Translations under genes and position numbers: made by a program
Source of the DNA: Prorocentrum cordatum
Lineage: Eukaryota; Sar; Dinophyceae; Prorocentrales; Prorocentraceae
Direction of reading: 5' to 3'
Assembly (NCBI GenBank): GCA_963575745.1
Contig: CAUYUJ010017639.1
Span: 1-64,000 of the forward strand
Length of the DNA: 64,000 nt
In this document: positions 1-64,000 of the stretch, piece after piece
Position numbering within the stretch: position 1 is the first letter of the stretch
Layout of the letters: each line of letters opens with the position of its first letter
The notes under the pieces: generated by a model
Seen by the model: only the letters and a program-made list of their open reading frames with translations
What the model was told of the DNA's origin: nothing
Databases searched by the model: none

Positions 1-520
1 GTATGTATGTGTGCATGCATGCATGCATGTATATATGTATACGTATATGTATGTATGTATGCATGCATGCATGTATGTATGTATGTATGTATGTGTGTGT
101 ATGTATGTATGTATGTATGTATGTATGTATGTATGGTTGTAAGGTTGTATGACTTCATGTATGTATGTATGTATATATGTATGCATGTATGTATGTCTGT
201 CTGTCTGTCTGTCTGTCTGCCTGTCTGTCTGTATGTATGTATGTATGTATGTATATATGTATGTGTGGATGCATGCATGCATGTGTATATATGTATGTAT
301 GTATGTATGTATGTGTGTATGCATGCATGCATGCATGCATGCATACATGTATGTATGTATGTATGTATGTATGTATGTATGTATGTATGTATGTATGCAT
401 GTATGTATGCATGCATGCATGCATGCATGCATGCATGTTTGTACATATTGTGTATATATATATTATATATTTTAAAAAAATTTATATATATATATAATAA
501 TATATATATATCCCCGCGGG
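1..520. repeat. (ATGT)n microsatellite with AT-rich tail
   Basis: Positions 1-436 are nearly pure ATGT/ATGC tetranucleotide repeats, with a short (CTGT)n run near 194-232. From about 437 to 515 the sequence becomes TATATA-rich. All frames stay open because the repeat lacks stops and would encode only Met/Cys/Val/Tyr strings, so no gene is called. The complementary (ATAC)n tract occurs near 57.6-58.0 kb. Confidence 0.95.
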
Positions 521-540
521 GCTGACCCGCGGCCTGAAAA

Positions 541-1250
541 CAGGTGCCCCGACCCCCCATGGGAGGACGGGGGGGGCCTGGAGCCTCCCCGGAGCAGCCA
601 AGACAGCCCCAGAGTGCCCGAAGAGCGTTCCAACACAGGCCCAGAGGGCTCCAAGACGCTAAAGGTGGCCCCAAGACTGCGCCAGAGGCCCCCAAGACCG
701 CCCAAGACAGCCCCAAGACAGCACAAGATGGCCCCAAGACGCCCCAAGAGGCCCCAAAGAAGCCTACCAAGAGAGCCCGGGGAAGCCAAAATTGTTGATT
801 TTCTGTGTGTTTTTCGATGTTTTTTTGCGTTCTCGCTCTTCCAGCTTTCCGACGCTCCAAGACAGCTCCAGAGGCCCTCAAGAGCGCCCAAAGATGGCCC
901 GGGACGCCCCCAATACGGCCCCAAGACGGCCCCAAGACAGCTCTGGAGGGCCCCAAGACAGCCCAAGAGGCGCCCAAGAGATCCCAACACGGCCCCGAGA
1001 AGGCCCCAAGAGGGGCCCGAGAGGGCGACCGAAGGTTCAAACATCTAATTTACCGCCCCGAGAGGGCCCCAGGAGACCCCCAGAGGGCCCCAAGAGGCCC
1101 CAAGAGGCCTCGAAGAAGCCCCAAGGAGGCCCCCAAGAGGCTCCCAAAAGACCCCAATGGGCCCCAAACCGGCTCCCCATGAGGCCTCCAAACTGCGGCC
1201 CAGAGGCCCCAAAGAAGCCTCCCAAGAGAGGCCCGGGAGGCCCGAATTGT
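541..1250 (+). repeat. Degenerate GGCCCCAAGA tandem repeat
   Basis: Short units of the form CCCCAAGA(G/C)GCC repeat with many substitutions. Near 780-860 a T-rich insert interrupts the array before the words CGCTCCAAGACAGC. The same family recurs at about 23345-23700, 42760-42930, 52890-53110 and 54330-54700, always with CCCAAGAGG on the plus strand. Open frames here give only Pro/Arg/Lys/Gln-rich peptides in all three frames, the signature of a repeat rather than a protein. Confidence 0.85.
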
Positions 1251-2195
1251 TGATTTTTAAAAATCGATCCGGGCTGAAAAACTGCGTCCTGTGTGTGCCG
1301 GAATCGTCCCGGTCGGCCGCCGGAAGCCCGAGGCATTGCCCTGAAACCGATGCACGGGGCGGGGCTTTTGGGACTTTCGAGTGGCCCCCTCGTCGCCACG
1401 GCTGGACGCAGCTTGGAGAACTGGTACGTTTGGACTCCGGGCAGGGTCGTGGGACGTGTCGCAGCCGAGGCAAGCCAAAGGGCGAACGGTTCTGCTCTGG
1501 CCGAAAGGTTGTGCAGCGGCAGCTCCAGCTGCCTCGAAGAGGGTCGGCGGTGGCAGGTCCACTGCAACTTCCCTGCGCACTGTCTCGTCCTCCGCATCGG
1601 CTTCTGTCCCCGCGCGTGCACGGAGCCAGATGTCATCAGCCCTCAAGCCCTGAAGCCCTACTCCGCCTCCTCCTCCCCCTCCTCCGCCTCCTCCCCCTCC
1701 CCCTCCTCCTCCTCTCTCTCCTCCCCCTCCTCCTCCCCCTCCTCCTCCTCCTCCTCCTTCTCCTCCTCCTCCTCCCAGTCGGCCCGAGGACAGTAAGCAC
1801 AGGTCCAGCATCGGGGCTCGAGGATTGAAGCTTGCGGGTGCCTGGGCGTCTGGAGGCATCTGGGCACACGATGACGTCGTGGTGCGATCGGACTCGAGAG
1901 GCCCCCAAGAGGCCTCTAGAAGTCTGGAACGGGCAGCCCGGACGCCCGAAGAGGTCTCCAAAGAAGGCCCGACGAGGCAGAATCATTGCTTCTCCGAAGT
2001 TTTTCGAAGGATTTTGGAATTTTCGCTTTTCATTTTCCCGACGCACACCGGCGTCCCAAGAACCCGTTTTTTTATTCCCCGGCGATAACGGGCGTTACCG
2101 GGGGGGGGGGGCGGGGGGCCGGTAGCGTCACGTTCGGCGCCCGCGGCGTCTGGGAATGCCTAGGGATGACCGAGGACAGGTAGGGGCAGCGTGAA
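1251..2195. other. No gene recognised; contains CTC microsatellite
   Basis: A CTC/CCT trinucleotide tract occupies about 1660-1790 and a run of ten G lies near 2100-2110. The remaining sequence has overlapping open frames on both strands with no domain I recognise. Confidence 0.6.
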
Positions 2196-2400
2196 GGTGG
2201 CGATCTGCACCACAGCGCCTGTGTACACCACAGTGCCTGCGTGCACCACAGCGCCTGTGTACACCGCAGCGCCTGTGTACACCACAGCAGCCTGCGTGCA
2301 CCACAGCGACGACGACGACGAGAAAGAGGACGGGGAAAAGTTTGATGAGGAGGAGAGGAGGAGGAGGAGGAGGAGGAGGAGGAGGAGGAGGAGGAGGAGG
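2196..2400. repeat. Minisatellite (CACCACAGCGCCTGYGT type) plus (GGA)n
   Basis: From 2206 to 2310 a unit of about 21-24 bp containing CACCACAG and GCCTG alternates GTGTACA and GTGCACC variants in roughly five copies. A (GGA)n tract follows at about 2345-2400. The same minisatellite appears in reverse complement at 5240-5490, so the two patches flank the 161-bp satellite in inverted orientation. Confidence 0.85.
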
Positions 2401-2436
2401 TTTTGGAGCGCTTTAGCTTTAGTTTGGCTCAAGTTT

Positions 2437-4690
2437 CGAGACTCAAGACACACACGGGGTCCATGTAGCCCGGAGTCCCGGGATAATATTTACACCCCTG
2501 TCGGGAGGCTCCTTGGCCACTTGGAACCGTCTTGGGGCGGTCGCGGCCTCTCTAAGGCCCTCTTGGAACCACCTTTGGCCAAAAAAGGAGCTCTGACAGA
2601 CTCCAGACACACATGGGGTCCATGTAGCCCGGAGTCCTGGGATAGTATTTACACCCCTGTCGGGAGGCTCCTTGGCCACTTGAACGATCTTGGAGGCCAT
2701 CGTGGCATCACTGAGGCCGCTTCCCTGAGGGCCCTCTTGGAACCACCATTTGGCCAAAAAAGGAGCTCTGGACAGACTCAGACCACACAAGGGGTCCATG
2801 TAGCCGGAGTCCTGGGATTAATACTTTACACCCCTGTCGGGAGGTATTTGGCCACTTGAACCGATATTGGAGGCCATCGTGAACTTCTCTTAAGGGCCCT
2901 CTGGAACCAACTTGGCCAAAAAAAGGGCTCTGACAGAATCAAGGAACACCACAAGGGAGTCCATGTAGCCCGGAGTCCTGGGTAATATTTACCACCCAGG
3001 TCGGGAGGCGTCCTTGGCCACTTTCAAACGATCTTGGGGCCATCGTGGGCCTTTCTAAGGCCCTCTTCGAACCACCTTTGGCCAAAAAAGGAGCTCTGAC
3101 AGTCTCAAGACACACCAGGGGTCCATGTAGCCCGGAGTCCTGGGATAATATTTACACCCCTGTCGGGAGGTCTCCTTGGCCACTTGAACGATCTTGGAGG
3201 CCATCGCGGCCTCTCTAATGCCCTCTTGGAACCACCTTTGGCCAAAAAAGGAGCTTCTGACAGATCTCAAGACACACAAGGGTTCCATGTAGCCCGAGTC
3301 TGGGATACTATTACCCCCTGTTCGGGAGCCTCCTTGGCACTGAACAATCTTGGAGGCCATCGTGGCCTCTCTAATGCCCTCTTGGAACCACCTTTGGCCA
3401 AAAAAGGAGCTCTGACAGACTCAAGACACACAAGGGGTCCATGTAGCCCGGAGTTCTGGGATAATATTTACACCCCTGTCGGGAGGAGCGGCCTTGGCAA
3501 CTTTTGAACGATATGGGATTGCCATGTGGCCCTCTCTAAGGCCCTATTGGAACCACTTGGCCAACAAAAAAGGAGCTGACAGACTCCAGACACACATGGG
3601 GTCCATGGAGCCGGAGTTCTGGGAAATATTTGTTTTACACCCCTGTCGGGAGGCTCCTTGGCCACTTGAACAATCTTGGAGGCCATCGTGGCCTCTCTAA
3701 GGCCCTCTTGGAACCACCTTTGGCCAAAAAAGGAGCTATGACAGACTCAAGACACACAAGGGGTCCATGTAGCCCGGAGTCCTGGGATAATATTTACACC
3801 CCTGTCGGGAGGCGCCTTGGCAACTTGAACGATATTGGATGCCATCGTGGCCTCTCTAAGGCCCTCCTGAACCACCTTTGGCCAAAAAAGGAGCTCTGAC
3901 AGACTCCAGACACACATGGGGTCCATGTAGCCCGGAGTCCTGGGATAATATTTACACCCCTGTCGGGAGGCTCCTTGGCCACTTCAACGATCTTGGAGGC
4001 CATCGTGGCCTCTCTAAGGCCCTCTTCGAACCACCTTTGGCCAAACAAGGAGCTCTGACAGACTCAAGACACACCAGGGGTCCATGTAGCCCGGAGTCCT
4101 GGGATAATATTTACACCCCTGTCGGGAGGTCTCCTTGGCCACTTGAGCGATCTTGGAGGCCATCGTGGCCTCTCTAATGCCCTCTTGGAACCACCTTTGG
4201 CCAAAAAAGGAGCTCTGACAGACTCAAGACACACAAGGGGTCCATGTAGCCCGGAGTTCTGGGATAATATTTTTTCACCCCTTTGTTTGTTTTTTGCGTT
4301 TTTTTTTTTTTTTTTTGTTTTATTTTGTCGGGAGGCTTTCCTGGCCACTTTCAACATTTGGAGGCATGTGGGCCTCTCTAAGGCCCTCTTGGAACCACCT
4401 TTGGCCAAAAAAGGAGCTCTGACAGACTCAAGACACACAAGGGGTCCATGTAGCCCGGAGTCCTGGGATAATATTTACACCCCTGTCGGGAGGCGCCTTG
4501 GCAACTTGAGCGATATTGGATGCCATCGTGGCCTCTCTAAGGCCCTCTTGGAACCACCTTTGGCCAAAAAAGGAGCTCTGACAGACTCCAGACACACATG
4601 GGGTCCATGTAGCCCGGAGTCCTGGGATAATATTTACACCCCTGTCGGGAGGCTCCTTGGCCACTTGGAACCGTCTTGGGGCGGTCGTGT
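2437..4690 (+). repeat. Satellite array, about 161-bp unit, 14 copies
   Basis: The landmark GTCCATGTAGCCCGGAG recurs 14 times, exactly or with small changes, starting near 2459, 2620, 2797, 2961, 3120, 3284, 3436, 3599, 3760, 3920, 4079, 4240, 4442 and 4601. The usual spacing is 159-164 bp. The copies between 2800 and 3600 carry the most single-base indels. The copy beginning at 4240 carries a T-rich insertion of about 40 bp near 4270-4328. Open frames inside the array are by-products of the period and no protein is called. Confidence 0.95.
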
Positions 4691-4695
4691 GCGCG

Positions 4696-4696
<1 letters not shown>

Positions 4697-4744
<48 letters not shown>

Positions 4745-4790
4745 AATCATCATCCTCATTACCACCATCATCATCATCATCATCGATGCA
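4697..4790. repeat. (CAT)n microsatellite
   Basis: A nearly pure CAT/TCA trinucleotide tract directly follows the last partial satellite unit. It encodes only poly-Ile, His, Ser, Asp or Met in the six frames. Confidence 0.95.
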
Positions 4791-5239
4791 CCGACGTAGC
4801 CGCTGAACGGCCGCGCGCGGACGACGAGTCGAGCCGCCTTCCACGAATTATAGACCTTAGGGAAAAAAGAAAGCTCGTGGATTTTCACGGCTGCCAGCCG
4901 AAGCTGGGATAAACCTGGCGCGTGGCTTTCCAGTCGCTGGACGTTCGGCGCGTGCACTCACATGCGCAACGAGTGTTCGAAATGTATTGTTTTTCTTTGC
5001 AATCATATTCGGTTCGTTGACATTTCTCCTTCTTGGGCCCGCCCCCTGGGGGAAACAAAAATCGTTTCCGAGACATGTATTCGACGTGTGTAAGGTTTTA
5101 ATTGGCTCCAAGACATTCAACGTCCTTCGTGCTGCTGTTCCAACAAGAACAGAGGCGGACATGGGGGGAGGAGGGTGGAGGAAGAGGAAGATTTAGGTGT
5201 TCGTGCGTTTTTTCTATGGCTGCTTGTGCACTGGCGCCG
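4791..5239. other. No gene recognised
   Basis: Mixed sequence with short open frames on both strands and no recognisable domain. I see no repeat structure beyond a purine-rich stretch near 5160-5195. Confidence 0.5.
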
Positions 5240-5490
5240 AAGTGTCCGCAGGCGTTGTGGTGCACGCAGGCATTGTGGTGCACACCTCGGCTGTGATGCA
5301 CACGGCTGCTGTGGTGTACAAAGGCACCGTGGTGTACCCAGGCGCTGTGGTGCACGCAGGCGCTGTGGTGTGCACATGCAACCGGCGCTGTGTTGTACGC
5401 GTCTGTTGCGGTGCACGCAGGCGCTGTGGCGTACACAGGCGTTGTGATGCACGCAGGCTGCTGTGGTGCACGCAGGCCCCGTGGGGAGGC
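5240..5490. repeat. Minisatellite (GCTGTGGTGCACGCAGGC type)
   Basis: About a dozen degenerate units of 18-24 bp carry GTGGTGCACGCAGGC or GTGGTGTACACAGGC. This is the reverse complement of the minisatellite at 2206-2310. Confidence 0.85.
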
Positions 5491-6245
5491 GCAGATCTTG
5501 GGGGCCCGGTGCCGTAAGTCTTCGGCCATGTCGAGGTCGTCCCGGTGAGTCCTGAGTCTATCCTAGGGTATATCGGAGACATATTCGGCGAACTACGGGA
5601 GCCATCTTGGGCCCTCGTTGGGCCGTCTTTCAGGCAACCCTGGGCCATCTTGGGTGCCGGAGAGGCAGGGGCCACACAGCTCCCCGGGCGCTTCTGCGTA
5701 CGCCTCTGGCCCGCTGGGTCGGCGAATTTGGAGCAGGGGATGGCGATATCAGATGGCCTTCCGCAATCGTGCACAACGGATCCATGAAATAGTCCGTGCA
5801 TGTATACGGTTCCCGCCGTAACCGGGGTGACCTTGCGTCCGTGCCTCGCTGATGTCACTTGAAGGGTCGTGTCTCCTAATGTCCGCTTTCCCATGTGTGC
5901 GCCCCCGCTGGTGGACTGTATCATTTCCGCGGGGTCGGTCGTGCACCATATCGTCAATTCAATAATGACGTGTTTGACATGGATTCTTCGGTTTTGTTCG
6001 GCGTCATTCCGTAATCGTTGGGGCTCAAGCCGGTCGTGTTGCTCAGCTTCTGGTACTTCTTCGCTAGCGCACGATGGGACGGTCCAGCACGCCAGGTGAG
6101 CCTTCCGATCCTCGGCGTTCTCTCTCTGCCCCGTCGGCCGGCCTCCCCGCAGGAGCCGGCGGTGGCCTTCCTTACCCGGTCGAGCATCCGGCTCCCGGGC
6201 CGCCTCCTCACGCCCCGCCGGCCGGCCTCCTGGAAGGAGCCGGCG
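5491..6245. other. 5' flank of the LTR element; no gene recognised
   Basis: Unique-looking sequence. Near 6009-6029 lies an SL-like word ending in GGCTCAAG, followed by CCGG as in the LTR. Two GC-rich imperfect fold-backs built from GCCGGC/CTCC and GGAG/CCGGC lie near 6136-6163 and 6216-6245. The second ends exactly where the LTR begins. A 119-codon minus-strand frame crosses into the LTR but shows no domain. Confidence 0.5.
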
Positions 6246-6532
6246 GACTTTAAACGGAGAAGGTTAAAGGCGAGGTATAAATCGAGCATGTACCGCTGCC
6301 GTGCCTGGCTCAAGCCGGGCCCGGCCTGATATGTGACTGTGCCTCACCGAGGCGCACTACTTGCATTTGAGATCGGAAAACATCCTTTCCATTGACGATG
6401 CCCATCTTACTCTATACTCCAGATCCCATGCTTCGTCTCGCTCTCTTGCTCATGCGATATGAGCCAAAGCCTGGGATATGGCAACGCCTAAGGCGTAACA
6501 CATACCTAAGCTTACCAGCCTGTTTTCGACTT
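6246..6532 (+). repeat. 5' LTR (direct repeat copy 1)
   Basis: This matches 22699-22985 without indels at a constant offset of 16,453 bp. It begins GACTTTAAACGG and ends TTTTCGACTT, so it lacks the usual TG...CA ends, and GACTT stands at both termini of both copies. It contains the TATA-like box, the SL-like sequence and the first ATG of the Gag-like ORF. Gag starting inside the LTR is also the arrangement in yeast Ty1. Confidence 0.9.
6276..6314 (+). promoter_or_regulatory. TATA-like box plus spliced-leader-like sequence in 5' LTR
   Basis: TATAAAT lies at 6276-6282. The 22-mer at 6293-6314 starts CCG, has GCC at positions 6-8 and ends TGGCTCAAG. It resembles the dinoflagellate SL, which has the same start, GCC and final GGCTCAAG, with a few substitutions and one extra base. 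No GT donor follows, so it resembles a mature SL end and not an SL-RNA donor. The same pair occurs in the 3' LTR at 22729-22767. Confidence 0.5.
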
Positions 6533-7705
6533 GGTAGCGGAGCTGGCTACACTCTCGTGTGGCTGGCTCTCGCTCTGATTCCAGTAATCCACGGCACAAC
6601 TTGGTGGACTACTACCACGGTGGAATACCATGTTGCGCCGGCTCTGCGAGGAGCGGAGCCAGTCCGCGATCGAGCTAGCGGGGCAACCCGCGAACTCGAG
6701 ACGCTCTCTCCTACCTCACTGCGCTACTTCACTCCCGACTTCCACCAGATGCCAATCGGCAACTCGATCGAGAACGTGGTCACCCTGCGGGGCTACCCGC
6801 AGCGGGGCCACCTGCATCCCGTGCCGGTCAGGCGCCTCACGGCTACCACGCCAGAGCCTGACAAACCACAGCCTAAACCAATCACCGAAGCCGAAATGCA
6901 TATGCATTGGATCAAGATAACTCTCTTCGGCATTCTATGGGTGATAATGGGATGTGCTGTGGGATACATGCGGCAGGGGATGGACGACACGCGTACTACT
7001 GGCCCTTCATGGGACCCTGCCGGTACTACGCCTTTCCGCGAATACGTTCGCGAAGTACATGCATGGTTAAACGTAACGAGCGGCAATATGACACCGCCAC
7101 AACAAGCTGCAGCACTACAACGAGGCCTTCAAGGTCTAGCTCGTCGTATCGCCATGCAGGCCCCCTCCCAGATCATCAATTATGGTGCAACTGTCAATGG
7201 ACAGCCAACGGATGCAGTAACCTACATACTGTACTTACTGAGCACCAAATTTGAAAATCTGGAAGATGAGCGCCAGCTCAACTCTGGCACGGCCCTTATC
7301 GACTTCCGCGTCGAAAGGGGCGAGCGAATCGACTCGGTATTAGCTCGATTCGAGATGGCCCGTGACGAGGCCAACTCTGTTGGCTTTGTCATCCCCAACT
7401 TTCAGATCCTAACGCTGATTCTCTTCAGAGCGTTAGGCGTTGGCGCGTCACGAGCCCAACACCTGCTTGAGCACTTCAATCATCAGATGCCCCGAACACA
7501 AGCAGACTATGACAGGCTGTTGACCAGGATGAGGAACTACGGACATGTTGCCGAGCGCTCTCCTGGTAACATAGCGGGTATCTTCACAGGGCACCACTCA
7601 CATGCAGGTGTTACGCCACGACTGCGGGGTCACCCGCTGGTCCTGGCGAGCCAAATCCCTGGGCTGACCCAGCCGATATGCCCAACGAGGCCACTGCCCT
7701 TCTAG
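6392..7705 (+). CDS. gag: Gag-like polyprotein, N-terminal part with two hydrophobic segments
   Basis: The first ATG lies inside the 5' LTR, so the first 47 residues are LTR-encoded and the frame reads through the primer binding site, as in Ty1. Hydrophobic stretches at about residues 53-69 and 175-193 look like membrane segments. Between them lie about 105 polar residues. The region 205-415 is helical-looking and resembles a capsid: it includes an REYVREVHAWL segment, a LLSTKFENLEDERQL segment and RGERIDSVLARFEMARDE, typical of UBN2/retrotransposon Gag proteins. From about 7570 the coding sequence appears to move to the next frame: the hairpin codons read RGHP here but AGSPA in frame 1 at 7624. 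The final residues after about 400 are therefore probably out of frame. Gag identity is inferred from position and style, not from a strict motif. Confidence 0.7.
   Translation: MTMPILLYTPDPMLRLALLLMRYEPKPGIWQRLRRNTYLSLPACFRLGSGAGYTLVWLALALIPVIHGTTWWTTTTVEYHVAPALRGAEPVRDRASGATRELETLSPTSLRYFTPDFHQMPIGNSIENVVTLRGYPQRGHLHPVPVRRLTATTPEPDKPQPKPITEAEMHMHWIKITLFGILWVIMGCAVGYMRQGMDDTRTTGPSWDPAGTTPFREYVREVHAWLNVTSGNMTPPQQAAALQRGLQGLARRIAMQAPSQIINYGATVNGQPTDAVTYILYLLSTKFENLEDERQLNSGTALIDFRVERGERIDSVLARFEMARDEANSVGFVIPNFQILTLILFRALGVGASRAQHLLEHFNHQMPRTQADYDRLLTRMRNYGHVAERSPGNIAGIFTGHHSHAGVTPRLRGHPLVLASQIPGLTQPICPTRPLPF
6532..6543 (+). other. Putative primer binding site (initiator Met tRNA type)
   Basis: TGGTAGCGGAGC starts on the last base of the 5' direct repeat. 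Its first eight bases equal the start of the yeast Ty1 primer binding site (TGGTAGCG), which pairs with the CCA end of initiator methionine tRNA. The location directly after the LTR is the expected one. Complementarity to the host tRNA cannot be checked here. Confidence 0.65.
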
Positions 7706-8265
7706 GGCAGACCGGCCAGGCATCGGCAGAGGCAGCTGAGGCGAACGCCTGGTCGAACTACTCGCCAGGCGCCGCCTACACTGCAAGCCCGCCCCCGGGC
7801 ACAACCCTCTGGGGCCAAGCGGAGTCATCCGCTCAATGGTCTCAGCCACCCTCACCGTTTGAATCTGGCACTGACACAGATACTTCATCTGACGATGAGC
7901 ACAATGGAATAGTCTCTGCTGGTAATGACTATCCAGCGGACGACGCTCACCTTTCTGAACAGCAAAGGGCGGAAGCCGCCTTTATGGCTTATCGCAAATC
8001 AAAACGCCGTTGGAGGCGCTTTATGAAGAAACCAGTCAGAAAAGTGAGACGTGCAGTACGCCGACATTTCAAACAATTTGGAAAGGGTCGTGGTAAAGGG
8101 GGTCGCAGACGCCGTATGCATGGTAGGGGTATTACTGCTTTCCTCACGTCCTTAACTGATATAGTCTTTGAGGAAGTTCTTATCGGAGGCAAAGGTCGGG
8201 GTCACAGGCGGACCTCCGGTAAGGGAAAAGGGCGGAGGGGCAACCCTAGGGACGCTTTCTGGTAA
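7570..8265 (+). CDS. Gag continuation, acidic linker and highly basic region
   Basis: This frame (frame 1) is open from 7570 to the TAA at 8263-8265; the first ATG is 7678. It continues Gag after a -1 shift. It holds an AGSPAG hairpin-encoded segment, an acidic stretch (TDTDTSSDDEHNG) and then a strongly basic segment rich in KKPVRK and RRRRMHGRG motifs from about 8005 to 8250. The basic part could bind nucleic acid or act as a nuclear signal, which is inference. It overlaps the zinc-knuckle frame by about 98 bp. It may be a separate protein, a frameshift product or a damaged reading frame. Confidence 0.55.
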   Translation, partial: HSGYLHRAPLTCRCYATTAGSPAGPGEPNPWADPADMPNEATALLGQTGQASAEAAEANAWSNYSPGAAYTASPPPGTTLWGQAESSAQWSQPPSPFESGTDTDTSSDDEHNGIVSAGNDYPADDAHLSEQQRAEAAFMAYRKSKRRWRRFMKKPVRKVRRAVRRHFKQFGKGRGKGGRRRRMHGRGITAFLTSLTDIVFEEVLIGGKGRGHRRTSGKGKGRRGNPRDAFW

Positions 8266-8659
8266 TACTATGAAGTGTCATACATGCGGTAGCACAGAGC
8301 ATTTGCGCGATCAATGCCCGAAGGGGAAAGGAAAGGGATCCGTACACTTGGCTCAAAATTCTTTTATGGACGACATAGATTACATTGACTACGAGTTTTA
8401 CGTCAATCCAGAAGCGGCTCCCGCTGCGGGCTCCTCCACGTATTACGTGATGGCCCGCTATGCTGAAGCAACTGTGGCCCTGGAAGACTACGCAGTGACC
8501 CTCTTCGACGAGTTCCACGGCTGGACGAGGTCGATGAGATTGCGTACAATGCTTGGTTCGGTCTTCCAGCGGGGCCACCCGCCGGTGACGAGGTCTCCGA
8601 AGCCGAGACTGTCCCGGCAACAGAGGAAGAACTCACCGCCGCGCTGGCCCCACAAGTGA
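8168..8659 (+). CDS. Gag zinc knuckle (CCHC) segment
   Basis: In frame 2 the motif C-X2-C-X4-H-X4-C is complete (CHTCGSTEHLRDQC, about 8276-8317) and is followed by a Lys/Gly-rich stretch. This is the nucleocapsid knuckle typical of copia Gag. The meaningful part seems to run from about 8266 to 8520. After that the protein-like sequence moves to frame 1, where LDEVDEIAYNAWFGL and AGPPAG are read, so the end of this frame (to 8659) is probably out of frame. No ATG is needed if it is made as part of Gag. Confidence 0.65.
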   Translation: MRKFLSEAKVGVTGGPPVREKGGGATLGTLSGNTMKCHTCGSTEHLRDQCPKGKGKGSVHLAQNSFMDDIDYIDYEFYVNPEAAPAAGSSTYYVMARYAEATVALEDYAVTLFDEFHGWTRSMRLRTMLGSVFQRGHPPVTRSPKPRLSRQQRKNSPPRWPHK

Positions 8660-8946
8660 TTGGCATGCCGTTGCTGCCAAATCCGTCGTGGGCTGGCTCG
8701 GAGATGGGAGACGCCGATGACGAAATGCTGGGCCATCCCGCGTATTCCGACTCCGAAGAATCCGAAGAAGATTATAACGACATGCTCCAAGAGCAGGTTT
8801 CAGAAGCAATCCGACTCTTGAGTGCGCCAGCACAGCAGCAGATGACGATGAACGAACTGCTGTCGCACCCAGGAGTTGCTCGTCTACGTCCATACTTGGA
8901 TTCGAACATGTCAGCATCTCAGATGCGGGCCTATCTGTCGGTCTAG
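8521..8946 (+). CDS. Acidic C-terminal Gag segment
   Basis: Frame 1 reads an acidic protein from about 8521 to the TAG at 8944-8946. It includes an AGPPAG hairpin-encoded block, a YSDSEESEEDYNDM acidic cluster and a helical end (NELLSHPGVARLRPYL). A GTG at 8656 and an ATG at 8665 exist, but the reading is continuous with the knuckle segment if a -1 shift occurs near 8520. No function is recognised. The next ORF starts 326 bp downstream after an A-rich spacer. Confidence 0.5.
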   Translation: MDEVDEIAYNAWFGLPAGPPAGDEVSEAETVPATEEELTAALAPQVIGMPLLPNPSWAGSEMGDADDEMLGHPAYSDSEESEEDYNDMLQEQVSEAIRLLSAPAQQQMTMNELLSHPGVARLRPYLDSNMSASQMRAYLSV

Positions 8947-8996
8947 CGGCGGTGACCGCCGTCGCATGCTAGACACAACCAGCGGGGCCACCCGCT

Positions 8997-9264
8997 TGGT
9001 CTAATGGATGCGTCTTCGAGAAAAAAAGAAAAAAAGAAAGAAAAAAAAAAAAAAAAGAGGCTTAAAAATGGATAGAAAACAAAAAAACAAAAAAAAAAAA
9101 AAAAAAAAAAAAGACACTTAATAAAATAAAAACAAAAAAGATTAAGAAACAAAAAATACAAAAAAAGAAAAAAAAAAAAAAAAAAACAATAAAAAAAAAA
9201 AAAAACAAAACCAAAGAATAAAAAACAAAAAAAAAGAAAAAAAAAAGATAAAAGTAAAAGGGTT
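8997..9264 (+). other. A-rich spacer between Gag and the next ORF
   Basis: About 240 bp consist mostly of A, with scattered G, C and T: runs such as AAAAAAGAAAAAAAAG and AAAACAAAAAAAG. It begins after a hairpin unit at 8982-8995. It ends just before the ATG at 9273. A second A-rich stretch precedes the RING-containing ORF at 12690-12863. Confidence 0.9.
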
Positions 9265-9272
9265 GCGATCAA

Positions 9273-10637
9273 ATGAACATTAACGCCCTCTCGATGGAGC
9301 AAGTTTTAATGACATCGGAATACATTCAGAATCCCGTATCAAAACGAAGCCCGTATCAAAACGTGTTCATGGTCCAGGACAGCTCAGAGGACTCGGAGGA
9401 CATGCGGTACGCCAAGAGGGACAGGCGACCGTCGCCTCCCCGAGACTCAGAGCATGACGATCAAAGGCCAGTGACACGTGGTAGTGCGTCAGCGGGGCCA
9501 GCCCGCGGAAGGAGCCGCTCAGCCCCTAGACGCCCTACGCATGATGAATCGGGCTATCCATACAGCACTGAGCACTCCGTTGGAGTATCTGCTCAGCAGG
9601 TGCCGGATTGGTACATCCAATGGTACCCCGGTTACTCTATGGATACTCTTCGGCACTGGTATTCTAAGGAATACTGTACCAAAAGGGACGAGACTGGCGC
9701 GATAATCCGTACCAAGGGCGGCAAGACCAAGACGCCAGAGGCCTGGGACAAAAGGGCTAAGAAGCAGGAGATCATCACTGACCGCAAAACGTACAGAAAG
9801 CAAGTATGTCAGTGTGAGCCCTTTAAAGGCCACATGCGCAGGTGTCCGATGGACCGCCCCTCCAGGAGCCCTCACTATGGAGAGACCCCGTGGAATTGGT
9901 CTCATGGAGACGACGCGGGTAACGTCCATGATCCGAACAAAGAGGTTCCTGGAGGAGGAAAGCGTATCACAGAGGCCGATCGCGTCCCTATGACCGAAGA
10001 GGTGGCCAACACCGTCAAGGAAAATTGGGCAAAGCTTACCAATGACCATCGCCTCAAGGAATGGAACCGCCGATTCCATAAGGAAGCGGGGTCACCCGCA
10101 GAATCCAGTAAGGAAGCGGGGTCACCTGCAGAATCCAGCAGGGAAGCGGGGCCACCCGCAGAAGCAGCACCAGCCGCTGGATCTGCGGACGAGTGGATAG
10201 ACGTTGTCTCTGCTGCCGGGTCCGCCGCCGGCACTGACCGCACCGAGCTAAATGAAGAGTGGGCGGCGGAAGACGGCTCAGAGAATCCATTCCCTGACGG
10301 AAGCGCCTGCTGGTACTGCAGTTCTTCGGCGCAGAAGTGGTTTTGCACGAGGGTAATCTACCGCCATGAGAATGGCAAGTACAAGCTGGCCATAAAAGGT
10401 ACTGCCGACATCGACCAGATGAGGCAGGTCATCCATGATCATGGCCAGCCAGAAGGCCCTCCTAGAGACCCTCCTGGTCACAACCGGGCAAGGGCAGCAG
10501 ACCACCTCCAAGACCTGAAGCCGACTCCTCGTCTTCACCGACTCCGGCAAAAAGGCACCCGTCCAAGAGCCCCGAAGGCACACAGGGGCGGGCGAAGGCC
10601 AGAGGGATCGCCAAGACGGACGACCCTGAGCCGGTGA
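9273..10637 (+). CDS. Arg/Ser-rich accessory ORF of the LTR element
   Basis: The ATG lies eight bases after the A-rich spacer. The protein opens with an acidic patch, then an RGRSRSAPRRP Arg/Ser-rich stretch, an aromatic block (WYIQWYPGYS) and a small Cys/His cluster (CQCEPFKGHMRRC) that does not fit a standard finger. Three consecutive copies of an EAGSPAESS-type block at about 10086-10160 are hairpin-encoded. A CWYC...C group lies near 10310-10340. From about 10466-10510 the likely coding frame changes by -1 into the Tpt1 ORF, so the last 40-50 residues here, rich in Arg/Pro, are probably out of frame. No known family was recognised. Confidence 0.5.
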   Translation: MNINALSMEQVLMTSEYIQNPVSKRSPYQNVFMVQDSSEDSEDMRYAKRDRRPSPPRDSEHDDQRPVTRGSASAGPARGRSRSAPRRPTHDESGYPYSTEHSVGVSAQQVPDWYIQWYPGYSMDTLRHWYSKEYCTKRDETGAIIRTKGGKTKTPEAWDKRAKKQEIITDRKTYRKQVCQCEPFKGHMRRCPMDRPSRSPHYGETPWNWSHGDDAGNVHDPNKEVPGGGKRITEADRVPMTEEVANTVKENWAKLTNDHRLKEWNRRFHKEAGSPAESSKEAGSPAESSREAGPPAEAAPAAGSADEWIDVVSAAGSAAGTDRTELNEEWAAEDGSENPFPDGSACWYCSSSAQKWFCTRVIYRHENGKYKLAIKGTADIDQMRQVIHDHGQPEGPPRDPPGHNRARAADHLQDLKPTPRLHRLRQKGTRPRAPKAHRGGRRPEGSPRRTTLSR

Positions 10638-12751
10638 ATCCTCCCGGTCTGTCCGTGACGGAGAGGAGGAAGGCTTTTGCTGGACCATCGACCCCGATGC
10701 CGCCGGCGACCCAAGGCGATGTCAAGGACGAAGCTCGCGACAAGCCTAAGGCAGCGTTCCGAGGTGACTGGACTCCAACACTGCATCAGCCACGCCTTGC
10801 ACCACGACCAGGTTCGGCACGAATGAAAGCGCAGCCGAAGCCCGAAGCTGGGATGAGGTCGGTGCGGGCAGAAGCGGCCGCCAAGGCTAAAGAGGACAAG
10901 GGCTCTGCGGGGCCACCCGCTAAAGCGGCGCCAGCCGTAACAGCGGGGACACCCGCAGAAGGCACTCTCTCCAGAGAAGAACGCTTCAGAGTCCTCAAAG
11001 AGTTTGGCGACCAACAGAAACTGACTGATGATGCAGCTGCTGACAAAGGCCGCCCGAACCCTGGCGCGGAGTCATCTGCAGGAGCTGCCTCGACAGCCGC
11101 AGGTTCTGCAGGGCCACCCGTTAAAGCGGCGCCAGCTGCATTAGCGGGGTCACCCGCCAAAGCGCCGCCGGCTGCACTAGCGGGGTCACCCGCAAGCTTG
11201 CAGCCAATAATGTCTGTTCTGAGGGTCATTCCTTTGGAATGCAAGTTGTATTGGCAAGGCATTGTAGACAAAGGCCCGAGGCAGCCCATCAACCCACGAG
11301 TCACTCCAGACGACACGGACCGATATGAGGTCATTAATTGTCCGGTTCGTCGTAATTTCAAGTGCCACAACGACTGGGAGCGCGAACAGCAGAAAGTGGG
11401 AAACATGCTGCGAGACAGGCCGCCACTACGCGCTGCGCAGCATAAAGAAGCACTCCTGAAGGTCATGACACAGACCGGCATGGATCCAACCTTGCCGAGT
11501 AAAGAGCAGATGACCAAGGTGTCGATGTGGTTTTCAACGGCTCTACGCCACAGTCCATATTATAAGGACAAACATAACCGATACTTCGAAAAGGTCAGCA
11601 CTTTTGATCCATACGATGGCTGGGTTGTCGTTGACGATCTGCTGACAAACTGGACTGAAAATGATCAGTATAAGTACTATCGTGAAATGCACGAGGTGCT
11701 GATCAAAGGCAGGCCCCACACGTCATTCGTGTATTGGGTGCTGCTAAACTGCTGTGAGATGATTGACCATCACGGCATGCAGAAGGGCAGGCTCCAGATG
11801 AAGTGCGTTGAGGACAGCATGCTGCTGCCTCCCATGTTTCGACCAAAGGCACGCAGGCCACAGTACTTCATCAGAGCCACGAACGGCCACAGCAGTCCAG
11901 GCATCCACTGTCCCGAGTCGCTCTACAAGCCGATCACAACATGGATGAAAGAACCAGACGACCCAGTATATTTCATCCACGGGACGCAGTGGGAGTATGT
12001 CAAGGACATCCTTGCTAATAGCCTGTCATGCCTCGCACAGGACAACCCGAAGAGGAAGGGGGGGCGCCAATTTGTGCATGGCTGCCCCTACCTCCCGGGC
12101 GACCCGAGGATTCAATCGGGCATCCGTCCTGACTCGGAGGTGCTCATATTCTGCAGCATCAACAAGATGCTGTCCAGTGGCTTCTCTCTATGGAGATCAG
12201 CAAATGACATAGTCATGACACGGGGCCACGATGGACGTATACCGCCCGATCATATTCTCCAGATAGTGAGCATCGCGAAGTATCGGGTCGGCGAAGCCTG
12301 GACCAATCCGCTGTTTTATGACAAGACGCGGAGGCGGGGCCAACCCGCGGACAGGATTCGCACTGATGACTACCTGCCACTTAAAATGTGTGACAGAACT
12401 GTGGCGGTAATGGAAGATCATGCCATGTACCTCAAGGGCTGGGCTAAGACGGACGGTCGCCCATTCAATTTGGTCATGACTGAGCAAGATGTTGCTCCAC
12501 GACCGTACGACACACAGACAGTCCTCATGATGAATGCCCAGGAGGACGAGGTCATGCCTGAGGCGGGGCCACCCGCAGGAGCGGGGACACCCGCGGTAGG
12601 CACCTCGGACGGTTCATGGCAGCAGGTAGTCACACCGGTGGCGACGGTAGCATCTCCTTGGAGGCCGGACCAGCAGTCCTGGGTCCAAGCTCTCAACACA
12701 AAACAAATAAACACAAAAACACAAACAACAAAAACAATCAAGGACAAGTAA
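10634..12751 (+). CDS. Tpt1/KptA-like RNA 2'-phosphotransferase domain protein
   Basis: Residues 1-190 are Ala/Pro/Gly-rich linkers with hairpin-encoded AGPPA/AGSPA blocks. Residues about 297-550 match the Tpt1/KptA fold motif by motif: ALRHSP (R305, H306), DGWVVVDDLL (substrate-lobe helix), FIRATNGHS (R414), YFIHGT (H449), FVHG (482), SGIRPDSEVLI (R498) and SANDIVMTRG (N524). The Arg-His-Arg-Arg tetrad known to be essential in Tpt1 enzymes is therefore kept. Tpt1 moves an internal RNA 2'-phosphate to NAD+, giving ADP-ribose 1'',2''-cyclic phosphate; relatives can ADP-ribosylate RNA ends. The 10634 start is a GTG, and frame 2 is open from 10466, so the domain is probably translated with the upstream ORF through a -1 shift. 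The end is Lys/Thr/Gln-rich from the A-rich spacer. Confidence 0.8.
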   Translation: MNPPGLSVTERRKAFAGPSTPMPPATQGDVKDEARDKPKAAFRGDWTPTLHQPRLAPRPGSARMKAQPKPEAGMRSVRAEAAAKAKEDKGSAGPPAKAAPAVTAGTPAEGTLSREERFRVLKEFGDQQKLTDDAAADKGRPNPGAESSAGAASTAAGSAGPPVKAAPAALAGSPAKAPPAALAGSPASLQPIMSVLRVIPLECKLYWQGIVDKGPRQPINPRVTPDDTDRYEVINCPVRRNFKCHNDWEREQQKVGNMLRDRPPLRAAQHKEALLKVMTQTGMDPTLPSKEQMTKVSMWFSTALRHSPYYKDKHNRYFEKVSTFDPYDGWVVVDDLLTNWTENDQYKYYREMHEVLIKGRPHTSFVYWVLLNCCEMIDHHGMQKGRLQMKCVEDSMLLPPMFRPKARRPQYFIRATNGHSSPGIHCPESLYKPITTWMKEPDDPVYFIHGTQWEYVKDILANSLSCLAQDNPKRKGGRQFVHGCPYLPGDPRIQSGIRPDSEVLIFCSINKMLSSGFSLWRSANDIVMTRGHDGRIPPDHILQIVSIAKYRVGEAWTNPLFYDKTRRRGQPADRIRTDDYLPLKMCDRTVAVMEDHAMYLKGWAKTDGRPFNLVMTEQDVAPRPYDTQTVLMMNAQEDEVMPEAGPPAGAGTPAVGTSDGSWQQVVTPVATVASPWRPDQQSWVQALNTKQINTKTQTTKTIKDK

Positions 12752-12863
12752 GCAATAAAAACAAAATATAAAACAAATAGAACAAACAACAAGCAAAGAA
12801 ACAACAAAACTAGACACACAACACAAACAAGCAAACAGACCAGCACCACAACAACAAAGCCAA
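12690..12863 (+). other. A-rich spacer before the RING ORF
   Basis: A- and C-rich DNA (AACAAACAACAAG style) with little G or T. It covers the last 20 codons and stop of the Tpt1 ORF and the open leader of the next frame. That frame is open from 12759 but has no ATG until 13047. Confidence 0.85.
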
Positions 12864-15131
12864 TTGACATCAGCCGACGTTTCTGGACTGACCGATCAGC
12901 TATACCGTGCTGACCCGTGGGCGGTGCATGCAGGTATCCAAGATGCACAGCAGAGGAACCTGCGCCCTCCTGCGGGGCCACCAGGCGTCCTAGGACCACA
13001 ACCACAACGCCCTCCACAGCAAGCTGGAGTTGCGAGGTTTGCTCCTATGGGCGGCTCAGATGGTGGCTCGCCGTTTCGGACACCGCCGTCTGAAACGAGC
13101 GAGAACAGCCTGTGGCAACGACTCCAGGCGATTCGCGGAAATCCGGCGCTCGCAGCAGCACTCCAGGCGACCACTCCCTTTGGCACTCCGAGGGGTAGTG
13201 AAGGAGGAGTGGCTGCGGGGACACCCTCCGAGCGAACGCCTGCGGAGTCACTCGCACATGCGGGGCCACCCGCTGACGGACAGCAAGGTTCAGACTACGA
13301 ACGTCGGGCAGCCAACTTGAGAGCACAGGCTACCTTTTTGCAGCAACAAGCTGATAGAGTGCCCAGCCTGTTGCGGAACCGCAACATAGATGTTACGAAT
13401 CATGGCGACTTTCGGCCTCTCTGGAGCTGGACTTCTGAAGATGCTCCAAATGCTGATCCCACGAATCCATATCGACAGGTGTTTATTCAAGGAATAGCAT
13501 CACACCCAATATATGGATGGGACAATCATGGACCAGCAGAGGCACAGGCCATGGACGCGCCGATGTACCCGGAGTACTACGCGCAGATGAATAACACTCC
13601 TATGATTGCGGGGCCACCTGCGAACGAATACACTCGGAATCTGGCCAATGAGATGTTTCGTTTGCAGTATACACGAGCAGTCGATGCGCAGTCTATGCCG
13701 CACTACGCCTACATGCCTACGCCGACGGACCCCGAGACCGTAGTTCAGCCAGCTGGTCTCGCGGTGCCAGCCGCTCTGGGCAGCATGCCAGACTATATTC
13801 GCGACGTGCACAACACGCAGCAAGCGATACTGGCATCTAGGCAGCAGGCTCGGGACAACGCTAGGCTGCGCCAACAGCGCGCGATCCAGAGAAGGATTGA
13901 GCGTGACAACCAAGCGGGGACACCCGCAGGCGCGGGGCCACCCGCTGAACAGACAGATAGACCGCCACCACCGACGCCATATCGGGAGGGCGAAACTACC
14001 TTCGAGCGTCAGGCTCGGACTCGCCCCGACGTGCCTACTCCAGTCATTTCAGACTACAATTTCACACAGTGCCCAATCTGTATGGACCCCTACGAGATGG
14101 GCACCACGGTGTGGAGACTGGCGTGCGGGCACTTCTTCCACGATATATGCTGGGATCGTGTTGCACAGCAGCACGTCCGCAATCAGCGGCCAGGTGCGCC
14201 AAACGAGGCACCCTGCGCTGTATGCCGTGGGCCGGGCATAATCACAGCACATTTTCCGCATGCTGGACAGCGCGACGCTGAGTCGGAACAGGCGCGCCAG
14301 CAGGAAAGATACGTGGTGGATGCTCGGGAACTGCGTCGGCTGCGGGAAGCAGTGGAGGCACTAGAGGCTCGAGCCGCCTCGGCGGAGCCATCCGCACGTG
14401 CCCCAGCTGCACAGACACACCCCTGGCCAGCGCCAGAGCAAGGCATCCAGATGCCGATCCTGTCTACGCTTCGAGCACAGGGGCCCCCAGCAGCGGGGCC
14501 ACCCGCCGAAGCGACTCCTGCCGCCAAAGCGGGGTCACCCGCAAATGGACCTCCGAATCCGGGATTTCTGAGGACAATGGAGGCCAATATTAGGCGGAGT
14601 GGCAGGAGCGGAGGCGGATCCAGAACCTCACGTGTAGAGAGCCCGGTAAGCGCTAGAAGCCGGGCCAGTGCTGAAAGCGCGGAGGCAGCCCAATTCCACA
14701 ATACCTTCATGATCAACACGGAAGGGCTGACCTACACACGTGACGTCACGGATGCGCTTCCGCCAGGAGGTGAGTGGACCTCCACACTCTCTGCGAATTA
14801 TTGGGTTCTTGAACAGGAACCAATTACCGTGGAGGAGCGCCGCCAATATGAGCAAATATGGTGCACCGAGCTAACAATGAGCCAGTGGGTGCTGGAACAA
14901 CGCCTACTGAAAGGCACGCTCGGTTCACAAATTACGTACCATACTGATGACCATGGTACGATGGCTCTGGCGGCGCGGACAGGGACATTCTTCCCCGACG
15001 AAGACGGAATGCCCTGCATATCGTTCATGCTAGACATTGGCTCCAACGTGAACATCATCGGAGCTAATACAGCACGAACCTTCCAGGAGGTATGGCCAGG
15101 TACAATCACAGACCGGCCATATGCACACTGA
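12864..15131 (+). CDS. RING-H2 finger protein fused to aspartic protease N-terminal half
   Basis: The frame is open from 12759; the 12864 codon is TTG and the first ATG is at 13047, so the start is uncertain. Residue numbers use 12864 as codon 1. A complete RING-H2 (C3H2C3) finger spans C403-X2-C406-X14-C421-X-H423-X2-H426-X2-C429-X21-C451-X2-C454, the zinc pattern of E3 ubiquitin ligases. A Glu/Arg-rich coiled-coil-like stretch follows (about 475-515). Near the end, FMLDIGSNVNIIG (D724, G726, S727) fits the retropepsin D-x-G-S active site of copia-type elements. The protease is cut off: after about 15080-15110 its continuation is in frame 2. Hairpin-encoded AGPPA/AGTPA blocks punctuate the linkers. 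E3 activity is inferred from the finger alone. Confidence 0.75.
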   Translation: MTSADVSGLTDQLYRADPWAVHAGIQDAQQRNLRPPAGPPGVLGPQPQRPPQQAGVARFAPMGGSDGGSPFRTPPSETSENSLWQRLQAIRGNPALAAALQATTPFGTPRGSEGGVAAGTPSERTPAESLAHAGPPADGQQGSDYERRAANLRAQATFLQQQADRVPSLLRNRNIDVTNHGDFRPLWSWTSEDAPNADPTNPYRQVFIQGIASHPIYGWDNHGPAEAQAMDAPMYPEYYAQMNNTPMIAGPPANEYTRNLANEMFRLQYTRAVDAQSMPHYAYMPTPTDPETVVQPAGLAVPAALGSMPDYIRDVHNTQQAILASRQQARDNARLRQQRAIQRRIERDNQAGTPAGAGPPAEQTDRPPPPTPYREGETTFERQARTRPDVPTPVISDYNFTQCPICMDPYEMGTTVWRLACGHFFHDICWDRVAQQHVRNQRPGAPNEAPCAVCRGPGIITAHFPHAGQRDAESEQARQQERYVVDARELRRLREAVEALEARAASAEPSARAPAAQTHPWPAPEQGIQMPILSTLRAQGPPAAGPPAEATPAAKAGSPANGPPNPGFLRTMEANIRRSGRSGGGSRTSRVESPVSARSRASAESAEAAQFHNTFMINTEGLTYTRDVTDALPPGGEWTSTLSANYWVLEQEPITVEERRQYEQIWCTELTMSQWVLEQRLLKGTLGSQITYHTDDHGTMALAARTGTFFPDEDGMPCISFMLDIGSNVNIIGANTARTFQEVWPGTITDRPYAH

Positions 15132-15997
15132 GCAAAACCCTCTACATCAATGGTGTAGGTGAGGGTGCTGCGATCTGTCGGAAAATGGGCAACTTCAAGA
15201 TCGGGGTGCAATACGCCAATGAGGCAAGCCCCCGCATCGAGGAGTATGCTTCCAACATCGCAGAGGGCTCAGGTGCAAACCTCCCAGCCATCTGGGGCCT
15301 GGGCGCCATGGAAGCACGTGACACAATCATCGTGCTGAAGCCAGGCTTCCAGAAGGTTATCTTCCCCAGCGGAGATTATACTCTTAAGCTGGGGAAGGGC
15401 GCCAAGGTCCTGAGGGCGAAGAAAACCCCCTCAGGACATCTAGCCATTCCATGCGGGTTGTATGACGGGGCTAAAAGCCAGACGGTCACGAACACCTTTA
15501 CAATCCGCAGTAGTCGTGATGGCTACACCGAGACGGAGAACGACGAGGACTCCGTCAATGCGGGGTCACCCGCTGGGGTTAGTGCGGGGCCACCCGCCGA
15601 GACCACAGCGGGGCAACCCGCAATGGGACAGTCCCTGACCGTTACGACTGATGCTTACATTGTCGAGCCGTATCTCGACAAGCAGCTCCTGGAAGACACG
15701 ACCCGTGCGATCGTGGACAGGACGCTGAACAGCTGGTGGGAAGGCCAACAGTGTCCTGAAGGGACCTGGCCACACATGAAGGATGCCCTGAAGTCTAAGA
15801 TATTTTGGGCAGTCCAGGAGGCGGTGAATAAGTGGACGCCTGAGAACCAAGCGGGGTCACCCGCGACACCGCCACCACCACCAAGCTGCACGGGCGGAGG
15901 TTCGTCGGACTCTGCGGGGCCAACCCGCGTGGAGACTGTGAGCGTAGCCGCACCAGTGACTCCTGCGGAGCCATCCGCTAACAGCATGCCCCTCTGA
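15092..15997 (+). CDS. Aspartic protease C-terminal half and linker
   Basis: This frame (frame 2) overlaps the previous one by 40 bp and supplies what the protease lacks. It has a TLYINGVGEGA strand, a LPAIWGLGAMEARD motif equivalent to the ILG flap-partner region of retropepsins, and a TPSGHLAIPC segment seen in dinoflagellate copia proteases. It then becomes an Ala/Gly/Pro linker with hairpin blocks (AGSPAG, AGPPAE, AGQPAM). A -1 shift near 15.1 kb would join it to the D-x-G-S half. No own ATG is required; the first in-frame ATG is at 15092. It ends in TGA at 15995-15997. Confidence 0.65.
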   Translation: MARYNHRPAICTLSKTLYINGVGEGAAICRKMGNFKIGVQYANEASPRIEEYASNIAEGSGANLPAIWGLGAMEARDTIIVLKPGFQKVIFPSGDYTLKLGKGAKVLRAKKTPSGHLAIPCGLYDGAKSQTVTNTFTIRSSRDGYTETENDEDSVNAGSPAGVSAGPPAETTAGQPAMGQSLTVTTDAYIVEPYLDKQLLEDTTRAIVDRTLNSWWEGQQCPEGTWPHMKDALKSKIFWAVQEAVNKWTPENQAGSPATPPPPPSCTGGGSSDSAGPTRVETVSVAAPVTPAEPSANSMPL

Positions 15998-16198
15998 CGG
16001 GGGCAGGCGGGCGCGCCGGCGGCGCTCGCCTGCGAAGAGAAGCCGAATACCGGCCTCCTCGCGACATACGTTGGCCGCGCTGAGGCCCGAGAAGAAAAAT
16101 ATCATTCAAAATGCCTCGTCATCGAAGATATTCGCACAGCTTGCGCCGAACTCCGAACCCGTGGATATATATGCGACCGGATTACCCATAATGAGGTA
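15998..16198 (+). other. Spacer before pol
   Basis: A 201-bp gap between the linker ORF and the pol ATG. The first half is GC-rich with a fold-back around GCGCGCCGGCGGCGC. The second half is mixed. No A-rich tract is present, unlike the two upstream spacers. Read in another frame this could join the flanking ORFs only through further shifts. Confidence 0.5.
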
Positions 16199-19100
16199 AT
16201 GACTTCAACTGGAACACAGTATTTGGGAAATTTGTTGGCAGGAGACTACAATATGTTGTGGGTGGCCACACCCTCTGATTGGTACGTTCGTACTCCAGGA
16301 AAGAGGGCGGGACCACATTATCAACGTATACAAAATCTCCTGATCAAAGCGCGTGCTCTGAGAATGCAGATTGTTATCCTGGGGCCACCCGGGTATTTCT
16401 GGAAACAGGGTCCGATCAAAGATGTTATCGAAGATTTGAAGCTAAGCGTTATACGAATCAGACTCTGTCATTTCGGTATTAAGTTTGACCGATCCAGTAA
16501 ACATCCCAGTGGTTCTTATATACAAGTTGCTACATCTTGTCCTCATATACCGATAAACTTATGGAAATGTACTTGTGGATCACACAAGGAGCATGATTTG
16601 GATTGGTATGGCCAAGATCAGCAACGTGCCGAGTTTCGGTATAAAACTTTGGCTATTATTATTGCACGCTTCCTTGATCAACTCGATAAAGCCAACATGA
16701 TCAGGAATGAGCGGAGTGCGGTACACCTCAGTGTGTGTACACGCGTTGACAAAAAGGTCAGACACTACGTTCAATGTCCACAGAAGGGCCCTCAATGGGA
16801 CCATGTGGTTCGTAGGGTCACGACCGACCTGGACACGAACAAGATCGTTCAAGACATTAGAATCCAGGATCAGCCAACTGGGTACAATTATGTAGCTCCA
16901 TTACCTGATGGGGTTACAAACATCAGTACTCGGCTTTACTGGGAGCCTCCGGCTCCAGTTCTTCATGGCAATGGTGAGTCGCGAAGGCCACGCCCAAAGC
17001 GTGTGACGATCGTCGATGACGATCGATCTCCTCCCCCTTCGATTGAGCGTTGCCAAACGCGACCCACCAACAACCTTCCTGAAATTCCGCCATTCCCTGA
17101 TTTTACAGCGGATTCCTCCGCAGCGGATCTCTCCGCGGAAACTGCGTTGCCCACTGATGCCAGGATAAAACAGAAAGAAAAGCAGAAAGCTGACAAAGAA
17201 GCCGGCATCAAACCGAAGAAAGTCCCGAAGAAAGTGGAAGACGGTAACGACGACTGTGGAGAGGACCTCAAAGGGCTTGACTGCTCCACATATTTCAACG
17301 ACGTTCCTCTTGACGACTCGGACTCGGACAGCGAATCAGAGGACATCTTCATGATGTTACCGGCGGGGCAACCCGCTGACTCACATGCCGATATCTTCTC
17401 GATAGTCCAGTCGTTATGCTACGGCAGAAACAATCAGGTGGACATGCTTGAATTATGTGGGGGCAAGGGTGGTATATCCATATTAGCCTTCAAGAGGGGA
17501 CTCTCGTCAGGCGGGAACCTTGACAAGATATCTATGGTTGACCTTGGAAATTCGGAAGTACAAAGAGCAGTCCTCCACTACCTCAAGACTTGCTTTGTCA
17601 AGATCACGATTCTGCAGCCAAGTTGCAGAACTACTGGACTCCCTTCCTACTTCAACGCACAGGTCAATCATGATACGTGGCTTAAACACCACAAAGAGGA
17701 CCTGCCTCACATCACGTTCTGTGGAACAGTTGCTCTATTGCAAGACGACCTAAGACGTTTCTTTCTCAGGGAACAACCAATGGGCACGTGGGTGGATGAG
17801 ATCCAACCATGGAAAGACCTGGCACAACGCAAGGTCACTTGCCAAACAATCATTGATCAGTGCACGACTGGTCTCAAAGATTCATTTGGACAATACATTC
17901 GCAAGCCAACACAGATAATGGCAAATAAAGAAGAGTTGTTGGCACCTTTCAGAGGCAAGCGTTGTCCAGGAAATCATGTGCACGCCAATGCTTGTAACAA
18001 AGAGCTAGCAAGGGCGGCACAGTATACCTACAGAATGCAGTCACTGATCGTTGATGCGGTGCAAATCGCCAAAGACCTGTTTGCTTACGGTCGCGATCCA
18101 TTCGCGAATCGTGAACGCAGCTATGCGTTCGTAACAAACAGTGCTGGCTACGACTTGGACGACCCAACAATCCGGAGACACCCAAACGGAGAAATCTGGC
18201 GACCACCACCTGGCGGTCTTGGGTGCCCTGGCTGTGTGGACAACAACTACAAGCAATCACCAAAGCACAGCAGGGATCCGAAGATGTGTCGGTGGTATGA
18301 TGTTGAACCGTATTACTGGGACTGTCCAAGCTGTAAGAAGGAATATCAGAAGAGCAATCCTCACCACACCAAGATATCTGGCCAATGCAGATTCGCCGAA
18401 AAATGGAAGCTGCCAGATAACTTTGGCCAGCCGCGCCCGGCGGGGCAAGCCGCTCCTGCGGCGCCAGCCGCGGAAGCGGCTCCAGCCGCAGAAGCGGCGC
18501 CAGCCGCAAAAGCGGCGCCGGCCGCGAGAGCGCGCATACGCGCGCCTAGGCCGCCACGGCCTGGTGAGGGCGACCCAACCGCAGGCGCCAGCAGCCATGA
18601 CATCACCAGAGCTGACGGGGCTACTGGTGGCAACAGTGGTGCTGGCAGTTCTGACGATCACCGTAGACTGCCACAAGTTGCAGCAAGGCGCGGACGCATG
18701 GAGGGAGGAGATCCTCCACCACCGCCGCAGCCTCAAGCAGAGCCGAGGCCAAGGCCAAGGCTCCCTGATTGGACTCGCTTCGACGTTCAGCTCAGCCTCC
18801 AAAACCTGCGCAGCTTCGACCCAGCTGTAGTGCAGCGAGAACTCCGCAAACTCCACCTGAGATGGTTTCATGCCAAGGAGCCAAAAATGCGGATGATTCT
18901 AACCAAGGTTGGTCTGGGTGAAACCCGTTTGAGTCTGATCAAAGGCATTTGTGACTCGTGTAGAGAATGTCGAGCCTGGGACAAACCAGGCAACACGGTG
19001 ATGCCTTCTGTGTCACTGCCAGGACGTTTCAACGAGGAAGTCGAATGTGATCTCTTCTTTTACAAACAGGAACATATTGTTTTTCACATCATCGACCGTT

Positions 19101-22100
19101 GTATTCGCTGGGCAGCTGGCACAGAGATTCCTGATAAAGCTATGCATACTGTTCTCGATGCCTATCATACGACTTGGATGCAGCATGGCCCTGCTAAAAT
19201 CTTATACTCCGATGGGGAAGGAGCACTGAATAATGATACAGCAAAGGCCATCCTTAAGGCTAAGGGAACAGAGCTTCGTATTCGAGCGCGTGGCCAACAC
19301 GCCACAACTATCGAAGCTAGGAACGGCATCCTGCGACACCTCCTACACGTGATGGGAGAAGAATTGAATAGATTAAATATCCCTCTCAATTTCACTCGTC
19401 TCTTACATGAAGCCTTGTTTGCCAGCAACGCATTTACCTTCTATAATGAAGTGTCTCCGTACAATGCGCTGTATGGTAGACAGCCAGCTATGCTTCCTGA
19501 TTTCCCTGTCTTGGATCATGATCAGCCCACTGAATCATCAGATCACTCAAGGGAAGAAACAATCAGGAGGGTTAGTCTGGAGGCAATCACGCAGGCCACT
19601 GCGGTTGCCAAGACGAACAGGGCTCTCCGTACAAAGACTACTGCTACGGGTGAATTTCACTATAAAGAGGGAGATCTCGTGGACTATCATCGCCCGACCA
19701 CCACGAAAGACGACTGGGGTGGATGGAGTGGTCCATACCCGGTCATCCGCAACGAACCTGACCGAGGCCAGGTCATCGTGAAGGTCGGCAATCGCGAAGT
19801 ACGAGTACAGTATCCTGACACACGACACACACTGTACATCGAAGCACTTATGGTCCGCGAGATAGGATCGGACAATACGGCCCTTCGAACAGTATTGGCC
19901 TTTATTGCCGGTCTGCCAGCGGGGAAACCCGCCATGACTTTCGGATATCTACCAACGAAACAGGGTCGGCTGCAGATGACTGCTGCGAGCCGACTTTCAC
20001 CTAAGGTGCACTTGGCTCTTCAGTACCTCATACGCAACTACTTTCGTATTGAAAACGTTGTTGCTGTACGACTCGCCAAGAGCCTGACGAAGCTGCCTGC
20101 CGCACCCTATGCAGACAGCTGTACACTAGTGCACTATGATAACGATGTGACCCCTGGGTTTCATTACTATGAAGCTGATGGCACTGCCTTGAACATCTAT
20201 GACATCACAGGATCCACACACTCACGCATCATCCAGTGTCTTAAATCCAGGAAGCCTTCTGCTGGGTTTGACCAAGACCTCACTAAGTTTGAGGAACTCG
20301 CTGACGGTCCACCACCGAGCGAATCACCTCCAGCAGCTGCTCCTGAGGAGCCTCCTACGGACAACGATGGTCGACTCCCGACCATCATAGAGGAGACAGA
20401 AGAAGATCTGGATGCTTTTGTCTTGAAGTCGTGGTATGCTGAACTGATGGATGACAGAACACTCCTTGAAGCTGACACAGAGGAAGTCATGCATACAGTT
20501 CCTACATACATGACAGACACACAGTGTGTGTTAGTCTCTACGACCTGTGAAGATGTGCAAGGCCACTTGCCGGAGCGGGGTCACCCGCCAGGATACGACA
20601 TGGACACTTCTTACTACGTTCCTTTATGCTCCACGGATCCGGATAGCAAATATGATCTGGACTCCGATGAGCACGGGAAGTACATCGAGCTCTGCTTCAC
20701 TGCAGACATGTCCAAAGTCGTCCTGTCCGAGCAGCAACACCGACTGTTGGATGACAGCAGCGTCACAACTATGCGAGTATACGTTAGTGCTGCCTCCAAA
20801 CGTGCCGTGGTCGTCAAGGAAGACGATCTACTCACGAAGGCCGACATCCAAGCAAATCCGGTCAAAGTTTCCAAAGCCCTCTACACAGAACTGAAGACGT
20901 GGCTTGACAACAAATGCTTCCAGATGACTGACTTAAGCAAGGCGTCTAACATCATGACGTCACGCTACGTATACAAATGGAAGTTTGTCAAGAACGAAAA
21001 GGGCGAAATGGAAAGGACGATCCGGTTACGCTTGGTACTCCGTGGCTTCATGGACCTCGAAGCCTTTGATGTCGAAACCTTCTCTGGCACGGCAAGGAGG
21101 TCAAGCCAGAGACTGCTCGCAAGTTCTGCTGCATGCAACAAAGCTTGGATTATCGCTTCCCTGGACATCAACATGGCTTTCTTGAAGGGACTGACCTATG
21201 GCGAGCTCGCCGCGGCAACGGGCGAGAAAGAACGTGTGGTGTGTTTCACACTACCACCTGGGTCAGCAGCTGTCCTTCGCACACTGCCAGGCTTTGAGTC
21301 ATATGACGAATCAAAGCATTGTCTCCGGTGTCTGAAACCGGGGACGGGCACGAAGGATGCTCCCAGGGCATTCTCGCTGAAACTCAGGTCCATCACTAGG
21401 AGCTTTGGGCTACAGCCTACTTCATACGACGAAGAATTCGAGATGAGCCCAAACCTCTTGACAGCCAAGCACGTTGATGACATCAATATGACTGGGAAGG
21501 AAGAGGCTATCGACAAGTATGTCAAGTGTGTTGAAGATACGTTTGGGAAGTGCAAACTGAACAAGCACACATACACGAACTGTGCTGTTCGGTACCACAA
21601 GACCGATGATGGGAGCGTCACTCTCGACCAGGACGAATACATCAAACAGCTTCGTCCTATCACACATCCAGAACTCACAGGAGCTGATCCTGAAAGCAAG
21701 GCGACGAAGACAATTTCTGATATGTTCGTCAGTCTTCGTGGCGCTCTAGCCTATGCGTTGATCACGCAGGTATGGCTAATGGTCTATGTTGTCTCACTAC
21801 AACGTATCCAAGAACCGACAAACATCCAGGTACGACGACTAAACGCGGTTACCAGAAAATTGCAGGCAGGTCCGAAGAAGATCGTGTATCATGCTATGAC
21901 TCCAACAGGAGAAGTCGACCTGCATAGCGATTCTGGCTATCGTCGTCTCAACGGAGATGAAGACGACGAAGTCAAAGGCTACGGTATCCGCGGGGCTAAC
22001 CTGCTGAGGCGTGGCCACACGCAAGCGGGGAAACCCGTCGTGCACCTGGTGGACGCATACTGCAAGTCTCATCGACTGCAAGTGCGTTCGAGCTACTCTG

Positions 22101-22597
22101 CGGAAACACTGGCAGCAGCCCACAACTTGGAAGACTGCTACCCGACCATTGTAACGCTCCACGAGCTACACTCGGGACCATTGACCCCCACACAGTTGAA
22201 GAACATATTGGAAATGGGTGGTCTATGTATCAAAGTCACTCTGACTATTGATGCCGAGTCTGTCTTCAAATCTTTGTCTAGCAAGGATCTGAAGAAGCCC
22301 ACAGAGTGTACTCTGCTTGGGCACATCAGCTGGATTCGCCAGATGATGGAACGTGGAATCGTGGAAAGCGTCCAATGGTGTGACACGCGGGATATGACTG
22401 CCGATGGTCATACCAAAGGTAGCATTGACCGCGCGTTGCTCCTACAAGTAATGGCCGGCCAGCAATCCTTCAAGCACGAGCTGAAGAAACATACGCCGTA
22501 TAGGGCGGGCAGGTCGTCTCAGGACGGCCCTGCCTCCCGAGCCAGCGGGGAAACCCGCGGGCGGGTGCGCTTTAGCAGCGAGGAAACTCGCCGGTAG
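16199..22597 (+). CDS. pol: Copia Pol polyprotein: methyltransferase-like, integrase, RT, RNase H
   Basis: A 2132-codon ORF with ATG at 16199. Residues 1-140 have the dinoflagellate copia pattern with ILGPPGYFW and RLCHFGIKF. Residues about 405-550 resemble a decayed C5-cytosine methyltransferase: DMLELCGGKGG (415-425, SAM-loop-like), PSC (C476, PPC-like) and REQPMG (525, ENV-like). Integrase: H886, H891, C918, C921 zinc site, then D951, D1005 and E1039 (33 residues between the last two). RT: D1656 in ASLDINMAF and HVDD (D1760, D1761). RNase H: D1911, E1969, D2018 and D2069 in MTADGHTK. All catalytic residues of the three core enzymes are present and the frame is uninterrupted, unlike upstream. 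A block of APAAEAAPAAE repeats near 18430-18530 is hairpin-derived. Confidence 0.92.
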   Translation: MTSTGTQYLGNLLAGDYNMLWVATPSDWYVRTPGKRAGPHYQRIQNLLIKARALRMQIVILGPPGYFWKQGPIKDVIEDLKLSVIRIRLCHFGIKFDRSSKHPSGSYIQVATSCPHIPINLWKCTCGSHKEHDLDWYGQDQQRAEFRYKTLAIIIARFLDQLDKANMIRNERSAVHLSVCTRVDKKVRHYVQCPQKGPQWDHVVRRVTTDLDTNKIVQDIRIQDQPTGYNYVAPLPDGVTNISTRLYWEPPAPVLHGNGESRRPRPKRVTIVDDDRSPPPSIERCQTRPTNNLPEIPPFPDFTADSSAADLSAETALPTDARIKQKEKQKADKEAGIKPKKVPKKVEDGNDDCGEDLKGLDCSTYFNDVPLDDSDSDSESEDIFMMLPAGQPADSHADIFSIVQSLCYGRNNQVDMLELCGGKGGISILAFKRGLSSGGNLDKISMVDLGNSEVQRAVLHYLKTCFVKITILQPSCRTTGLPSYFNAQVNHDTWLKHHKEDLPHITFCGTVALLQDDLRRFFLREQPMGTWVDEIQPWKDLAQRKVTCQTIIDQCTTGLKDSFGQYIRKPTQIMANKEELLAPFRGKRCPGNHVHANACNKELARAAQYTYRMQSLIVDAVQIAKDLFAYGRDPFANRERSYAFVTNSAGYDLDDPTIRRHPNGEIWRPPPGGLGCPGCVDNNYKQSPKHSRDPKMCRWYDVEPYYWDCPSCKKEYQKSNPHHTKISGQCRFAEKWKLPDNFGQPRPAGQAAPAAPAAEAAPAAEAAPAAKAAPAARARIRAPRPPRPGEGDPTAGASSHDITRADGATGGNSGAGSSDDHRRLPQVAARRGRMEGGDPPPPPQPQAEPRPRPRLPDWTRFDVQLSLQNLRSFDPAVVQRELRKLHLRWFHAKEPKMRMILTKVGLGETRLSLIKGICDSCRECRAWDKPGNTVMPSVSLPGRFNEEVECDLFFYKQEHIVFHIIDRCIRWAAGTEIPDKAMHTVLDAYHTTWMQHGPAKILYSDGEGALNNDTAKAILKAKGTELRIRARGQHATTIEARNGILRHLLHVMGEELNRLNIPLNFTRLLHEALFASNAFTFYNEVSPYNALYGRQPAMLPDFPVLDHDQPTESSDHSREETIRRVSLEAITQATAVAKTNRALRTKTTATGEFHYKEGDLVDYHRPTTTKDDWGGWSGPYPVIRNEPDRGQVIVKVGNREVRVQYPDTRHTLYIEALMVREIGSDNTALRTVLAFIAGLPAGKPAMTFGYLPTKQGRLQMTAASRLSPKVHLALQYLIRNYFRIENVVAVRLAKSLTKLPAAPYADSCTLVHYDNDVTPGFHYYEADGTALNIYDITGSTHSRIIQCLKSRKPSAGFDQDLTKFEELADGPPPSESPPAAAPEEPPTDNDGRLPTIIEETEEDLDAFVLKSWYAELMDDRTLLEADTEEVMHTVPTYMTDTQCVLVSTTCEDVQGHLPERGHPPGYDMDTSYYVPLCSTDPDSKYDLDSDEHGKYIELCFTADMSKVVLSEQQHRLLDDSSVTTMRVYVSAASKRAVVVKEDDLLTKADIQANPVKVSKALYTELKTWLDNKCFQMTDLSKASNIMTSRYVYKWKFVKNEKGEMERTIRLRLVLRGFMDLEAFDVETFSGTARRSSQRLLASSAACNKAWIIASLDINMAFLKGLTYGELAAATGEKERVVCFTLPPGSAAVLRTLPGFESYDESKHCLRCLKPGTGTKDAPRAFSLKLRSITRSFGLQPTSYDEEFEMSPNLLTAKHVDDINMTGKEEAIDKYVKCVEDTFGKCKLNKHTYTNCAVRYHKTDDGSVTLDQDEYIKQLRPITHPELTGADPESKATKTISDMFVSLRGALAYALITQVWLMVYVVSLQRIQEPTNIQVRRLNAVTRKLQAGPKKIVYHAMTPTGEVDLHSDSGYRRLNGDEDDEVKGYGIRGANLLRRGHTQAGKPVVHLVDAYCKSHRLQVRSSYSAETLAAAHNLEDCYPTIVTLHELHSGPLTPTQLKNILEMGGLCIKVTLTIDAESVFKSLSSKDLKKPTECTLLGHISWIRQMMERGIVESVQWCDTRDMTADGHTKGSIDRALLLQVMAGQQSFKHELKKHTPYRAGRSSQDGPASRASGETRGRVRFSSEETRR

Positions 22598-22698
22598 CGA
22601 GGCTACTCGCGCGCCCTTTCCTTGTAGGCAGCCGCTGCTGCTTAGCACTGTTTTTCCGCATAATAGAAGTGCGGTACCTGCTCGTCTCCTCCCCCTCC

Positions 22699-22985
22699 GA
22701 CTTTAAACGGAGAAGGTTAAAGGCGAGGTATAAATCGAGCATGTACCGCTGCCGTGCCTGGCTCAAGCCGGGCCCGGCCTGATATGTGACTGTGCCTCAC
22801 TGAGGCGCACTACTTGCATCTGAGATCGGAAAACATCCTTTCCATTGACGATGCCCATCTTACTCTTTACTCCAGATCCCATGCTTCGTCTCGCTCTCTT
22901 GCTCATGCGATATGAGCCAAAGCCTGGGATATGGGAGCGCCTAAGGCGGACTACATACCTAAGCTTACCAGCCTGTTTTCGACTT
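22699..22985 (+). repeat. 3' LTR (direct repeat copy 2)
   Basis: Second copy of the 287-bp repeat. The bases before it (about 22680-22698) are pyrimidine-rich, CT with few purines, instead of the purine-rich tract expected upstream of a 3' LTR on this strand. Immediately 3' the sequence enters a repeat unit starting CGCATGGCGG, which belongs to the array family of 29.0-30.2 kb. Confidence 0.9.
22729..22767 (+). promoter_or_regulatory. TATA-like box plus spliced-leader-like sequence in 3' LTR
   Basis: Identical copy of the 6276-6314 module (TATAAAT at 22729, SL-like 22746-22767). From this position it could drive transcription into the downstream repeats. Confidence 0.45.
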
Positions 22986-23340
22986 CGCATGGCGGTCCCG
23001 CACACATTTTCGCACACCCCTCGCACGCTTCGTGGCCCCATGGGGAGCTCCACTGAAGGCCCCTGTGGCGACGTTCGCATGGCGGACTCGCCCCATATCG
23101 GCACACCCCTCACACGCTTCGTGGTCCCATGTGGAGCGCTACCGAAGGCCCCAATGGCTGCGCTGGGGTGCGTCCCCGCCCTGTTTCGGCACACCCTTCA
23201 CACGCGTCGTGGCCCCTTTAAAGAGATCCACCGAAGGCCATACCCACAACGGCGATACTCACAACTGAACTGCATATGTATGGTGAGGCCCTTCGCCTGT
23301 GTATTCTTTTGTTTACAGATTGGGGAGGTCTCACTTTTTC
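22986..23340 (+). repeat. Tandem units of the CACACCCCTCACACGCTTCG family
   Basis: Three to four degenerate units of about 75-80 bp contain GGCACACCCCTCACACGC, CGTGGCCCCATGGGGAG and CCGAAGGCCCC. This is the reverse complement of the array at 29.05-30.16 kb. The unit begins immediately after the 3' LTR. A frame starting in the LTR (22845) runs through it but is not a separate gene. Confidence 0.75.
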
Positions 23341-23780
23341 CACTTTCTGCCGCTCCAAGACGGCGCCAGAGGCCCCCCAAAGGGCCCCAGAACAGTCCAA
23401 GAGGACCCCAAGACAGCCAAAATTACTTCCAAGATGGCCCAGGAGGTCCCCAAGACGGCTCCAAGAGCGTGCCTGGACGGGGGACCCGAACGGACATTTC
23501 GAGCCCTCGGCCCCGAGAGCCTCCCAGGAGGCCCCAAGAGGTTCCCAAGAGTCCCCAAGAGGCTCACAAGAGGTCCCAGGAAACTCGAAGAGGCCCCCAA
23601 GAGGCTCCCAAGAGGCCCCCAAGAGGCTCCCAAGAGGCCTCATAATTCCTCCCAGAGGCCCTCGAGAGCCTTCCGAAGAGACCCCAAGAAGCATTCCTGA
23701 GGACTTTGGCCCACGTCAGCGTCGCCGCCGCTGCCGTTGTCGCCGCCGTTGTCGTCGTCGTCGTCGTCGTCTCCCTTCAG
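23341..23780 (+). repeat. GGCCCCAAGA array and (CGC/GTC)n tract
   Basis: The array at about 23345-23700 shares its entry words CGCTCCAAGACGGC and CCAGAGGCCCC with the array at 541-1250. A trinucleotide tract (CGTCGCCGC, then GTCGTCGTC) follows at about 23715-23775. Confidence 0.8.
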
Positions 23781-23814
23781 GGTCGGGGGCACCGGCCGTA
23801 CGGCCTTCGCACTA

Positions 23815-24640
23815 ACTCCTCCCTGTCGCACCCTGGGGCCGGTCGAAAACACGGGCCGGGCGTTTCGCCCGAGACTTCCTAACCACCTATGACCCTGAAG
23901 CTTAAAAGCTGAGAACAGCTTCATAGCTGGAAGGCGGGCGATTTTCAAAACGCGGCTCTCGCCATAGACCTGCGCAAATTCATTTTTGATATTTGCGAGA
24001 ATTGCACGGGTTGAGGGCGGCTGCTTTTCAAAATGTGGCTCTCGCCTTAGCGCCGCGGAAACTCGTCTTGACAATTAGCAAGAGCTTCAAGGATTGAGGG
24101 CGGTTCCTTTTCAAGATGTGACTCCCGCCTTGGCGCCGCGCACGCTCGTCTTAACAGTTTGCAGATAATTTAATCGATTGAAGGTGGTTCCTTTTCAAAA
24201 TGTGGCTCTCCCCATAGCGCCGCGCGCATTCGTTCAAAATCGTAAGAATCTTACAGATTCACATGGGCAAAATACCAGAAGTGGCGTTTTCTTTGAGCAA
24301 CTCAGGATTGCCAGGGCGCAAAAGCTACGTCGGCTCGCGTTGCTGAAATCACAAGAACGGCGTTCTGGCGCGACTCAGGGTCGTCAGGACGCAAGAGTCA
24401 GGTCGATGCGTGGCGTTGGAGTCCAGAAAGCGGTGTTTTGGTAGGCTTCAGGATCTTCAAACGGTTGTCTCGCAACGGGGCACTTCCCTCAGTGGAAATG
24501 AATCCTTATATGGGGCATCTGAGGAGGGAGCTTGGATGGAGGGTTTATTCCAACATCGTTGATGCATCTTGGGTTTGCACTGGTCCTCCTCCTCGTCCTC
24601 CTCCTTCTCCGACTTTCCATATCCTGGGTGGGCTGGGCGT
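23815..24640 (+). repeat. Composite repeat, copy 1
   Basis: Order of parts: a GGGCGTTTCGCCYGA module; four units of about 83 bp containing TTTTCAAAATGTGGCTC, CGCCG and GATTGAGGGCGG; units of about 75 bp with GGCGTT and GTCAGGACGC; a module with GGCACTTCCCTCAGTGGAAATGAATCC; then CTCCTC microsatellite. Copies 2 (24650-25500) and 3 (30770-31700) have the same order. Confidence 0.8.
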
Positions 24641-25500
24641 TTCACCTGAGCGGGCCAGTCCGAAGGGCGGGCTGGGCGGGCTGGGCTGGGCGTTTCACCT
24701 GAGAGTTCCTTACCACTTACCCGCATGAAGCTTCAATGCTGGCAGCAGCTGCAAGAGATGGAGGGCGGGTAGTCTTCAACATGCGGCTCTCGCCTTAGCG
24801 CCGTGCGCATGATTTGTAAACAGTTGCAAGTGTTTCACGAATTTAAGGCGGGTCGTCTTCAAAATGTGGCTCCCGAGTGAGCGCCGCCCGCGCACAGGGG
24901 TTTTACAAGTTTGCAAGAGCTTCGCGCATTGAGGGCGGGCCGTTTTCAAAATGTAGCTCTCGCCTTCGCGCCGCGCGCATTCCCGGATTGAGGGCAGGTC
25001 GTTTGCAAAAATGTGGCTCCCGCCTTGCGCCGCGCATATTTGAATCGTGAGGGCTTCACAGATTGAGAGCGGTATCTTCTCCAAATGTGGCTCTCGCCAT
25101 GGCGCCGCGCACATTCGTTTTACAAGTTTCCAAACAGAAGCGGGTTATCATAGATAACGTACCAAAAGTGGTGTTTCGCAAAGGTTCAAGATTGTCAGTG
25201 CGCAGCGGTTACGTGGATTCGCGGTGTTGAATTCCCAAGACTTGTGTTCTGGCACGACTCAGGATCGTCAAGACGCGACAGTCAGGCTGACTCGTGGCGT
25301 TGAAGTCCAGAGAATGGTGTTTGGTACGCTTAACACAAAGTGGACAATTCCCTCAGTGGAAATGAATCCTCAGTGGAAATGAATCCTTGTATGGGGCCTA
25401 CGAAGAGGGAGCTTTGGTGGAGGGTGTCTTCCAACATCTTTGATTAGGGTTTGCACTGGTCCTCTTCCTCCTCCTCCCGATTCTCATCAACATCCTCAAG
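24641..25500 (+). repeat. Composite repeat, copy 2
   Basis: Same module order as copy 1, with five of the 83-bp units (near 24773, 24855, 24943, 25003, 25075). The CTCAGTGGAAATGAATCC word is duplicated at 25350-25385. It leads into the large CAT tract. Confidence 0.8.
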
Positions 25501-26175
25501 TCCATCTTCATCACCATCATCAGCATCAGCAGCACCAGCATCAACATCAGCACCGTGGCCATCATGATACTATAATATCATCATCATCGTCACCATGATC
25601 TCCATGACCAACATCATACACGAAATCATTACCGTCTGCATCATCATCATCCTCATCGGTATCACCATCATCATTATCGTCGTCGTTGTCGTCACCATCA
25701 TCACCATCATGATCCTAATCATCGTCATCACAATCATCATCATCATCGTCATCGTCACCATAATCATGATCATGATGATCATCATTAGCATCGTACGCAT
25801 CATCATTGTCACCACCGCCAGCACCACCAGCATCATCAGCACCACCACCACCATCATAAGAATCATCGCCATCATCAGCATCATAATCATCATCACCAGC
25901 ATGATCGTCACCACCACCATGATCATCATGAAGTCATCACCATCATGATCGTCCTCATCCTTATCCTCATCCTCATCCTCAGCAACACCATCACCATCAC
26001 CACCACCATCACATCCATCATCATTCTCTGCAACAGCAGCATCAGCATCAGCATCATCAGCATCATCAGCATCACCAGCATCATCAGCATCATCAGTATC
26101 AGCAGCATCAGCATCAGCATCAGCATCAGCATCAGCATCATCGTCATCGTCATCATCATTATTATCATCATCATC

Positions 26176-26239
<64 letters not shown>

Positions 26240-27238
26240 GCAACATCATCGTCATCATCCGCCTCCTCCCTGCTCCCATGTCCCTCCCTCTCCTCCTCCT
26301 CCTCCGTTTCCTCCTCTTCCTCTTCCTCCTCTCTCATCCCATCCCTGTCTGGACTTCTCTGGGACGCGTTTTTCTCAGGGCCCCGTCACGCATGGCGACT
26401 GGTCCTCCTCCTCCCCTTCCTCGCCACCCCTCTCTACGAGAACAGCCACATGGTGTCCCCCCCCCCCGCCCGCAGGCCCCAAACCCTCATCGCAGCCTTT
26501 CCTGTCTGAATACCAGGGCCCACATTCTGGTGATAACGGAGGCACACGACATGTATATGTAGGACGATCTCCCGCGCTCTGGAAGTTACAGCCTCCCTGT
26601 TCGAGGATTGGCTCCTCTGGGTACTTGTCCTTCTCCTCCTCCTCCTCCTCCTCCCCCTTCGCCTGCTCCTCCTCCTCGTCGTCGCCACATCCTCCTCACC
26701 AACATCCTCATCACCATCACCGTCATCATCACCCTCATCATCATCAGCATCATTAGCAGCATGATCATCATCATCAGCATCAGCATCAACATCATCATCA
26801 TCATCATTGTAATCGTCCTCAGCATAATCCTCGTCAGCAGCAGCATCTGCACTATTCGCATCAGTCTCATTACTAATGTATTCTACTAATGTAATAACTA
26901 TTAGTATGATTATTAACCTCATCATACTCACCATCACCATAACCAGCATCATCAGCATCATCGTCGTCGCCATCATCATCGCCATCAGCATCAGCATCAT
27001 CATAAACATCATTACCATCGTCATCGTCATCGTCCTCATCTTCAGATTCACCACCATCGCTCATCCTCGTCCTCATCCTCATCACCAGCATACTCACTAG
27101 CATACTCACAAGCCTCACCGTCACCATCACAATCACCAGTATCGTCGTCATCATCAACACCATCGTCATCAGCAGCATCACCACCACGACCATCATCATC
27201 GTCATTATCATTGTCATAATCATCATCCTCGTCACCAG

Positions 27239-27270
<32 letters not shown>

Positions 27271-27271
27271 G

Positions 27272-27304
<33 letters not shown>

Positions 27305-28150
27305 GATCGTCATCGTCGTCATCCTCCTCATCCTCCTCCTCATCATCATCACCATCGTCATCGGCATCGTCCACATCATCACAATCACCATCATCGAACA
27401 TCATCCTCCTCATCAATACCAGCATACTTACCATCATCACCATGACTATCACCATGTTCATCATCATCGTCGTCATTAGCATAATCGTCATCATCAATGC
27501 CATGACCACTGTCCGCATCCTCATCATCGTCATCATCATCATCATTATCATCATCACCCTTATCATCATCACAATCATCATTACCAGCATCGCATCATCA
27601 CCATCATCGTCATGATCGTCACCCTCATCCCCTGTCATCATCGGCAGCAACAGCATCGCCATCCTCGACTTCGTCATTACCAGCGCCATCATCTTCAACC
27701 GCAGCATCATCATCATCATCATTATCAGCATACTTACCAGCATCACCATCACCATCACCATCTTCATCACAATCACCGTCGTCATGAGCATCATCGTCAT
27801 CATCAATGCCACGATCATTGTCCTCATCATTATCATCATCATTATTATCGTTATTACCATTATCATCACAATCATAATCATAATCAGCATCATCAGCAGC
27901 ATCAGTGCATCGCATCATCATCATCATCATCAGCATCATCATCATCATCATCATCATCATGATTATCACCCTCATCCCCATCATCATCGGCAGAAGCATA
28001 GTCGCCATCCTCGACCTCGTCATTACCAGCGCCGTCATCTTCAACCGCAGCAGCATCATCGTCATGATCATCAGCAGCAGCCTCATCATCAACAACGTCT
28101 GATTCACCATCATCAGCCTCGTGAGCAGCAGCAGCCGCAGCCGCAGCAGC
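25480..28150. repeat. Long CAT/CAG/CTC trinucleotide-rich tract
   Basis: Almost continuous ATC/CAT repeats with AGC and CTC variants, broken only near 26340-26640 by non-repeat sequence with a run of ten or more C. All six frames are open and give poly-Asp, Met, Ile, His or Ser, so no CDS is called. A satellite-like mutated microsatellite is the simplest reading. Confidence 0.9.
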
Positions 28151-28766
28151 ATCAACATCATCAGCCTCGGCAACAGCAGAAGGAGGCCCTGGAAGAGCTC
28201 GCGGAAATGGTCGAGAAACTGGCCAGGAGCTGCCTCGAGGACGAGGCCGACGAAGACGAGGACGAGGACGAGGAGGAGGAGGAGGAGGAGAAGGAGGAAG
28301 CAGATGTGAGGGCCTTTGGAAAGAGGCTCGAGGAGGTTTCGGCCAAAAGCAAGGGCAAAGGGATCAGAGGGTTGATCTCGTCCTTGCGGGCCTTCTTGGA
28401 AAAGGAGACCGAGGGTGCCAAGCAGCCGAAGCCCCCGCCGCCCAAAAAGCCAAGGACTGCGGCAGCTGGGAGGACGTGGGCGGACGTGCCGAACCCCAGG
28501 AAGCGAACCAGGCAGGAGGCAGCTGGGCAACCACGGAGGAGACTGGGCGATCCCCAAGGGTGGTCCAGGGCGGCTGGAGGAAGGGGGAGATCGCTGGTCA
28601 CAAGACAGTGGACAACATGATCGTGGACTGCGAGTGTCCAGAGGAGGTGAAAGAGGGCCCGCGTACGTGGCAGATTGCGCAAGGCTTGCAAAGGAAAATG
28701 CGTGACCAGTGCGTGAATGAAGAAAATTCTCAGGCGGTGGTGAAGATCGCCTTGATGATCACATGA
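28150..28766 (+). pseudogene. Possible LINE ORF1 fragment (acidic coiled coil, Lys/Pro-rich)
   Basis: Frame 1 from about 28150 to 28620 leaves the CAT tract and becomes protein-like. It has a helical stretch (EALEELAEMVEKLAR), an acidic run, a second helix (GIRGLISSLRAFLEKE), a PKPPPPKKP segment and RTWADV. Near 28520 the natural reading seems to move to frame 3, which continues to 28766 with TVDNMIVDCECPEEV and SQAVVKIALM. This layout (coiled coil, Pro/Lys linker, globular part) matches ORF1 proteins of dinoflagellate LINEs as I know them. No catalytic motif is present. It could instead be a broken host gene. Confidence 0.35.
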
Positions 28767-29040
28767 GAAAAAGACGAGGTGCCCCGTGAAAAGGGCCAGG
28801 ACGCTCAGCAGCGGTGGACTGAGGTGGAAGGCAAAGGCCTGCGCAAGCTTTGGTGCTTGCCATTGGCGCCGGCACATGGGATGCCAGTCTGGCCTGGGGC
28901 ATACTGGGTCCAGGCCAAGCAGTCGACGCTGGAAGATGAGAAGGCGAAAATGGCTTCAAGGCTCTTAGCGCCAAAGAGCGCCGAGCCGGGAATGGAAGAC
29001 ATTCCGCGCGAAACCGAAACTTCTGGTGCGGGAGGTCTGC
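28767..29040. other. Trailing sequence after LINE-like fragment
   Basis: Plus-strand frames remain open with helix-like composition (about 28779-29000), possibly more of the same fragment, but nothing diagnostic is visible. Confidence 0.3.
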
Positions 29041-30165
29041 CCAAAACATGTGCATGGCACCTTCGGTGGGGCCCCCTTATGGGGCCACAAAGCGCTGTGC
29101 TGGGTGGGGGAAACGCACGCAGACACCGCCACTGGGGCCTTCGGTGGAGCACCTTATCTGGCCACGAAAAGTTGTACTCGGTGGGGGGAACGAATGCGGA
29201 CACCGCCACAAGGGCCTTCGGTGGAACTCCCTATGAAGCCATGAAACCCTGTACTTCATGGAGGAAACGCATGCAGACACCGCCAATGGGGCCTTCGGTG
29301 GAGCCCTCTATGGGGCCACCAAGCGCCGTACTTGGTGGGGGAAGCGCATGCGGACACAGCCACTGGAGCCTTCGGTGGGGCCCCCTATGGGGCCACGAAG
29401 CGCTGTGCTGCGTGGGGGAAACGCATGCAGACACTGCCACTGGAGCCTTCGGTGGAGCACCTTATCTGGCCACGACAAGTTGTACTCGGTGGGGGGAACG
29501 CATGCGGACACAGCCACAAGGGCCTTCGGTGGGAACTCCCTATGAGGCCACGGAACGCTGCACTGAGTAGTGGAGAGGCATGCGAACACCGCCATTAGGG
29601 CCTTCGGTGGAGCCCCCTTATGGGGCCACGAAGCGCTGTACTGGGTGAGGGAAACGCATGCGCATGCCACTGGGGCCTTTGGTGGAGCTCCCCATGGGGC
29701 CACGAACATGTGAGGGGTGTGCCCAAGTAGAAGGGGTGGCATGCGAATGCAGCCGCGGGGGCCTTCGGTGGAGCTCCCTATGGGTCCACGAAACGTGTGA
29801 GAGGTGTACCAAAGCCACCGGGGCCTTGGGAGGGAAGAGCTCCCTATGAGGCCACGAAACGCGAAAGGGGTGTGCCAAAGCTGACACGAGGCGGCATGTG
29901 AACGCAGCCGCTGGGGCCTTGGGTGGAGCTCCCCATGGGGCCACGGAGCGTGTGAAGGGTGGGCCGAGGTGAACAGAAGGCCGCATGTGAACGCAGCCGC
30001 TGGGGCCTTGCGTGGAGGGAGCTCACTATGGGGCCACGAAGCGTGTGAGCGGTGTGCCAAAATGGACAGGAGGCGACATGTGAACGCAGCCACCGGGGCC
30101 TTTGGGTGGAGCTCCCCAATGGGGCCACGAAACGTGAGAGGTGTGCCAAAGTGACGGGCGACGGG
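29041..30165 (-). repeat. Tandem array, about 80-bp unit, 14 copies
   Basis: On the plus strand the word CCTTCGGTGG or a close variant recurs near 29061, 29137, 29216, 29296, 29369, 29449, 29521, 29600, 29667, 29761, 29820, 29917, 30007 and 30097. It alternates with TATGGGGCCACGAA and GAGGTGTGCC. The reverse complement matches the units at 22986-23250 and resembles those at 53290-53720. Confidence 0.9.
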
Positions 30166-30770
30166 AGGAGGGGGAATAGGAGAAGATGAGGGGAGGAGGA
30201 GGAGGAGGAGGAGGAGGAGGAGGAGGAGGAGAAGGAGAAGGAGGAGGAGGAGGAGGAGGAGGAGGAGGACGCGGGGCACCCATTCTGCAAAACGAGGACC
30301 CAACACCACAGGACGGCAGAAAAAAAAAAAAACTAGCTTTGAACCCCCCCTTCGGCAAACAAATATCAGCTGCGAAAATGGAGGGGGGTAGCTTCCGAAG
30401 CCCGCCCCCCTTTGAAAAGGAAACTCGGGTCAATCTTGGGCTCCGGAAAAAGAGGGAGGGGCGTAGCTTTGAACCCCCCCGTTTCTTGGCACGGCAATCT
30501 CAGCTGCGAAAAGGAGGGGGGGAGCTTCCGAAGCCACCACCACGCCCTTGAAGAGGTAAACCCCGGCTGACCTTGGGCTCGGGCAGAAGAGGGGGTAGCT
30601 TTGGAGCCCCCCCCCTTGGTAGCTAGGGCCCCCCTGGCACTGAAATGTCCACAGCAAGGATGGGGGGGAGCTTCCGAACCCCCCTCCCCCTTTCCCAAGG
30701 GATGGAGGGGGTAGCTTGAAGCTGGCCCCCCCCCTTTTGAATGAGAAGTGCGCCACAAGCGCGCTCTTTC
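30166..30770. repeat. (GGA)n tract and C/G-run repeat of about 120 bp
   Basis: (GGA)n spans about 30180-30270. From 30330 to 30760 a unit of about 115-125 bp repeats three to four times. It carries TAGCTTTGAACCCCCCC, CAGCTGCGAAAA(T)GGAGGGGGG and AGCTTCCGAAGCC, so each unit holds opposing C-runs and G-runs that could fold back. Confidence 0.8.
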
Positions 30771-31720
30771 CGATGTAGGACTGTCATGGCGCAGCGGTCA
30801 TGCTGACTCGAGGTGCTGAAGTTCCAATAATGGTGTTCTGGCACGATTCAGGACCGTCATGTCGCAACAATATTGCCGCGTTAAGCTCCGAGGACCTGTG
30901 TTTTGGCACGGTTCTGGATGTTCGAAAGGTTGTCTTCCAACGGCACACATCCCGCGGTGAAGCTAAATCCTTGCAGAAACCTATGAAAGAGGGAACTTGG
31001 GGGGAGGGTTTCAGCATCGTTGAAGCGTCTCGGAGCTTACACTGATCCTTCTCCCCTCCTGCTCCTTATTACTAGTTCCTCCCTGTCGCATCCCGAGGCA
31101 CGTCGGTAGGGCGGGCCGGGCGTTTCGCCTGAAACTTTCCAGAACTTTGCAGGAACTTCACGGATGGATGGCGGGCCGTTTTCAAAATGTGACCGTCGCT
31201 TTAGCGCCGCACACATTCGTCTTCCACTTTTGCAAAAGCTTCTAAGATGGAGGGCGGAGTTTTCAAAATATGGTCCACACCTTAGCGCCGAGCACAATCG
31301 TCTTCAACGTTTGCAAGAGCTTCAAGGATTGAGGACGGCTCCTTTTCAAAATGTGGCTCTCGCCTTTGCGCCGTGCGCATTCGTCAGATGATGATGCAAC
31401 AGTTTCAAGGATTCATACCGCTTGCGTCCCAAAAACGGTGTTTTGGCACGGTGCCGGACTGTAAAGGCGCAACAGTCACGTTGATTCGCCGCGTCGGCTT
31501 CCCAGGCATGGTGTTTTAGCACGGTTCACGATTTTCAAATGCTTGTCTTCCAGCGGGGCACTTCCATCAGAGACCATGAATTCTTGCAGGGACCTATGAA
31601 GGGGGGAGGGAGAGTTGATTGCAGCATCGTTGATGTGTCTAAGGTTTACACTGGTCCTTCACCTCCTCCTCCTCCACCTCCTCCTCCCGCTACCTGTGTT
31701 CCTTTGCCTCCTCCCCCTCC
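30771..31720 (+). repeat. Composite repeat, copy 3
   Basis: The 75-bp units (CGACTC or GATTC, TGGTGTTCTGGCACG, GTCGCAACA) come first, then the CACATCCCGCGGTGAAGC module, GGGCGTTTCGCCTGA, three 83-bp units (near 31179, 31260, 31342), and a second set ending in GGGGCACTTCCATCAG at about 31555. CTCCTCC repeats follow. Confidence 0.75.
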
Positions 31721-31770
31721 CACATTATCCTCCTCCTCCTCCTCCTCCTCCTCCTCCTCCTCCTCCTCCT

Positions 31771-31813
<43 letters not shown>

Positions 31814-31990
31814 GACCTCGTCATTAGCGTCACTCCCCCTCCTCCTCCTCCTCCTCATCATCATCATCAGCATCAGCATCACTATCATAATCACTATCAT
31901 CAGCAGCAGCCGCATCATCTTCAGCATCACCATCTCCCTCACCATCAGCATCGTCACAACCGTCCTCCTTATCCTCTTTCTCCCCTTAAG
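31650..31990. repeat. CTC/CAT microsatellite
   Basis: CTCCTC from 31660 to 31770, CATCAT from 31775 to 31812, then mixed CTC and ATC units to about 31985. Short non-repeat interruptions. Confidence 0.9.
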
Positions 31991-32230
31991 ATCACCCGGG
32001 TGACTCCAACCTAAGACCCATGGAGGCCCAACCAGAAAAAACAAAAAAAATTGGGCGCGCCGAAGAACCCAGGGGGTCCGGTTTCCGCGGAGGAAAGAAA
32101 AAAACCCTGGCGATGGGGTTCGAGCACGGGGGTTACCCCCCCCCCTCAAATTCCGGAAGAGGAATGAACTCCCAGCCGCGGGGGTGCCCGCGCGAGGGGC
32201 CCCACCCCCCCAAGCGCAACCAGAGGAAGA
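31991..32230. other. No gene recognised
   Basis: Purine-rich and C-run-containing sequence. A related stretch (GGAAAGAAGAAAAGAAATCC) returns near 32755-32870. No domain is visible. Confidence 0.4.
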
Positions 32231-32730
32231 AAAGCGTGAGAGCCGAGACTGTAAGTAGTACTGAGGAAGTGCACTACAGAATAGGAAGGAAGTGCACTAC
32301 TGTAAGTAGTACAATGGTTTTTTAAACTGTACTAAGGAATTGTAGTAGCACTAGGGAAGTGCACTACAGACTTGCACTAGAAGTTGTACTATTACTCGGG
32401 AATTGCACCAAGGAGTTGCATCAAGGACTTGCACGAGGGAGTTGTACTAGCACTCGGAACTTGGATCAGAGAGTTGTTATAGTACCACTTAAACCGGGGA
32501 ATTGTACGGGGGAATTGTGCTCGGGAGTTGTACCATGGAGTTGTACTAGTACTGGGGATTGGCGATAGGGCGTTGTTCTAGGGGGCACAATTTTACCAGC
32601 TGTAATATGATACCAGCTGCACTCGAATATTTGCACGGCAGGACAACGTGCTCTCTAGGAACAACTGCGCGATAGGACATGATAGTACCAGTTGTACTCA
32701 AGTACGAGTTGTACGGTAGTCGGAGGGGTT
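32231..32730 (+). repeat. Degenerate 15-bp minisatellite
   Basis: Units of the type GGGAGTTGTACTAG or GGAAGTGCACTAC repeat with frequent indels. GTAC and GCAC alternate, giving many small palindromes. Confidence 0.75.
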
Positions 32731-32894
32731 CAGGGGTTCCAACGGCAACGCGCGCGGGGAAGAAGGAAAGAAATCCATGCGCCGCCAGGGGTCCCGGGTT
32801 TAACGGGTCGCCGCGAAGGTTGACCCCCCGCGGAAAGAAGAAAAGAAATCCGGCCGGGGGGTTGGGGGGTTGAGGGATGAGTCACGGGGGCGAT

Positions 32895-33655
32895 CCCTTA
32901 AGGGCATCATCATTATCATCATCGTCCCAATTGACATCATCTCCATCAACAGCATCATCATACTCATATCACTCCTCAGCTTCATCATCTTCATCGCCAG
33001 GTTCAATACCATCATCATCACCACCACCAGCACCACTATCATCACAGGCATCATCATCGGCGTCACCGTCACCATCATGTTGGCACCATCAGCCGCATTA
33101 TCAGCATCGTCAATCTCATCAACATGATCATCATCATCAGCCTCATCATCACCATCGTCATCATCATCACCACCACCATCATCAACACCATCATCATCGC
33201 CACCACCATCGCCATCGACATCGCCATCGGCATCGCCATCATCGTCATCATCAACAGCACAGCCACAATCATCATCATCAGCATCATCATTGTCACCATC
33301 ACGATCACTATCACCATCACAATCACCACCAGCATCATCATCGTAATCATCGTCATCATGGTCATCGTCATCGTCATCCTCATCGTCGTCGTGGACATCC
33401 TCCTCTTCCTCATCATCATGATCATCACGACCCTCATCATCATCAACATCAGCATCACTATCGTCATCACCGACGCACACCACCATCGTTACCATCGTCA
33501 AAACAGTCGCAAGTCTCCTGACCCGGCTCCTCCTCACCATCATCATCTTCGTGATTATCATCAACATCATCGTCACCCGCATCCTCGTCATCCTCCTCAT
33601 CATCAGCAGCATCATCATATCCACCCACCACCCCGCACCCCGGCGTCCATGGTGG
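32895..33655. repeat. CAT/CAC microsatellite
   Basis: ATC/CAT units with CAC, GTC and AGC variants from about 32905 to 33635. Only homopolymeric peptides are possible. Non-repeat sequence of about 200 bp follows, including a short CTG run at 33801-33835. Confidence 0.9.
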
Positions 33656-34408
33656 GATCGTGTCCGGGCTGAGGACGTCCTTCCCGTACCGGAAAGGGCA
33701 GCTGCAGCCCTCGCGGACCATCCAGCAGGCCTTGTGGACGCGCCCGTCCTTCCGCGTCTCGCCCGAGGAGGGACGGGTGGAGAGACCGGAGAGGATAAGG
33801 CTACTGCTGCTGCTGGTGATGCTGCTGCTGCTCATTCTCCTCCTCTTCATCATCATCACCACCATCATCGTCACCATCATCCACATCTGTTCCGCACAGG
33901 AAGTCTCCAGATGCGTTTTATCTGACGTCATACTCCTCCTTCCCATCCTTTACAATGGCATAGATCTCCTCTCTATTCGCACAGTCGGATTTCGAGTAAG
34001 GCAATGATCCCAAGAGGGTACGAGACCCATGGTAGCGCACGGCGTACCACGGCGTAGAAGAGCACGGCAGAGCGTCGCCGGGTCGAGAACACGACTCCTG
34101 TTCGACAACAGATTCTGAGGGAAACCAGACATGATGCAGGATGGGACATGTAAACAAACGGTGTGGAAACACCCGTAGCGTAGAATGAGAGCCAGCGCTG
34201 GTCGAGAGCACGACTCATTTCGACAACAGCTTCTGAACGAAACCAGGCATGACGCAATGCGGAATATGTAGCTTGACGTTTCTGAAAGAGCAGAAGCGCA
34301 AAATGTGACCCAGCGCTGTAGTGGGAACTAGATTTGGAAGATGCGCAACGAAGGAATGAGATCAGCGCTGCAGCGGGAGTCTGATTTGGAAGGGCCGAGG
34401 GCCAGAAA
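33656..34408. repeat. Degenerate repeats upstream of the LINE
   Basis: From about 34070 two units of about 125 bp share GTCGAGA(A/G)CACGACTC, TTCGACAACAG and GAAACCAG(A/G)CATGA. From 34310 to 34440 shorter units share GATTTGGAAG and CAGCGCTGCAGCGGGA. These may be the LINE 5' untranslated region or host repeats. No gene is seen between 33656 and 34400. Confidence 0.5.
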
Positions 34409-34715
34409 ATGGAGCCACCGCTGCGGCGGGAACGCCATTCTGACGTACAATACCCAGGTCCTCCTCGTGGGATACGTGGGTCGAGCCCCTTGCTCGAAGC
34501 AGATCTGGGTGAACGCCGTGCTGTTGTGCATTCTAACCATGTTGTTCAGAGTTATCCGTGCAGTGTGCTGTCAGAGAACTCCGTGACCGACTACATCGAC
34601 GGGGACATCGGTGAGTCATCCATTTTGCAGATCTCACCGATCACTGTGACTTCGTCTACCTTCTCTGAGGACTCCTGGGAGGATCCGCTGGTGGGAGGTG
34701 GCGATAAAAAAAAAG
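34409..34715 (+). CDS. LINE ORF1 N-terminus (frame 2)
   Basis: Frame 2 from the ATG at 34409 gives an acidic, Ser/Thr-rich segment that ends DPLVGGGDKKKG at an A9 run. This DPL(I/V)GGG-KKK signature is what I associate with dinoflagellate LINE ORF1 N-termini. At 34706-34714 the natural reading moves to frame 3, where KVKGRRRDP and a helical QKMQEALQSLAGRV follow. A one-base change in the homopolymer, or slippage on it, would join them. The true start could lie elsewhere upstream. Confidence 0.5.
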
Positions 34716-34718
34716 GGA

Positions 34719-36701
34719 ATGCAGGGCTCGAAGGTGAAGGGGCGCCGCCGAGACCCGTCAAGTGAAATCCAGAAGATGCAGGAGGCTCTCCAATCTCTCG
34801 CGGGGAGAGTGGGGGGGAGCTTTCAGACCAGACGTCAGAAGAAGTCCAAGGCTTTCCAGGAGCCACGACTACTGCAGGACGTTCGAGAACTCCTCAAGAA
34901 GGTCGACGTGTCGGGCTACCGATCCACGGAGATGCAGGTGCGTGAGCGACTACTTCAGTTGCTGAACCGCTCTCCCAATACCACTTCAGCTGCTGCGAGT
35001 GCTGCAGGCGGGACGTCCACCAAGCAGCAGCAGCAACAGCAGCAGCAGCAGAACCAGCAGAAGGATATCAAAGTCGACAAGAGCCACTGGGGACAGGACT
35101 GCCCTGTTTGGTCTGCCAAACGCCTGCAGGACTGCAACTGCGAGAAGCCGCCGCTCATCGCATGTCAGGATGAGAAGAAGTATCAAGCTACGAGACGGTG
35201 GCTGGACGCGCTTGGAGATGCCGAGCGATCAGCTACCATCCTCATATTCAATATGCAGCGTGTCCTGGAGGGCTCTTCCTTCGTGGGCGTGCTGGTGGAG
35301 ACGGGCCAGGCCAAGGGTACAGCGACTCAGAGGTGCCTCCTGATCGAGCTGGGCCCGTCTCCGCCACGACGTGTGGGACTACCAGAGGGCATCGTCGACG
35401 CCACTCCTGTCCAGGCGGTGACCGCCCTTGAGACCGTGCAGGTGAGACTGACGGCGGCGAGGAACTACGCAGCGGATGATCTCTTCACGCGGGCGGCCCA
35501 GCGTCCAGTGGCGCTGGCTGCTCTCATTTTCAACGACGAACTTCAGAAGATGGTGCTGAAAGTCAAAGGTGCGCTCAACTATGAGAGCGAGTTGACATGT
35601 CCCCTCGTCTTGAAGAAGTCCCCCCTCGAGAAGTGCATGCAGTTTTCCTTGCCACGAGGCGTGTTCATGAACATTCAGGGTTCAAAGTTAGTACCGAGAT
35701 GCTTCAAGCAGCGAGAGGACGAGACCCACGAGGCCGACTTGGCGCGCGTGACAGCCAGCTCTACTTCAGTGTCGGGGCGGATGTGCTACCGCCCGTCAGA
35801 TGACGCAAGTTTGGGAGTGTTGACGGACCAGGCGCTGGCCACGGATATTCTCCCAAGAGGGTGTGCCCTCAGTACTCCTGACAACTGGGTTGGACCAGGG
35901 GGCTCGGAGTCATGGGCTGCGCAAAGAGGCTTCACCAACATCATTAAAATACATCGTGCTGGCCGTCGTCGTTGGTTCTTCAGAGCTGACTCGGCGGCGG
36001 GGCGTTCTGATGCAGATCGAGTCCTTACCTTCGCCAGCGGGATCTCTGTCTCGTTGGCCTACAATAGCGCAGGGGGCAGGAAGAAGACGCCCGTCTCCAA
36101 GCCCACCTCTTCCTGGGGAACTGTGCAGCCGCGCGCAGGACTCCCGACCACGACGCCAGATGAGGAGATGGAGCCAACTCAGCCCGCGACAGCCAGCTTG
36201 GCACCTGCGGACGGAGCTCCCCCCCCTCATGAGGTACCTGTTGACGGCCGCCAGCTGGGACCGTCGGAAGGCGACCCCCCCCAGCAGCGTGCCCGCCGAG
36301 CAGCGACGCCACCCTGGACGGACTACTTCAAAGACGTGGAGTGTGGAGGCAGTGGTGGCTGCTTCTTCCTATGCATCGGTCGAGCTCTTCGTGGTGCTGC
36401 GGCCGACCCCAAGCCCGTTGCCGCAGGGAATGACCAGCCAGGTGGGAAGGTCCAGGCCAAGCTGCGCCTACTCGTTTCTGCAGAAATGAAGAAGCACTTG
36501 AAGAAGTACGGAGTCACCGCGAAGCAGGCTGAGCAGATGGCGAAGGCTGGCTGCTTGGCGAACACGGCGGCCTTGAAGGCTACAGCTGCTGCGGCCAAGG
36601 TCGACATCAATGTTTGGAAGTTCAACGCGACGGACGACCGCTGGGTACTCTACGCGGGCCCGACAGCACGTTCGGCTTCGAGTAAGCGTCCCTTGGTGTG
36701 A
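34719..36701 (+). CDS. LINE ORF1 with C-terminal OTU-like cysteine protease domain
   Basis: The ATG at 34719 is used (the frame also has a GTG at 34698). Order of parts: basic helical N-terminus, a poly-Gln run coded by CAG/CAA repeats near 35023-35055, a central globular region (residues 120-430), an Ala/Pro linker, then an OTU-like domain. The OTU signature is GGSGGCFFLCIGRAL with the nucleophile Cys codon at 36360, and AALKATAAAAKVDINVWKF with WVLYAG downstream. OTU proteases cleave ubiquitin or polyproteins. An in-frame TGA at 36699-36701 stops the ORF just before LQDKHYKLL, whose His-Tyr (codon 36720) fits the OTU catalytic histidine. So the domain is split by one stop. Alternatives are an intron or pseudogenisation. 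Confidence 0.65.
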   Translation: MQGSKVKGRRRDPSSEIQKMQEALQSLAGRVGGSFQTRRQKKSKAFQEPRLLQDVRELLKKVDVSGYRSTEMQVRERLLQLLNRSPNTTSAAASAAGGTSTKQQQQQQQQQNQQKDIKVDKSHWGQDCPVWSAKRLQDCNCEKPPLIACQDEKKYQATRRWLDALGDAERSATILIFNMQRVLEGSSFVGVLVETGQAKGTATQRCLLIELGPSPPRRVGLPEGIVDATPVQAVTALETVQVRLTAARNYAADDLFTRAAQRPVALAALIFNDELQKMVLKVKGALNYESELTCPLVLKKSPLEKCMQFSLPRGVFMNIQGSKLVPRCFKQREDETHEADLARVTASSTSVSGRMCYRPSDDASLGVLTDQALATDILPRGCALSTPDNWVGPGGSESWAAQRGFTNIIKIHRAGRRRWFFRADSAAGRSDADRVLTFASGISVSLAYNSAGGRKKTPVSKPTSSWGTVQPRAGLPTTTPDEEMEPTQPATASLAPADGAPPPHEVPVDGRQLGPSEGDPPQQRARRAATPPWTDYFKDVECGGSGGCFFLCIGRALRGAAADPKPVAAGNDQPGGKVQAKLRLLVSAEMKKHLKKYGVTAKQAEQMAKAGCLANTAALKATAAAAKVDINVWKFNATDDRWVLYAGPTARSASSKRPLV

Positions 36702-36782
36702 TTGGTCTTACAGGATAAGCACTACAAGTTACTGCAAGCTGCGTCATCACTACCGGTGGCGGTGGATACTGCATGATGGTAG

Positions 36783-37805
36783 CAGGCTCTACCTTACCCA
36801 GACATCTTCACAGGTGGACGTGGTCTACTTCGTGGAGGAGGAAAGTCTGTTGCCAGTACCGCTCGAGCTTCGGAGGAGGCGGATGCCAGGTCATTTCCTG
36901 GAATCCCACAGTCGTCCAGAGGTTCGAAGAGAGGGACCACTTCGACCCAGAAGGCGCGCAGCTTCCTGGGTATCTCTGAAGCTGGAGAGCCTCCGCCAGT
37001 GCTCGACGAGGAACCTGATCTGCAGGGTCCTGGCGCACATCTACGTTGTCCAACGCCTGGGTGTGGATGGAAGCCGGCAGCTGACAATCATCCACGCCGT
37101 CTCCAGGAAGCCCGTGTCCATTGGCGCTACTGTGTGGGTGAGCCGCCGCCATCCCGAGCCCCACCTGGCTCGCATGGTGGCGCCAACAGAGCGACGCAGG
37201 GAGCCGCAGCCAGGGCAGCCCGTCGCATCGCCTGGCAGAAGTACAAGTGGTGGCAGGACCAGCTGCCAACCAAGTTCCAGATCCAGTTATGCCAGACGTC
37301 CGAGGAGGCGGGTGCTACTGCGCGGCGGTCCAACCAGTTCGTGACGCTCTACACGCGCTCCCGTTGTGGAGCTCAGAAGCCGATCTTCCGCCTCCGCACG
37401 GACCCCTGCAGGTTGCGGCCCCAGGGATTGACGACAAGGGTCCAGCTACTCGACAAGCTGCTTGGTGCCACGGAGAGGAAGAGGCGGAAAGCTATCCAGG
37501 ATCGCATTGCCAAGCGTTCCCGGGACAAGCATAAAGATAATAACAGACTGCGACAGGCCGAGCTGATGGAGGATCCCGCGTACAAGGCGAAGATTCAGGA
37601 GCGAGGCCTTCGACATGAACGTCGGATCCGCATGCGGAAGCGTAATGCTCTACGTCGTGCTGGACTCCCCCTGCCAAAGCTGAGGCCATGGAGGTTGGTC
37701 TCTCACTGCACGTCTCGCGAAGTTCTTCGGCGCCCAGCTGCTGCGGGGTCTGCGTCCTCATCGACTGCGTCCTCATCTGCAGCGGCTGCGGCCGCTTCTT
37801 CGTGA
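36783..37805 (+). CDS. LINE Cys/His and basic segment
   Basis: Frame 3 is open again from 36783 (first ATG 36999 is only a convenience) to a TGA at 37803. It holds CPTPGCGWKPAAD followed by spaced His and Cys (a C-X4-C...H...C finger-like unit), a second Cys/Arg-rich region, and a long basic stretch from about 37480 to 37660. Such Cys/His modules followed by a basic region are common in LINE ORF1 or between ORF1 and ORF2. It is in the same frame as ORF1 and the RT ORF, which suggests one ancestral long ORF or conserved spacing. The 81 bases between the OTU stop and this segment contain further stops. Confidence 0.45.
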   Translation, partial: QALPYPDIFTGGRGLLRGGGKSVASTARASEEADARSFPGIPQSSRGSKRGTTSTQKARSFLGISEAGEPPPVLDEEPDLQGPGAHLRCPTPGCGWKPAADNHPRRLQEARVHWRYCVGEPPPSRAPPGSHGGANRATQGAAARAARRIAWQKYKWWQDQLPTKFQIQLCQTSEEAGATARRSNQFVTLYTRSRCGAQKPIFRLRTDPCRLRPQGLTTRVQLLDKLLGATERKRRKAIQDRIAKRSRDKHKDNNRLRQAELMEDPAYKAKIQERGLRHERRIRMRKRNALRRAGLPLPKLRPWRLVSHCTSREVLRRPAAAGSASSSTASSSAAAAAASS

Positions 37806-37865
37806 CTATCCTGTCAGAACGCAAGTCCTGGTTCCGGGTGCTCCTCGAGCCCGAGCCAGGCAACG

Positions 37866-40601
37866 TTGCCACGTGCTGGACATCGGTTAGAACGCATGGG
37901 CAAGGGATGTGTCCCTAGGCCCTTCACCGCTGCCAGAAGTTCTGGGGCACAGATCGCAAGTCCTGGTCGCGCCTGGCTTCTGCCGACGGCTGCTTCCCAG
38001 GCTCAGTCGCCGCATGCTGGACACTTGCAGAAGTTGGAGGGTGATTCATTGGTGGGAGGAGGTGGTTCTCCGGAAACACAGCTGCATGAGCCCATTGACA
38101 TCAGCACCACTGCTGCCGCGTTGAACGCGACATCTCTTACCAAGGCGCGCCTGGAGGAGGCGCTTCGTCATGCGGATGACTGTTCTCTACTGTGCCTGCA
38201 GGAGCTTCGACAGCGAGAGGAGCGACCTCGATGGGTACTGGAATGTTGCAAGCGGTGCGGCTGGTCGGTTGCCTGCTCGCCTCCACCACCTCCTACGCGT
38301 GTGGCCGCTGTCCGCCAAAGGGGTTGTGCCATCGCGTGGAAGCCGAATGCGGTCGGGAAGCTCTCGATCATCCGTGACGAGTCCTTCGGCCACCGAGTCG
38401 TGGGTATCAAGGCGTCTAACTGCATATACTTGTCTGTCTATGGTCCGAATACTGAGGACCCAGCTTGGTGGACGAGATTCTTTGCATTCGCTCAGAACCT
38501 CGCGGACCAGGGTTGTCCATTGTATATATTGGGTGATTTGAACTGGAAGGCGCGCTACAATTCTACGATGGGACCTGGCTGGGTCATGTGTCCACCGACA
38601 CCCCCAACTACCGCAGCAGGTGCCACCCCGACGCGGTGTCTCTACTACGGGCCATATGTACCTTATCTGCCGAAGTGCCTGAACGTGCAGCAACTTCCTG
38701 GTGCACCCTTCCACGGCATGGTCTACTACAAGCTGCAGGAGCCGATGCGCCACCGACCCCAGCACCGACTGCGCCACACGGCGCTCTATACCTTCAAAGC
38801 CTTTCCAACCCACCAACATCAGCTGGATGCACTGCGAGGTGAGCTGGATGAACGTATGCCGAGCTTGGGTGACCCAGCCCATGGTGATCACGACCAAGCA
38901 CCTCTAACGGCCAAGTGGAGGCACTGGCATGTTCGTGCGGAGCTGGCGCTGAAGCTGGCCGTGGATCATGACTACGTGTCGGTGGAGAGGTTGAGCGAGC
39001 GAAAGAAGGGGTCCGCCCCTACGACGAAGCCTGCTTGTCATGGCGCCCTCCACCGTCTTGCCCAGACGATTGCACTGCGCCGACTTCTACGATTGCATCG
39101 GCAAGTATCAGAAGTCAGCAAGCAGGACCCTACAGCGGCGACGCGTTGCTTGGAGGGCCATATTTTTGTACGTTTCGCCCGTGCTGGATGGGAAGGCCTC
39201 TTTGAGGTACCCCTCTACGGGGCCCCTATGCATGCTGAGGCCTTGGGAATGCTCAGCGCTGGCATCCCCAGGGAACAACGTAGCATCCAGGAGTCTCAGT
39301 CTCGAGAGTGGCGACGTCGTTTCGCCAGCTGGAGCAAGGATATCTACAAGCTCGCCACACCACTATTCAGGGCTGCCTCACCGACGGCCCCAGCAGATGT
39401 TGTGGAGATGCACAAAGAATGGGAACAGCAATGGGCGCCTGGGCCTGATCGACACGATGCTGCTGGCCACTTCACACGCTGGCAGGAGTGGGCCGCGAAT
39501 GTGGACTTCCCCCAGGCTCGCGAGAGCGAGCATTGGCTGCCGAGTCTTGCTCACTTTGATGCTGTACTTTCCAAATGCCATGGTGCTCCAGGTCTTGACG
39601 TTTGGATCGCTACGGAGCTGAAACTACGCCGTTTCTTCCCAGAGATGCTCCTGCAGTTGCACGAGCTCTGGTGCGACACCAGCCGCGAGTGTGTGGACAC
39701 TCAGGGCATACTCGACCACGACGCTCTGGACATGATCTTCCCGTGGCGTGTGGCTGGGATCCCAAAAAGTGAAATTGAATTTCGACCCATCTCTGTGGGC
39801 TCAATCTTGGTCAGGATTTGGCTATCTGCACTTTCGGCTGGGATGCCTCAGCCGCCTGACAACCAGTACGCTGGACGACGTGCGACGAGTGTGGTACATG
39901 CCATCAGCAGTTGGTTACATTCGCGCGAAGTGTCGGAGGCCGGTGCCGAATTGGACCTGGGCCGAGCCTACGACAACATCGACCACGCCGTGGGTGCCCA
40001 GGCTTGTATTTGTTCAGGGGTGCCCGCAGCAGTTACGTTCACTGCAGTGGCCGCGTGGAGTTGGCCACGTTACTGCAGCGTCAACTCCTCGTTGGCGCCA
40101 CCTATCTGGGCGACGAAAGGTCTTCCCCAGGGAGACTCAGTGGCCCCAGCAACGATGATCGCGGCCCTGGTGCCTTGGCAGCCACCAGTCAGTCACGCTT
40201 TCATGGGCGACAGGTCCCTCACGGGTACGAGTGCTGAGGAGCTCGCCAGGGACCTGAACTACTCACAACGCTTCGACATGGCTGTCGGCTTCAAGGAGAA
40301 CGAGCGCAAGCGGCAGATGTGGGACAGGACGGACCAACCACCCAAACAGATAGAGCACCTGGGGATTGTTGCGACGCCTGCAGACGCCACCAAGCCGATT
40401 TCATTACGAGGAGGCTGGGACAAGCTTCACACTGCCATCCGTGCCCTGGGGACAGTGCCTGGGGAGGGGGCCGAGATCCGCGCCCGACTGGCAGTCGCGC
40501 GCATTCGCCCCCCTGTGGCTGTGGGCATGCCCGCTGAAAGCACCACCACCACTGCTCACGTGCAGAGCTCTGTATCGGTCGATCACACGGTCGACGAATA
40601 A
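37866..40601 (+). CDS. LINE ORF2: APE-type endonuclease and reverse transcriptase
   Basis: The frame is open from 37806; codon 37866 is TTG and the first ATG is 37896, so the start is unknown. Numbering uses 37866. Endonuclease signatures: LLCLQE (E113), LYILGDLN (D224) and GDHDQAPL (D341, H342). RT signatures: FRPISVGS (palm entry), ELDLGRAYDNID (D697), GLPQGDSVAP (Q755) and FMGDRSL, where the usual Y-x-D-D box reads F-M-G-D (G781, D782). The loss of the first Asp suggests the enzyme is inactive in this copy. From about 40.48 kb the protein-like reading moves to frame 1, so the last 35 residues are likely out of frame. Confidence 0.75.
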   Translation: MPRAGHRLERMGKGCVPRPFTAARSSGAQIASPGRAWLLPTAASQAQSPHAGHLQKLEGDSLVGGGGSPETQLHEPIDISTTAAALNATSLTKARLEEALRHADDCSLLCLQELRQREERPRWVLECCKRCGWSVACSPPPPPTRVAAVRQRGCAIAWKPNAVGKLSIIRDESFGHRVVGIKASNCIYLSVYGPNTEDPAWWTRFFAFAQNLADQGCPLYILGDLNWKARYNSTMGPGWVMCPPTPPTTAAGATPTRCLYYGPYVPYLPKCLNVQQLPGAPFHGMVYYKLQEPMRHRPQHRLRHTALYTFKAFPTHQHQLDALRGELDERMPSLGDPAHGDHDQAPLTAKWRHWHVRAELALKLAVDHDYVSVERLSERKKGSAPTTKPACHGALHRLAQTIALRRLLRLHRQVSEVSKQDPTAATRCLEGHIFVRFARAGWEGLFEVPLYGAPMHAEALGMLSAGIPREQRSIQESQSREWRRRFASWSKDIYKLATPLFRAASPTAPADVVEMHKEWEQQWAPGPDRHDAAGHFTRWQEWAANVDFPQARESEHWLPSLAHFDAVLSKCHGAPGLDVWIATELKLRRFFPEMLLQLHELWCDTSRECVDTQGILDHDALDMIFPWRVAGIPKSEIEFRPISVGSILVRIWLSALSAGMPQPPDNQYAGRRATSVVHAISSWLHSREVSEAGAELDLGRAYDNIDHAVGAQACICSGVPAAVTFTAVAAWSWPRYCSVNSSLAPPIWATKGLPQGDSVAPATMIAALVPWQPPVSHAFMGDRSLTGTSAEELARDLNYSQRFDMAVGFKENERKRQMWDRTDQPPKQIEHLGIVATPADATKPISLRGGWDKLHTAIRALGTVPGEGAEIRARLAVARIRPPVAVGMPAESTTTTAHVQSSVSVDHTVDE

Positions 40602-41016
40602 GTGGTGGTGCTATGGTCGCTGGTGGGCTCAACACGTACACCTACATCCCCAGCTGCCTGGGGCATTGCAGGCTTTCAAGGTGGTTGCTCAGGAACGTCT
40701 GGTTTGGTCCACTTTCCTTGAGCAGGCTATGTTACGACATGCCCAGGTGCTGGGCCTCACTTTCATATCCTACGCCGATCGTCGGGGTTGTTGCCTACAG
40801 GTGGACCCATCGGACAATCATAGAGTGGTGAGTGTACTGCAGGGGGTGGTGGATGGCCAGAACCGTTTCTGGACGCACCGCCCTGGCGGAGATCATCGCT
40901 ATGAGAAGAAGGTCGAGCACGTTCTGCGCTGTGTGGCAAGGATCCGCTGCTTGGCTATGGTCAATGACACGAGGTTTGACGCCGCCGAGATCCTGGACGT
41001 GGATGTGAATGCATAG
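40505..41016 (+). CDS. LINE ORF2 continuation (thumb region) after frameshift
   Basis: Frame 1 continues the RT protein with FAPLWLWACPL, a NKWWCYGRWWA block and a region ending EILDVDVNA. The change of frame lies next to a run of six C at 40508-40513. The stop TAG at 41014-41016 is in frame with the next segment, which continues the same protein. Confidence 0.55.
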
Positions 41017-41022
41017 TCAAAT

Positions 41023-41442
41023 ATGATATACAAGCAATCCTACAAGCGTCTGGCCGAGGATGAGAGGCGACTGGTGCGGATCTATTGTGCTGGAGCTGTG
41101 TCCACGGAGACGCGAAGGTGTTCGGGCAAGGACTGCAAACTGTGCGGGGCCACGTCCCCGAGTTCCAGACATTACTGGGAAGAACGCCCAGCGTACCACT
41201 ACTCTCGAGTGGGCATTGCACGACGCTACGGACTTCCACTGGATTGGTGGACTACGGCACCACGTGTGTTGAGCAAATCGGGCTGGGTTTGTTTCTCCGA
41301 CGCGCCAACACCTACTTCAAGAGCGACCAAGCTGACGGCGGCCATGGAGATGGCGCTGATTGTCTTGGGTACCGACATGGATACCAGATTGCATCCTCGA
41401 ATGGACCACGTACCTTCTCAGGAGGCCCGTGATGCTGGAGGT
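41023..41442 (+). CDS. LINE ORF2 C-terminal Cys/His segment
   Basis: In the same frame as the thumb segment and separated from it only by the TAG at 41014. It has IYCAGAVSTETR, a Cys cluster (C-X4-C-X2-C) and HYWEERPAY, the C-terminal Cys/His pattern seen in dinoflagellate LINEs. The ORF ends at a TAA at 41440-41442. I see no RNase H motif with confidence. Confidence 0.5.
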
Positions 41443-41985
41443 TAACGTTCTATCAGGTGGAGCTACTCCAGAGCTAGGGTGCCCCACATATACCATATTC
41501 TTATTATTCTTCTTCGGAGCGCCATTCTGGAAACACCGAGGACGATCGGACTGGAACAACACATATAATCCATCATACGTTGGGGATCCGATGTGTAAAA
41601 AAAGCCGTGCGCGGATGCGGGCAGGCTGCGACTTTGGGCTTTTCCAGGGGGAGAGGAGAATCGTATTCATATTGTGTAATTATGGAGGGGGGCGAAGTGG
41701 AGGACTTGACACGTCGGAAAGGGAGAAACGAGAGGATTAAGACCCGTCGAACGATATGGAACCCGTCTCCCGAACGGCGGCGGGGGCTACGGAAGCGACG
41801 CGGCGCTCGGTTTACAAGCTGCTGAATTCGACGACGCCATCGTTGCAGGCGATGAACTCGTGAGCCCGCAGAGAGACGAGGAGGAGGAGGATGCGGATGA
41901 GGCTTGAAGGCGGACGAAAAGGAGGAGAGGGCGGAGGACGGAGGAGGAGGAGGAGGAGGAGGAGGAGGAGGAGGAGGAAGGAGGG
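41443..41985. other. LINE 3' flank; (GGA)n tract
   Basis: No gene recognised. A GGA/GAG tract covers about 41878-41990 with a few interruptions. No poly(A) tail marks the end of the LINE. Confidence 0.5.
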
Positions 41986-41989
41986 GGAG

Positions 41990-42595
41990 GACAGATGGCA
42001 CCACGCAGTCTACTACCACGAGCAGTCCACCACCTACTCATACAAGTTCCCTGACGACGACCTACTCCTACCTGGATGGCACAAGTACCTGGACCAACAC
42101 AACAACGATATGTTCGCACATCAAGACGGCTCAATATCTACCACATCCGTCTCTACGAACCGACTCACGAGCAACACCACTATCGACATTCACTCTTCCA
42201 CCCACAACCGCAACCAAGAGGATCAAACTAAAAGACTCAACACGCACGGACACACACCTACCCATGGCTAAACCGCCCAAGCATCTGACGTTCACTCGTT
42301 ACGGCAAAGACATGCGTACATTCGCGGCCCGCTACCGTGACAACGCAGCACCCCGACTTCAAGTTGTAACGACAAGCCAGCACTTCCAAACACTACTGAC
42401 AGGAAGACACGCACCACTCACCCGTAACAATATTGCAGCAAACAAGAAGTTGCGCAATGGCTCAACACCTGCCACAACGACGACAACCACCTGAAGCTCG
42501 ACTGGGCGGCCAACATACGGGACACTGCAACGCTAGTCCACAAAATATATTACGCGGCGCTGAAGACTGTTCAACACGATCGACTAGCTACTTCT
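41990..42595 (+). pseudogene. AC-rich coding-like remnant of unknown origin
   Basis: Composition changes sharply to A and C with many CAC, ACA and CCA codons. Protein-like reading hops frames. One frame gives YYHEQSTTYSYKFPDDDLLL; a second continues with LNIYHIRLYEPTHEQHHYR. A third has an ATG at 42264 and TFTRYGKDMRTFAARY. A last segment has EVAQWLNTCHNDDNHLKLDW. None matches a family I know. The jumps suggest a decayed insert. It resumes after an insertion as the ORFs at 43137-44234. Confidence 0.4.
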
Positions 42596-43130
42596 TCTGT
42601 GGTTGTTCTTGTGATTCCAGGGTCACCCTGGAATTACACAGGAATATCAATATGTTCTGAAAGAAGGTTAACTGCACAATTATTTTTATGGGGCCGGCCT
42701 GGGGCTTGAAATTACAGGGTAACCTTGACATTGCCGACAAAGAACAGACGAAACATGCCCCTGGCGCCCTCCGAGGAGTCCAAGATGGCGGCCAACATGG
42801 CCCAAGCAGGCCAAGAGGGCCACCAAAATGGCCCAATGCCGATTCAACACGGCCCAAGATGCAAGACGACCTAAGATGGCCTCGAGCCAGCCCAAGCGGC
42901 TTCCAAGACGGCCCGTAACGGCTCCAAGAGAGCGTCCAGGAAAGAATCCTCCAGGTTGGAAGAATCCTCCAGAAACCAACAGAACCCTTCAGAACCCCTG
43001 GGATTCCTGGGGGGTCCTGGGCAATGCAGGGTATGGGTACGACCGCAATTTGAAATTATTATTGTTATTATGGGCGCCTGCGGCGGAATTTGGAGGGATG
43101 GAGGGTCGGAACCTAATTTGAACGAGATTC
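42596..43130. repeat. Repeat insertion (GGCCCCAAGA family) within the AC-rich block
   Basis: About 535 bp of different composition split the AC-rich block. The centre (42760-42930) has CCAAGATGGC and CAAGAGGGCC units of the dispersed family. Flanks carry an inverted pair (CCAGGGTCACCCTGG at 42617 is itself a near-palindrome). Confidence 0.5.
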
Positions 43131-43136
43131 CTCAGA

Positions 43137-43862
43137 ATGTCTGCGAAACAAATTCGAAAGAACCCGGTCCATTTACGCGAGCGCGAACGACTCCAAATAT
43201 GCAGCCCGACCGTCATTACCAACACCAACATACCCACAATACCAACCGACAGCGACAGCACCAACGAAGAAGACACACAAACGGAAGACAACCAACACGA
43301 CAGACCACCGCCACCCATAGTACCTCCAAGCAAACAGACCCCAATACCCAAGAAACCCGCACCCACACTGCCGCCACAATGGAATAAGCCCGCAACGCAG
43401 ACCGAAGAGATACCTTCCGGTAGACCAGCAGCACAAACCACACCCTCTACCACCACAACACGACCTGTCAAGAGAGAACCACCACTCCCCACCACGCCCT
43501 ACACCACACCACAAGCAACCACACAGGTACCACAATTGGGCGTCAGCCCCAACCCTACGCCAACACACCAGCCCAACCAGACCACTACTCCGACGTCACC
43601 GACCCCGACCACCAATACTTTACCAGCCAAACTACCACCACCTCTTCCCACCTACGCAGCCAATAAGCAACCTCAACTACGAAAGACCACTTACATCGCC
43701 AAAGACATGCCGATTCCAATCACACCACAACCACAGCACACAAAAGCAATCTCCAAGTGGTCTCCTACCATGAGATCAGCCATACCATCGCACCCACCAC
43801 CACCCGTACTCCAGATGCCAATCATCTCCCCACCACCCGAAGAAATCATGACACAACGCTGA
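43137..43862 (+). CDS. Pro/Thr-rich hypothetical protein
   Basis: A 241-codon ORF from ATG 43137 to TGA 43860. The protein begins basic (KQIRKNPVHLRERERL), has an acidic SDSTNEEDTQTEDN stretch, then a Pro/Thr/Gln-rich low-complexity body, and ends with PVLQMPIISPPPEE. It is unlike its neighbours in base composition (AC-rich on the plus strand). After its TGA the same frame continues for 8 codons into the next ORF's ATG, so the two may once have been one gene. No family is recognised; an old viral or transposon-derived structural protein is possible. Confidence 0.4.
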   Translation: MSAKQIRKNPVHLRERERLQICSPTVITNTNIPTIPTDSDSTNEEDTQTEDNQHDRPPPPIVPPSKQTPIPKKPAPTLPPQWNKPATQTEEIPSGRPAAQTTPSTTTTRPVKREPPLPTTPYTTPQATTQVPQLGVSPNPTPTHQPNQTTTPTSPTPTTNTLPAKLPPPLPTYAANKQPQLRKTTYIAKDMPIPITPQPQHTKAISKWSPTMRSAIPSHPPPPVLQMPIISPPPEEIMTQR

Positions 43863-43886
43863 ATTCAGGAGGTACTGCAAAACACC

Positions 43887-44234
43887 ATGGCGCCCCAGAC
43901 CTACACCACGCTACAAGCCTACTTCCCAACCCACGCAGCACAGGTGATCGCAACACACAACGTGGCGGCGAGACGAGGCGATCAGCACATACTCATCTGT
44001 AATCGTCGCATCGTCTTCGTACATAACACAGGAGACCCAACCTTCTACAGTTACATCGACAGGCTCCACTCACATCAGACACGGTACGAGCACTTCCTCG
44101 ACAGCCTCCACGACAACTACCTGACAGGGGTACCACGCAAAGAACCACCACCCAAACCGATGTCGCGGCTCTACAAGGCGCCACCCAAACCCAAGCCGAT
44201 GGGCTGCGAAGACAGAGGCCGCGGAGCAGACTAA
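43887..44234 (+). CDS. Hypothetical 115-residue protein
   Basis: The ATG lies 25 bp after the stop of the Pro/Thr-rich ORF and in the same frame. The protein looks globular with a mixed hydrophobic pattern: TTLQAYFPTHAAQVIATH, HILICNRRIVFVHN, and a helix-like TRYEHFLDSLHDNYL. A Pro/Lys-rich tail follows. No family is recognised. Composition matches the AC-rich block, so it shares its origin. Confidence 0.4.
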   Translation: MAPQTYTTLQAYFPTHAAQVIATHNVAARRGDQHILICNRRIVFVHNTGDPTFYSYIDRLHSHQTRYEHFLDSLHDNYLTGVPRKEPPPKPMSRLYKAPPKPKPMGCEDRGRGAD

Positions 44235-46500
44235 TCACAGACCGTCCACAGCGTACCACGACATTCACCACACGTACCTGCAATACGTCAACTACCGCAG
44301 AATATCATCTACTGGCATCCCACACATTGTTGTTTTGTTGCACGTCACTCTGACCAAACAGCTCACTGACACTCTCGATCGCCTCCTCTGACGATGGATT
44401 CACTGATGCTGGTATCATTCCTCCACCCTTCTGACACGCTGGTGGCTCCCGTCTCTCTCAACATTTCTGACAGTTTGGGGCTAACCGCAAAAACCCTGGG
44501 TCGCAACCCAAGAATTGCTAATCCTCATTTGGGGGCCCATGTCGAACACATTGCCCTCACTGTTTCTCACCAGCCCTGCCGTGCCTTACACCTTTGGGGT
44601 CCTCATCCAGGGTGCGAACCCACTTCTTAAAGGACACCTGCAGGATGGGCCACCCTATCCATTCTACCTTTGGGGTCCCCGACCCGATCCAAGACGCGCC
44701 CCCACTTTTAGCTGCTACGCTGCCACGGCACTGAACGACAGCAAGTCAAACCTACGCATGTTTGTCCACTTTTCTTCGCAGACTGCTCGCATAAACTAAC
44801 CGCACTCATGCTGTCGTGTCGTCTTCCGCTTCCTTCCCCAGACCCTACCCCTGTTTGAACAGGTCGACTGGCCTACCAAACTACGTAGCTTGGACCCCTC
44901 CCCCCTAGGGGCCGTATCCTACCAACTGCTGCGGGCGACCGACATCCTGAGCATCCCTTGGATGTTTAGGGTTTCGATACCCTTCCCTTTCGATTGACCA
45001 CAGCCCCTACCCCCTCTTTTCTTACCCGTCGTTGCTGCGTGCTGTACGCGGCCCCTTGCTGTGGTTCCTACGACAGGGATGGGATGGGGACGACGGGATG
45101 GGTTGGAGACGCGCTGGGTAGGAGGTTGTGGTTCGGGGTTAACAAGCAAAACCTGGGGCAAAACCCAAGAACTGCAGCTAGCGCAGACACCCGTTTCTGG
45201 CTGCAGGCATCCCTTGACACAGAGTTGCCACCTTATAAGCCTGTGCGGCAAGGACACTCGCATGTTTTGTCGCCGACCTCCTCCACTCTAGCTGCACCTC
45301 TGCAAGCCTGTGTCTACACAGGCTATGACCTCTAGAAGCATCGTATACAGCCCGTACCAACTTCGCACAAGCCAGCCTCCAGGCCAACCTTAATACCATG
45401 CGCGAGCGCACATGCACCGTATACAGCACAGCCAGCTTGCCTTTCTGACTCCCCCCATCTACTATCACTCTGCCTCCGCCTTTCTCTCTCTCTCTCTCTC
45501 CCACTGCTCCATTGCACGTGGTTTGAGCTGCACCATGAAACCCTGGGCAGTACCACAGGCATGTAGCACTCAGTTTTGGGACGACATCATTTCTCTTGCC
45601 CACAGCTGGCCATATTCTTAAACATGTATGGTACACGCAGACTGCCCGCAGCACCAAGATAGGTTCATAACTACATCGAGGCCAGGCTATATTTACTGCC
45701 TACAGCATGGGCGGCCTTTACGCCAAGTCAAGCACAGGCCCGCCTCGAGGCCAGCCCAGCCCTGTGCACAGTTGACACAAAGGCGTCCGTGCTAAACCCG
45801 AAAGGAAATACAAACAGCACGAGGGTCATGGGACCAGTGTGGCTACGGGTGAACCCAAAAACCTTGGGCAACAACCCAAGAACTAATACACTCAGCCGTG
45901 TAAGTTGACATGTGCTTGCCTGTTGTACGACGACAGTCACACTTGTCACTCTCCTCGGCGTCACCTCCTACACTCCCCTTACCTCCTCCTCTGTACGGTT
46001 TGAGGTGCACCTAAATCCTGGGCAGCATCGCAAGGACTGCTATGTTTCTTGCCTGACGCCCAATAAAAGGTTCGCTTACTGCTGACCGCACTCTCAGCAT
46101 ATACTTGAAATTGAAGTACTCAAGCGCAGCAGCCTTCAATCAGACTGCAGGCCAGCAGGCCAGCCTAATGCATTACACTTGGCGTGCACGCGGTCGCATG
46201 CAACTATGCATCGATGTGGAAATGGGTGGTCTATATGGCGATGGTGGAGAAGCATTTGAGAGGCAGTACCTAATTGCACAGGCCAGCCCCCAGGCCAGCC
46301 TTACCCATTCTGCTCGCGCACATGCAAGTATGACTACTTTATGTGCGAACAAGACAAAATCTGACTTCTTCTCTCGCAGCGAAGCGCGCATACAAAACTC
46401 TGCACTCACTTACATGCCGTTCTTTCTTTGCCAGCACCGACCACTATATCTACGGAGTCTTGCCGTTTGGTTATACTTAAGTCATGGAGGTATGTACCAC
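44235..46500. repeat. Degenerate long repeat region
   Basis: Words recur at intervals of a few hundred bases. ACC(C/T)TGGG...AACCCAAGAA(C/T)T appears near 44492, 45148 and 45860 and is partly palindromic. GGTTTGAG(C/G)TGCACC with CTGGGCAG appears near 45523 and 46000. CAGGCCAGC with GCCTT or GCC appears near 45375, 45740, 46145 and 46280. No gene is recognised. Confidence 0.5.
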
Positions 46501-46516
46501 CAAGGTACGGGCTGTC

Positions 46517-46600
46517 GTACCTGGCGGGCGCCTATGTGTTTTTTCATATTCTCGCCGCCGCCTCGTTCTCAGTTTTTGTCCTGCGGCGCCCGCCAGGTAC
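46517..46600. repeat. Perfect inverted repeat, 16-bp arms, 52-nt loop
   Basis: Left arm 46517-46532 (GTACCTGGCGGGCGCC) and right arm 46585-46600 are exact reverse complements. A second pair, CAAGGTAC at 46501-46508 with GTACCTTG at 46597-46604, overlaps the right arm and offers an alternative fold. Confidence 0.9.
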
Positions 46601-46674
46601 CTTGTGCGCCGAGTCGGATACGCATTAGTTCAAGAACGCTACAGCTGCTCAGCCTAAGTCCGATCAGCGTCAAA

Positions 46675-46890
46675 AAGAAAGGAGGAGGAGGAGAAGGAGG
46701 GAAGGGGAGAAGGGAGGAGGAGGAGGAGGAGGAGGAGGAGGAGGAAGAGGAGGAGGAGGAGGACGGGGGCGATGAGGAGGAGGAGGGGGAGGAGGAGGAG
46801 GAGGAAGGGTGAGGAGGAGGAGGAGGAGAAACAAAAAAGTAAAAGGAGGCGGAAAAGGAGGAAGAAAAAGGCGGGGAGAAGGATGAGAAA
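46675..46890. repeat. (GGA)n/(GAA)n microsatellite
   Basis: GGAGGA with GAAGAG variants from about 46678 to 46880. The frames give poly-Glu or, on the other strand, poly-Leu/Ser/Pro. Confidence 0.9.
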
Positions 46891-46894
46891 TCGG

Positions 46895-47873
46895 AGCAAT
46901 GACGTAGTCATACACACAAGCCGCACCCCCTGACCACGTAGGCGAACAGCGCGACGGAGGCAAGAAGGCGAGCACCGCACGACTTGGTCGAACGGGATGG
47001 CGGCGATGAGGACCATGCTCACGCACATGCGCACAACGAACAGCACCGAAGATGGCATCTGCTTGCGTTCAGGCGGCGGCGGCGGCGCGGCGGGCGCCGT
47101 CGCTGCCATGTCAGCGAGGGCCTGCCAACGCGGCTGCAAGACCGCCGGATCCACGCCACGGGCAGCAGCCGCCAACGGAAGGGCAGCCACGGGGCCCGAA
47201 AGCGCCAAACGCCGCATCGCCCAGCAAGGCGCCAGCGTCACCGGACAGCCGAGCCCGCGCCTCGCTGGCCTCCCAACGCGGGCGGCTGGCCGCTCCGTCC
47301 AGCACAACGCGGCGCTGCACGGAAAGATGCCAACGCCGCCGCCGCCAATGCGGCGCTGCACGAAAAGATGCACACGGTCTGCCCGTGCATCACCTCGAGG
47401 AGGATGAAAAGCGGAAAAATCGGGTTCGGCGTCCAGGGCGGCATTGCCATCTCGACCTCATCCTTGCGCATGTCCTCGGTCACTGCGCTCATGAACACTG
47501 CGGCGCCCCATGTGCACAGCTTGCGGCTCCAAGGAGGAACAAGGTTTAAGCCCGACTGCGCAGCCGTGCCCAACTTCTCCACCGAAGGTACCGCCGCGGC
47601 CTCCACCACGTCCGACTCGACGTCGTCATCCGCGTCCCGCCGCAGCGCGGCGCCAGCACCCAAGCGAAGCCCCCGCCGCGCTGCCCTGAGCTCGCTGGGG
47701 GCCGCCGTGCCGACTTCCAGGCCCTCGGCAGCCGCATGCAGACCAACAACGTTGCGACGCAGCCGATTGAGGTCGCTCGGAGTGCGACCCGCCAACACGG
47801 CGGCTACAATACCGCAGGCGCGCACGCCGCCAGCTGCGCCCCCACCTTGGGATCGCTGAAGAACGCCTCGATC
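46895..47873 (-). CDS. Possible minus-strand coding sequence, unrecognised
   Basis: The minus strand gives protein-like reading in several frames. QLNKQIEAFFSDPKVGAQLAA lies near 47873-47815. A 195-codon frame spans 47825-47238 with LAGRTPSDLNRLRRNVVGLH and a hydrophobic PNPIFPLFILLEVMHG. A frame from 47373 has SVLFVVRMCVSMVLIAAIPF near 47040-46980. The plus-strand frame over the same DNA is Arg/Ala-rich and less convincing. The hydrophobic segments suggest a membrane protein, but no family is recognised and frame changes or introns would be needed. Confidence 0.2.
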
Positions 47874-47888
47874 TGCTTATTCAGCTGC

Positions 47889-48172
47889 TAGGAGGAGGAG
47901 GAGGAGGAGGAGGAGGAGGAGGAGGAGGAGGAGGAGGAGGAGGAGGAGGAGGAGGAGGAGGAGGAGGAGGAGAGGAGGAGGAGGAGGAGGAGGAGGAGGA
48001 GGAGGAGGAGGAGGAGGAGGGGGAGGGGGAGGGGGGGGAGAAGGAGGAGGACGAGGAAGGGGAAGAGGAGGAGGAGGTCGAGGATGAGGAAGGGGAGGAG
48101 GAGGAGGAGGAGGAGGAGGAGGAGGAGGAGGAGGAGGAGGAGGAAGAGGAGGAGGAGGCGGAACGTGGGCTG
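47889..48172. repeat. (GGA)n microsatellite
   Basis: Almost pure GGA for about 280 bp with GGGGA, GAA and GTC interruptions between 48020 and 48090. Confidence 0.95.
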
Positions 48173-48239
48173 GAGGCGCAGTTTTTCTCGCCGCCTATCG
48201 CCCCACGCCCCCGCCTGCCTCATGTCCTGAAGCACGGCA

Positions 48240-48902
48240 AGACATTTCGGGCTCCTTCCGAGGAGCCGAAGGCGAAGGATCGCTTCTCGGCCCCTCGATG
48301 GCCGATGTCGTAGTACATGGAGGCCCCGCCGAGCCTTGGGCCGAACCTGCAGGACCAGACGACGGGATGGCCGAAGGGCCGCGCGTGGATCTGGAAGAGG
48401 TACTGCTCGACGATGAGCAGTCGGAAAATGACGTGGTCAATGATCTGTCGGACGAGGATGTGGTAAATGATGGCGGTCAGTCAGCATAGAATGGTGCAGC
48501 ACTCCACGAGCCAGCAATTGCCTCTGAGCTCCTCGCAGGGGCAATCGAAGTGCCGTCCGCGAAGCTTCATTGAGCGCATGTGCCTCAGGATAGCTCGGGG
48601 CCCGCGCGAACCGATGAGACTCCAGACGATAGTGGTTGAGCATCGCTACAATGGATGCCGCAGGCCCAGTCCGACACAGTCTACCATGCGGTGCAGCAGG
48701 GAGGTTGGCTCTCACAACCAGCGCAACAAAAGTGGTGGGGCCCCCCACACTCGCATACGCAATGGGCACCTGAGTCTCGGTCATCAGGACATCGACATTC
48801 ATAAGCACATTCTGCGTTCCGCTGCATACGAGTACGCGTGACCCAGCCACCCAGCATAGTCTTCAGAACAAAAAGCTTCCACGCTCGCGGGATGGTCTCC
48901 AT
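48240..48902 (-). pseudogene. LINE C-terminal fragment (minus strand)
   Basis: On the minus strand from 48902 the reading RAWKLFVLKTMLGGWVTRTRMQR is followed by a Cys-rich stretch (CAYECRCPDDRDSGAHC). This matches the C-terminal WxxFVLKTxLxGWxTxxRM plus C/H pattern of dinoflagellate LINE ORF2 as I know it. A second frame (48850-48437) covers the rest. No start or catalytic site is present. It probably belongs with the RT fragment at 50.3-50.5 kb. Confidence 0.45.
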
Positions 48903-48929
48903 CAGTCGCTTGGCTTGGGCAATGTCAGT

Positions 48930-49165
48930 TCAGTTCAGTTCAGTTCAGTTCAGAAACCTTGCGTCCGGACGGCGCGCGAGCAGGGTGAGACCGTGAGCAG
49001 CCAAACTGCTCATGAGAGGAGCGTGCTGTATTGGCATCGGCCGCTCGTGTTAACACACACGGAGGGAGGAGGAGGAAAAGGAGTAGGAGGAGGAGGAGGA
49101 GGAGGAGGAGGAGGAATACGAGGAGGAGGAGGAGGAGGAGGATAAGGAGGAGGAGGAGAGAGAAG
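48930..49165. repeat. (CAGTT)n and (GGA)n microsatellites
   Basis: CAGTT repeats five times at about 48926-48952. GGA with TAA, TAC and GAA variants spans about 49062-49165. The sequence between is unremarkable. Confidence 0.85.
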
Positions 49166-49234
49166 AGATGAGAGCCACAGCTACGCACTCAAATACCATG
49201 CGCTAACTTGCTGTTTCCACGAGCGCGCTGCTCC

Positions 49235-49835
49235 GCCATCCGGGCGGAAGAAAGCAGCAACGCGCTCGCGTGAGCCCACAGCAGACACACACAATTCTTC
49301 ATGACCATGTGGCTCCAAATATCTCCAAGTTTGTCTCGGCCTGCCACGCTGCCGCGGCCCGTCCGGTCGCTTCAATTCGATGCCACCTGGGCAGGATATC
49401 GAGCAGCGCACTGGGTCAGAGTCTGTCCCATGAATTCCAGCTGTCGCCTGCAGATGTCTTCGCTCAGCGGCCCCTGTCCGGCCATGGTCAAAACAGTTGC
49501 GTTAGACACTCTGCTCAGAAATGACGGCGGAATTCGCAAGATCTTCCTGAGGCAACGGGCTTGGAAGGCGTCCAGCCTCCTCCCTTCCAACTTGTTCAGA
49601 CAAGCGGCGAACAAACAATATTGCAGCTTAGACACAATGCGAGCATTAAAATTGCTATCTTCCTCCTGCGACTCAGTGATGAATGCGACCATACCGTATG
49701 CAGCGCCTTGAACTCACTGGAAGCGGCCCCTATCCGACGGCTGAGCTCCGCTGCGATCCGGTCGTCAGCTAACAACTGCAGGTGACATCTCCATACCTCT
49801 GCGTCGCCGCGTAGATAGAGCCAATCGACCAGCAC
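49235..49835 (-). pseudogene. Non-LTR RT C-terminal region, frameshifted (minus strand)
   Basis: Read on the minus strand, 49835-49600 gives AELSRRIGAASSEFKALHTVWSHSSL. A frame change then leads to NARIVSKLQYCLFAACLNKL, RRLDAFQARCLRKILRI and SRVSNATVL at 49650-49400. A third frame ends with RGRPRQTW at about 49348-49325. This is the usual C-terminal order of endonuclease/RT-type non-LTR elements (xRRIGxAxxxFxxLxxVW, LDxFxxRCLRxIL, GRPRxxW). At least two frame changes make it a relic. It seems to be a different LINE lineage from the one at 34-41 kb. Confidence 0.55.
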
Positions 49836-50232
49836 ATCTTAGTCTCCCGTCCAGCGGGTACTCGGAGACCCTGTCGCCGCCGCTTCCAAGAAACTTGCAA
49901 AGGGTGGAGATTTCCAAAACGGCGTTGCCAACTGTGGAAGGTTCCACCAGGTGGCACAGCCGTCAGATACCAGCACATCACGCAGTCTCGGTAGAAGCAC
50001 TTTCCACGACGGACATGTGATGAGACTCGTACGCATATGCACCGCAGCCGCCATCGCATACATTGACGAAATCCGTTGGCCACCAAACTCGCACAGATTG
50101 AAACAATCACCCGTCCTGAGCATGCTACTAGGTGATCGAATTCGGCGCGCCACATGATGCCGCTGACTCTGACTCTGTGCCCAACTGTACGGTACTTACT
50201 GTGCCACATATGACATAACAGGAAAAACCCTC

Positions 50233-50520
50233 TCATGATTCAACTGCAACAGAACGGACTGCGGGGCGCAAGACGCAGTCAGCTCCACCAGCTGGCTGTG
50301 CATCTTCGAGGATGGTCCCTCCCATTGAGCTGAGAGAGACTGCTGCCCCAGGGCTAATCTGGAAGCCTAGATAAGTACTCACATCAGAGATCCCAAACCC
50401 TCGCCATTCCGCTTGCGCATCTTCCAGTGCCCTGCGCAGGAGGAGGAAGACGAGGAGGAGGGAGGAGGAGGAGGAGGAGGAGAAGAAGGAGGAGCGCCAA
50501 TACTTCCTGAGTCCACGCAT
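50233..50520 (-). pseudogene. RT fragment with YLGF motif (minus strand)
   Basis: The minus-strand frame from about 50440 to 50260 has ALEDAQAEWRGFGISDVSTYLGF and QISPGA. This resembles the region after the RT palm where LINEs read (K/T)YLGFxxGPG. The upstream part of the frame is poly-Ser/Leu from a (GGA)n tract at 50439-50490. The palm itself is not found upstream. Confidence 0.4.
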
Positions 50521-50785
50521 CGCTGGGCACTCAATGCCTCGTGGGTTTCAGCCAGGGGTAAGGCCTAGACGATCCAAGCGGAGGCGGAAGAATCGAATAA
50601 TTGTTTGGCATGTTGGTTCATGCCGCTTTGACGGCATCTAGCTGCTGCGGCAGAGTTGAAGGGCGAACGCCTTTATACGAGGTCATTCCTTAGCAACGTG
50701 GTATATATGATCCCGGGCTCTGGGCCCACGGGACCCCCCCAGATGGCATGGTCCCAGGATTCCTCGGGCCCCCCCGAGATTGGAT
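50521..50785. other. No gene recognised
   Basis: Unique-looking sequence without domains or repeats. Confidence 0.4.
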
Positions 50786-50920
<135 letters not shown>

Positions 50921-51224
50921 CCCACTTCGGCTCCCTGAAGCACTGCAGCACCACGCCACACCCAGAGGGAGGCGACGACGGGGAAGACACCGTCGACGAC
51001 GATGCTCCTCCTCCTCCTTCTCCTCCTCCCTCCGTCCACCTCCCCGTCTCCCCTCCTCGTTCCCTGGCCTTCTCTTCCCTACCTTGCTCACCCCTCCCAC
51101 TTCCTCTCCCCATGTATCCGCCACTCTCCGGAAGCAGAGGACGACGACGATGGCGAAGACGCCGACGATGTCGTCCACAGGGGGGCCACCACCCCCACAG
51201 GGGGAGGGCCACCACGCCACGCCC

Positions 51225-51295
51225 ACAGGGGGGGGGGCATCGCGCGGGGGGGGGGGGGGGGGGGGGGCGATGGCATTAGCATTGGGGGGGGGCCC
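51225..51295 (+). other. Long G-runs (G-quadruplex potential)
   Basis: Three G-runs of about 9, 22 and 9 bases follow each other within 70 bp, separated by CATCGCGC and CGATGGCATTAGCATT. The plus strand could form G-quadruplexes. Confidence 0.7.
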
Positions 51296-51559
51296 AAGCC
51301 CTGGACCATATATACGATAGAAACTGAAAACTGTTGCTAACATTGCATGTGTCCGGGTGTGGTCAATCGCGGGATATTGCACAGGAGGGGCACGGCGAGA
51401 CGACAGCTCGGGGACGTCAGACGAGGTAAGTGAGGCGGGGACGGTTTTAATAGTGTGCTGTGCTATCGGGGCGGGAGCACCACGGTGGTCTATCCCCGAA
51501 ATCGTTTTTAGGTACGGCCAGCGAACGCTCGGAGGGGCCCGACAAAAGATTTTCCGCGC

Positions 51560-51905
51560 CAAGTCCTATCTCGCTTTCATGCCCCGGGGGGTAGAACAAT
51601 CGAACCACGACCGCATGTGACGCTCAATTAGGAGCTCAAGCTTATCGGGATCGGCGAGACTCGTAAGAGTACGCATGTACAGTCCTTGCAGCTTGGGCCG
51701 ACGACCCTCCAGGGCGGCCTCTCGCACGGCGCTTCGCGCACGGCTCTGGGCGAGGCGAAGCAGCTCAGAGGAGAGTGGGGGGTGCGACATCGGCACAGCG
51801 GAGCGAAGCTGCACATAGTATTGAACAATCGACTGGCGACGCTGCCAACACGAAGCACACCAGCTACCATGGATGTGGTCGACTGCTCCAAGGCCCCTGG
51901 CAACA
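51560..51905 (-). pseudogene. Possible minus-strand coding remnant, unrecognised
   Basis: Minus-strand reading from about 51905 to 51570 is protein-like: QSIVQYYVQLRSAVP, SSELLRLAQSRARSAVREAAL, KLQGLYMRTLTSLADPDKLELLIERH. It looks helical and may belong to the C-terminal part of a LINE ORF2, given the other minus-strand pieces. No diagnostic motif is present. Confidence 0.25.
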
Positions 51906-52200
51906 CTCCAGGCCTCCGCGGTGTCCTTCAGACGGCGGTGAACGGAGGATGAAGAGGAGGATGAAGAGGAGGAGCAGGAGAGGGTGGACGACGACGGCGG
52001 CGGAGGACGGAGGAGGACGGAGGAGGCAGGCTCTCCCCCGATGTTGCCTCCAAGCCTCGCGCGGGAGAGCGGTCCTTGTCGGCGATGTCCGTCCACGGGG
52101 CGTTGTCCACGATCTCGCGCAGGTCCTTTGGCGGTCTCAGAGCGGTGCGGTGACAGACCGTGCTGCGACGTCGAAACCACAAGACTGGGTGTTGCTAGAA

Positions 52201-52336
52201 GTGCCCCTGGCCCAAGGTACCCCCAGGAATTTCATGGAGGCCCCCACGGCCTCCAGAGCACCTTTCACGAGGTCCAGAAGGCCCCAGGGGCTCCACACTT
52301 GAACGAAAAGCTGGGGGCACCTTGGGCCAGGGGCAC
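52201..52336. repeat. Fold-back element, 26-bp arms
   Basis: Arms 52201-52226 and 52311-52336 are reverse complements with one mismatch (a G-U compatible T/C). The 84-nt centre can extend the pairing imperfectly (TTTCATGGAGG against CCACACTTGAACGAAA), so a long hairpin of about 136 nt is possible. Confidence 0.85.
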
Positions 52337-52369
52337 CTTTAGAAATCTCCGACAAGAGACCTCACTGCA

Positions 52370-52885
52370 CGGTCCGCCACCACACCGTTTTGGGACCACC
52401 CTGGCCCCAATCGCCCGAGACGTCCAAACCGTGAGGTCACCCCGAATCCCCACTTCGGGTCGGACGAAAGGAGGGGTAGTCAAAGGGGGGCTAGCGAATC
52501 AGCTCGCGTAACTGATTTTCCTGGCGCCCCCCCCCCTCGCTGGCGGCGCCAGTGTCGAGGAAGGCGCCCGGCGGCGTTGCCGAAACCAGCTGCATGCAGC
52601 AGACTTCGTACCCCCCCGCCTTTCGTCCGACCCAGCCACTGGCTCACCACACGGTGTGACCACCGCACCGCCTGTGGGCCCCGAGTCCTCCTCGGTGACG
52701 GCGTCGCCCCCGGGCCTCCAGGAGAGCCAGCAGCGCAGGTGCTCGTCGGCGATCACGTCCTGCCACAAATCCTGGCGGGAGCCGGGGCCGATCTGTGAGG
52801 GCGGGCGTTTTCTGGAAGTTTCAAAATCACGAGCAGACGTTTCGAGCCCTCTGCCCCGAGACGAGACGACCCTCCTCCAGACCGC
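52370..52885. other. No gene recognised
   Basis: Open frames exist on both strands but no domain or repeat was recognised. Confidence 0.4.
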
Positions 52886-53110
52886 CACTAGGCCCCGAAG
52901 AGACCTCGAGATACCTCAAGAGGCCCCGAAGAGGCTCCCGAGGGGACTCCAGGAGGCCCAGAGAGGCCCTACAAAGCCCTCCAAAGGCCTCCAAGAAAGC
53001 TCCAAGAGTCTCGGAACATGCTTCCCTAAAGGCTCCCAAGAAGCCCCCAAGACTAACACCCGACAGCCCTCCAGGAGGCCCCCAAGAGGCTTCCCAACAT
53101 ACCCAAATGC
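52886..53110 (+). repeat. GGCCCCAAGA array
   Basis: Units of CCCCGAAGAGGC, CCCAGAGAGGC and CCAAGAAGCCC. Same family as 541-1250. Confidence 0.8.
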
Positions 53111-53284
53111 CAGAAATAATACAATATGGGCCATCGGAATGAGCGAAGCGACTGAATTCGGCGGGTCCCTTGCGGACCTCAGTCGGATTAGGCGTCGAAG
53201 GTAGATGGTGAACTGGAAAATGATAGATGAATGAGATGCATCGTGCATGCATGCTGGGAGCGGCCTCGCGCATTCCGCCGGCCC

Positions 53285-53720
53285 GAAGGGGCTAATATTT
53301 TATCAAGTCTCCTGCGGCACGTAGAAATACGAGTGATCCGCGCTCACAGGGCCACGAAAGCTTCAATTCGGCACACCACTCACGCACTTCCTGCCCACCC
53401 CAGGCCCCTGATGCACGTAAGAACGCTAGGGATTCGCAGCTCGAGTCTCCTCGAGGCCTCAACTCAACACACCCCTCACATATTGCGCATCATGAGTGCT
53501 CAGTTGGCCCCCAGGACGGCTCCTTGAGGCCTCAATTCGACACACGCCTTACGAATTTCGCGCACATTTAACCTCCAGGGGCGATCCACTTGTCCTCAAG
53601 AGGGAGCCTCAATTAGGCACACCCTTCACGCACTTCGTGCCTCATAGACTGTCAAGGGCCCTCAGCTGATCAATCAGACAGCTCAAGGGAGCTCCAAATC
53701 GGCACACTCCTCACGCACTC
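53285..53720 (+). repeat. Degenerate tandem units (CAATTCGGCACACC family)
   Basis: Units of about 75-85 bp carry GAGGCCTCAATTCG(A)CACAC, CTCACGCACTTC and a variable part. They resemble the 22986-23250 units, which have GGCACACCCCTCACACGCTTCG. Confidence 0.7.
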
Positions 53721-54329
53721 CTTCGCCCATGGACCCCAAAGGCCCCCTGTTGGCTCCGAAGACCGCCTGCCACCACAAAGGAACGCCACGGTGGCCCTGA
53801 GAAAAGCATGCTACGAAAGGCTGGCGCCGACCCTCGTCAAAACCAAACCCCGAAAACCCACTGATGCTAACATATACGCGCAAATTTCCCGTCGTGGCCC
53901 GCCGTGACTCCAGCTGTGCGGGCTCAATAACCATCCACCTACATATCCAGCGGTACGTTTTCCAATCCCAGCGTTTGTCATAGATTTCGGCCGCGGGAGC
54001 CCGGTCACAGGCCCAGGGGACCCTCAAAAATCAACCCGGGCCGGGAAAACTGGCCCAGAGGAAAGGGTCGGGACCTCTGCAGTCGCAGTTTAAAAAGAAA
54101 CGATTGTTGCATGCCCGGGCACGCAGCTCGATGATGACATGCCCTCGACCTCAGGCCCACGGATATGATCCTGACCCGAAGAACTTCACGCTCTGAGGGC
54201 CCGCATGGCCGCGTGCGGTCTCCTCTTCTTGTCCTACGGTCTTTCCCTTCCGCCTGTGCCGCAAAATCCCACCAGCCCTTGAGGGCGTGGGTGGTCTAGG
54301 GAGTTTCCTCTTCCACCCCTTCTTCCCCT
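53721..54329. other. No gene recognised
   Basis: Mixed sequence without repeat or domain. Confidence 0.4.
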
Positions 54330-54700
54330 TCGGGGCTCGCAAGGGTGCCCCAAGATGGCCCCAAGAGGTGGCCAGGAGGCCCCAAAAGGCCCGCAAGAGG
54401 CTCCCAGGATGCCCCCAAGAGGCTCCCAAGAGACCCCAAAAGGCCCCCAGAGGCCCCCCAGAGGCACCCAAGACGCTCCAAGAGGCCTCGGCGAAATGCC
54501 GAAATCACTGATGTTACTCAGGTTTTGGCCACATGTTGGCCTCTTGGGGTGGGGGCACTGATTAAGATGACTCCAAAAGCGCCTGGGAGAGCCCGAGATG
54601 ATCTCCAAGATGGCTCAATCTATCCCAAGATGCCTCGAGATGGCTCCCACGATGCTCCAAAATGCCCGTCTACGGCTCCAAGACGGCTACAAGTGATCAA
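54330..54700 (+). repeat. GGCCCCAAGA array
   Basis: Units CCCCAAGAGG and CCCAAGACGC continue to about 54490, then looser CCAAGATGGC units to about 54690. Confidence 0.8.
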
Positions 54701-55255
54701 AGAGCTCCCCCAGGCCCCGAATAGGCCAAAATTCTTCCAAACCCTTGGGGAAATCACATGAAAAGTAAGGATACAGGGCTTGACCATGAGGTAATCAGCT
54801 GAGAATCCTACTCTTAGGATACCGTCGGCGACGTATCGAGGCATCCCACAACTCATCCCTCGATGGCAAGCGAGAGGATAATTAGGTAAGAGAGGAGCCA
54901 TGGCAATGGAAGATGGATCATAGAAGGACGTGGCCTTTGCCCGTTACTAAGGTCCGCGGGAGGAGGTGCAGGGCCGAGGAGGCGAGGCAGGCGGAGGAGG
55001 CGGCGAGGCGCATCCCTATGCGTGGAGCAGAGGCTTGTACAGGCTGGCCACCACCGATGGTTTGAAGCCGGAAGCCGGGACGTCTGGATGAAGGATGGGA
55101 GTCGAGGATCTAGGCTCGGATGATGGGATAGGTGTGACTCCGACCTCTTTTCGCAGGCTGCTGATTTTCGCAGCCCTGTTTTCAGGCTGCGGGCTAACTT
55201 GGATGCCCGCACCCCCCTGGCAGAGCTCAGCTGACTGAGTCATTCAAGGTCTTCG
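54701..55255. other. No gene recognised
   Basis: Mixed sequence; a GCGGAGG-rich patch at 54960-55010. No domain seen. Confidence 0.4.
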
Positions 55256-55752
55256 ACCGACCGACCGACCGACCGCCTACTCCTCCTCCTCCTTATCCTC
55301 CTCATCCTCCTCCTCCGGATCATCATCATCGTCATCGTCATCGTCATCATCATCAGCAGCATCATTATCCCCATCACCATCACAATCATCATCCTCACCA
55401 CCACCACCACCAGCATCATCATCATCATCAGCAGCATCAGCATCAGCATCAGCATCAGCATCAGCATCAACATCAGCATCAGCATCAGCATCAGCATCAT
55501 CATCATCATCATCATCATCGTCGTCGTCGTCGTCGTCGTCGTCGTTATCATCATCGTCATCACGCTCACTATCACCACCACCACCATCGCCGTCATCATC
55601 ATACACAATAGCATCGTCATCGTTATCACAATCAACCTAGTCATCATCATAATCATGAGCATCATCATCATCACCATCATCATCATCATCCTCATCATCA
55701 TGATTACCATGGTCATACATACGACTATCATCTCAATTATGATCATCATCAC

Positions 55753-55788
<36 letters not shown>

Positions 55789-55965
55789 TATCACCATGAA
55801 TAGCATCATCATCACAATCATCATCATCATCATCATCGCCATCATCATGAACATGTTCACGATCCACATCATCAGCATCATCATCATCGTCGTCACCGTC
55901 ATCATCATCATCCTCCTCATCATCGGCAGCATCATCACCATCACCATCACCATCACCATCACCAT

Positions 55966-56030
<65 letters not shown>

Positions 56031-56195
56031 TCATCATCCTCATCCTCATCAGCATCATCATCCTCATCCTCATCCTTATCCTCATCCTCATCCTCATCAT
56101 CCTCATCCTCCTCCTCCTCCTCCTCCTTCTCCTCATCCTTCTCCTCCTCCTCCTCCTCCTACTCCTCCTCCTCCTCCTCCGCCTCCTACGCGGGG
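55256..56195. repeat. (CGAC)n, CAT and CTC microsatellites
   Basis: (GACC)n at 55256-55275, then CTC to 55315, CAT/CAG to 56095 and CTC to 56190. Long open frames encode only homopolymers. Confidence 0.95.
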
Positions 56196-56998
56196 CCGCT
56201 TTCGGCCGCTCCTAAGCGACCGCCCTCGGCTGCCCACTTTATGGTGATAAATTTACCTTTCAGCGACCCCGCCCAGGCTTCGACCGCGCCACGCGATCAC
56301 CGGCGCCGCGACGAAAAGAGCTTACACGAGCGCGGGAGCGGGGATCGTCCCTTGGAGGCCGTGGTAGGGGCTGTCCTTCGCGAGAGTGCTGGGCGGTTGG
56401 GTCGCGAAGCGGGGGCGGGCTCTGTGAGAATGGGGGTGGGGGGGCCAGGGCCCCCTTCTCATCCCCCTCCTCCACCTCCCCCTCCCCCTCCTCCTCCTCC
56501 TCCTCCTCCTCTTCCGTCCGCCCTCGTCCTCCCTCGTCCTCTCTCCTCCTCCACATCTTCCTCAACCGGCCATCTGGCGCCGTGGCGTGGGGGACGAGGG
56601 GGGGGGTTCACTGAGCAGCGTGGAAAGCATGTGCGGGTGCTTGATTCGTTTCCTAGAGAGGGGGGGGGCTGAAACTGAGGTGGACCCCCAGGGCCCCGAA
56701 ACGCTGACAACGAGCTGACGCGGGTACTTTTCAATCGATGGGAGATCGCTTGCTGGACCAGGCTGACGATGAGCTGGGCCGCTCTTACACCCAGGAGACA
56801 TGCCTGGGAGGGAGGGAGGAAGCGCGATATCGCGCACTCGCCTCGCATGCGTAACTGGAAGCGGCGCTCCGTCCCGCGCGCCTGGAAAGAAACACACACC
56901 ACCCACGTCCCGCGCAAGGGCACAACCCGTCGGCGTTGGCCTCGACCACGAGGGCCTGCACGCGCCTGGCTCCTGCCGTGACGGCCTGGGCGTTGGCT
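56196..56998. other. No gene recognised; contains CTC tract
   Basis: A CTC/CCC tract covers about 56455-56570. The rest has GC-rich open frames on both strands without recognisable domains. Confidence 0.4.
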
Positions 56999-57211
56999 TC
57001 CCCGACGCCGCGAAGAGCCAGTTCAACCTCGAGCGACACCCGCTGTCCGACAGCGCGGATCCTAAATGCTATCCTGGCTCAGGCCACTAGTGGCCCGAGC
57101 CGCATGGACGCTGGGTTTTTCTGACGCCGCGCGGAGCGTTCGGCCTCGAGCGGCACCCGCTGTCCGACAGCGAGGGTCCCGAGAGTCCTAAGTAGTGGCC
57201 TGGCTCAGGCC
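56999..57211 (+). repeat. Two-copy repeat of about 120 bp
   Basis: Copies start near 56999 and 57117 and share GACGCCGCG, CCTCGAGCG, CACCCGCTGTCCGACAGCG and CTGGCTCAGGCC. CGCTGTCCGACAGCG is itself palindromic. Confidence 0.8.
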
Positions 57212-57545
57212 GCCCGCGGCCTCCGGCCTCGAACGCCCGCACTGGCGTCGCCGCCGCACCGACACGGCGCGAACCGGGCTCAAACCATCTCGGGGCCCAG
57301 GATACCCCTGGCCAGAGGTGGCGGTGGTTAGAGGAAGGAGGAACTGTTTGACATGAAGTCCGAGCGGGGTCTTGGATCTGCGCTGAGCCCCCCTCAATGG
57401 CGCGCGGAACGCGCTAGGGACGGCGCCGGAGGCGCCGCAAAGGGGGGCACCGCGCAGATACATAATCATAATCAGCGCGGACCTCCGAAAGTTCACGAGT
57501 TCATGTTGATGCCGCTTTCTCTTATTCGAAGAATGCCCCTGGCCA
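57212..57545. other. No gene recognised
   Basis: The phrase CCCCTGGCCAGAGGTGGC occurs twice (57305 and 57535), flanking about 215 bp. No domain seen. Confidence 0.5.
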
Positions 57546-57549
57546 GAGG

Positions 57550-58012
57550 TGGCAGCGGTGTACACATACATATACATATGTATATATATATATATGTATA
57601 CATACAGATACATACATACATACATACATACATACATCCATACATACATACATACATGCATGCATACATACATACATGCATACCTACATACATACATACA
57701 TACATACATCCATCCATACATACATACATACATGCACATATACATATACATTTACATATACCTAGTTATACATGTACATATAAATAGACATATACATACA
57801 TACATGTATACACACATACATAAATACGTACATACATGCATGCATGCATACATACATACATACATACACACGTACATACATACAAACATACATACATACA
57901 TACATACATACATACATACATACATACACACACATACATACATACATACATACATACATACACACATACATACATACATACATACATACACATATATATG
58001 TATATATACTTG
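57550..58012. repeat. (ATAC)n microsatellite
   Basis: ACAT/ATAC repeats with ATGC and ATCC variants. This is the reverse complement of the tract at the start of the window. Confidence 0.95.
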
Positions 58013-58500
58013 CCCCAGATGGTGATACATGTTCATGTTTTCGTGACGTTGTTCCTAGTATGATTATTATGATTACTAGTACTCTGATTTTCGTATCATT
58101 AGTTCTCTTATTCTTCATATTCGTCTTCATCTTCTTCACCGTCCATTCTTTGGCGGCGTCGCATCATATTCCTCGCCTGCTGCGGCCGCTCGTGCTCCTT
58201 CCTCTCAGCAGGAGGACGAGGAGGACGAGAAGGAGGAGGATGAGGAGGAGGAGGGAGAGGACGAGGGGAGGCGGAGGGGGCAGGATAAGCAGGAGTGGGA
58301 TGGAAGGAAAAACATGGAAACGAGAAGCAATCGCATGCAACCTGTGTCATGGGCAAGCAGCAGTGTTTAGGCTCAGACCCCCACTAAATCGCCACTTCTT
58401 GGAGGCATGGGCGACCTAGCGAAGAAAACTGAGTCGGTGGTGCACATGAATTTATTGTGTGGCGGCCTTGCGCAAATGCTTTCCTTGCTGGAAAAGTCTT
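58013..58500. other. No gene recognised; (GGA)n at 58203-58290
   Basis: Short mixed sequence with a GGA/GAC tract. No domain seen. Confidence 0.5.
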
Positions 58501-60065
58501 ACACGAGTTGTTCCATGGAAGAAGACATATGCAACACATATACGTCTGATGGTTTGGGCACGGAAGCCCGGTGGAACACATATACTCCTGGTATTTGTTG
58601 GCTTTCTAATGAAAGGCCCCCCTCCTCCTCCTGCTCCTTCTCCTTCTCCACGCCCTCCAACGACAATGTGCCAGGCAAGAAAACCTTTGAAAACATAGAT
58701 GTTCCTCATGTATATGATGATTTGGGTAAGGGAAACGTGTGAGCACCAAGCTATTGTTTGATGGTTCTGGTACGGAAACCATATGAAAAGACAGACAACA
58801 TGGATATTTGGGGATGTTCGCTACGGAACCGCGTGCAAACACACATGTTCCTGATATGCTAAGGGTTTTCTGGGGAAGGGCGCCCCTACTCCCCGTGCTC
58901 CCCTAACCTCCTTGCAGCGCGCCCGCATCCAAAAACCTGGCAAACATACGGAAATATGTGCTATCGCCAGGTTTCCTTACGACAACCTCTAAACATATCA
59001 AGGATATCAATGTGCTCCCCAGGTTTCCTTACCAATACCTTCAAACATATCAGGGACATCTTCATTTTCACAAAAAGGTTTCCTCACACAAACCTTCAAA
59101 CCAGATTAGGAGCAACTTCAAACCATATTTAGAGCATCTGTGCTTTCACCAGGTGTGCCTACGCCGCTCCTCCTTATGTTTCCTCCTCCCTGCATTTTCC
59201 TGCTGCTGCTCCTCCTCCTCCTCATCATCATCCTCTTCCTCCTGCGCGCTCCTGCTACCGAGTGAAAAAAAGGAGGAGGGGGAGGTGGAGGAGGAGCAGG
59301 AGCAGGAGGAGAAGGAGGATATAGCAGGAGCGCGCAGGAGCAGGAGCAGGAATCTATAGATAGGGAGGAGAGAGGAGAAGGAGGAGCGGCGCAGGCAAAC
59401 CTTGTGAACAAACACGCAGCTATTCCTGATATGTTGAAAGGGCTTGGTAAGGAAACCTGGTCAACACACAGCTATACCTGATATGTGCAGGGTTTCTGAA
59501 TGCGGGGGCGCTGCAAAGAGGTTGGGGGAGCAGGGGGACGAAGGGCGCCCTTCCCCAGAATACCAACAAATATCAAGAACATGTGTTGTCACATGGCTTC
59601 CGTACGAACGCCTCGGAAACAATCACAAACTGCCAGACCCTTTACAAGAACTATCAAGCATACATACATGTGTTTCCACAGGCTTCCCTTACCAGAACCA
59701 CAAAGCATATCAGGAACATCTGTGTCTTCAAAGGTTTTCCTGCCTGGCGCTTTGTCCCTGGGGGCTGTCGAGGAGAAGAAGGAGCAGGGGGAGGAGGAGG
59801 AGGAGGAGGAGGAGGAGGAGGAGGAGGAGGAGGAGGAGACGGTCCGACATTCCCTCAAAAACAATAGATATCAGGAATATCGGTGTTTACATATTACGAC
59901 AACCTCCAAACACACACCAACGTACGTATACACATATATACACACATATATAATCTCTGTGTTGTCATATGGCTTCCGTACCAAAACCATTAGATATATC
60001 ATGAATAGCCGTGTTTCAACAAGGCTTCCTCCATAGAACAACCCCTGTAAGGCTTTTCTAAAAGG
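58501..60065. repeat. Degenerate 55-60-bp minisatellite with orientation switches
   Basis: Units contain GGTTT(C)CGTAC, AACACATAT and TTCCTGATAT or the reverse complement. Orientation is TTTGG(T)A..GGAAACC to about 58930 and around 59420-59480. It is GGTTTCCTTACC and CATATCAGGAACAT at 58960-59150, 59565-59740 and 59860-60060. (GGA)n tracts near 59265-59385 and 59770-59840 sit near the switches. Confidence 0.7.
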
Positions 60066-60420
60066 AAATGATGTGTAAGGTCGCCACCACAGGAATTCAT
60101 GGCACGGCCGCTCCCGCAGGAGGAAATATGTATGATGACAGAGGGGGCGGCCATAACTGTATATATGATGAAGAAGCGGCGCGAACATGTATGATCATGT
60201 GGGGGGTGTACCATATAAAAATAGAGAGAGGAAACAACAAAAAACAAAAAAAAAAAATATAAGCTGACAAAACATAAAACAAGGAAACACGATAAACAAA
60301 TATAGATCTAGAGAAAGATAGAGAGAGAGAGAGAGCGAGAGAGAGAGAGACAAAGAGAGAGAGAGAGAGAGACTGAGAAAGAGAGAGAGAGAGAGAGAGA
60401 CACACAACAAAAGAACAGCC
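60066..60420. repeat. A-rich patch and (GA)n microsatellite
   Basis: An A-rich stretch at 60225-60300 precedes (GAGA)n at about 60310-60402. The rest is unremarkable. Confidence 0.85.
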
Positions 60421-60645
60421 TGCTCTGGAGCCGCGCGGACGCGTTCCTCGCTGGCAGGGCCGCCAACGTGCCGCAGCAACTCCAAGGGCCTCTCTTCCAT
60501 GGTCGGCTCCCCCGGCAAAGCGTCGCCAGCTTTGCGGTAGCCCGACGCCACCACCGCTGCCGCGAGCTCCGGCTCCCTGGCGGCCAGGCGCGCTGCTGGT
60601 GCTGCTGCGTCGTGAAAACAAATCACGGCGAGAGGTTTTTGGCAA
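60420..60645 (-). CDS. Possible exon, unrecognised protein (minus strand)
   Basis: Minus-strand reading gives an even, protein-like segment: AARLAAREPELAAAVVASGY, KAGDALPGEPTMEERPLELL, VGGPASEERVRAAPEQAV. It is flanked upstream by a T-rich stretch and CAG, and downstream by CAG followed by GC. Dinoflagellate introns can use GC donors, so an exon is possible. There is no known domain. Confidence 0.2.
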
Positions 60646-61440
60646 TCTTCTGTCTCTGGGGGCCGTCGCTGCGCCGCAGTCACGTTAAACAACGATTCGG
60701 GGTGAACAACCAGCAGTGGGGAATGGGTCGAAACCTGCAGGGGTCTACGTCTTGAACAAATCACGACGTCGGAGCTCTGGGGCGACCCTGCGGCTTGCCA
60801 CCACCACCACCAGCACGTCGACACCGTTGCCACAGCCGCCACCACTGGCACTGCCGCTGCCACTATCAGCGCCACTACAATCACTCCAACCACCACTACC
60901 ACTGCGACCACTACTGATACAGGAAAACATTCACTACAACTGCTGCTGCTACTAAATGAAGGTGTTGCTGATACTGCTACTGCTACTGATACTGCTGATT
61001 ATGGTGCTGATGTGGCCACCAAGGCGGCTGCGCGTAACAGTGGGAGTAGGGCCCTGAGAATAAACAGGTGGATGTCTAGTGGATTCTAACTCACGGAAGC
61101 AAGTAAAACACGAGCGAACGAAACGGGAGGTTTCTGAGATATGGTTTGCACCACAAGCTGTGTGGCTGTCGAACATGATCCCCTGATGGGGTACAGGTCC
61201 AGCCAGCGCCTGAAAAAAAAGGTTGCTGAGAAACTGCGCGTTGAGGCATTGATTCGCCCGTCTCATCAACCGATCGCCCCATTAACACCAACCAAAAACT
61301 GAACAAAGCATCAAGCATGCAAATTCCTCCGCCGTCGATCCCTGTAGCAATCATCCAACAAATCTCGAAGCATGGCGAAACCCATCGCGAAGCGACATCT
61401 GTCTTGCTCTCTTCACGGTGGAAACAAACAAGTATACATG
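60646..61440. other. ACC/CTG trinucleotide-rich stretch, otherwise no gene
   Basis: Loose CCA/CAC/ACT units at 60795-60945 and CTG/ACT units at 60935-61010. The remainder to 61440 shows no domain. Confidence 0.5.
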
Positions 61441-61830
61441 ATTCCCCAGCGGGTGGCTCACACGTTACAGGACTAGTGAGGAGGGAGGGGGGGCGACCTA
61501 TTTTCGTGGCGCTAACTGGGTTCAGCCGCCTTGTGGTCCGCCGCCCGCCCAGTTTGGGGCGGGAGAGTGCAGGGTGAAGGGAGGAGAAGCTTGCCAGCTC
61601 AGCCTGATCAGCTGCAGAAGCGGAGACGGGAGGGAGGAGGACGAGAGGAAGGACGAACGAGCGGCGAGCGGGGGATTCACGCGTTTACGGGAAATCCTAA
61701 ACCAGATTAGATTCCCCAGCGGGTGGCCCACACGTTACGGGACCAGTGAGAAGGGAAGGGAAAGGCGACCCTATTTTCGTAGCGCAAAATGGATTTAGCC
61801 GCCTTGCGGTCCGCCGCCCACAAGAAGGGG
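61441..61830 (+). repeat. Direct repeat of about 120 bp, two copies 270 bp apart
   Basis: Copies 61441-61560 and 61711-61830 share ATTCCCCAGCGGGTGGC, CACACGTTAC, TATTTTCGT and AGCCGCCTTG with about 15-20% divergence. In one frame both encode a FVA-x-x-GFSRL-x-VRRP peptide, but no longer protein is recognised. They could be part of an LTR or upstream region of the gag element that follows. Confidence 0.7.
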
Positions 61831-62593
61831 AAAAGCCACGGGTCGCGCCTCTTGGCCCTATCCTTCCACTTCGGTGCGTACACGCTGCCAACCTGGCCGT
61901 CGAGCCACCAAGGGGCCCGCGCACGCTGCCCGCACGTTGGCGAGGTCCTGGTGCAGGGCAACCGGCCGGTTGTCATTCAAGAAATGCACGGCGGAGAGGA
62001 GGGCCAACCGCAGACGGGCACTCCCAACGCGTGTGCCGAAGGCGGGTCTGAAATCGGCGCGCGAGGGCGATGACAAGCCAAAGCTGCCGCCAGCTGGGCG
62101 GCCCCCCTTGGCCGCCCCGACGCGGCGCCGCGACGAGCGAGGGAAAAAAGGGGGGGCGCACTGCTCGGCGGACACCAGCCCTGTCGCTGGGTCGGCCGCT
62201 CCGTGCTCACGCATGCAGGGGCACAGGCGCAGTCGGCACGCGCCCTGAGGCATGCTGCTGCGCGCGCGCCAGGAGGAAACACGGAAGGCACCTCCCTTGG
62301 ACTATCAACCAGGCCCTCCTCTGCGATGGCCCCCGCCCGAGCCAGGGCAATGCTTGCCACTTCTTGTTCTTCGCTCGAAACGAAGCTGTGACTGTGACCT
62401 TCCACTTCCTGGCCCGCAGCGAAGGCGCGTTAGTGGCAATTGACTGCGCCCCCTATCCCCGGAAGCTGAATAAGCGCAGCGTACTTGCGTGCCCCTCTTG
62501 TCTCTTCTGCGTCTCTCCGACAGCATGTGTACCGCGAGCAGTGCAGTGTAGCATAGATGCGAACAGAGGGTGCATGCATAATTGCATTGCTTC
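61831..62593. other. Upstream region of the second gag-like ORF
   Basis: GC-rich with overlapping frames on both strands and no recognised domain. A matching downstream LTR would lie outside the window, so an LTR here cannot be tested. Confidence 0.4.
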
Positions 62594-62614
62594 CCATGGC
62601 ACGTTTGGCTCAAG
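62594..62614 (+). promoter_or_regulatory. Spliced-leader-like sequence upstream of gag-like ORF
   Basis: A 21-mer starting CCATGGC and ending TTTGGCTCAAG matches the 21 core bases of the dinoflagellate SL at 16 positions without gaps, including the last 11. It lies 168 bp before the ATG at 62783. A relic SL copied from a trans-spliced mRNA would explain it. Chance similarity is possible. Confidence 0.4.
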
Positions 62615-62782
62615 GCTCCGAGCGGAGTCAGAAAAGGGTGCATCTTTCCTTTACCCTACCTCTTTACTTACTCTTCCCTCTTATCATTCTTTCTCTTGAT
62701 TGTCATTCTTTCTCTTGATTGGCGGCCAGAGAGAGAGCCAGGGAGACAGGGGGAGGGAGCAGAATAGCCAAGAGGGTGAGCA

Positions 62783-64000
62783 ATGACCGAACCAGGAGAG
62801 GGCCCTCCTAGGGCGCCGCTCCAACAACTGGGGGCTGCTCCGGGAACTGCTCACTCAGCGGGGATTGGAGCCCCGACAGCGGACGACGACGGAGCCTCGG
62901 CAGACAGCTTTGCCGACGCCCTGGGAGGGGCAGCAGAAGCCCCGGCTGCTGGTCGCTACGGCCCCGTTGTGGGTCGAAGGAGCCGCTGGGACGAGACTCC
63001 AGAAATGGCAGCAGCACGAGGAGCTGCAGAGGCTGACGCGGCAGCAGCGGCCGCTTTGGCGGCCATGAACCAGGCCTTGCCTGCAAGCGCGGGATTGGAC
63101 CCCGCAGAACAGCAGGAGCTCGAAGAACTTCGGGCCCTGGAGGCCCAACACCAGGCCCAACAACAGCAACAGAAAGCCGAACTCGAACGGCTCCGGGCCT
63201 GGAGGGCTTCTCTGCCTCCAACCCCGCCTGGCCTCGGCGGCGCGCCCGGCACTCCAGCGAGGGGGCCATACTACAGCGAGTACGCTCAAGGGCGTTTGCC
63301 CGGCACGCCGTCGTTGGCGGAGCGGCGCGCCGCGCTTGGCGGAGACCTTGGCGCCGCCGCTGGGGGGCCCGTGGCCTTCGGGGGCCAGCCAGGAGGATCG
63401 GTACCTCCAACGCCGCAGACTCCACGGTTCGGCGCACGAGCGCCGCCTGAGCAGCTAGGCGGACCGACGCTTTCACCAGAGAGCCGGGCCGTCCGGCGCC
63501 TCGCCTCAGAGCTGGACCACAGCGTCGCGACAGGCGGCGGCGAGCCCCAGCGCCCAGAGGCCGGTGTGGGTTCGACGGATCCCATTGAAGTAATGGCCCG
63601 GTCGGTCACTGCACTGGTTACGGCCATGCAGGAGCAGCAGTCTGGGTCGACGCTCAAGTGGGAGCGAAAACGTCCAACGGTCAAGGCCGAGTCGGCCGAA
63701 GGGCTCCTTCACGAAGAAGTAGTCCTCGAGAACGTGTATGCTGAACTGGGTTACAAAACGTACCGCAAGAAATGGGCTGTTTTCAGGCCTGCCTTGGACG
63801 GCAGGGCCAGAGAGACCGTAGAGCTAGAGCTCGAAGAACGCGGAATCAGCCCAGACACGATCAGCAAGATGAGTGAACCAACGCTGAAAAACCTGTACGA
63901 GTATCTCATCGCTGTTCTCGAGAAAACAGTGTCCCTCACCCCAGAAAAGAAAGCGGAAATCGCAATGGCTGCGATGGAAAAGGTGCGTATGCCAGCAAAC
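62783..64000 (+). CDS. Gag-like protein, 5' part, runs off the window
   Basis: ATG at 62783 opens a frame of 406 codons without a stop up to base 64000. The N-terminus is Ala/Gly/Pro-rich and disordered-looking. It has a coiled-coil-like ALEAQHQAQQQQQKAELERL and TPPGLGGAPGTP linkers. From about residue 270 it becomes globular: VMARSVTALVTAMQEQQ, LKWERKRPTVKAE, FRPALDGRARETVELELEERG, MSEPTLKNLYEYLIAVLEKT. This order (disordered N-terminus, then a helical region around GRARETVELEL) resembles Gag of dinoflagellate LTR elements. No zinc knuckle or protease is reached. It differs from the Gag at 6392 and lacks its membrane segments. A host protein cannot be excluded. Confidence 0.55.
   Translation, partial: MTEPGEGPPRAPLQQLGAAPGTAHSAGIGAPTADDDGASADSFADALGGAAEAPAAGRYGPVVGRRSRWDETPEMAAARGAAEADAAAAAALAAMNQALPASAGLDPAEQQELEELRALEAQHQAQQQQQKAELERLRAWRASLPPTPPGLGGAPGTPARGPYYSEYAQGRLPGTPSLAERRAALGGDLGAAAGGPVAFGGQPGGSVPPTPQTPRFGARAPPEQLGGPTLSPESRAVRRLASELDHSVATGGGEPQRPEAGVGSTDPIEVMARSVTALVTAMQEQQSGSTLKWERKRPTVKAESAEGLLHEEVVLENVYAELGYKTYRKKWAVFRPALDGRARETVELELEERGISPDTISKMSEPTLKNLYEYLIAVLEKTVSLTPEKKAEIAMAAMEKVRMPAN

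Follow-up and report, generated by a model that had tools for sequence, protein, structure and literature searches.

The locus raises the question whether a retrotransposon of the dinoflagellate Prorocentrum cordatum carries an RNA-processing enzyme of its own and, if so, what the element might gain from it. In the window, by which we mean the whole stretch of 64,000 nucleotides analysed here, an earlier note had recognised a Tpt1/KptA RNA 2'-phosphotransferase domain inside a copia element. In the following, family A denotes the element family of the window copy and family B a second family from the same assembly.

The Tpt1/KptA domain and the element around it

The five ordered motifs on which the earlier reading was based were all found in a single open reading frame:

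10466-12751, + strand: ORF of 761 amino acids holding the Tpt1/KptA domain, part of ORF1 (broken in the window copy)
11516-12226, + strand: Tpt1/KptA (PTS_2-RNA) domain
11543-11557, + strand: LRHSP motif, in the frame of ORF 10466-12751, as are the four motifs below
11546-11551, + strand: Arg and His of the tetrad (LRH)
11870-11893, + strand: IRATNGHS motif
11873-11875, + strand: third tetrad residue, the Arg of IRATNGHS
11978-11992, + strand: HGTQW motif
11978-11986, + strand: HGT motif, contact to the NAD ribose
12065-12067, + strand: fourth tetrad Arg (GGRQFVH), equivalent to human R150; residue 478 in the numbering of the earlier note
12116-12139, + strand: SGIRPDSE motif
12125-12127, + strand: NAD-phosphate Arg (SGIR), equivalent to CthTpt1 R139 and RslTpt1 R137; R498 of the earlier note, Asp in family B
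12197-12220, + strand: SANDIVMT motif

The profile and fold comparisons that had been proposed for this frame both speak for a genuine family member. PF01885 matches residues 351-587 of the ORF with 59 bits (E 7.9e-16; Pfam cut-off 26), the best PDB sequence matches are human Trpt1 (E 9.1e-12) and mouse Trpt1 (E 9.5e-11), and the domain matches the Tpt1 fold with its RNA lobe and NAD lobe, a fold match that was also obtained for family B. The catalytic assignment needed one correction. R305, H306, R414 and R498 had been named as the tetrad, and the first three are indeed tetrad residues; R498, however, aligns with RslTpt1 R137 and is a NAD-phosphate contact. In CthTpt1 the tetrad consists of Arg18, His19, Arg68 and Arg121, and the NAD phosphates are held by Arg121, Arg139 and Arg140 (PMC6333775); the human tetrad is R40, H41, R86 and R150 (PMC6582358). 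Counted along the human chain, R150 proves to be the Arg in QGRTHIHL, and the window has GGRQFVH at the aligned position. The tetrad is thus complete as had been claimed, with a different fourth Arg, and the Arg-His-Arg-Arg set, HGT and the NAD-phosphate Arg are all present. Two positions ahead of the third tetrad residue, a Lys is replaced by Phe in family A; this Lys is not essential (PMC6333775). These matches support the assignment as a Tpt1/KptA domain with its active-site residues in place.

That the domain belongs to a copia element is borne out by its position inside a pair of LTRs, with an ORF for a Copia-type reverse transcriptase further downstream:

6246-6532, + strand: 5' LTR, direct repeat of 22699-22985 (97% identical, 8 differences in 287)
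6503-7585, + strand: Gag-like region within ORF 6371-7705, 54% identity over 368 amino acids with the start of family B ORF1
6532-6543, + strand: primer-binding site, pairing with the CCA-bearing 3' end of tRNA-Met
8276-8317, + strand: CCHC zinc knuckle, CHTCGSTEHLRDQC, from ORF 8165-8659; aligns with the zf-CCHC of a family B copy
14067-14228, + strand: RING finger, PF13639 with E 3e-07, above the cut-off, in family B as well
15010-15475, + strand: aspartic-protease-like region, frame broken in the window copy; motif FMLDIGSNVNIIG read by eye, 43% identity to family B over 120 amino acids
15995-15997, + strand: TGA separating ORF1 from ORF2, both in the same reading frame; the same layout in two family B copies (L032, L034)
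15998-22597, + strand: ORF2, 2199 amino acids, integrase-like, reverse transcriptase and RNase-H-like (integrase and RNase H by eye only)
20909-21691, + strand: Copia-type reverse transcriptase (RVT_2), ORF2 residues 1638-1898, E 1.7e-10, 41.4 bits against a cut-off of 31.6
22699-22985, + strand: 3' LTR, direct repeat of 6246-6532

The LTR pair gives a length of about 16.7 kb; no target-site duplication was recognised flanking it. From 5' to 3' the parts are the primer-binding site, Gag-like region, CCHC knuckle, Tpt1 ORF, RING, protease-like region, TGA and ORF2. Motifs read by eye follow the order protease, integrase, reverse transcriptase, RNase H, and of these four the reverse transcriptase has a Pfam match; the Pfam scan gave no noteworthy match for the Gag-like region and none for the protease-like region, and the zf-CCHC of family B scores 18.7 bits, just below the cut-off of 20.8. 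Of the features by which Ty1/Copia elements are recognised, an LTR pair, a tRNA primer-binding site and RVT_2 are present.

In the window copy, ORF1 is interrupted several times and contains low-complexity insertions at about 8960-9260 and 12690-12860, whereas many other copies have open frames of 3043-3131 amino acids that run through the Tpt1 domain, and a few apparent frames are longer. Both insertions are A-rich or purine-rich, and the latter is missing from the matches of other copies, whose first aligned query residue is 30 or 33.

Retention, selection and origin of the domain

The assembly to which the window belongs (4.13 Gb) was searched with the window domain, and 121 full-length family A matches were obtained (the window and 120 others at 93-98% identity), of which four have an internal stop. 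They are the matches scored out of 4602 candidates. A search with the downstream region scored 117 of 22402; both candidate counts are loose and do not represent copy numbers. From these 117 we took 12 copies for their absence from the list of 121, and all 12 carry the Tpt1 domain, eight of them open through it and four frameshifted. The motifs, read in three frames, are retained in nearly all of 32 family A copies (LRH 32, RATNGHS 30, HGT 31, GRQFVH 31, SGIR 31).

Family B came from an assembly search for Tpt1-like sequences in which 35 of 150 scored rows were retrieved (the first 30, L067-L070, and C19443 as L033/L034). Its domain scores 87.9 bits with PF01885, and in three frames of 23 copies CRH is retained in 23, RASQGHS in 23, HGT in 22 and GRSHIH in 21. 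Family B has Asp in place of the Arg139 equivalent: 22 of its 23 copies read SGWD (SGWDPDS in L010, for instance), and since this replacement is shared by so many copies, it appears to be fixed and not a sign of decay. The domain is therefore not a chance insertion in one copy: it is kept in at least 121 family A matches and in a second element family, and the copies picked by their neighbouring region likewise rule out a single-copy event.

Substitution patterns point in the same direction. For family A, dN/dS was calculated from 21 copies (the window and 20 selected from the list of 121) and for family B from the 23 element rows among the first 30 search rows, with codons containing a stop, gap or N excluded. 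In family A, the values are 0.194 for Tpt1, 0.364 for the upstream linker, 0.524 for a short N-terminal stretch and 0.215 downstream, and in family B 0.195 for Tpt1, 0.293 and 0.396 upstream, and 0.187 and 0.114 downstream, both rankings being biased to intact domains. Constraint on Tpt1 therefore exceeds that on the upstream linkers, but does not exceed that on the downstream parts. A less biased comparison of the window with eight copies picked by the neighbouring region gave 0.24-0.28 for Tpt1. Among changes of the family A domain present in at least three copies, 11 are replacements and 22 silent, against 31 and 29 among private changes, with 3.7 times as many replacement as silent sites. 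The Tpt1 feature is family-wide and under selection.

The domain sits at the same place in both families, although the identity of Tpt1 between A and B is only 26%; it is 30% for RING, 43% for the protease-like region and 75% for the reverse transcriptase. With a profile built from A, B and host-like Tpt1 sequences, 301 of 3110 candidate proteins reached E 1e-3, and 120 of the 301 were listed. Two metagenome proteins, P0009 and P0013, are about 50% identical to the family A domain. P0009 matches PF01885 with E 1.7e-13, keeps the tetrad and HGT over the part it covers, and its likeness continues past the domain into the linker, as far as SDGSW. In P0013, which seems decayed, HGT has been lost.

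In a tree of 59 rows, a 98/85 branch separates the 11 element rows, which have long stems, from the rest, including five host-like sequences of the assembly (L001-L005), and family A groups with P0009 and P0013 (100/99); the tree includes 43 of the 120 listed relatives, has long branches and contains one host row (L003) with a stop read as X. Ahead of DGW and ahead of the fourth tetrad Arg, A and B both have longer stretches than the aligned host-like sequences. All this would fit one old capture before A and B split, with some doubt left by the long branches. A recent capture from present host Tpt1 genes is not favoured, given the 98/85 branch between element rows and L001-L005.

The assembly contains several Tpt1-like sequences outside elements (L001-L007), with L005 and L006 forming a near-identical pair on a long branch. 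Four P. cordatum gene models (P0001-P0004) consist of pieces of the N-lobe of the element Tpt1 joined to unrelated sequence, and P0001 is named Protein-tyrosine-phosphatase. They are either exonised element or mis-annotation.

What the domain may do

One role suggested earlier was the trimming of a 2'-phosphate from a spliced tRNA primer. The 15-mer that begins at 6532 pairs in its first 12 bases with the 3' end of tRNA-Met genes of the assembly plus the CCA that is added to the tRNA, and these genes are 73 nt long and without an intron. From the A1-T72 pair and the T loop, we take the primer to be the initiator tRNA. A tRNA pattern search gave six matches (controls one and three), four of them on one contig, and of the four loci retrieved ARAGORN called two as tRNA-Met, one as tRNA-Ile and one as nothing. 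A longer exact tRNA pattern had no match, because the tRNA-Met genes agree with the element over 12 and not 15 bases. The 15-mer is identical in the family B copy L031, its sole holder among 70 loci, most of which end short of that place. Since the primer-binding site matches an intronless tRNA-Met, a primer with a splice-junction phosphate is unlikely, and the spliced-primer role in its simple form is disfavoured.

What stands is an old, high-copy and giant (about 16.7 kb) lineage of Copia order with Tpt1/KptA in the Gag-side polyprotein, between the CCHC knuckle and RING and upstream of the protease-like region. This suggests that the element benefits from repair or modification of RNA. The likeliest job, which we propose tentatively from the sequence, would be the upkeep of the long RNA template. 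The Tpt1 domain would be produced together with Gag, packaged into the particle alongside the genomic RNA, and act there on RNA phosphates at the expense of NAD+. It would remove the 2'-phosphates that arise when broken RNA is rejoined or cyclic ends are opened, and so let the reverse transcriptase read through a long template. We favour template repair, since very long elements would then have a reason to retain the domain. The argument for it is one of parallels: RNA viruses above 17.5 kb show a sharp increase of NAD-ADP-ribose genes, and KptA is embedded in the polyproteins of two RNA viruses (PMC9503650). A search of this alga for the fungal/plant-type tRNA ligase domain PF08302 gave no match, and the controls likewise gave none.

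For family B, the chemistry or substrate may have shifted along with the change of the NAD-phosphate Arg to Asp, for example to leaving ADP-ribosylated RNA. Since Ala at R137 of RslTpt1 is severely harmful (PMC6333775) and the equivalent residue is lost, family B may not be a normal 2'-phosphotransferase. With still more reserve, we consider that the lineage as a whole might depend on RNA repair or RNA ADP-ribosylation that it carries out itself at the expense of NAD, with a Gag-borne Tpt1 that maintains or marks the 16-kb RNA genome in the particle and with family B having turned to RNA ADP-ribosylation.

The main rival to template upkeep, unlikely in our view, is an ADP-ribosyltransferase of RNA or cDNA ends, which would shield or mark the ends by placing ADP-ribose onto 5'-phosphates, with no 2'-phosphate removed. 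Human TRPT1 and the KptA of S. coelicolor use this tetrad to ADP-ribosylate RNA that carries a 5'-phosphate (PMC6582358), and family B has kept the tetrad but lost the Arg139 equivalent. RslTpt1 R137A accumulates ADP-ribosylated RNA, but is inactive at low NAD (PMC6333775), so that loss of this Arg need not favour ADP-ribosylation; moreover, family A retains it.

It is less probable that host RNA is the target and that the enzyme counters an RNA-cutting or RNA-marking defence or restores host-cut tRNAs, as proposed for the RNA-repair genes of phages, which carry KptA and RNA ligases for tRNA repair (PMC9503650). The low identity of Tpt1 between the families, compared with the reverse transcriptase, is as for a conflict gene, but RING and the protease-like region diverge nearly as much, Tpt1 is under purifying selection within each family, and no RNA ligase domain was seen in the Pfam scans of the element ORFs.

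About as improbable is a non-catalytic domain that now serves as a structural or RNA-binding part of Gag. Its location in the Gag-side polyprotein and the loss of one NAD-phosphate contact in family B would agree with this, but tetrad and HGT are retained in most copies of both families and in P0009, for the part covered. A chance insertion or chimera in the window copy, to which the broken ORF1 with its low-complexity insertions might have pointed, has a negligible probability against the many copies, the neighbour-picked copies, the tree and the metagenome relatives.

Known systems and further features of the element

The element domain shares profile, fold, Arg-His-Arg-Arg tetrad and HGT with cellular Tpt1/KptA/TRPT1 (PF01885) and differs from it by being embedded in a retrotransposon Gag-side polyprotein, by the extra length ahead of DGW and ahead of the fourth tetrad Arg that A and B share against the aligned host-like sequences, and by the missing Arg139 equivalent in family B. 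The nearest parallels in arrangement are the Beihai picorna-like virus and the Botrylloides leachii nidovirus, which likewise have KptA in the polyprotein of an RNA-genome element; they are, however, positive-strand RNA viruses and not retroelements, and are likened here by description, not by sequence (PMC9503650). Giant LTR elements with a captured RNA-modifying enzyme are also known from orchids, where 25-kb elements carry the m6A demethylase AlkB, active in vitro, but these are Gypsy elements with a separate ORF and another chemistry; in the survey of 121 angiosperms, all 15 unusual domains were in Gypsy and not in Copia elements (PMC9289625). DNA methyltransferases of LINE and DIRS elements in Symbiodinium and of Gypsy elements in charophytes are further captured enzymes, in dinoflagellates kept in many retroelement copies, but they act on DNA and belong to other element classes, and the Symbiodinium Copia elements described there lack the DNMT domain (PMC5890265). 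Bdelloid rotifer LTR elements have captured an exonuclease and an esterase, one of them thought to act on RNA or DNA 3' ends, but in a separate ORF3 and unrelated to Tpt1 (PMC5408684).

An LTR element with a captured enzyme is therefore already known. What is new, within the reach of our searches, is that the enzyme is Tpt1 and that it sits Gag-side in an element of Copia order: in agreement with the earlier note, which knew of no such copia element, there was no report of Tpt1 in a retrotransposon among the literature matches listed, with subscription journals and preprints outside the coverage. Tpt1 enzymes occur widely, including where their natural substrate is not known (PMC6333775), and a mobile element that retains one under selection couples it to what becomes of a single RNA, in which 2'-phosphates or ADP-ribose adducts would be measurable. 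Such an element would suggest that long retrotransposons are limited by RNA damage or RNA marks, would carry over to the Copia order what is known of AlkB from Gypsy elements and of KptA from RNA viruses, and may bear on how such elements became so numerous in this dinoflagellate genome. Dependence of the lineage on its own NAD-driven chemistry, if true, would connect NAD-ADP-ribose chemistry with the replication of retroelements.

Some further features of the element and the window deserve mention. In both families, the RING finger separates Tpt1 from the protease-like region (L031 ORF1 residues 2305-2359 in family B); it is perhaps a ubiquitin ligase. GC-rich hairpins were seen behind the TGA between ORF1 and ORF2 in the window (15995-16064), in L032 (8794-8863, - strand) and in L034 (about 1093-1182); the folding z-score is -1.61 for the window, equalled by 13 of 200 shuffles, and -3.15 for L032, equalled by 1 of 200. 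Read-through of this stop is a possible way to make Pol. The first third of ORF2 (15998-18200) contains a stretch, DMLELCGG..QPSCRTTG, which gave no Pfam match and which to us is reminiscent of a methyltransferase-like fold. Apart from this element, the window holds a separate LINE-like retroelement piece at 37806-40598, in which Exo_endo_phos is just below its cut-off and RVT_1 scores 29.9 against 29.6 bits.
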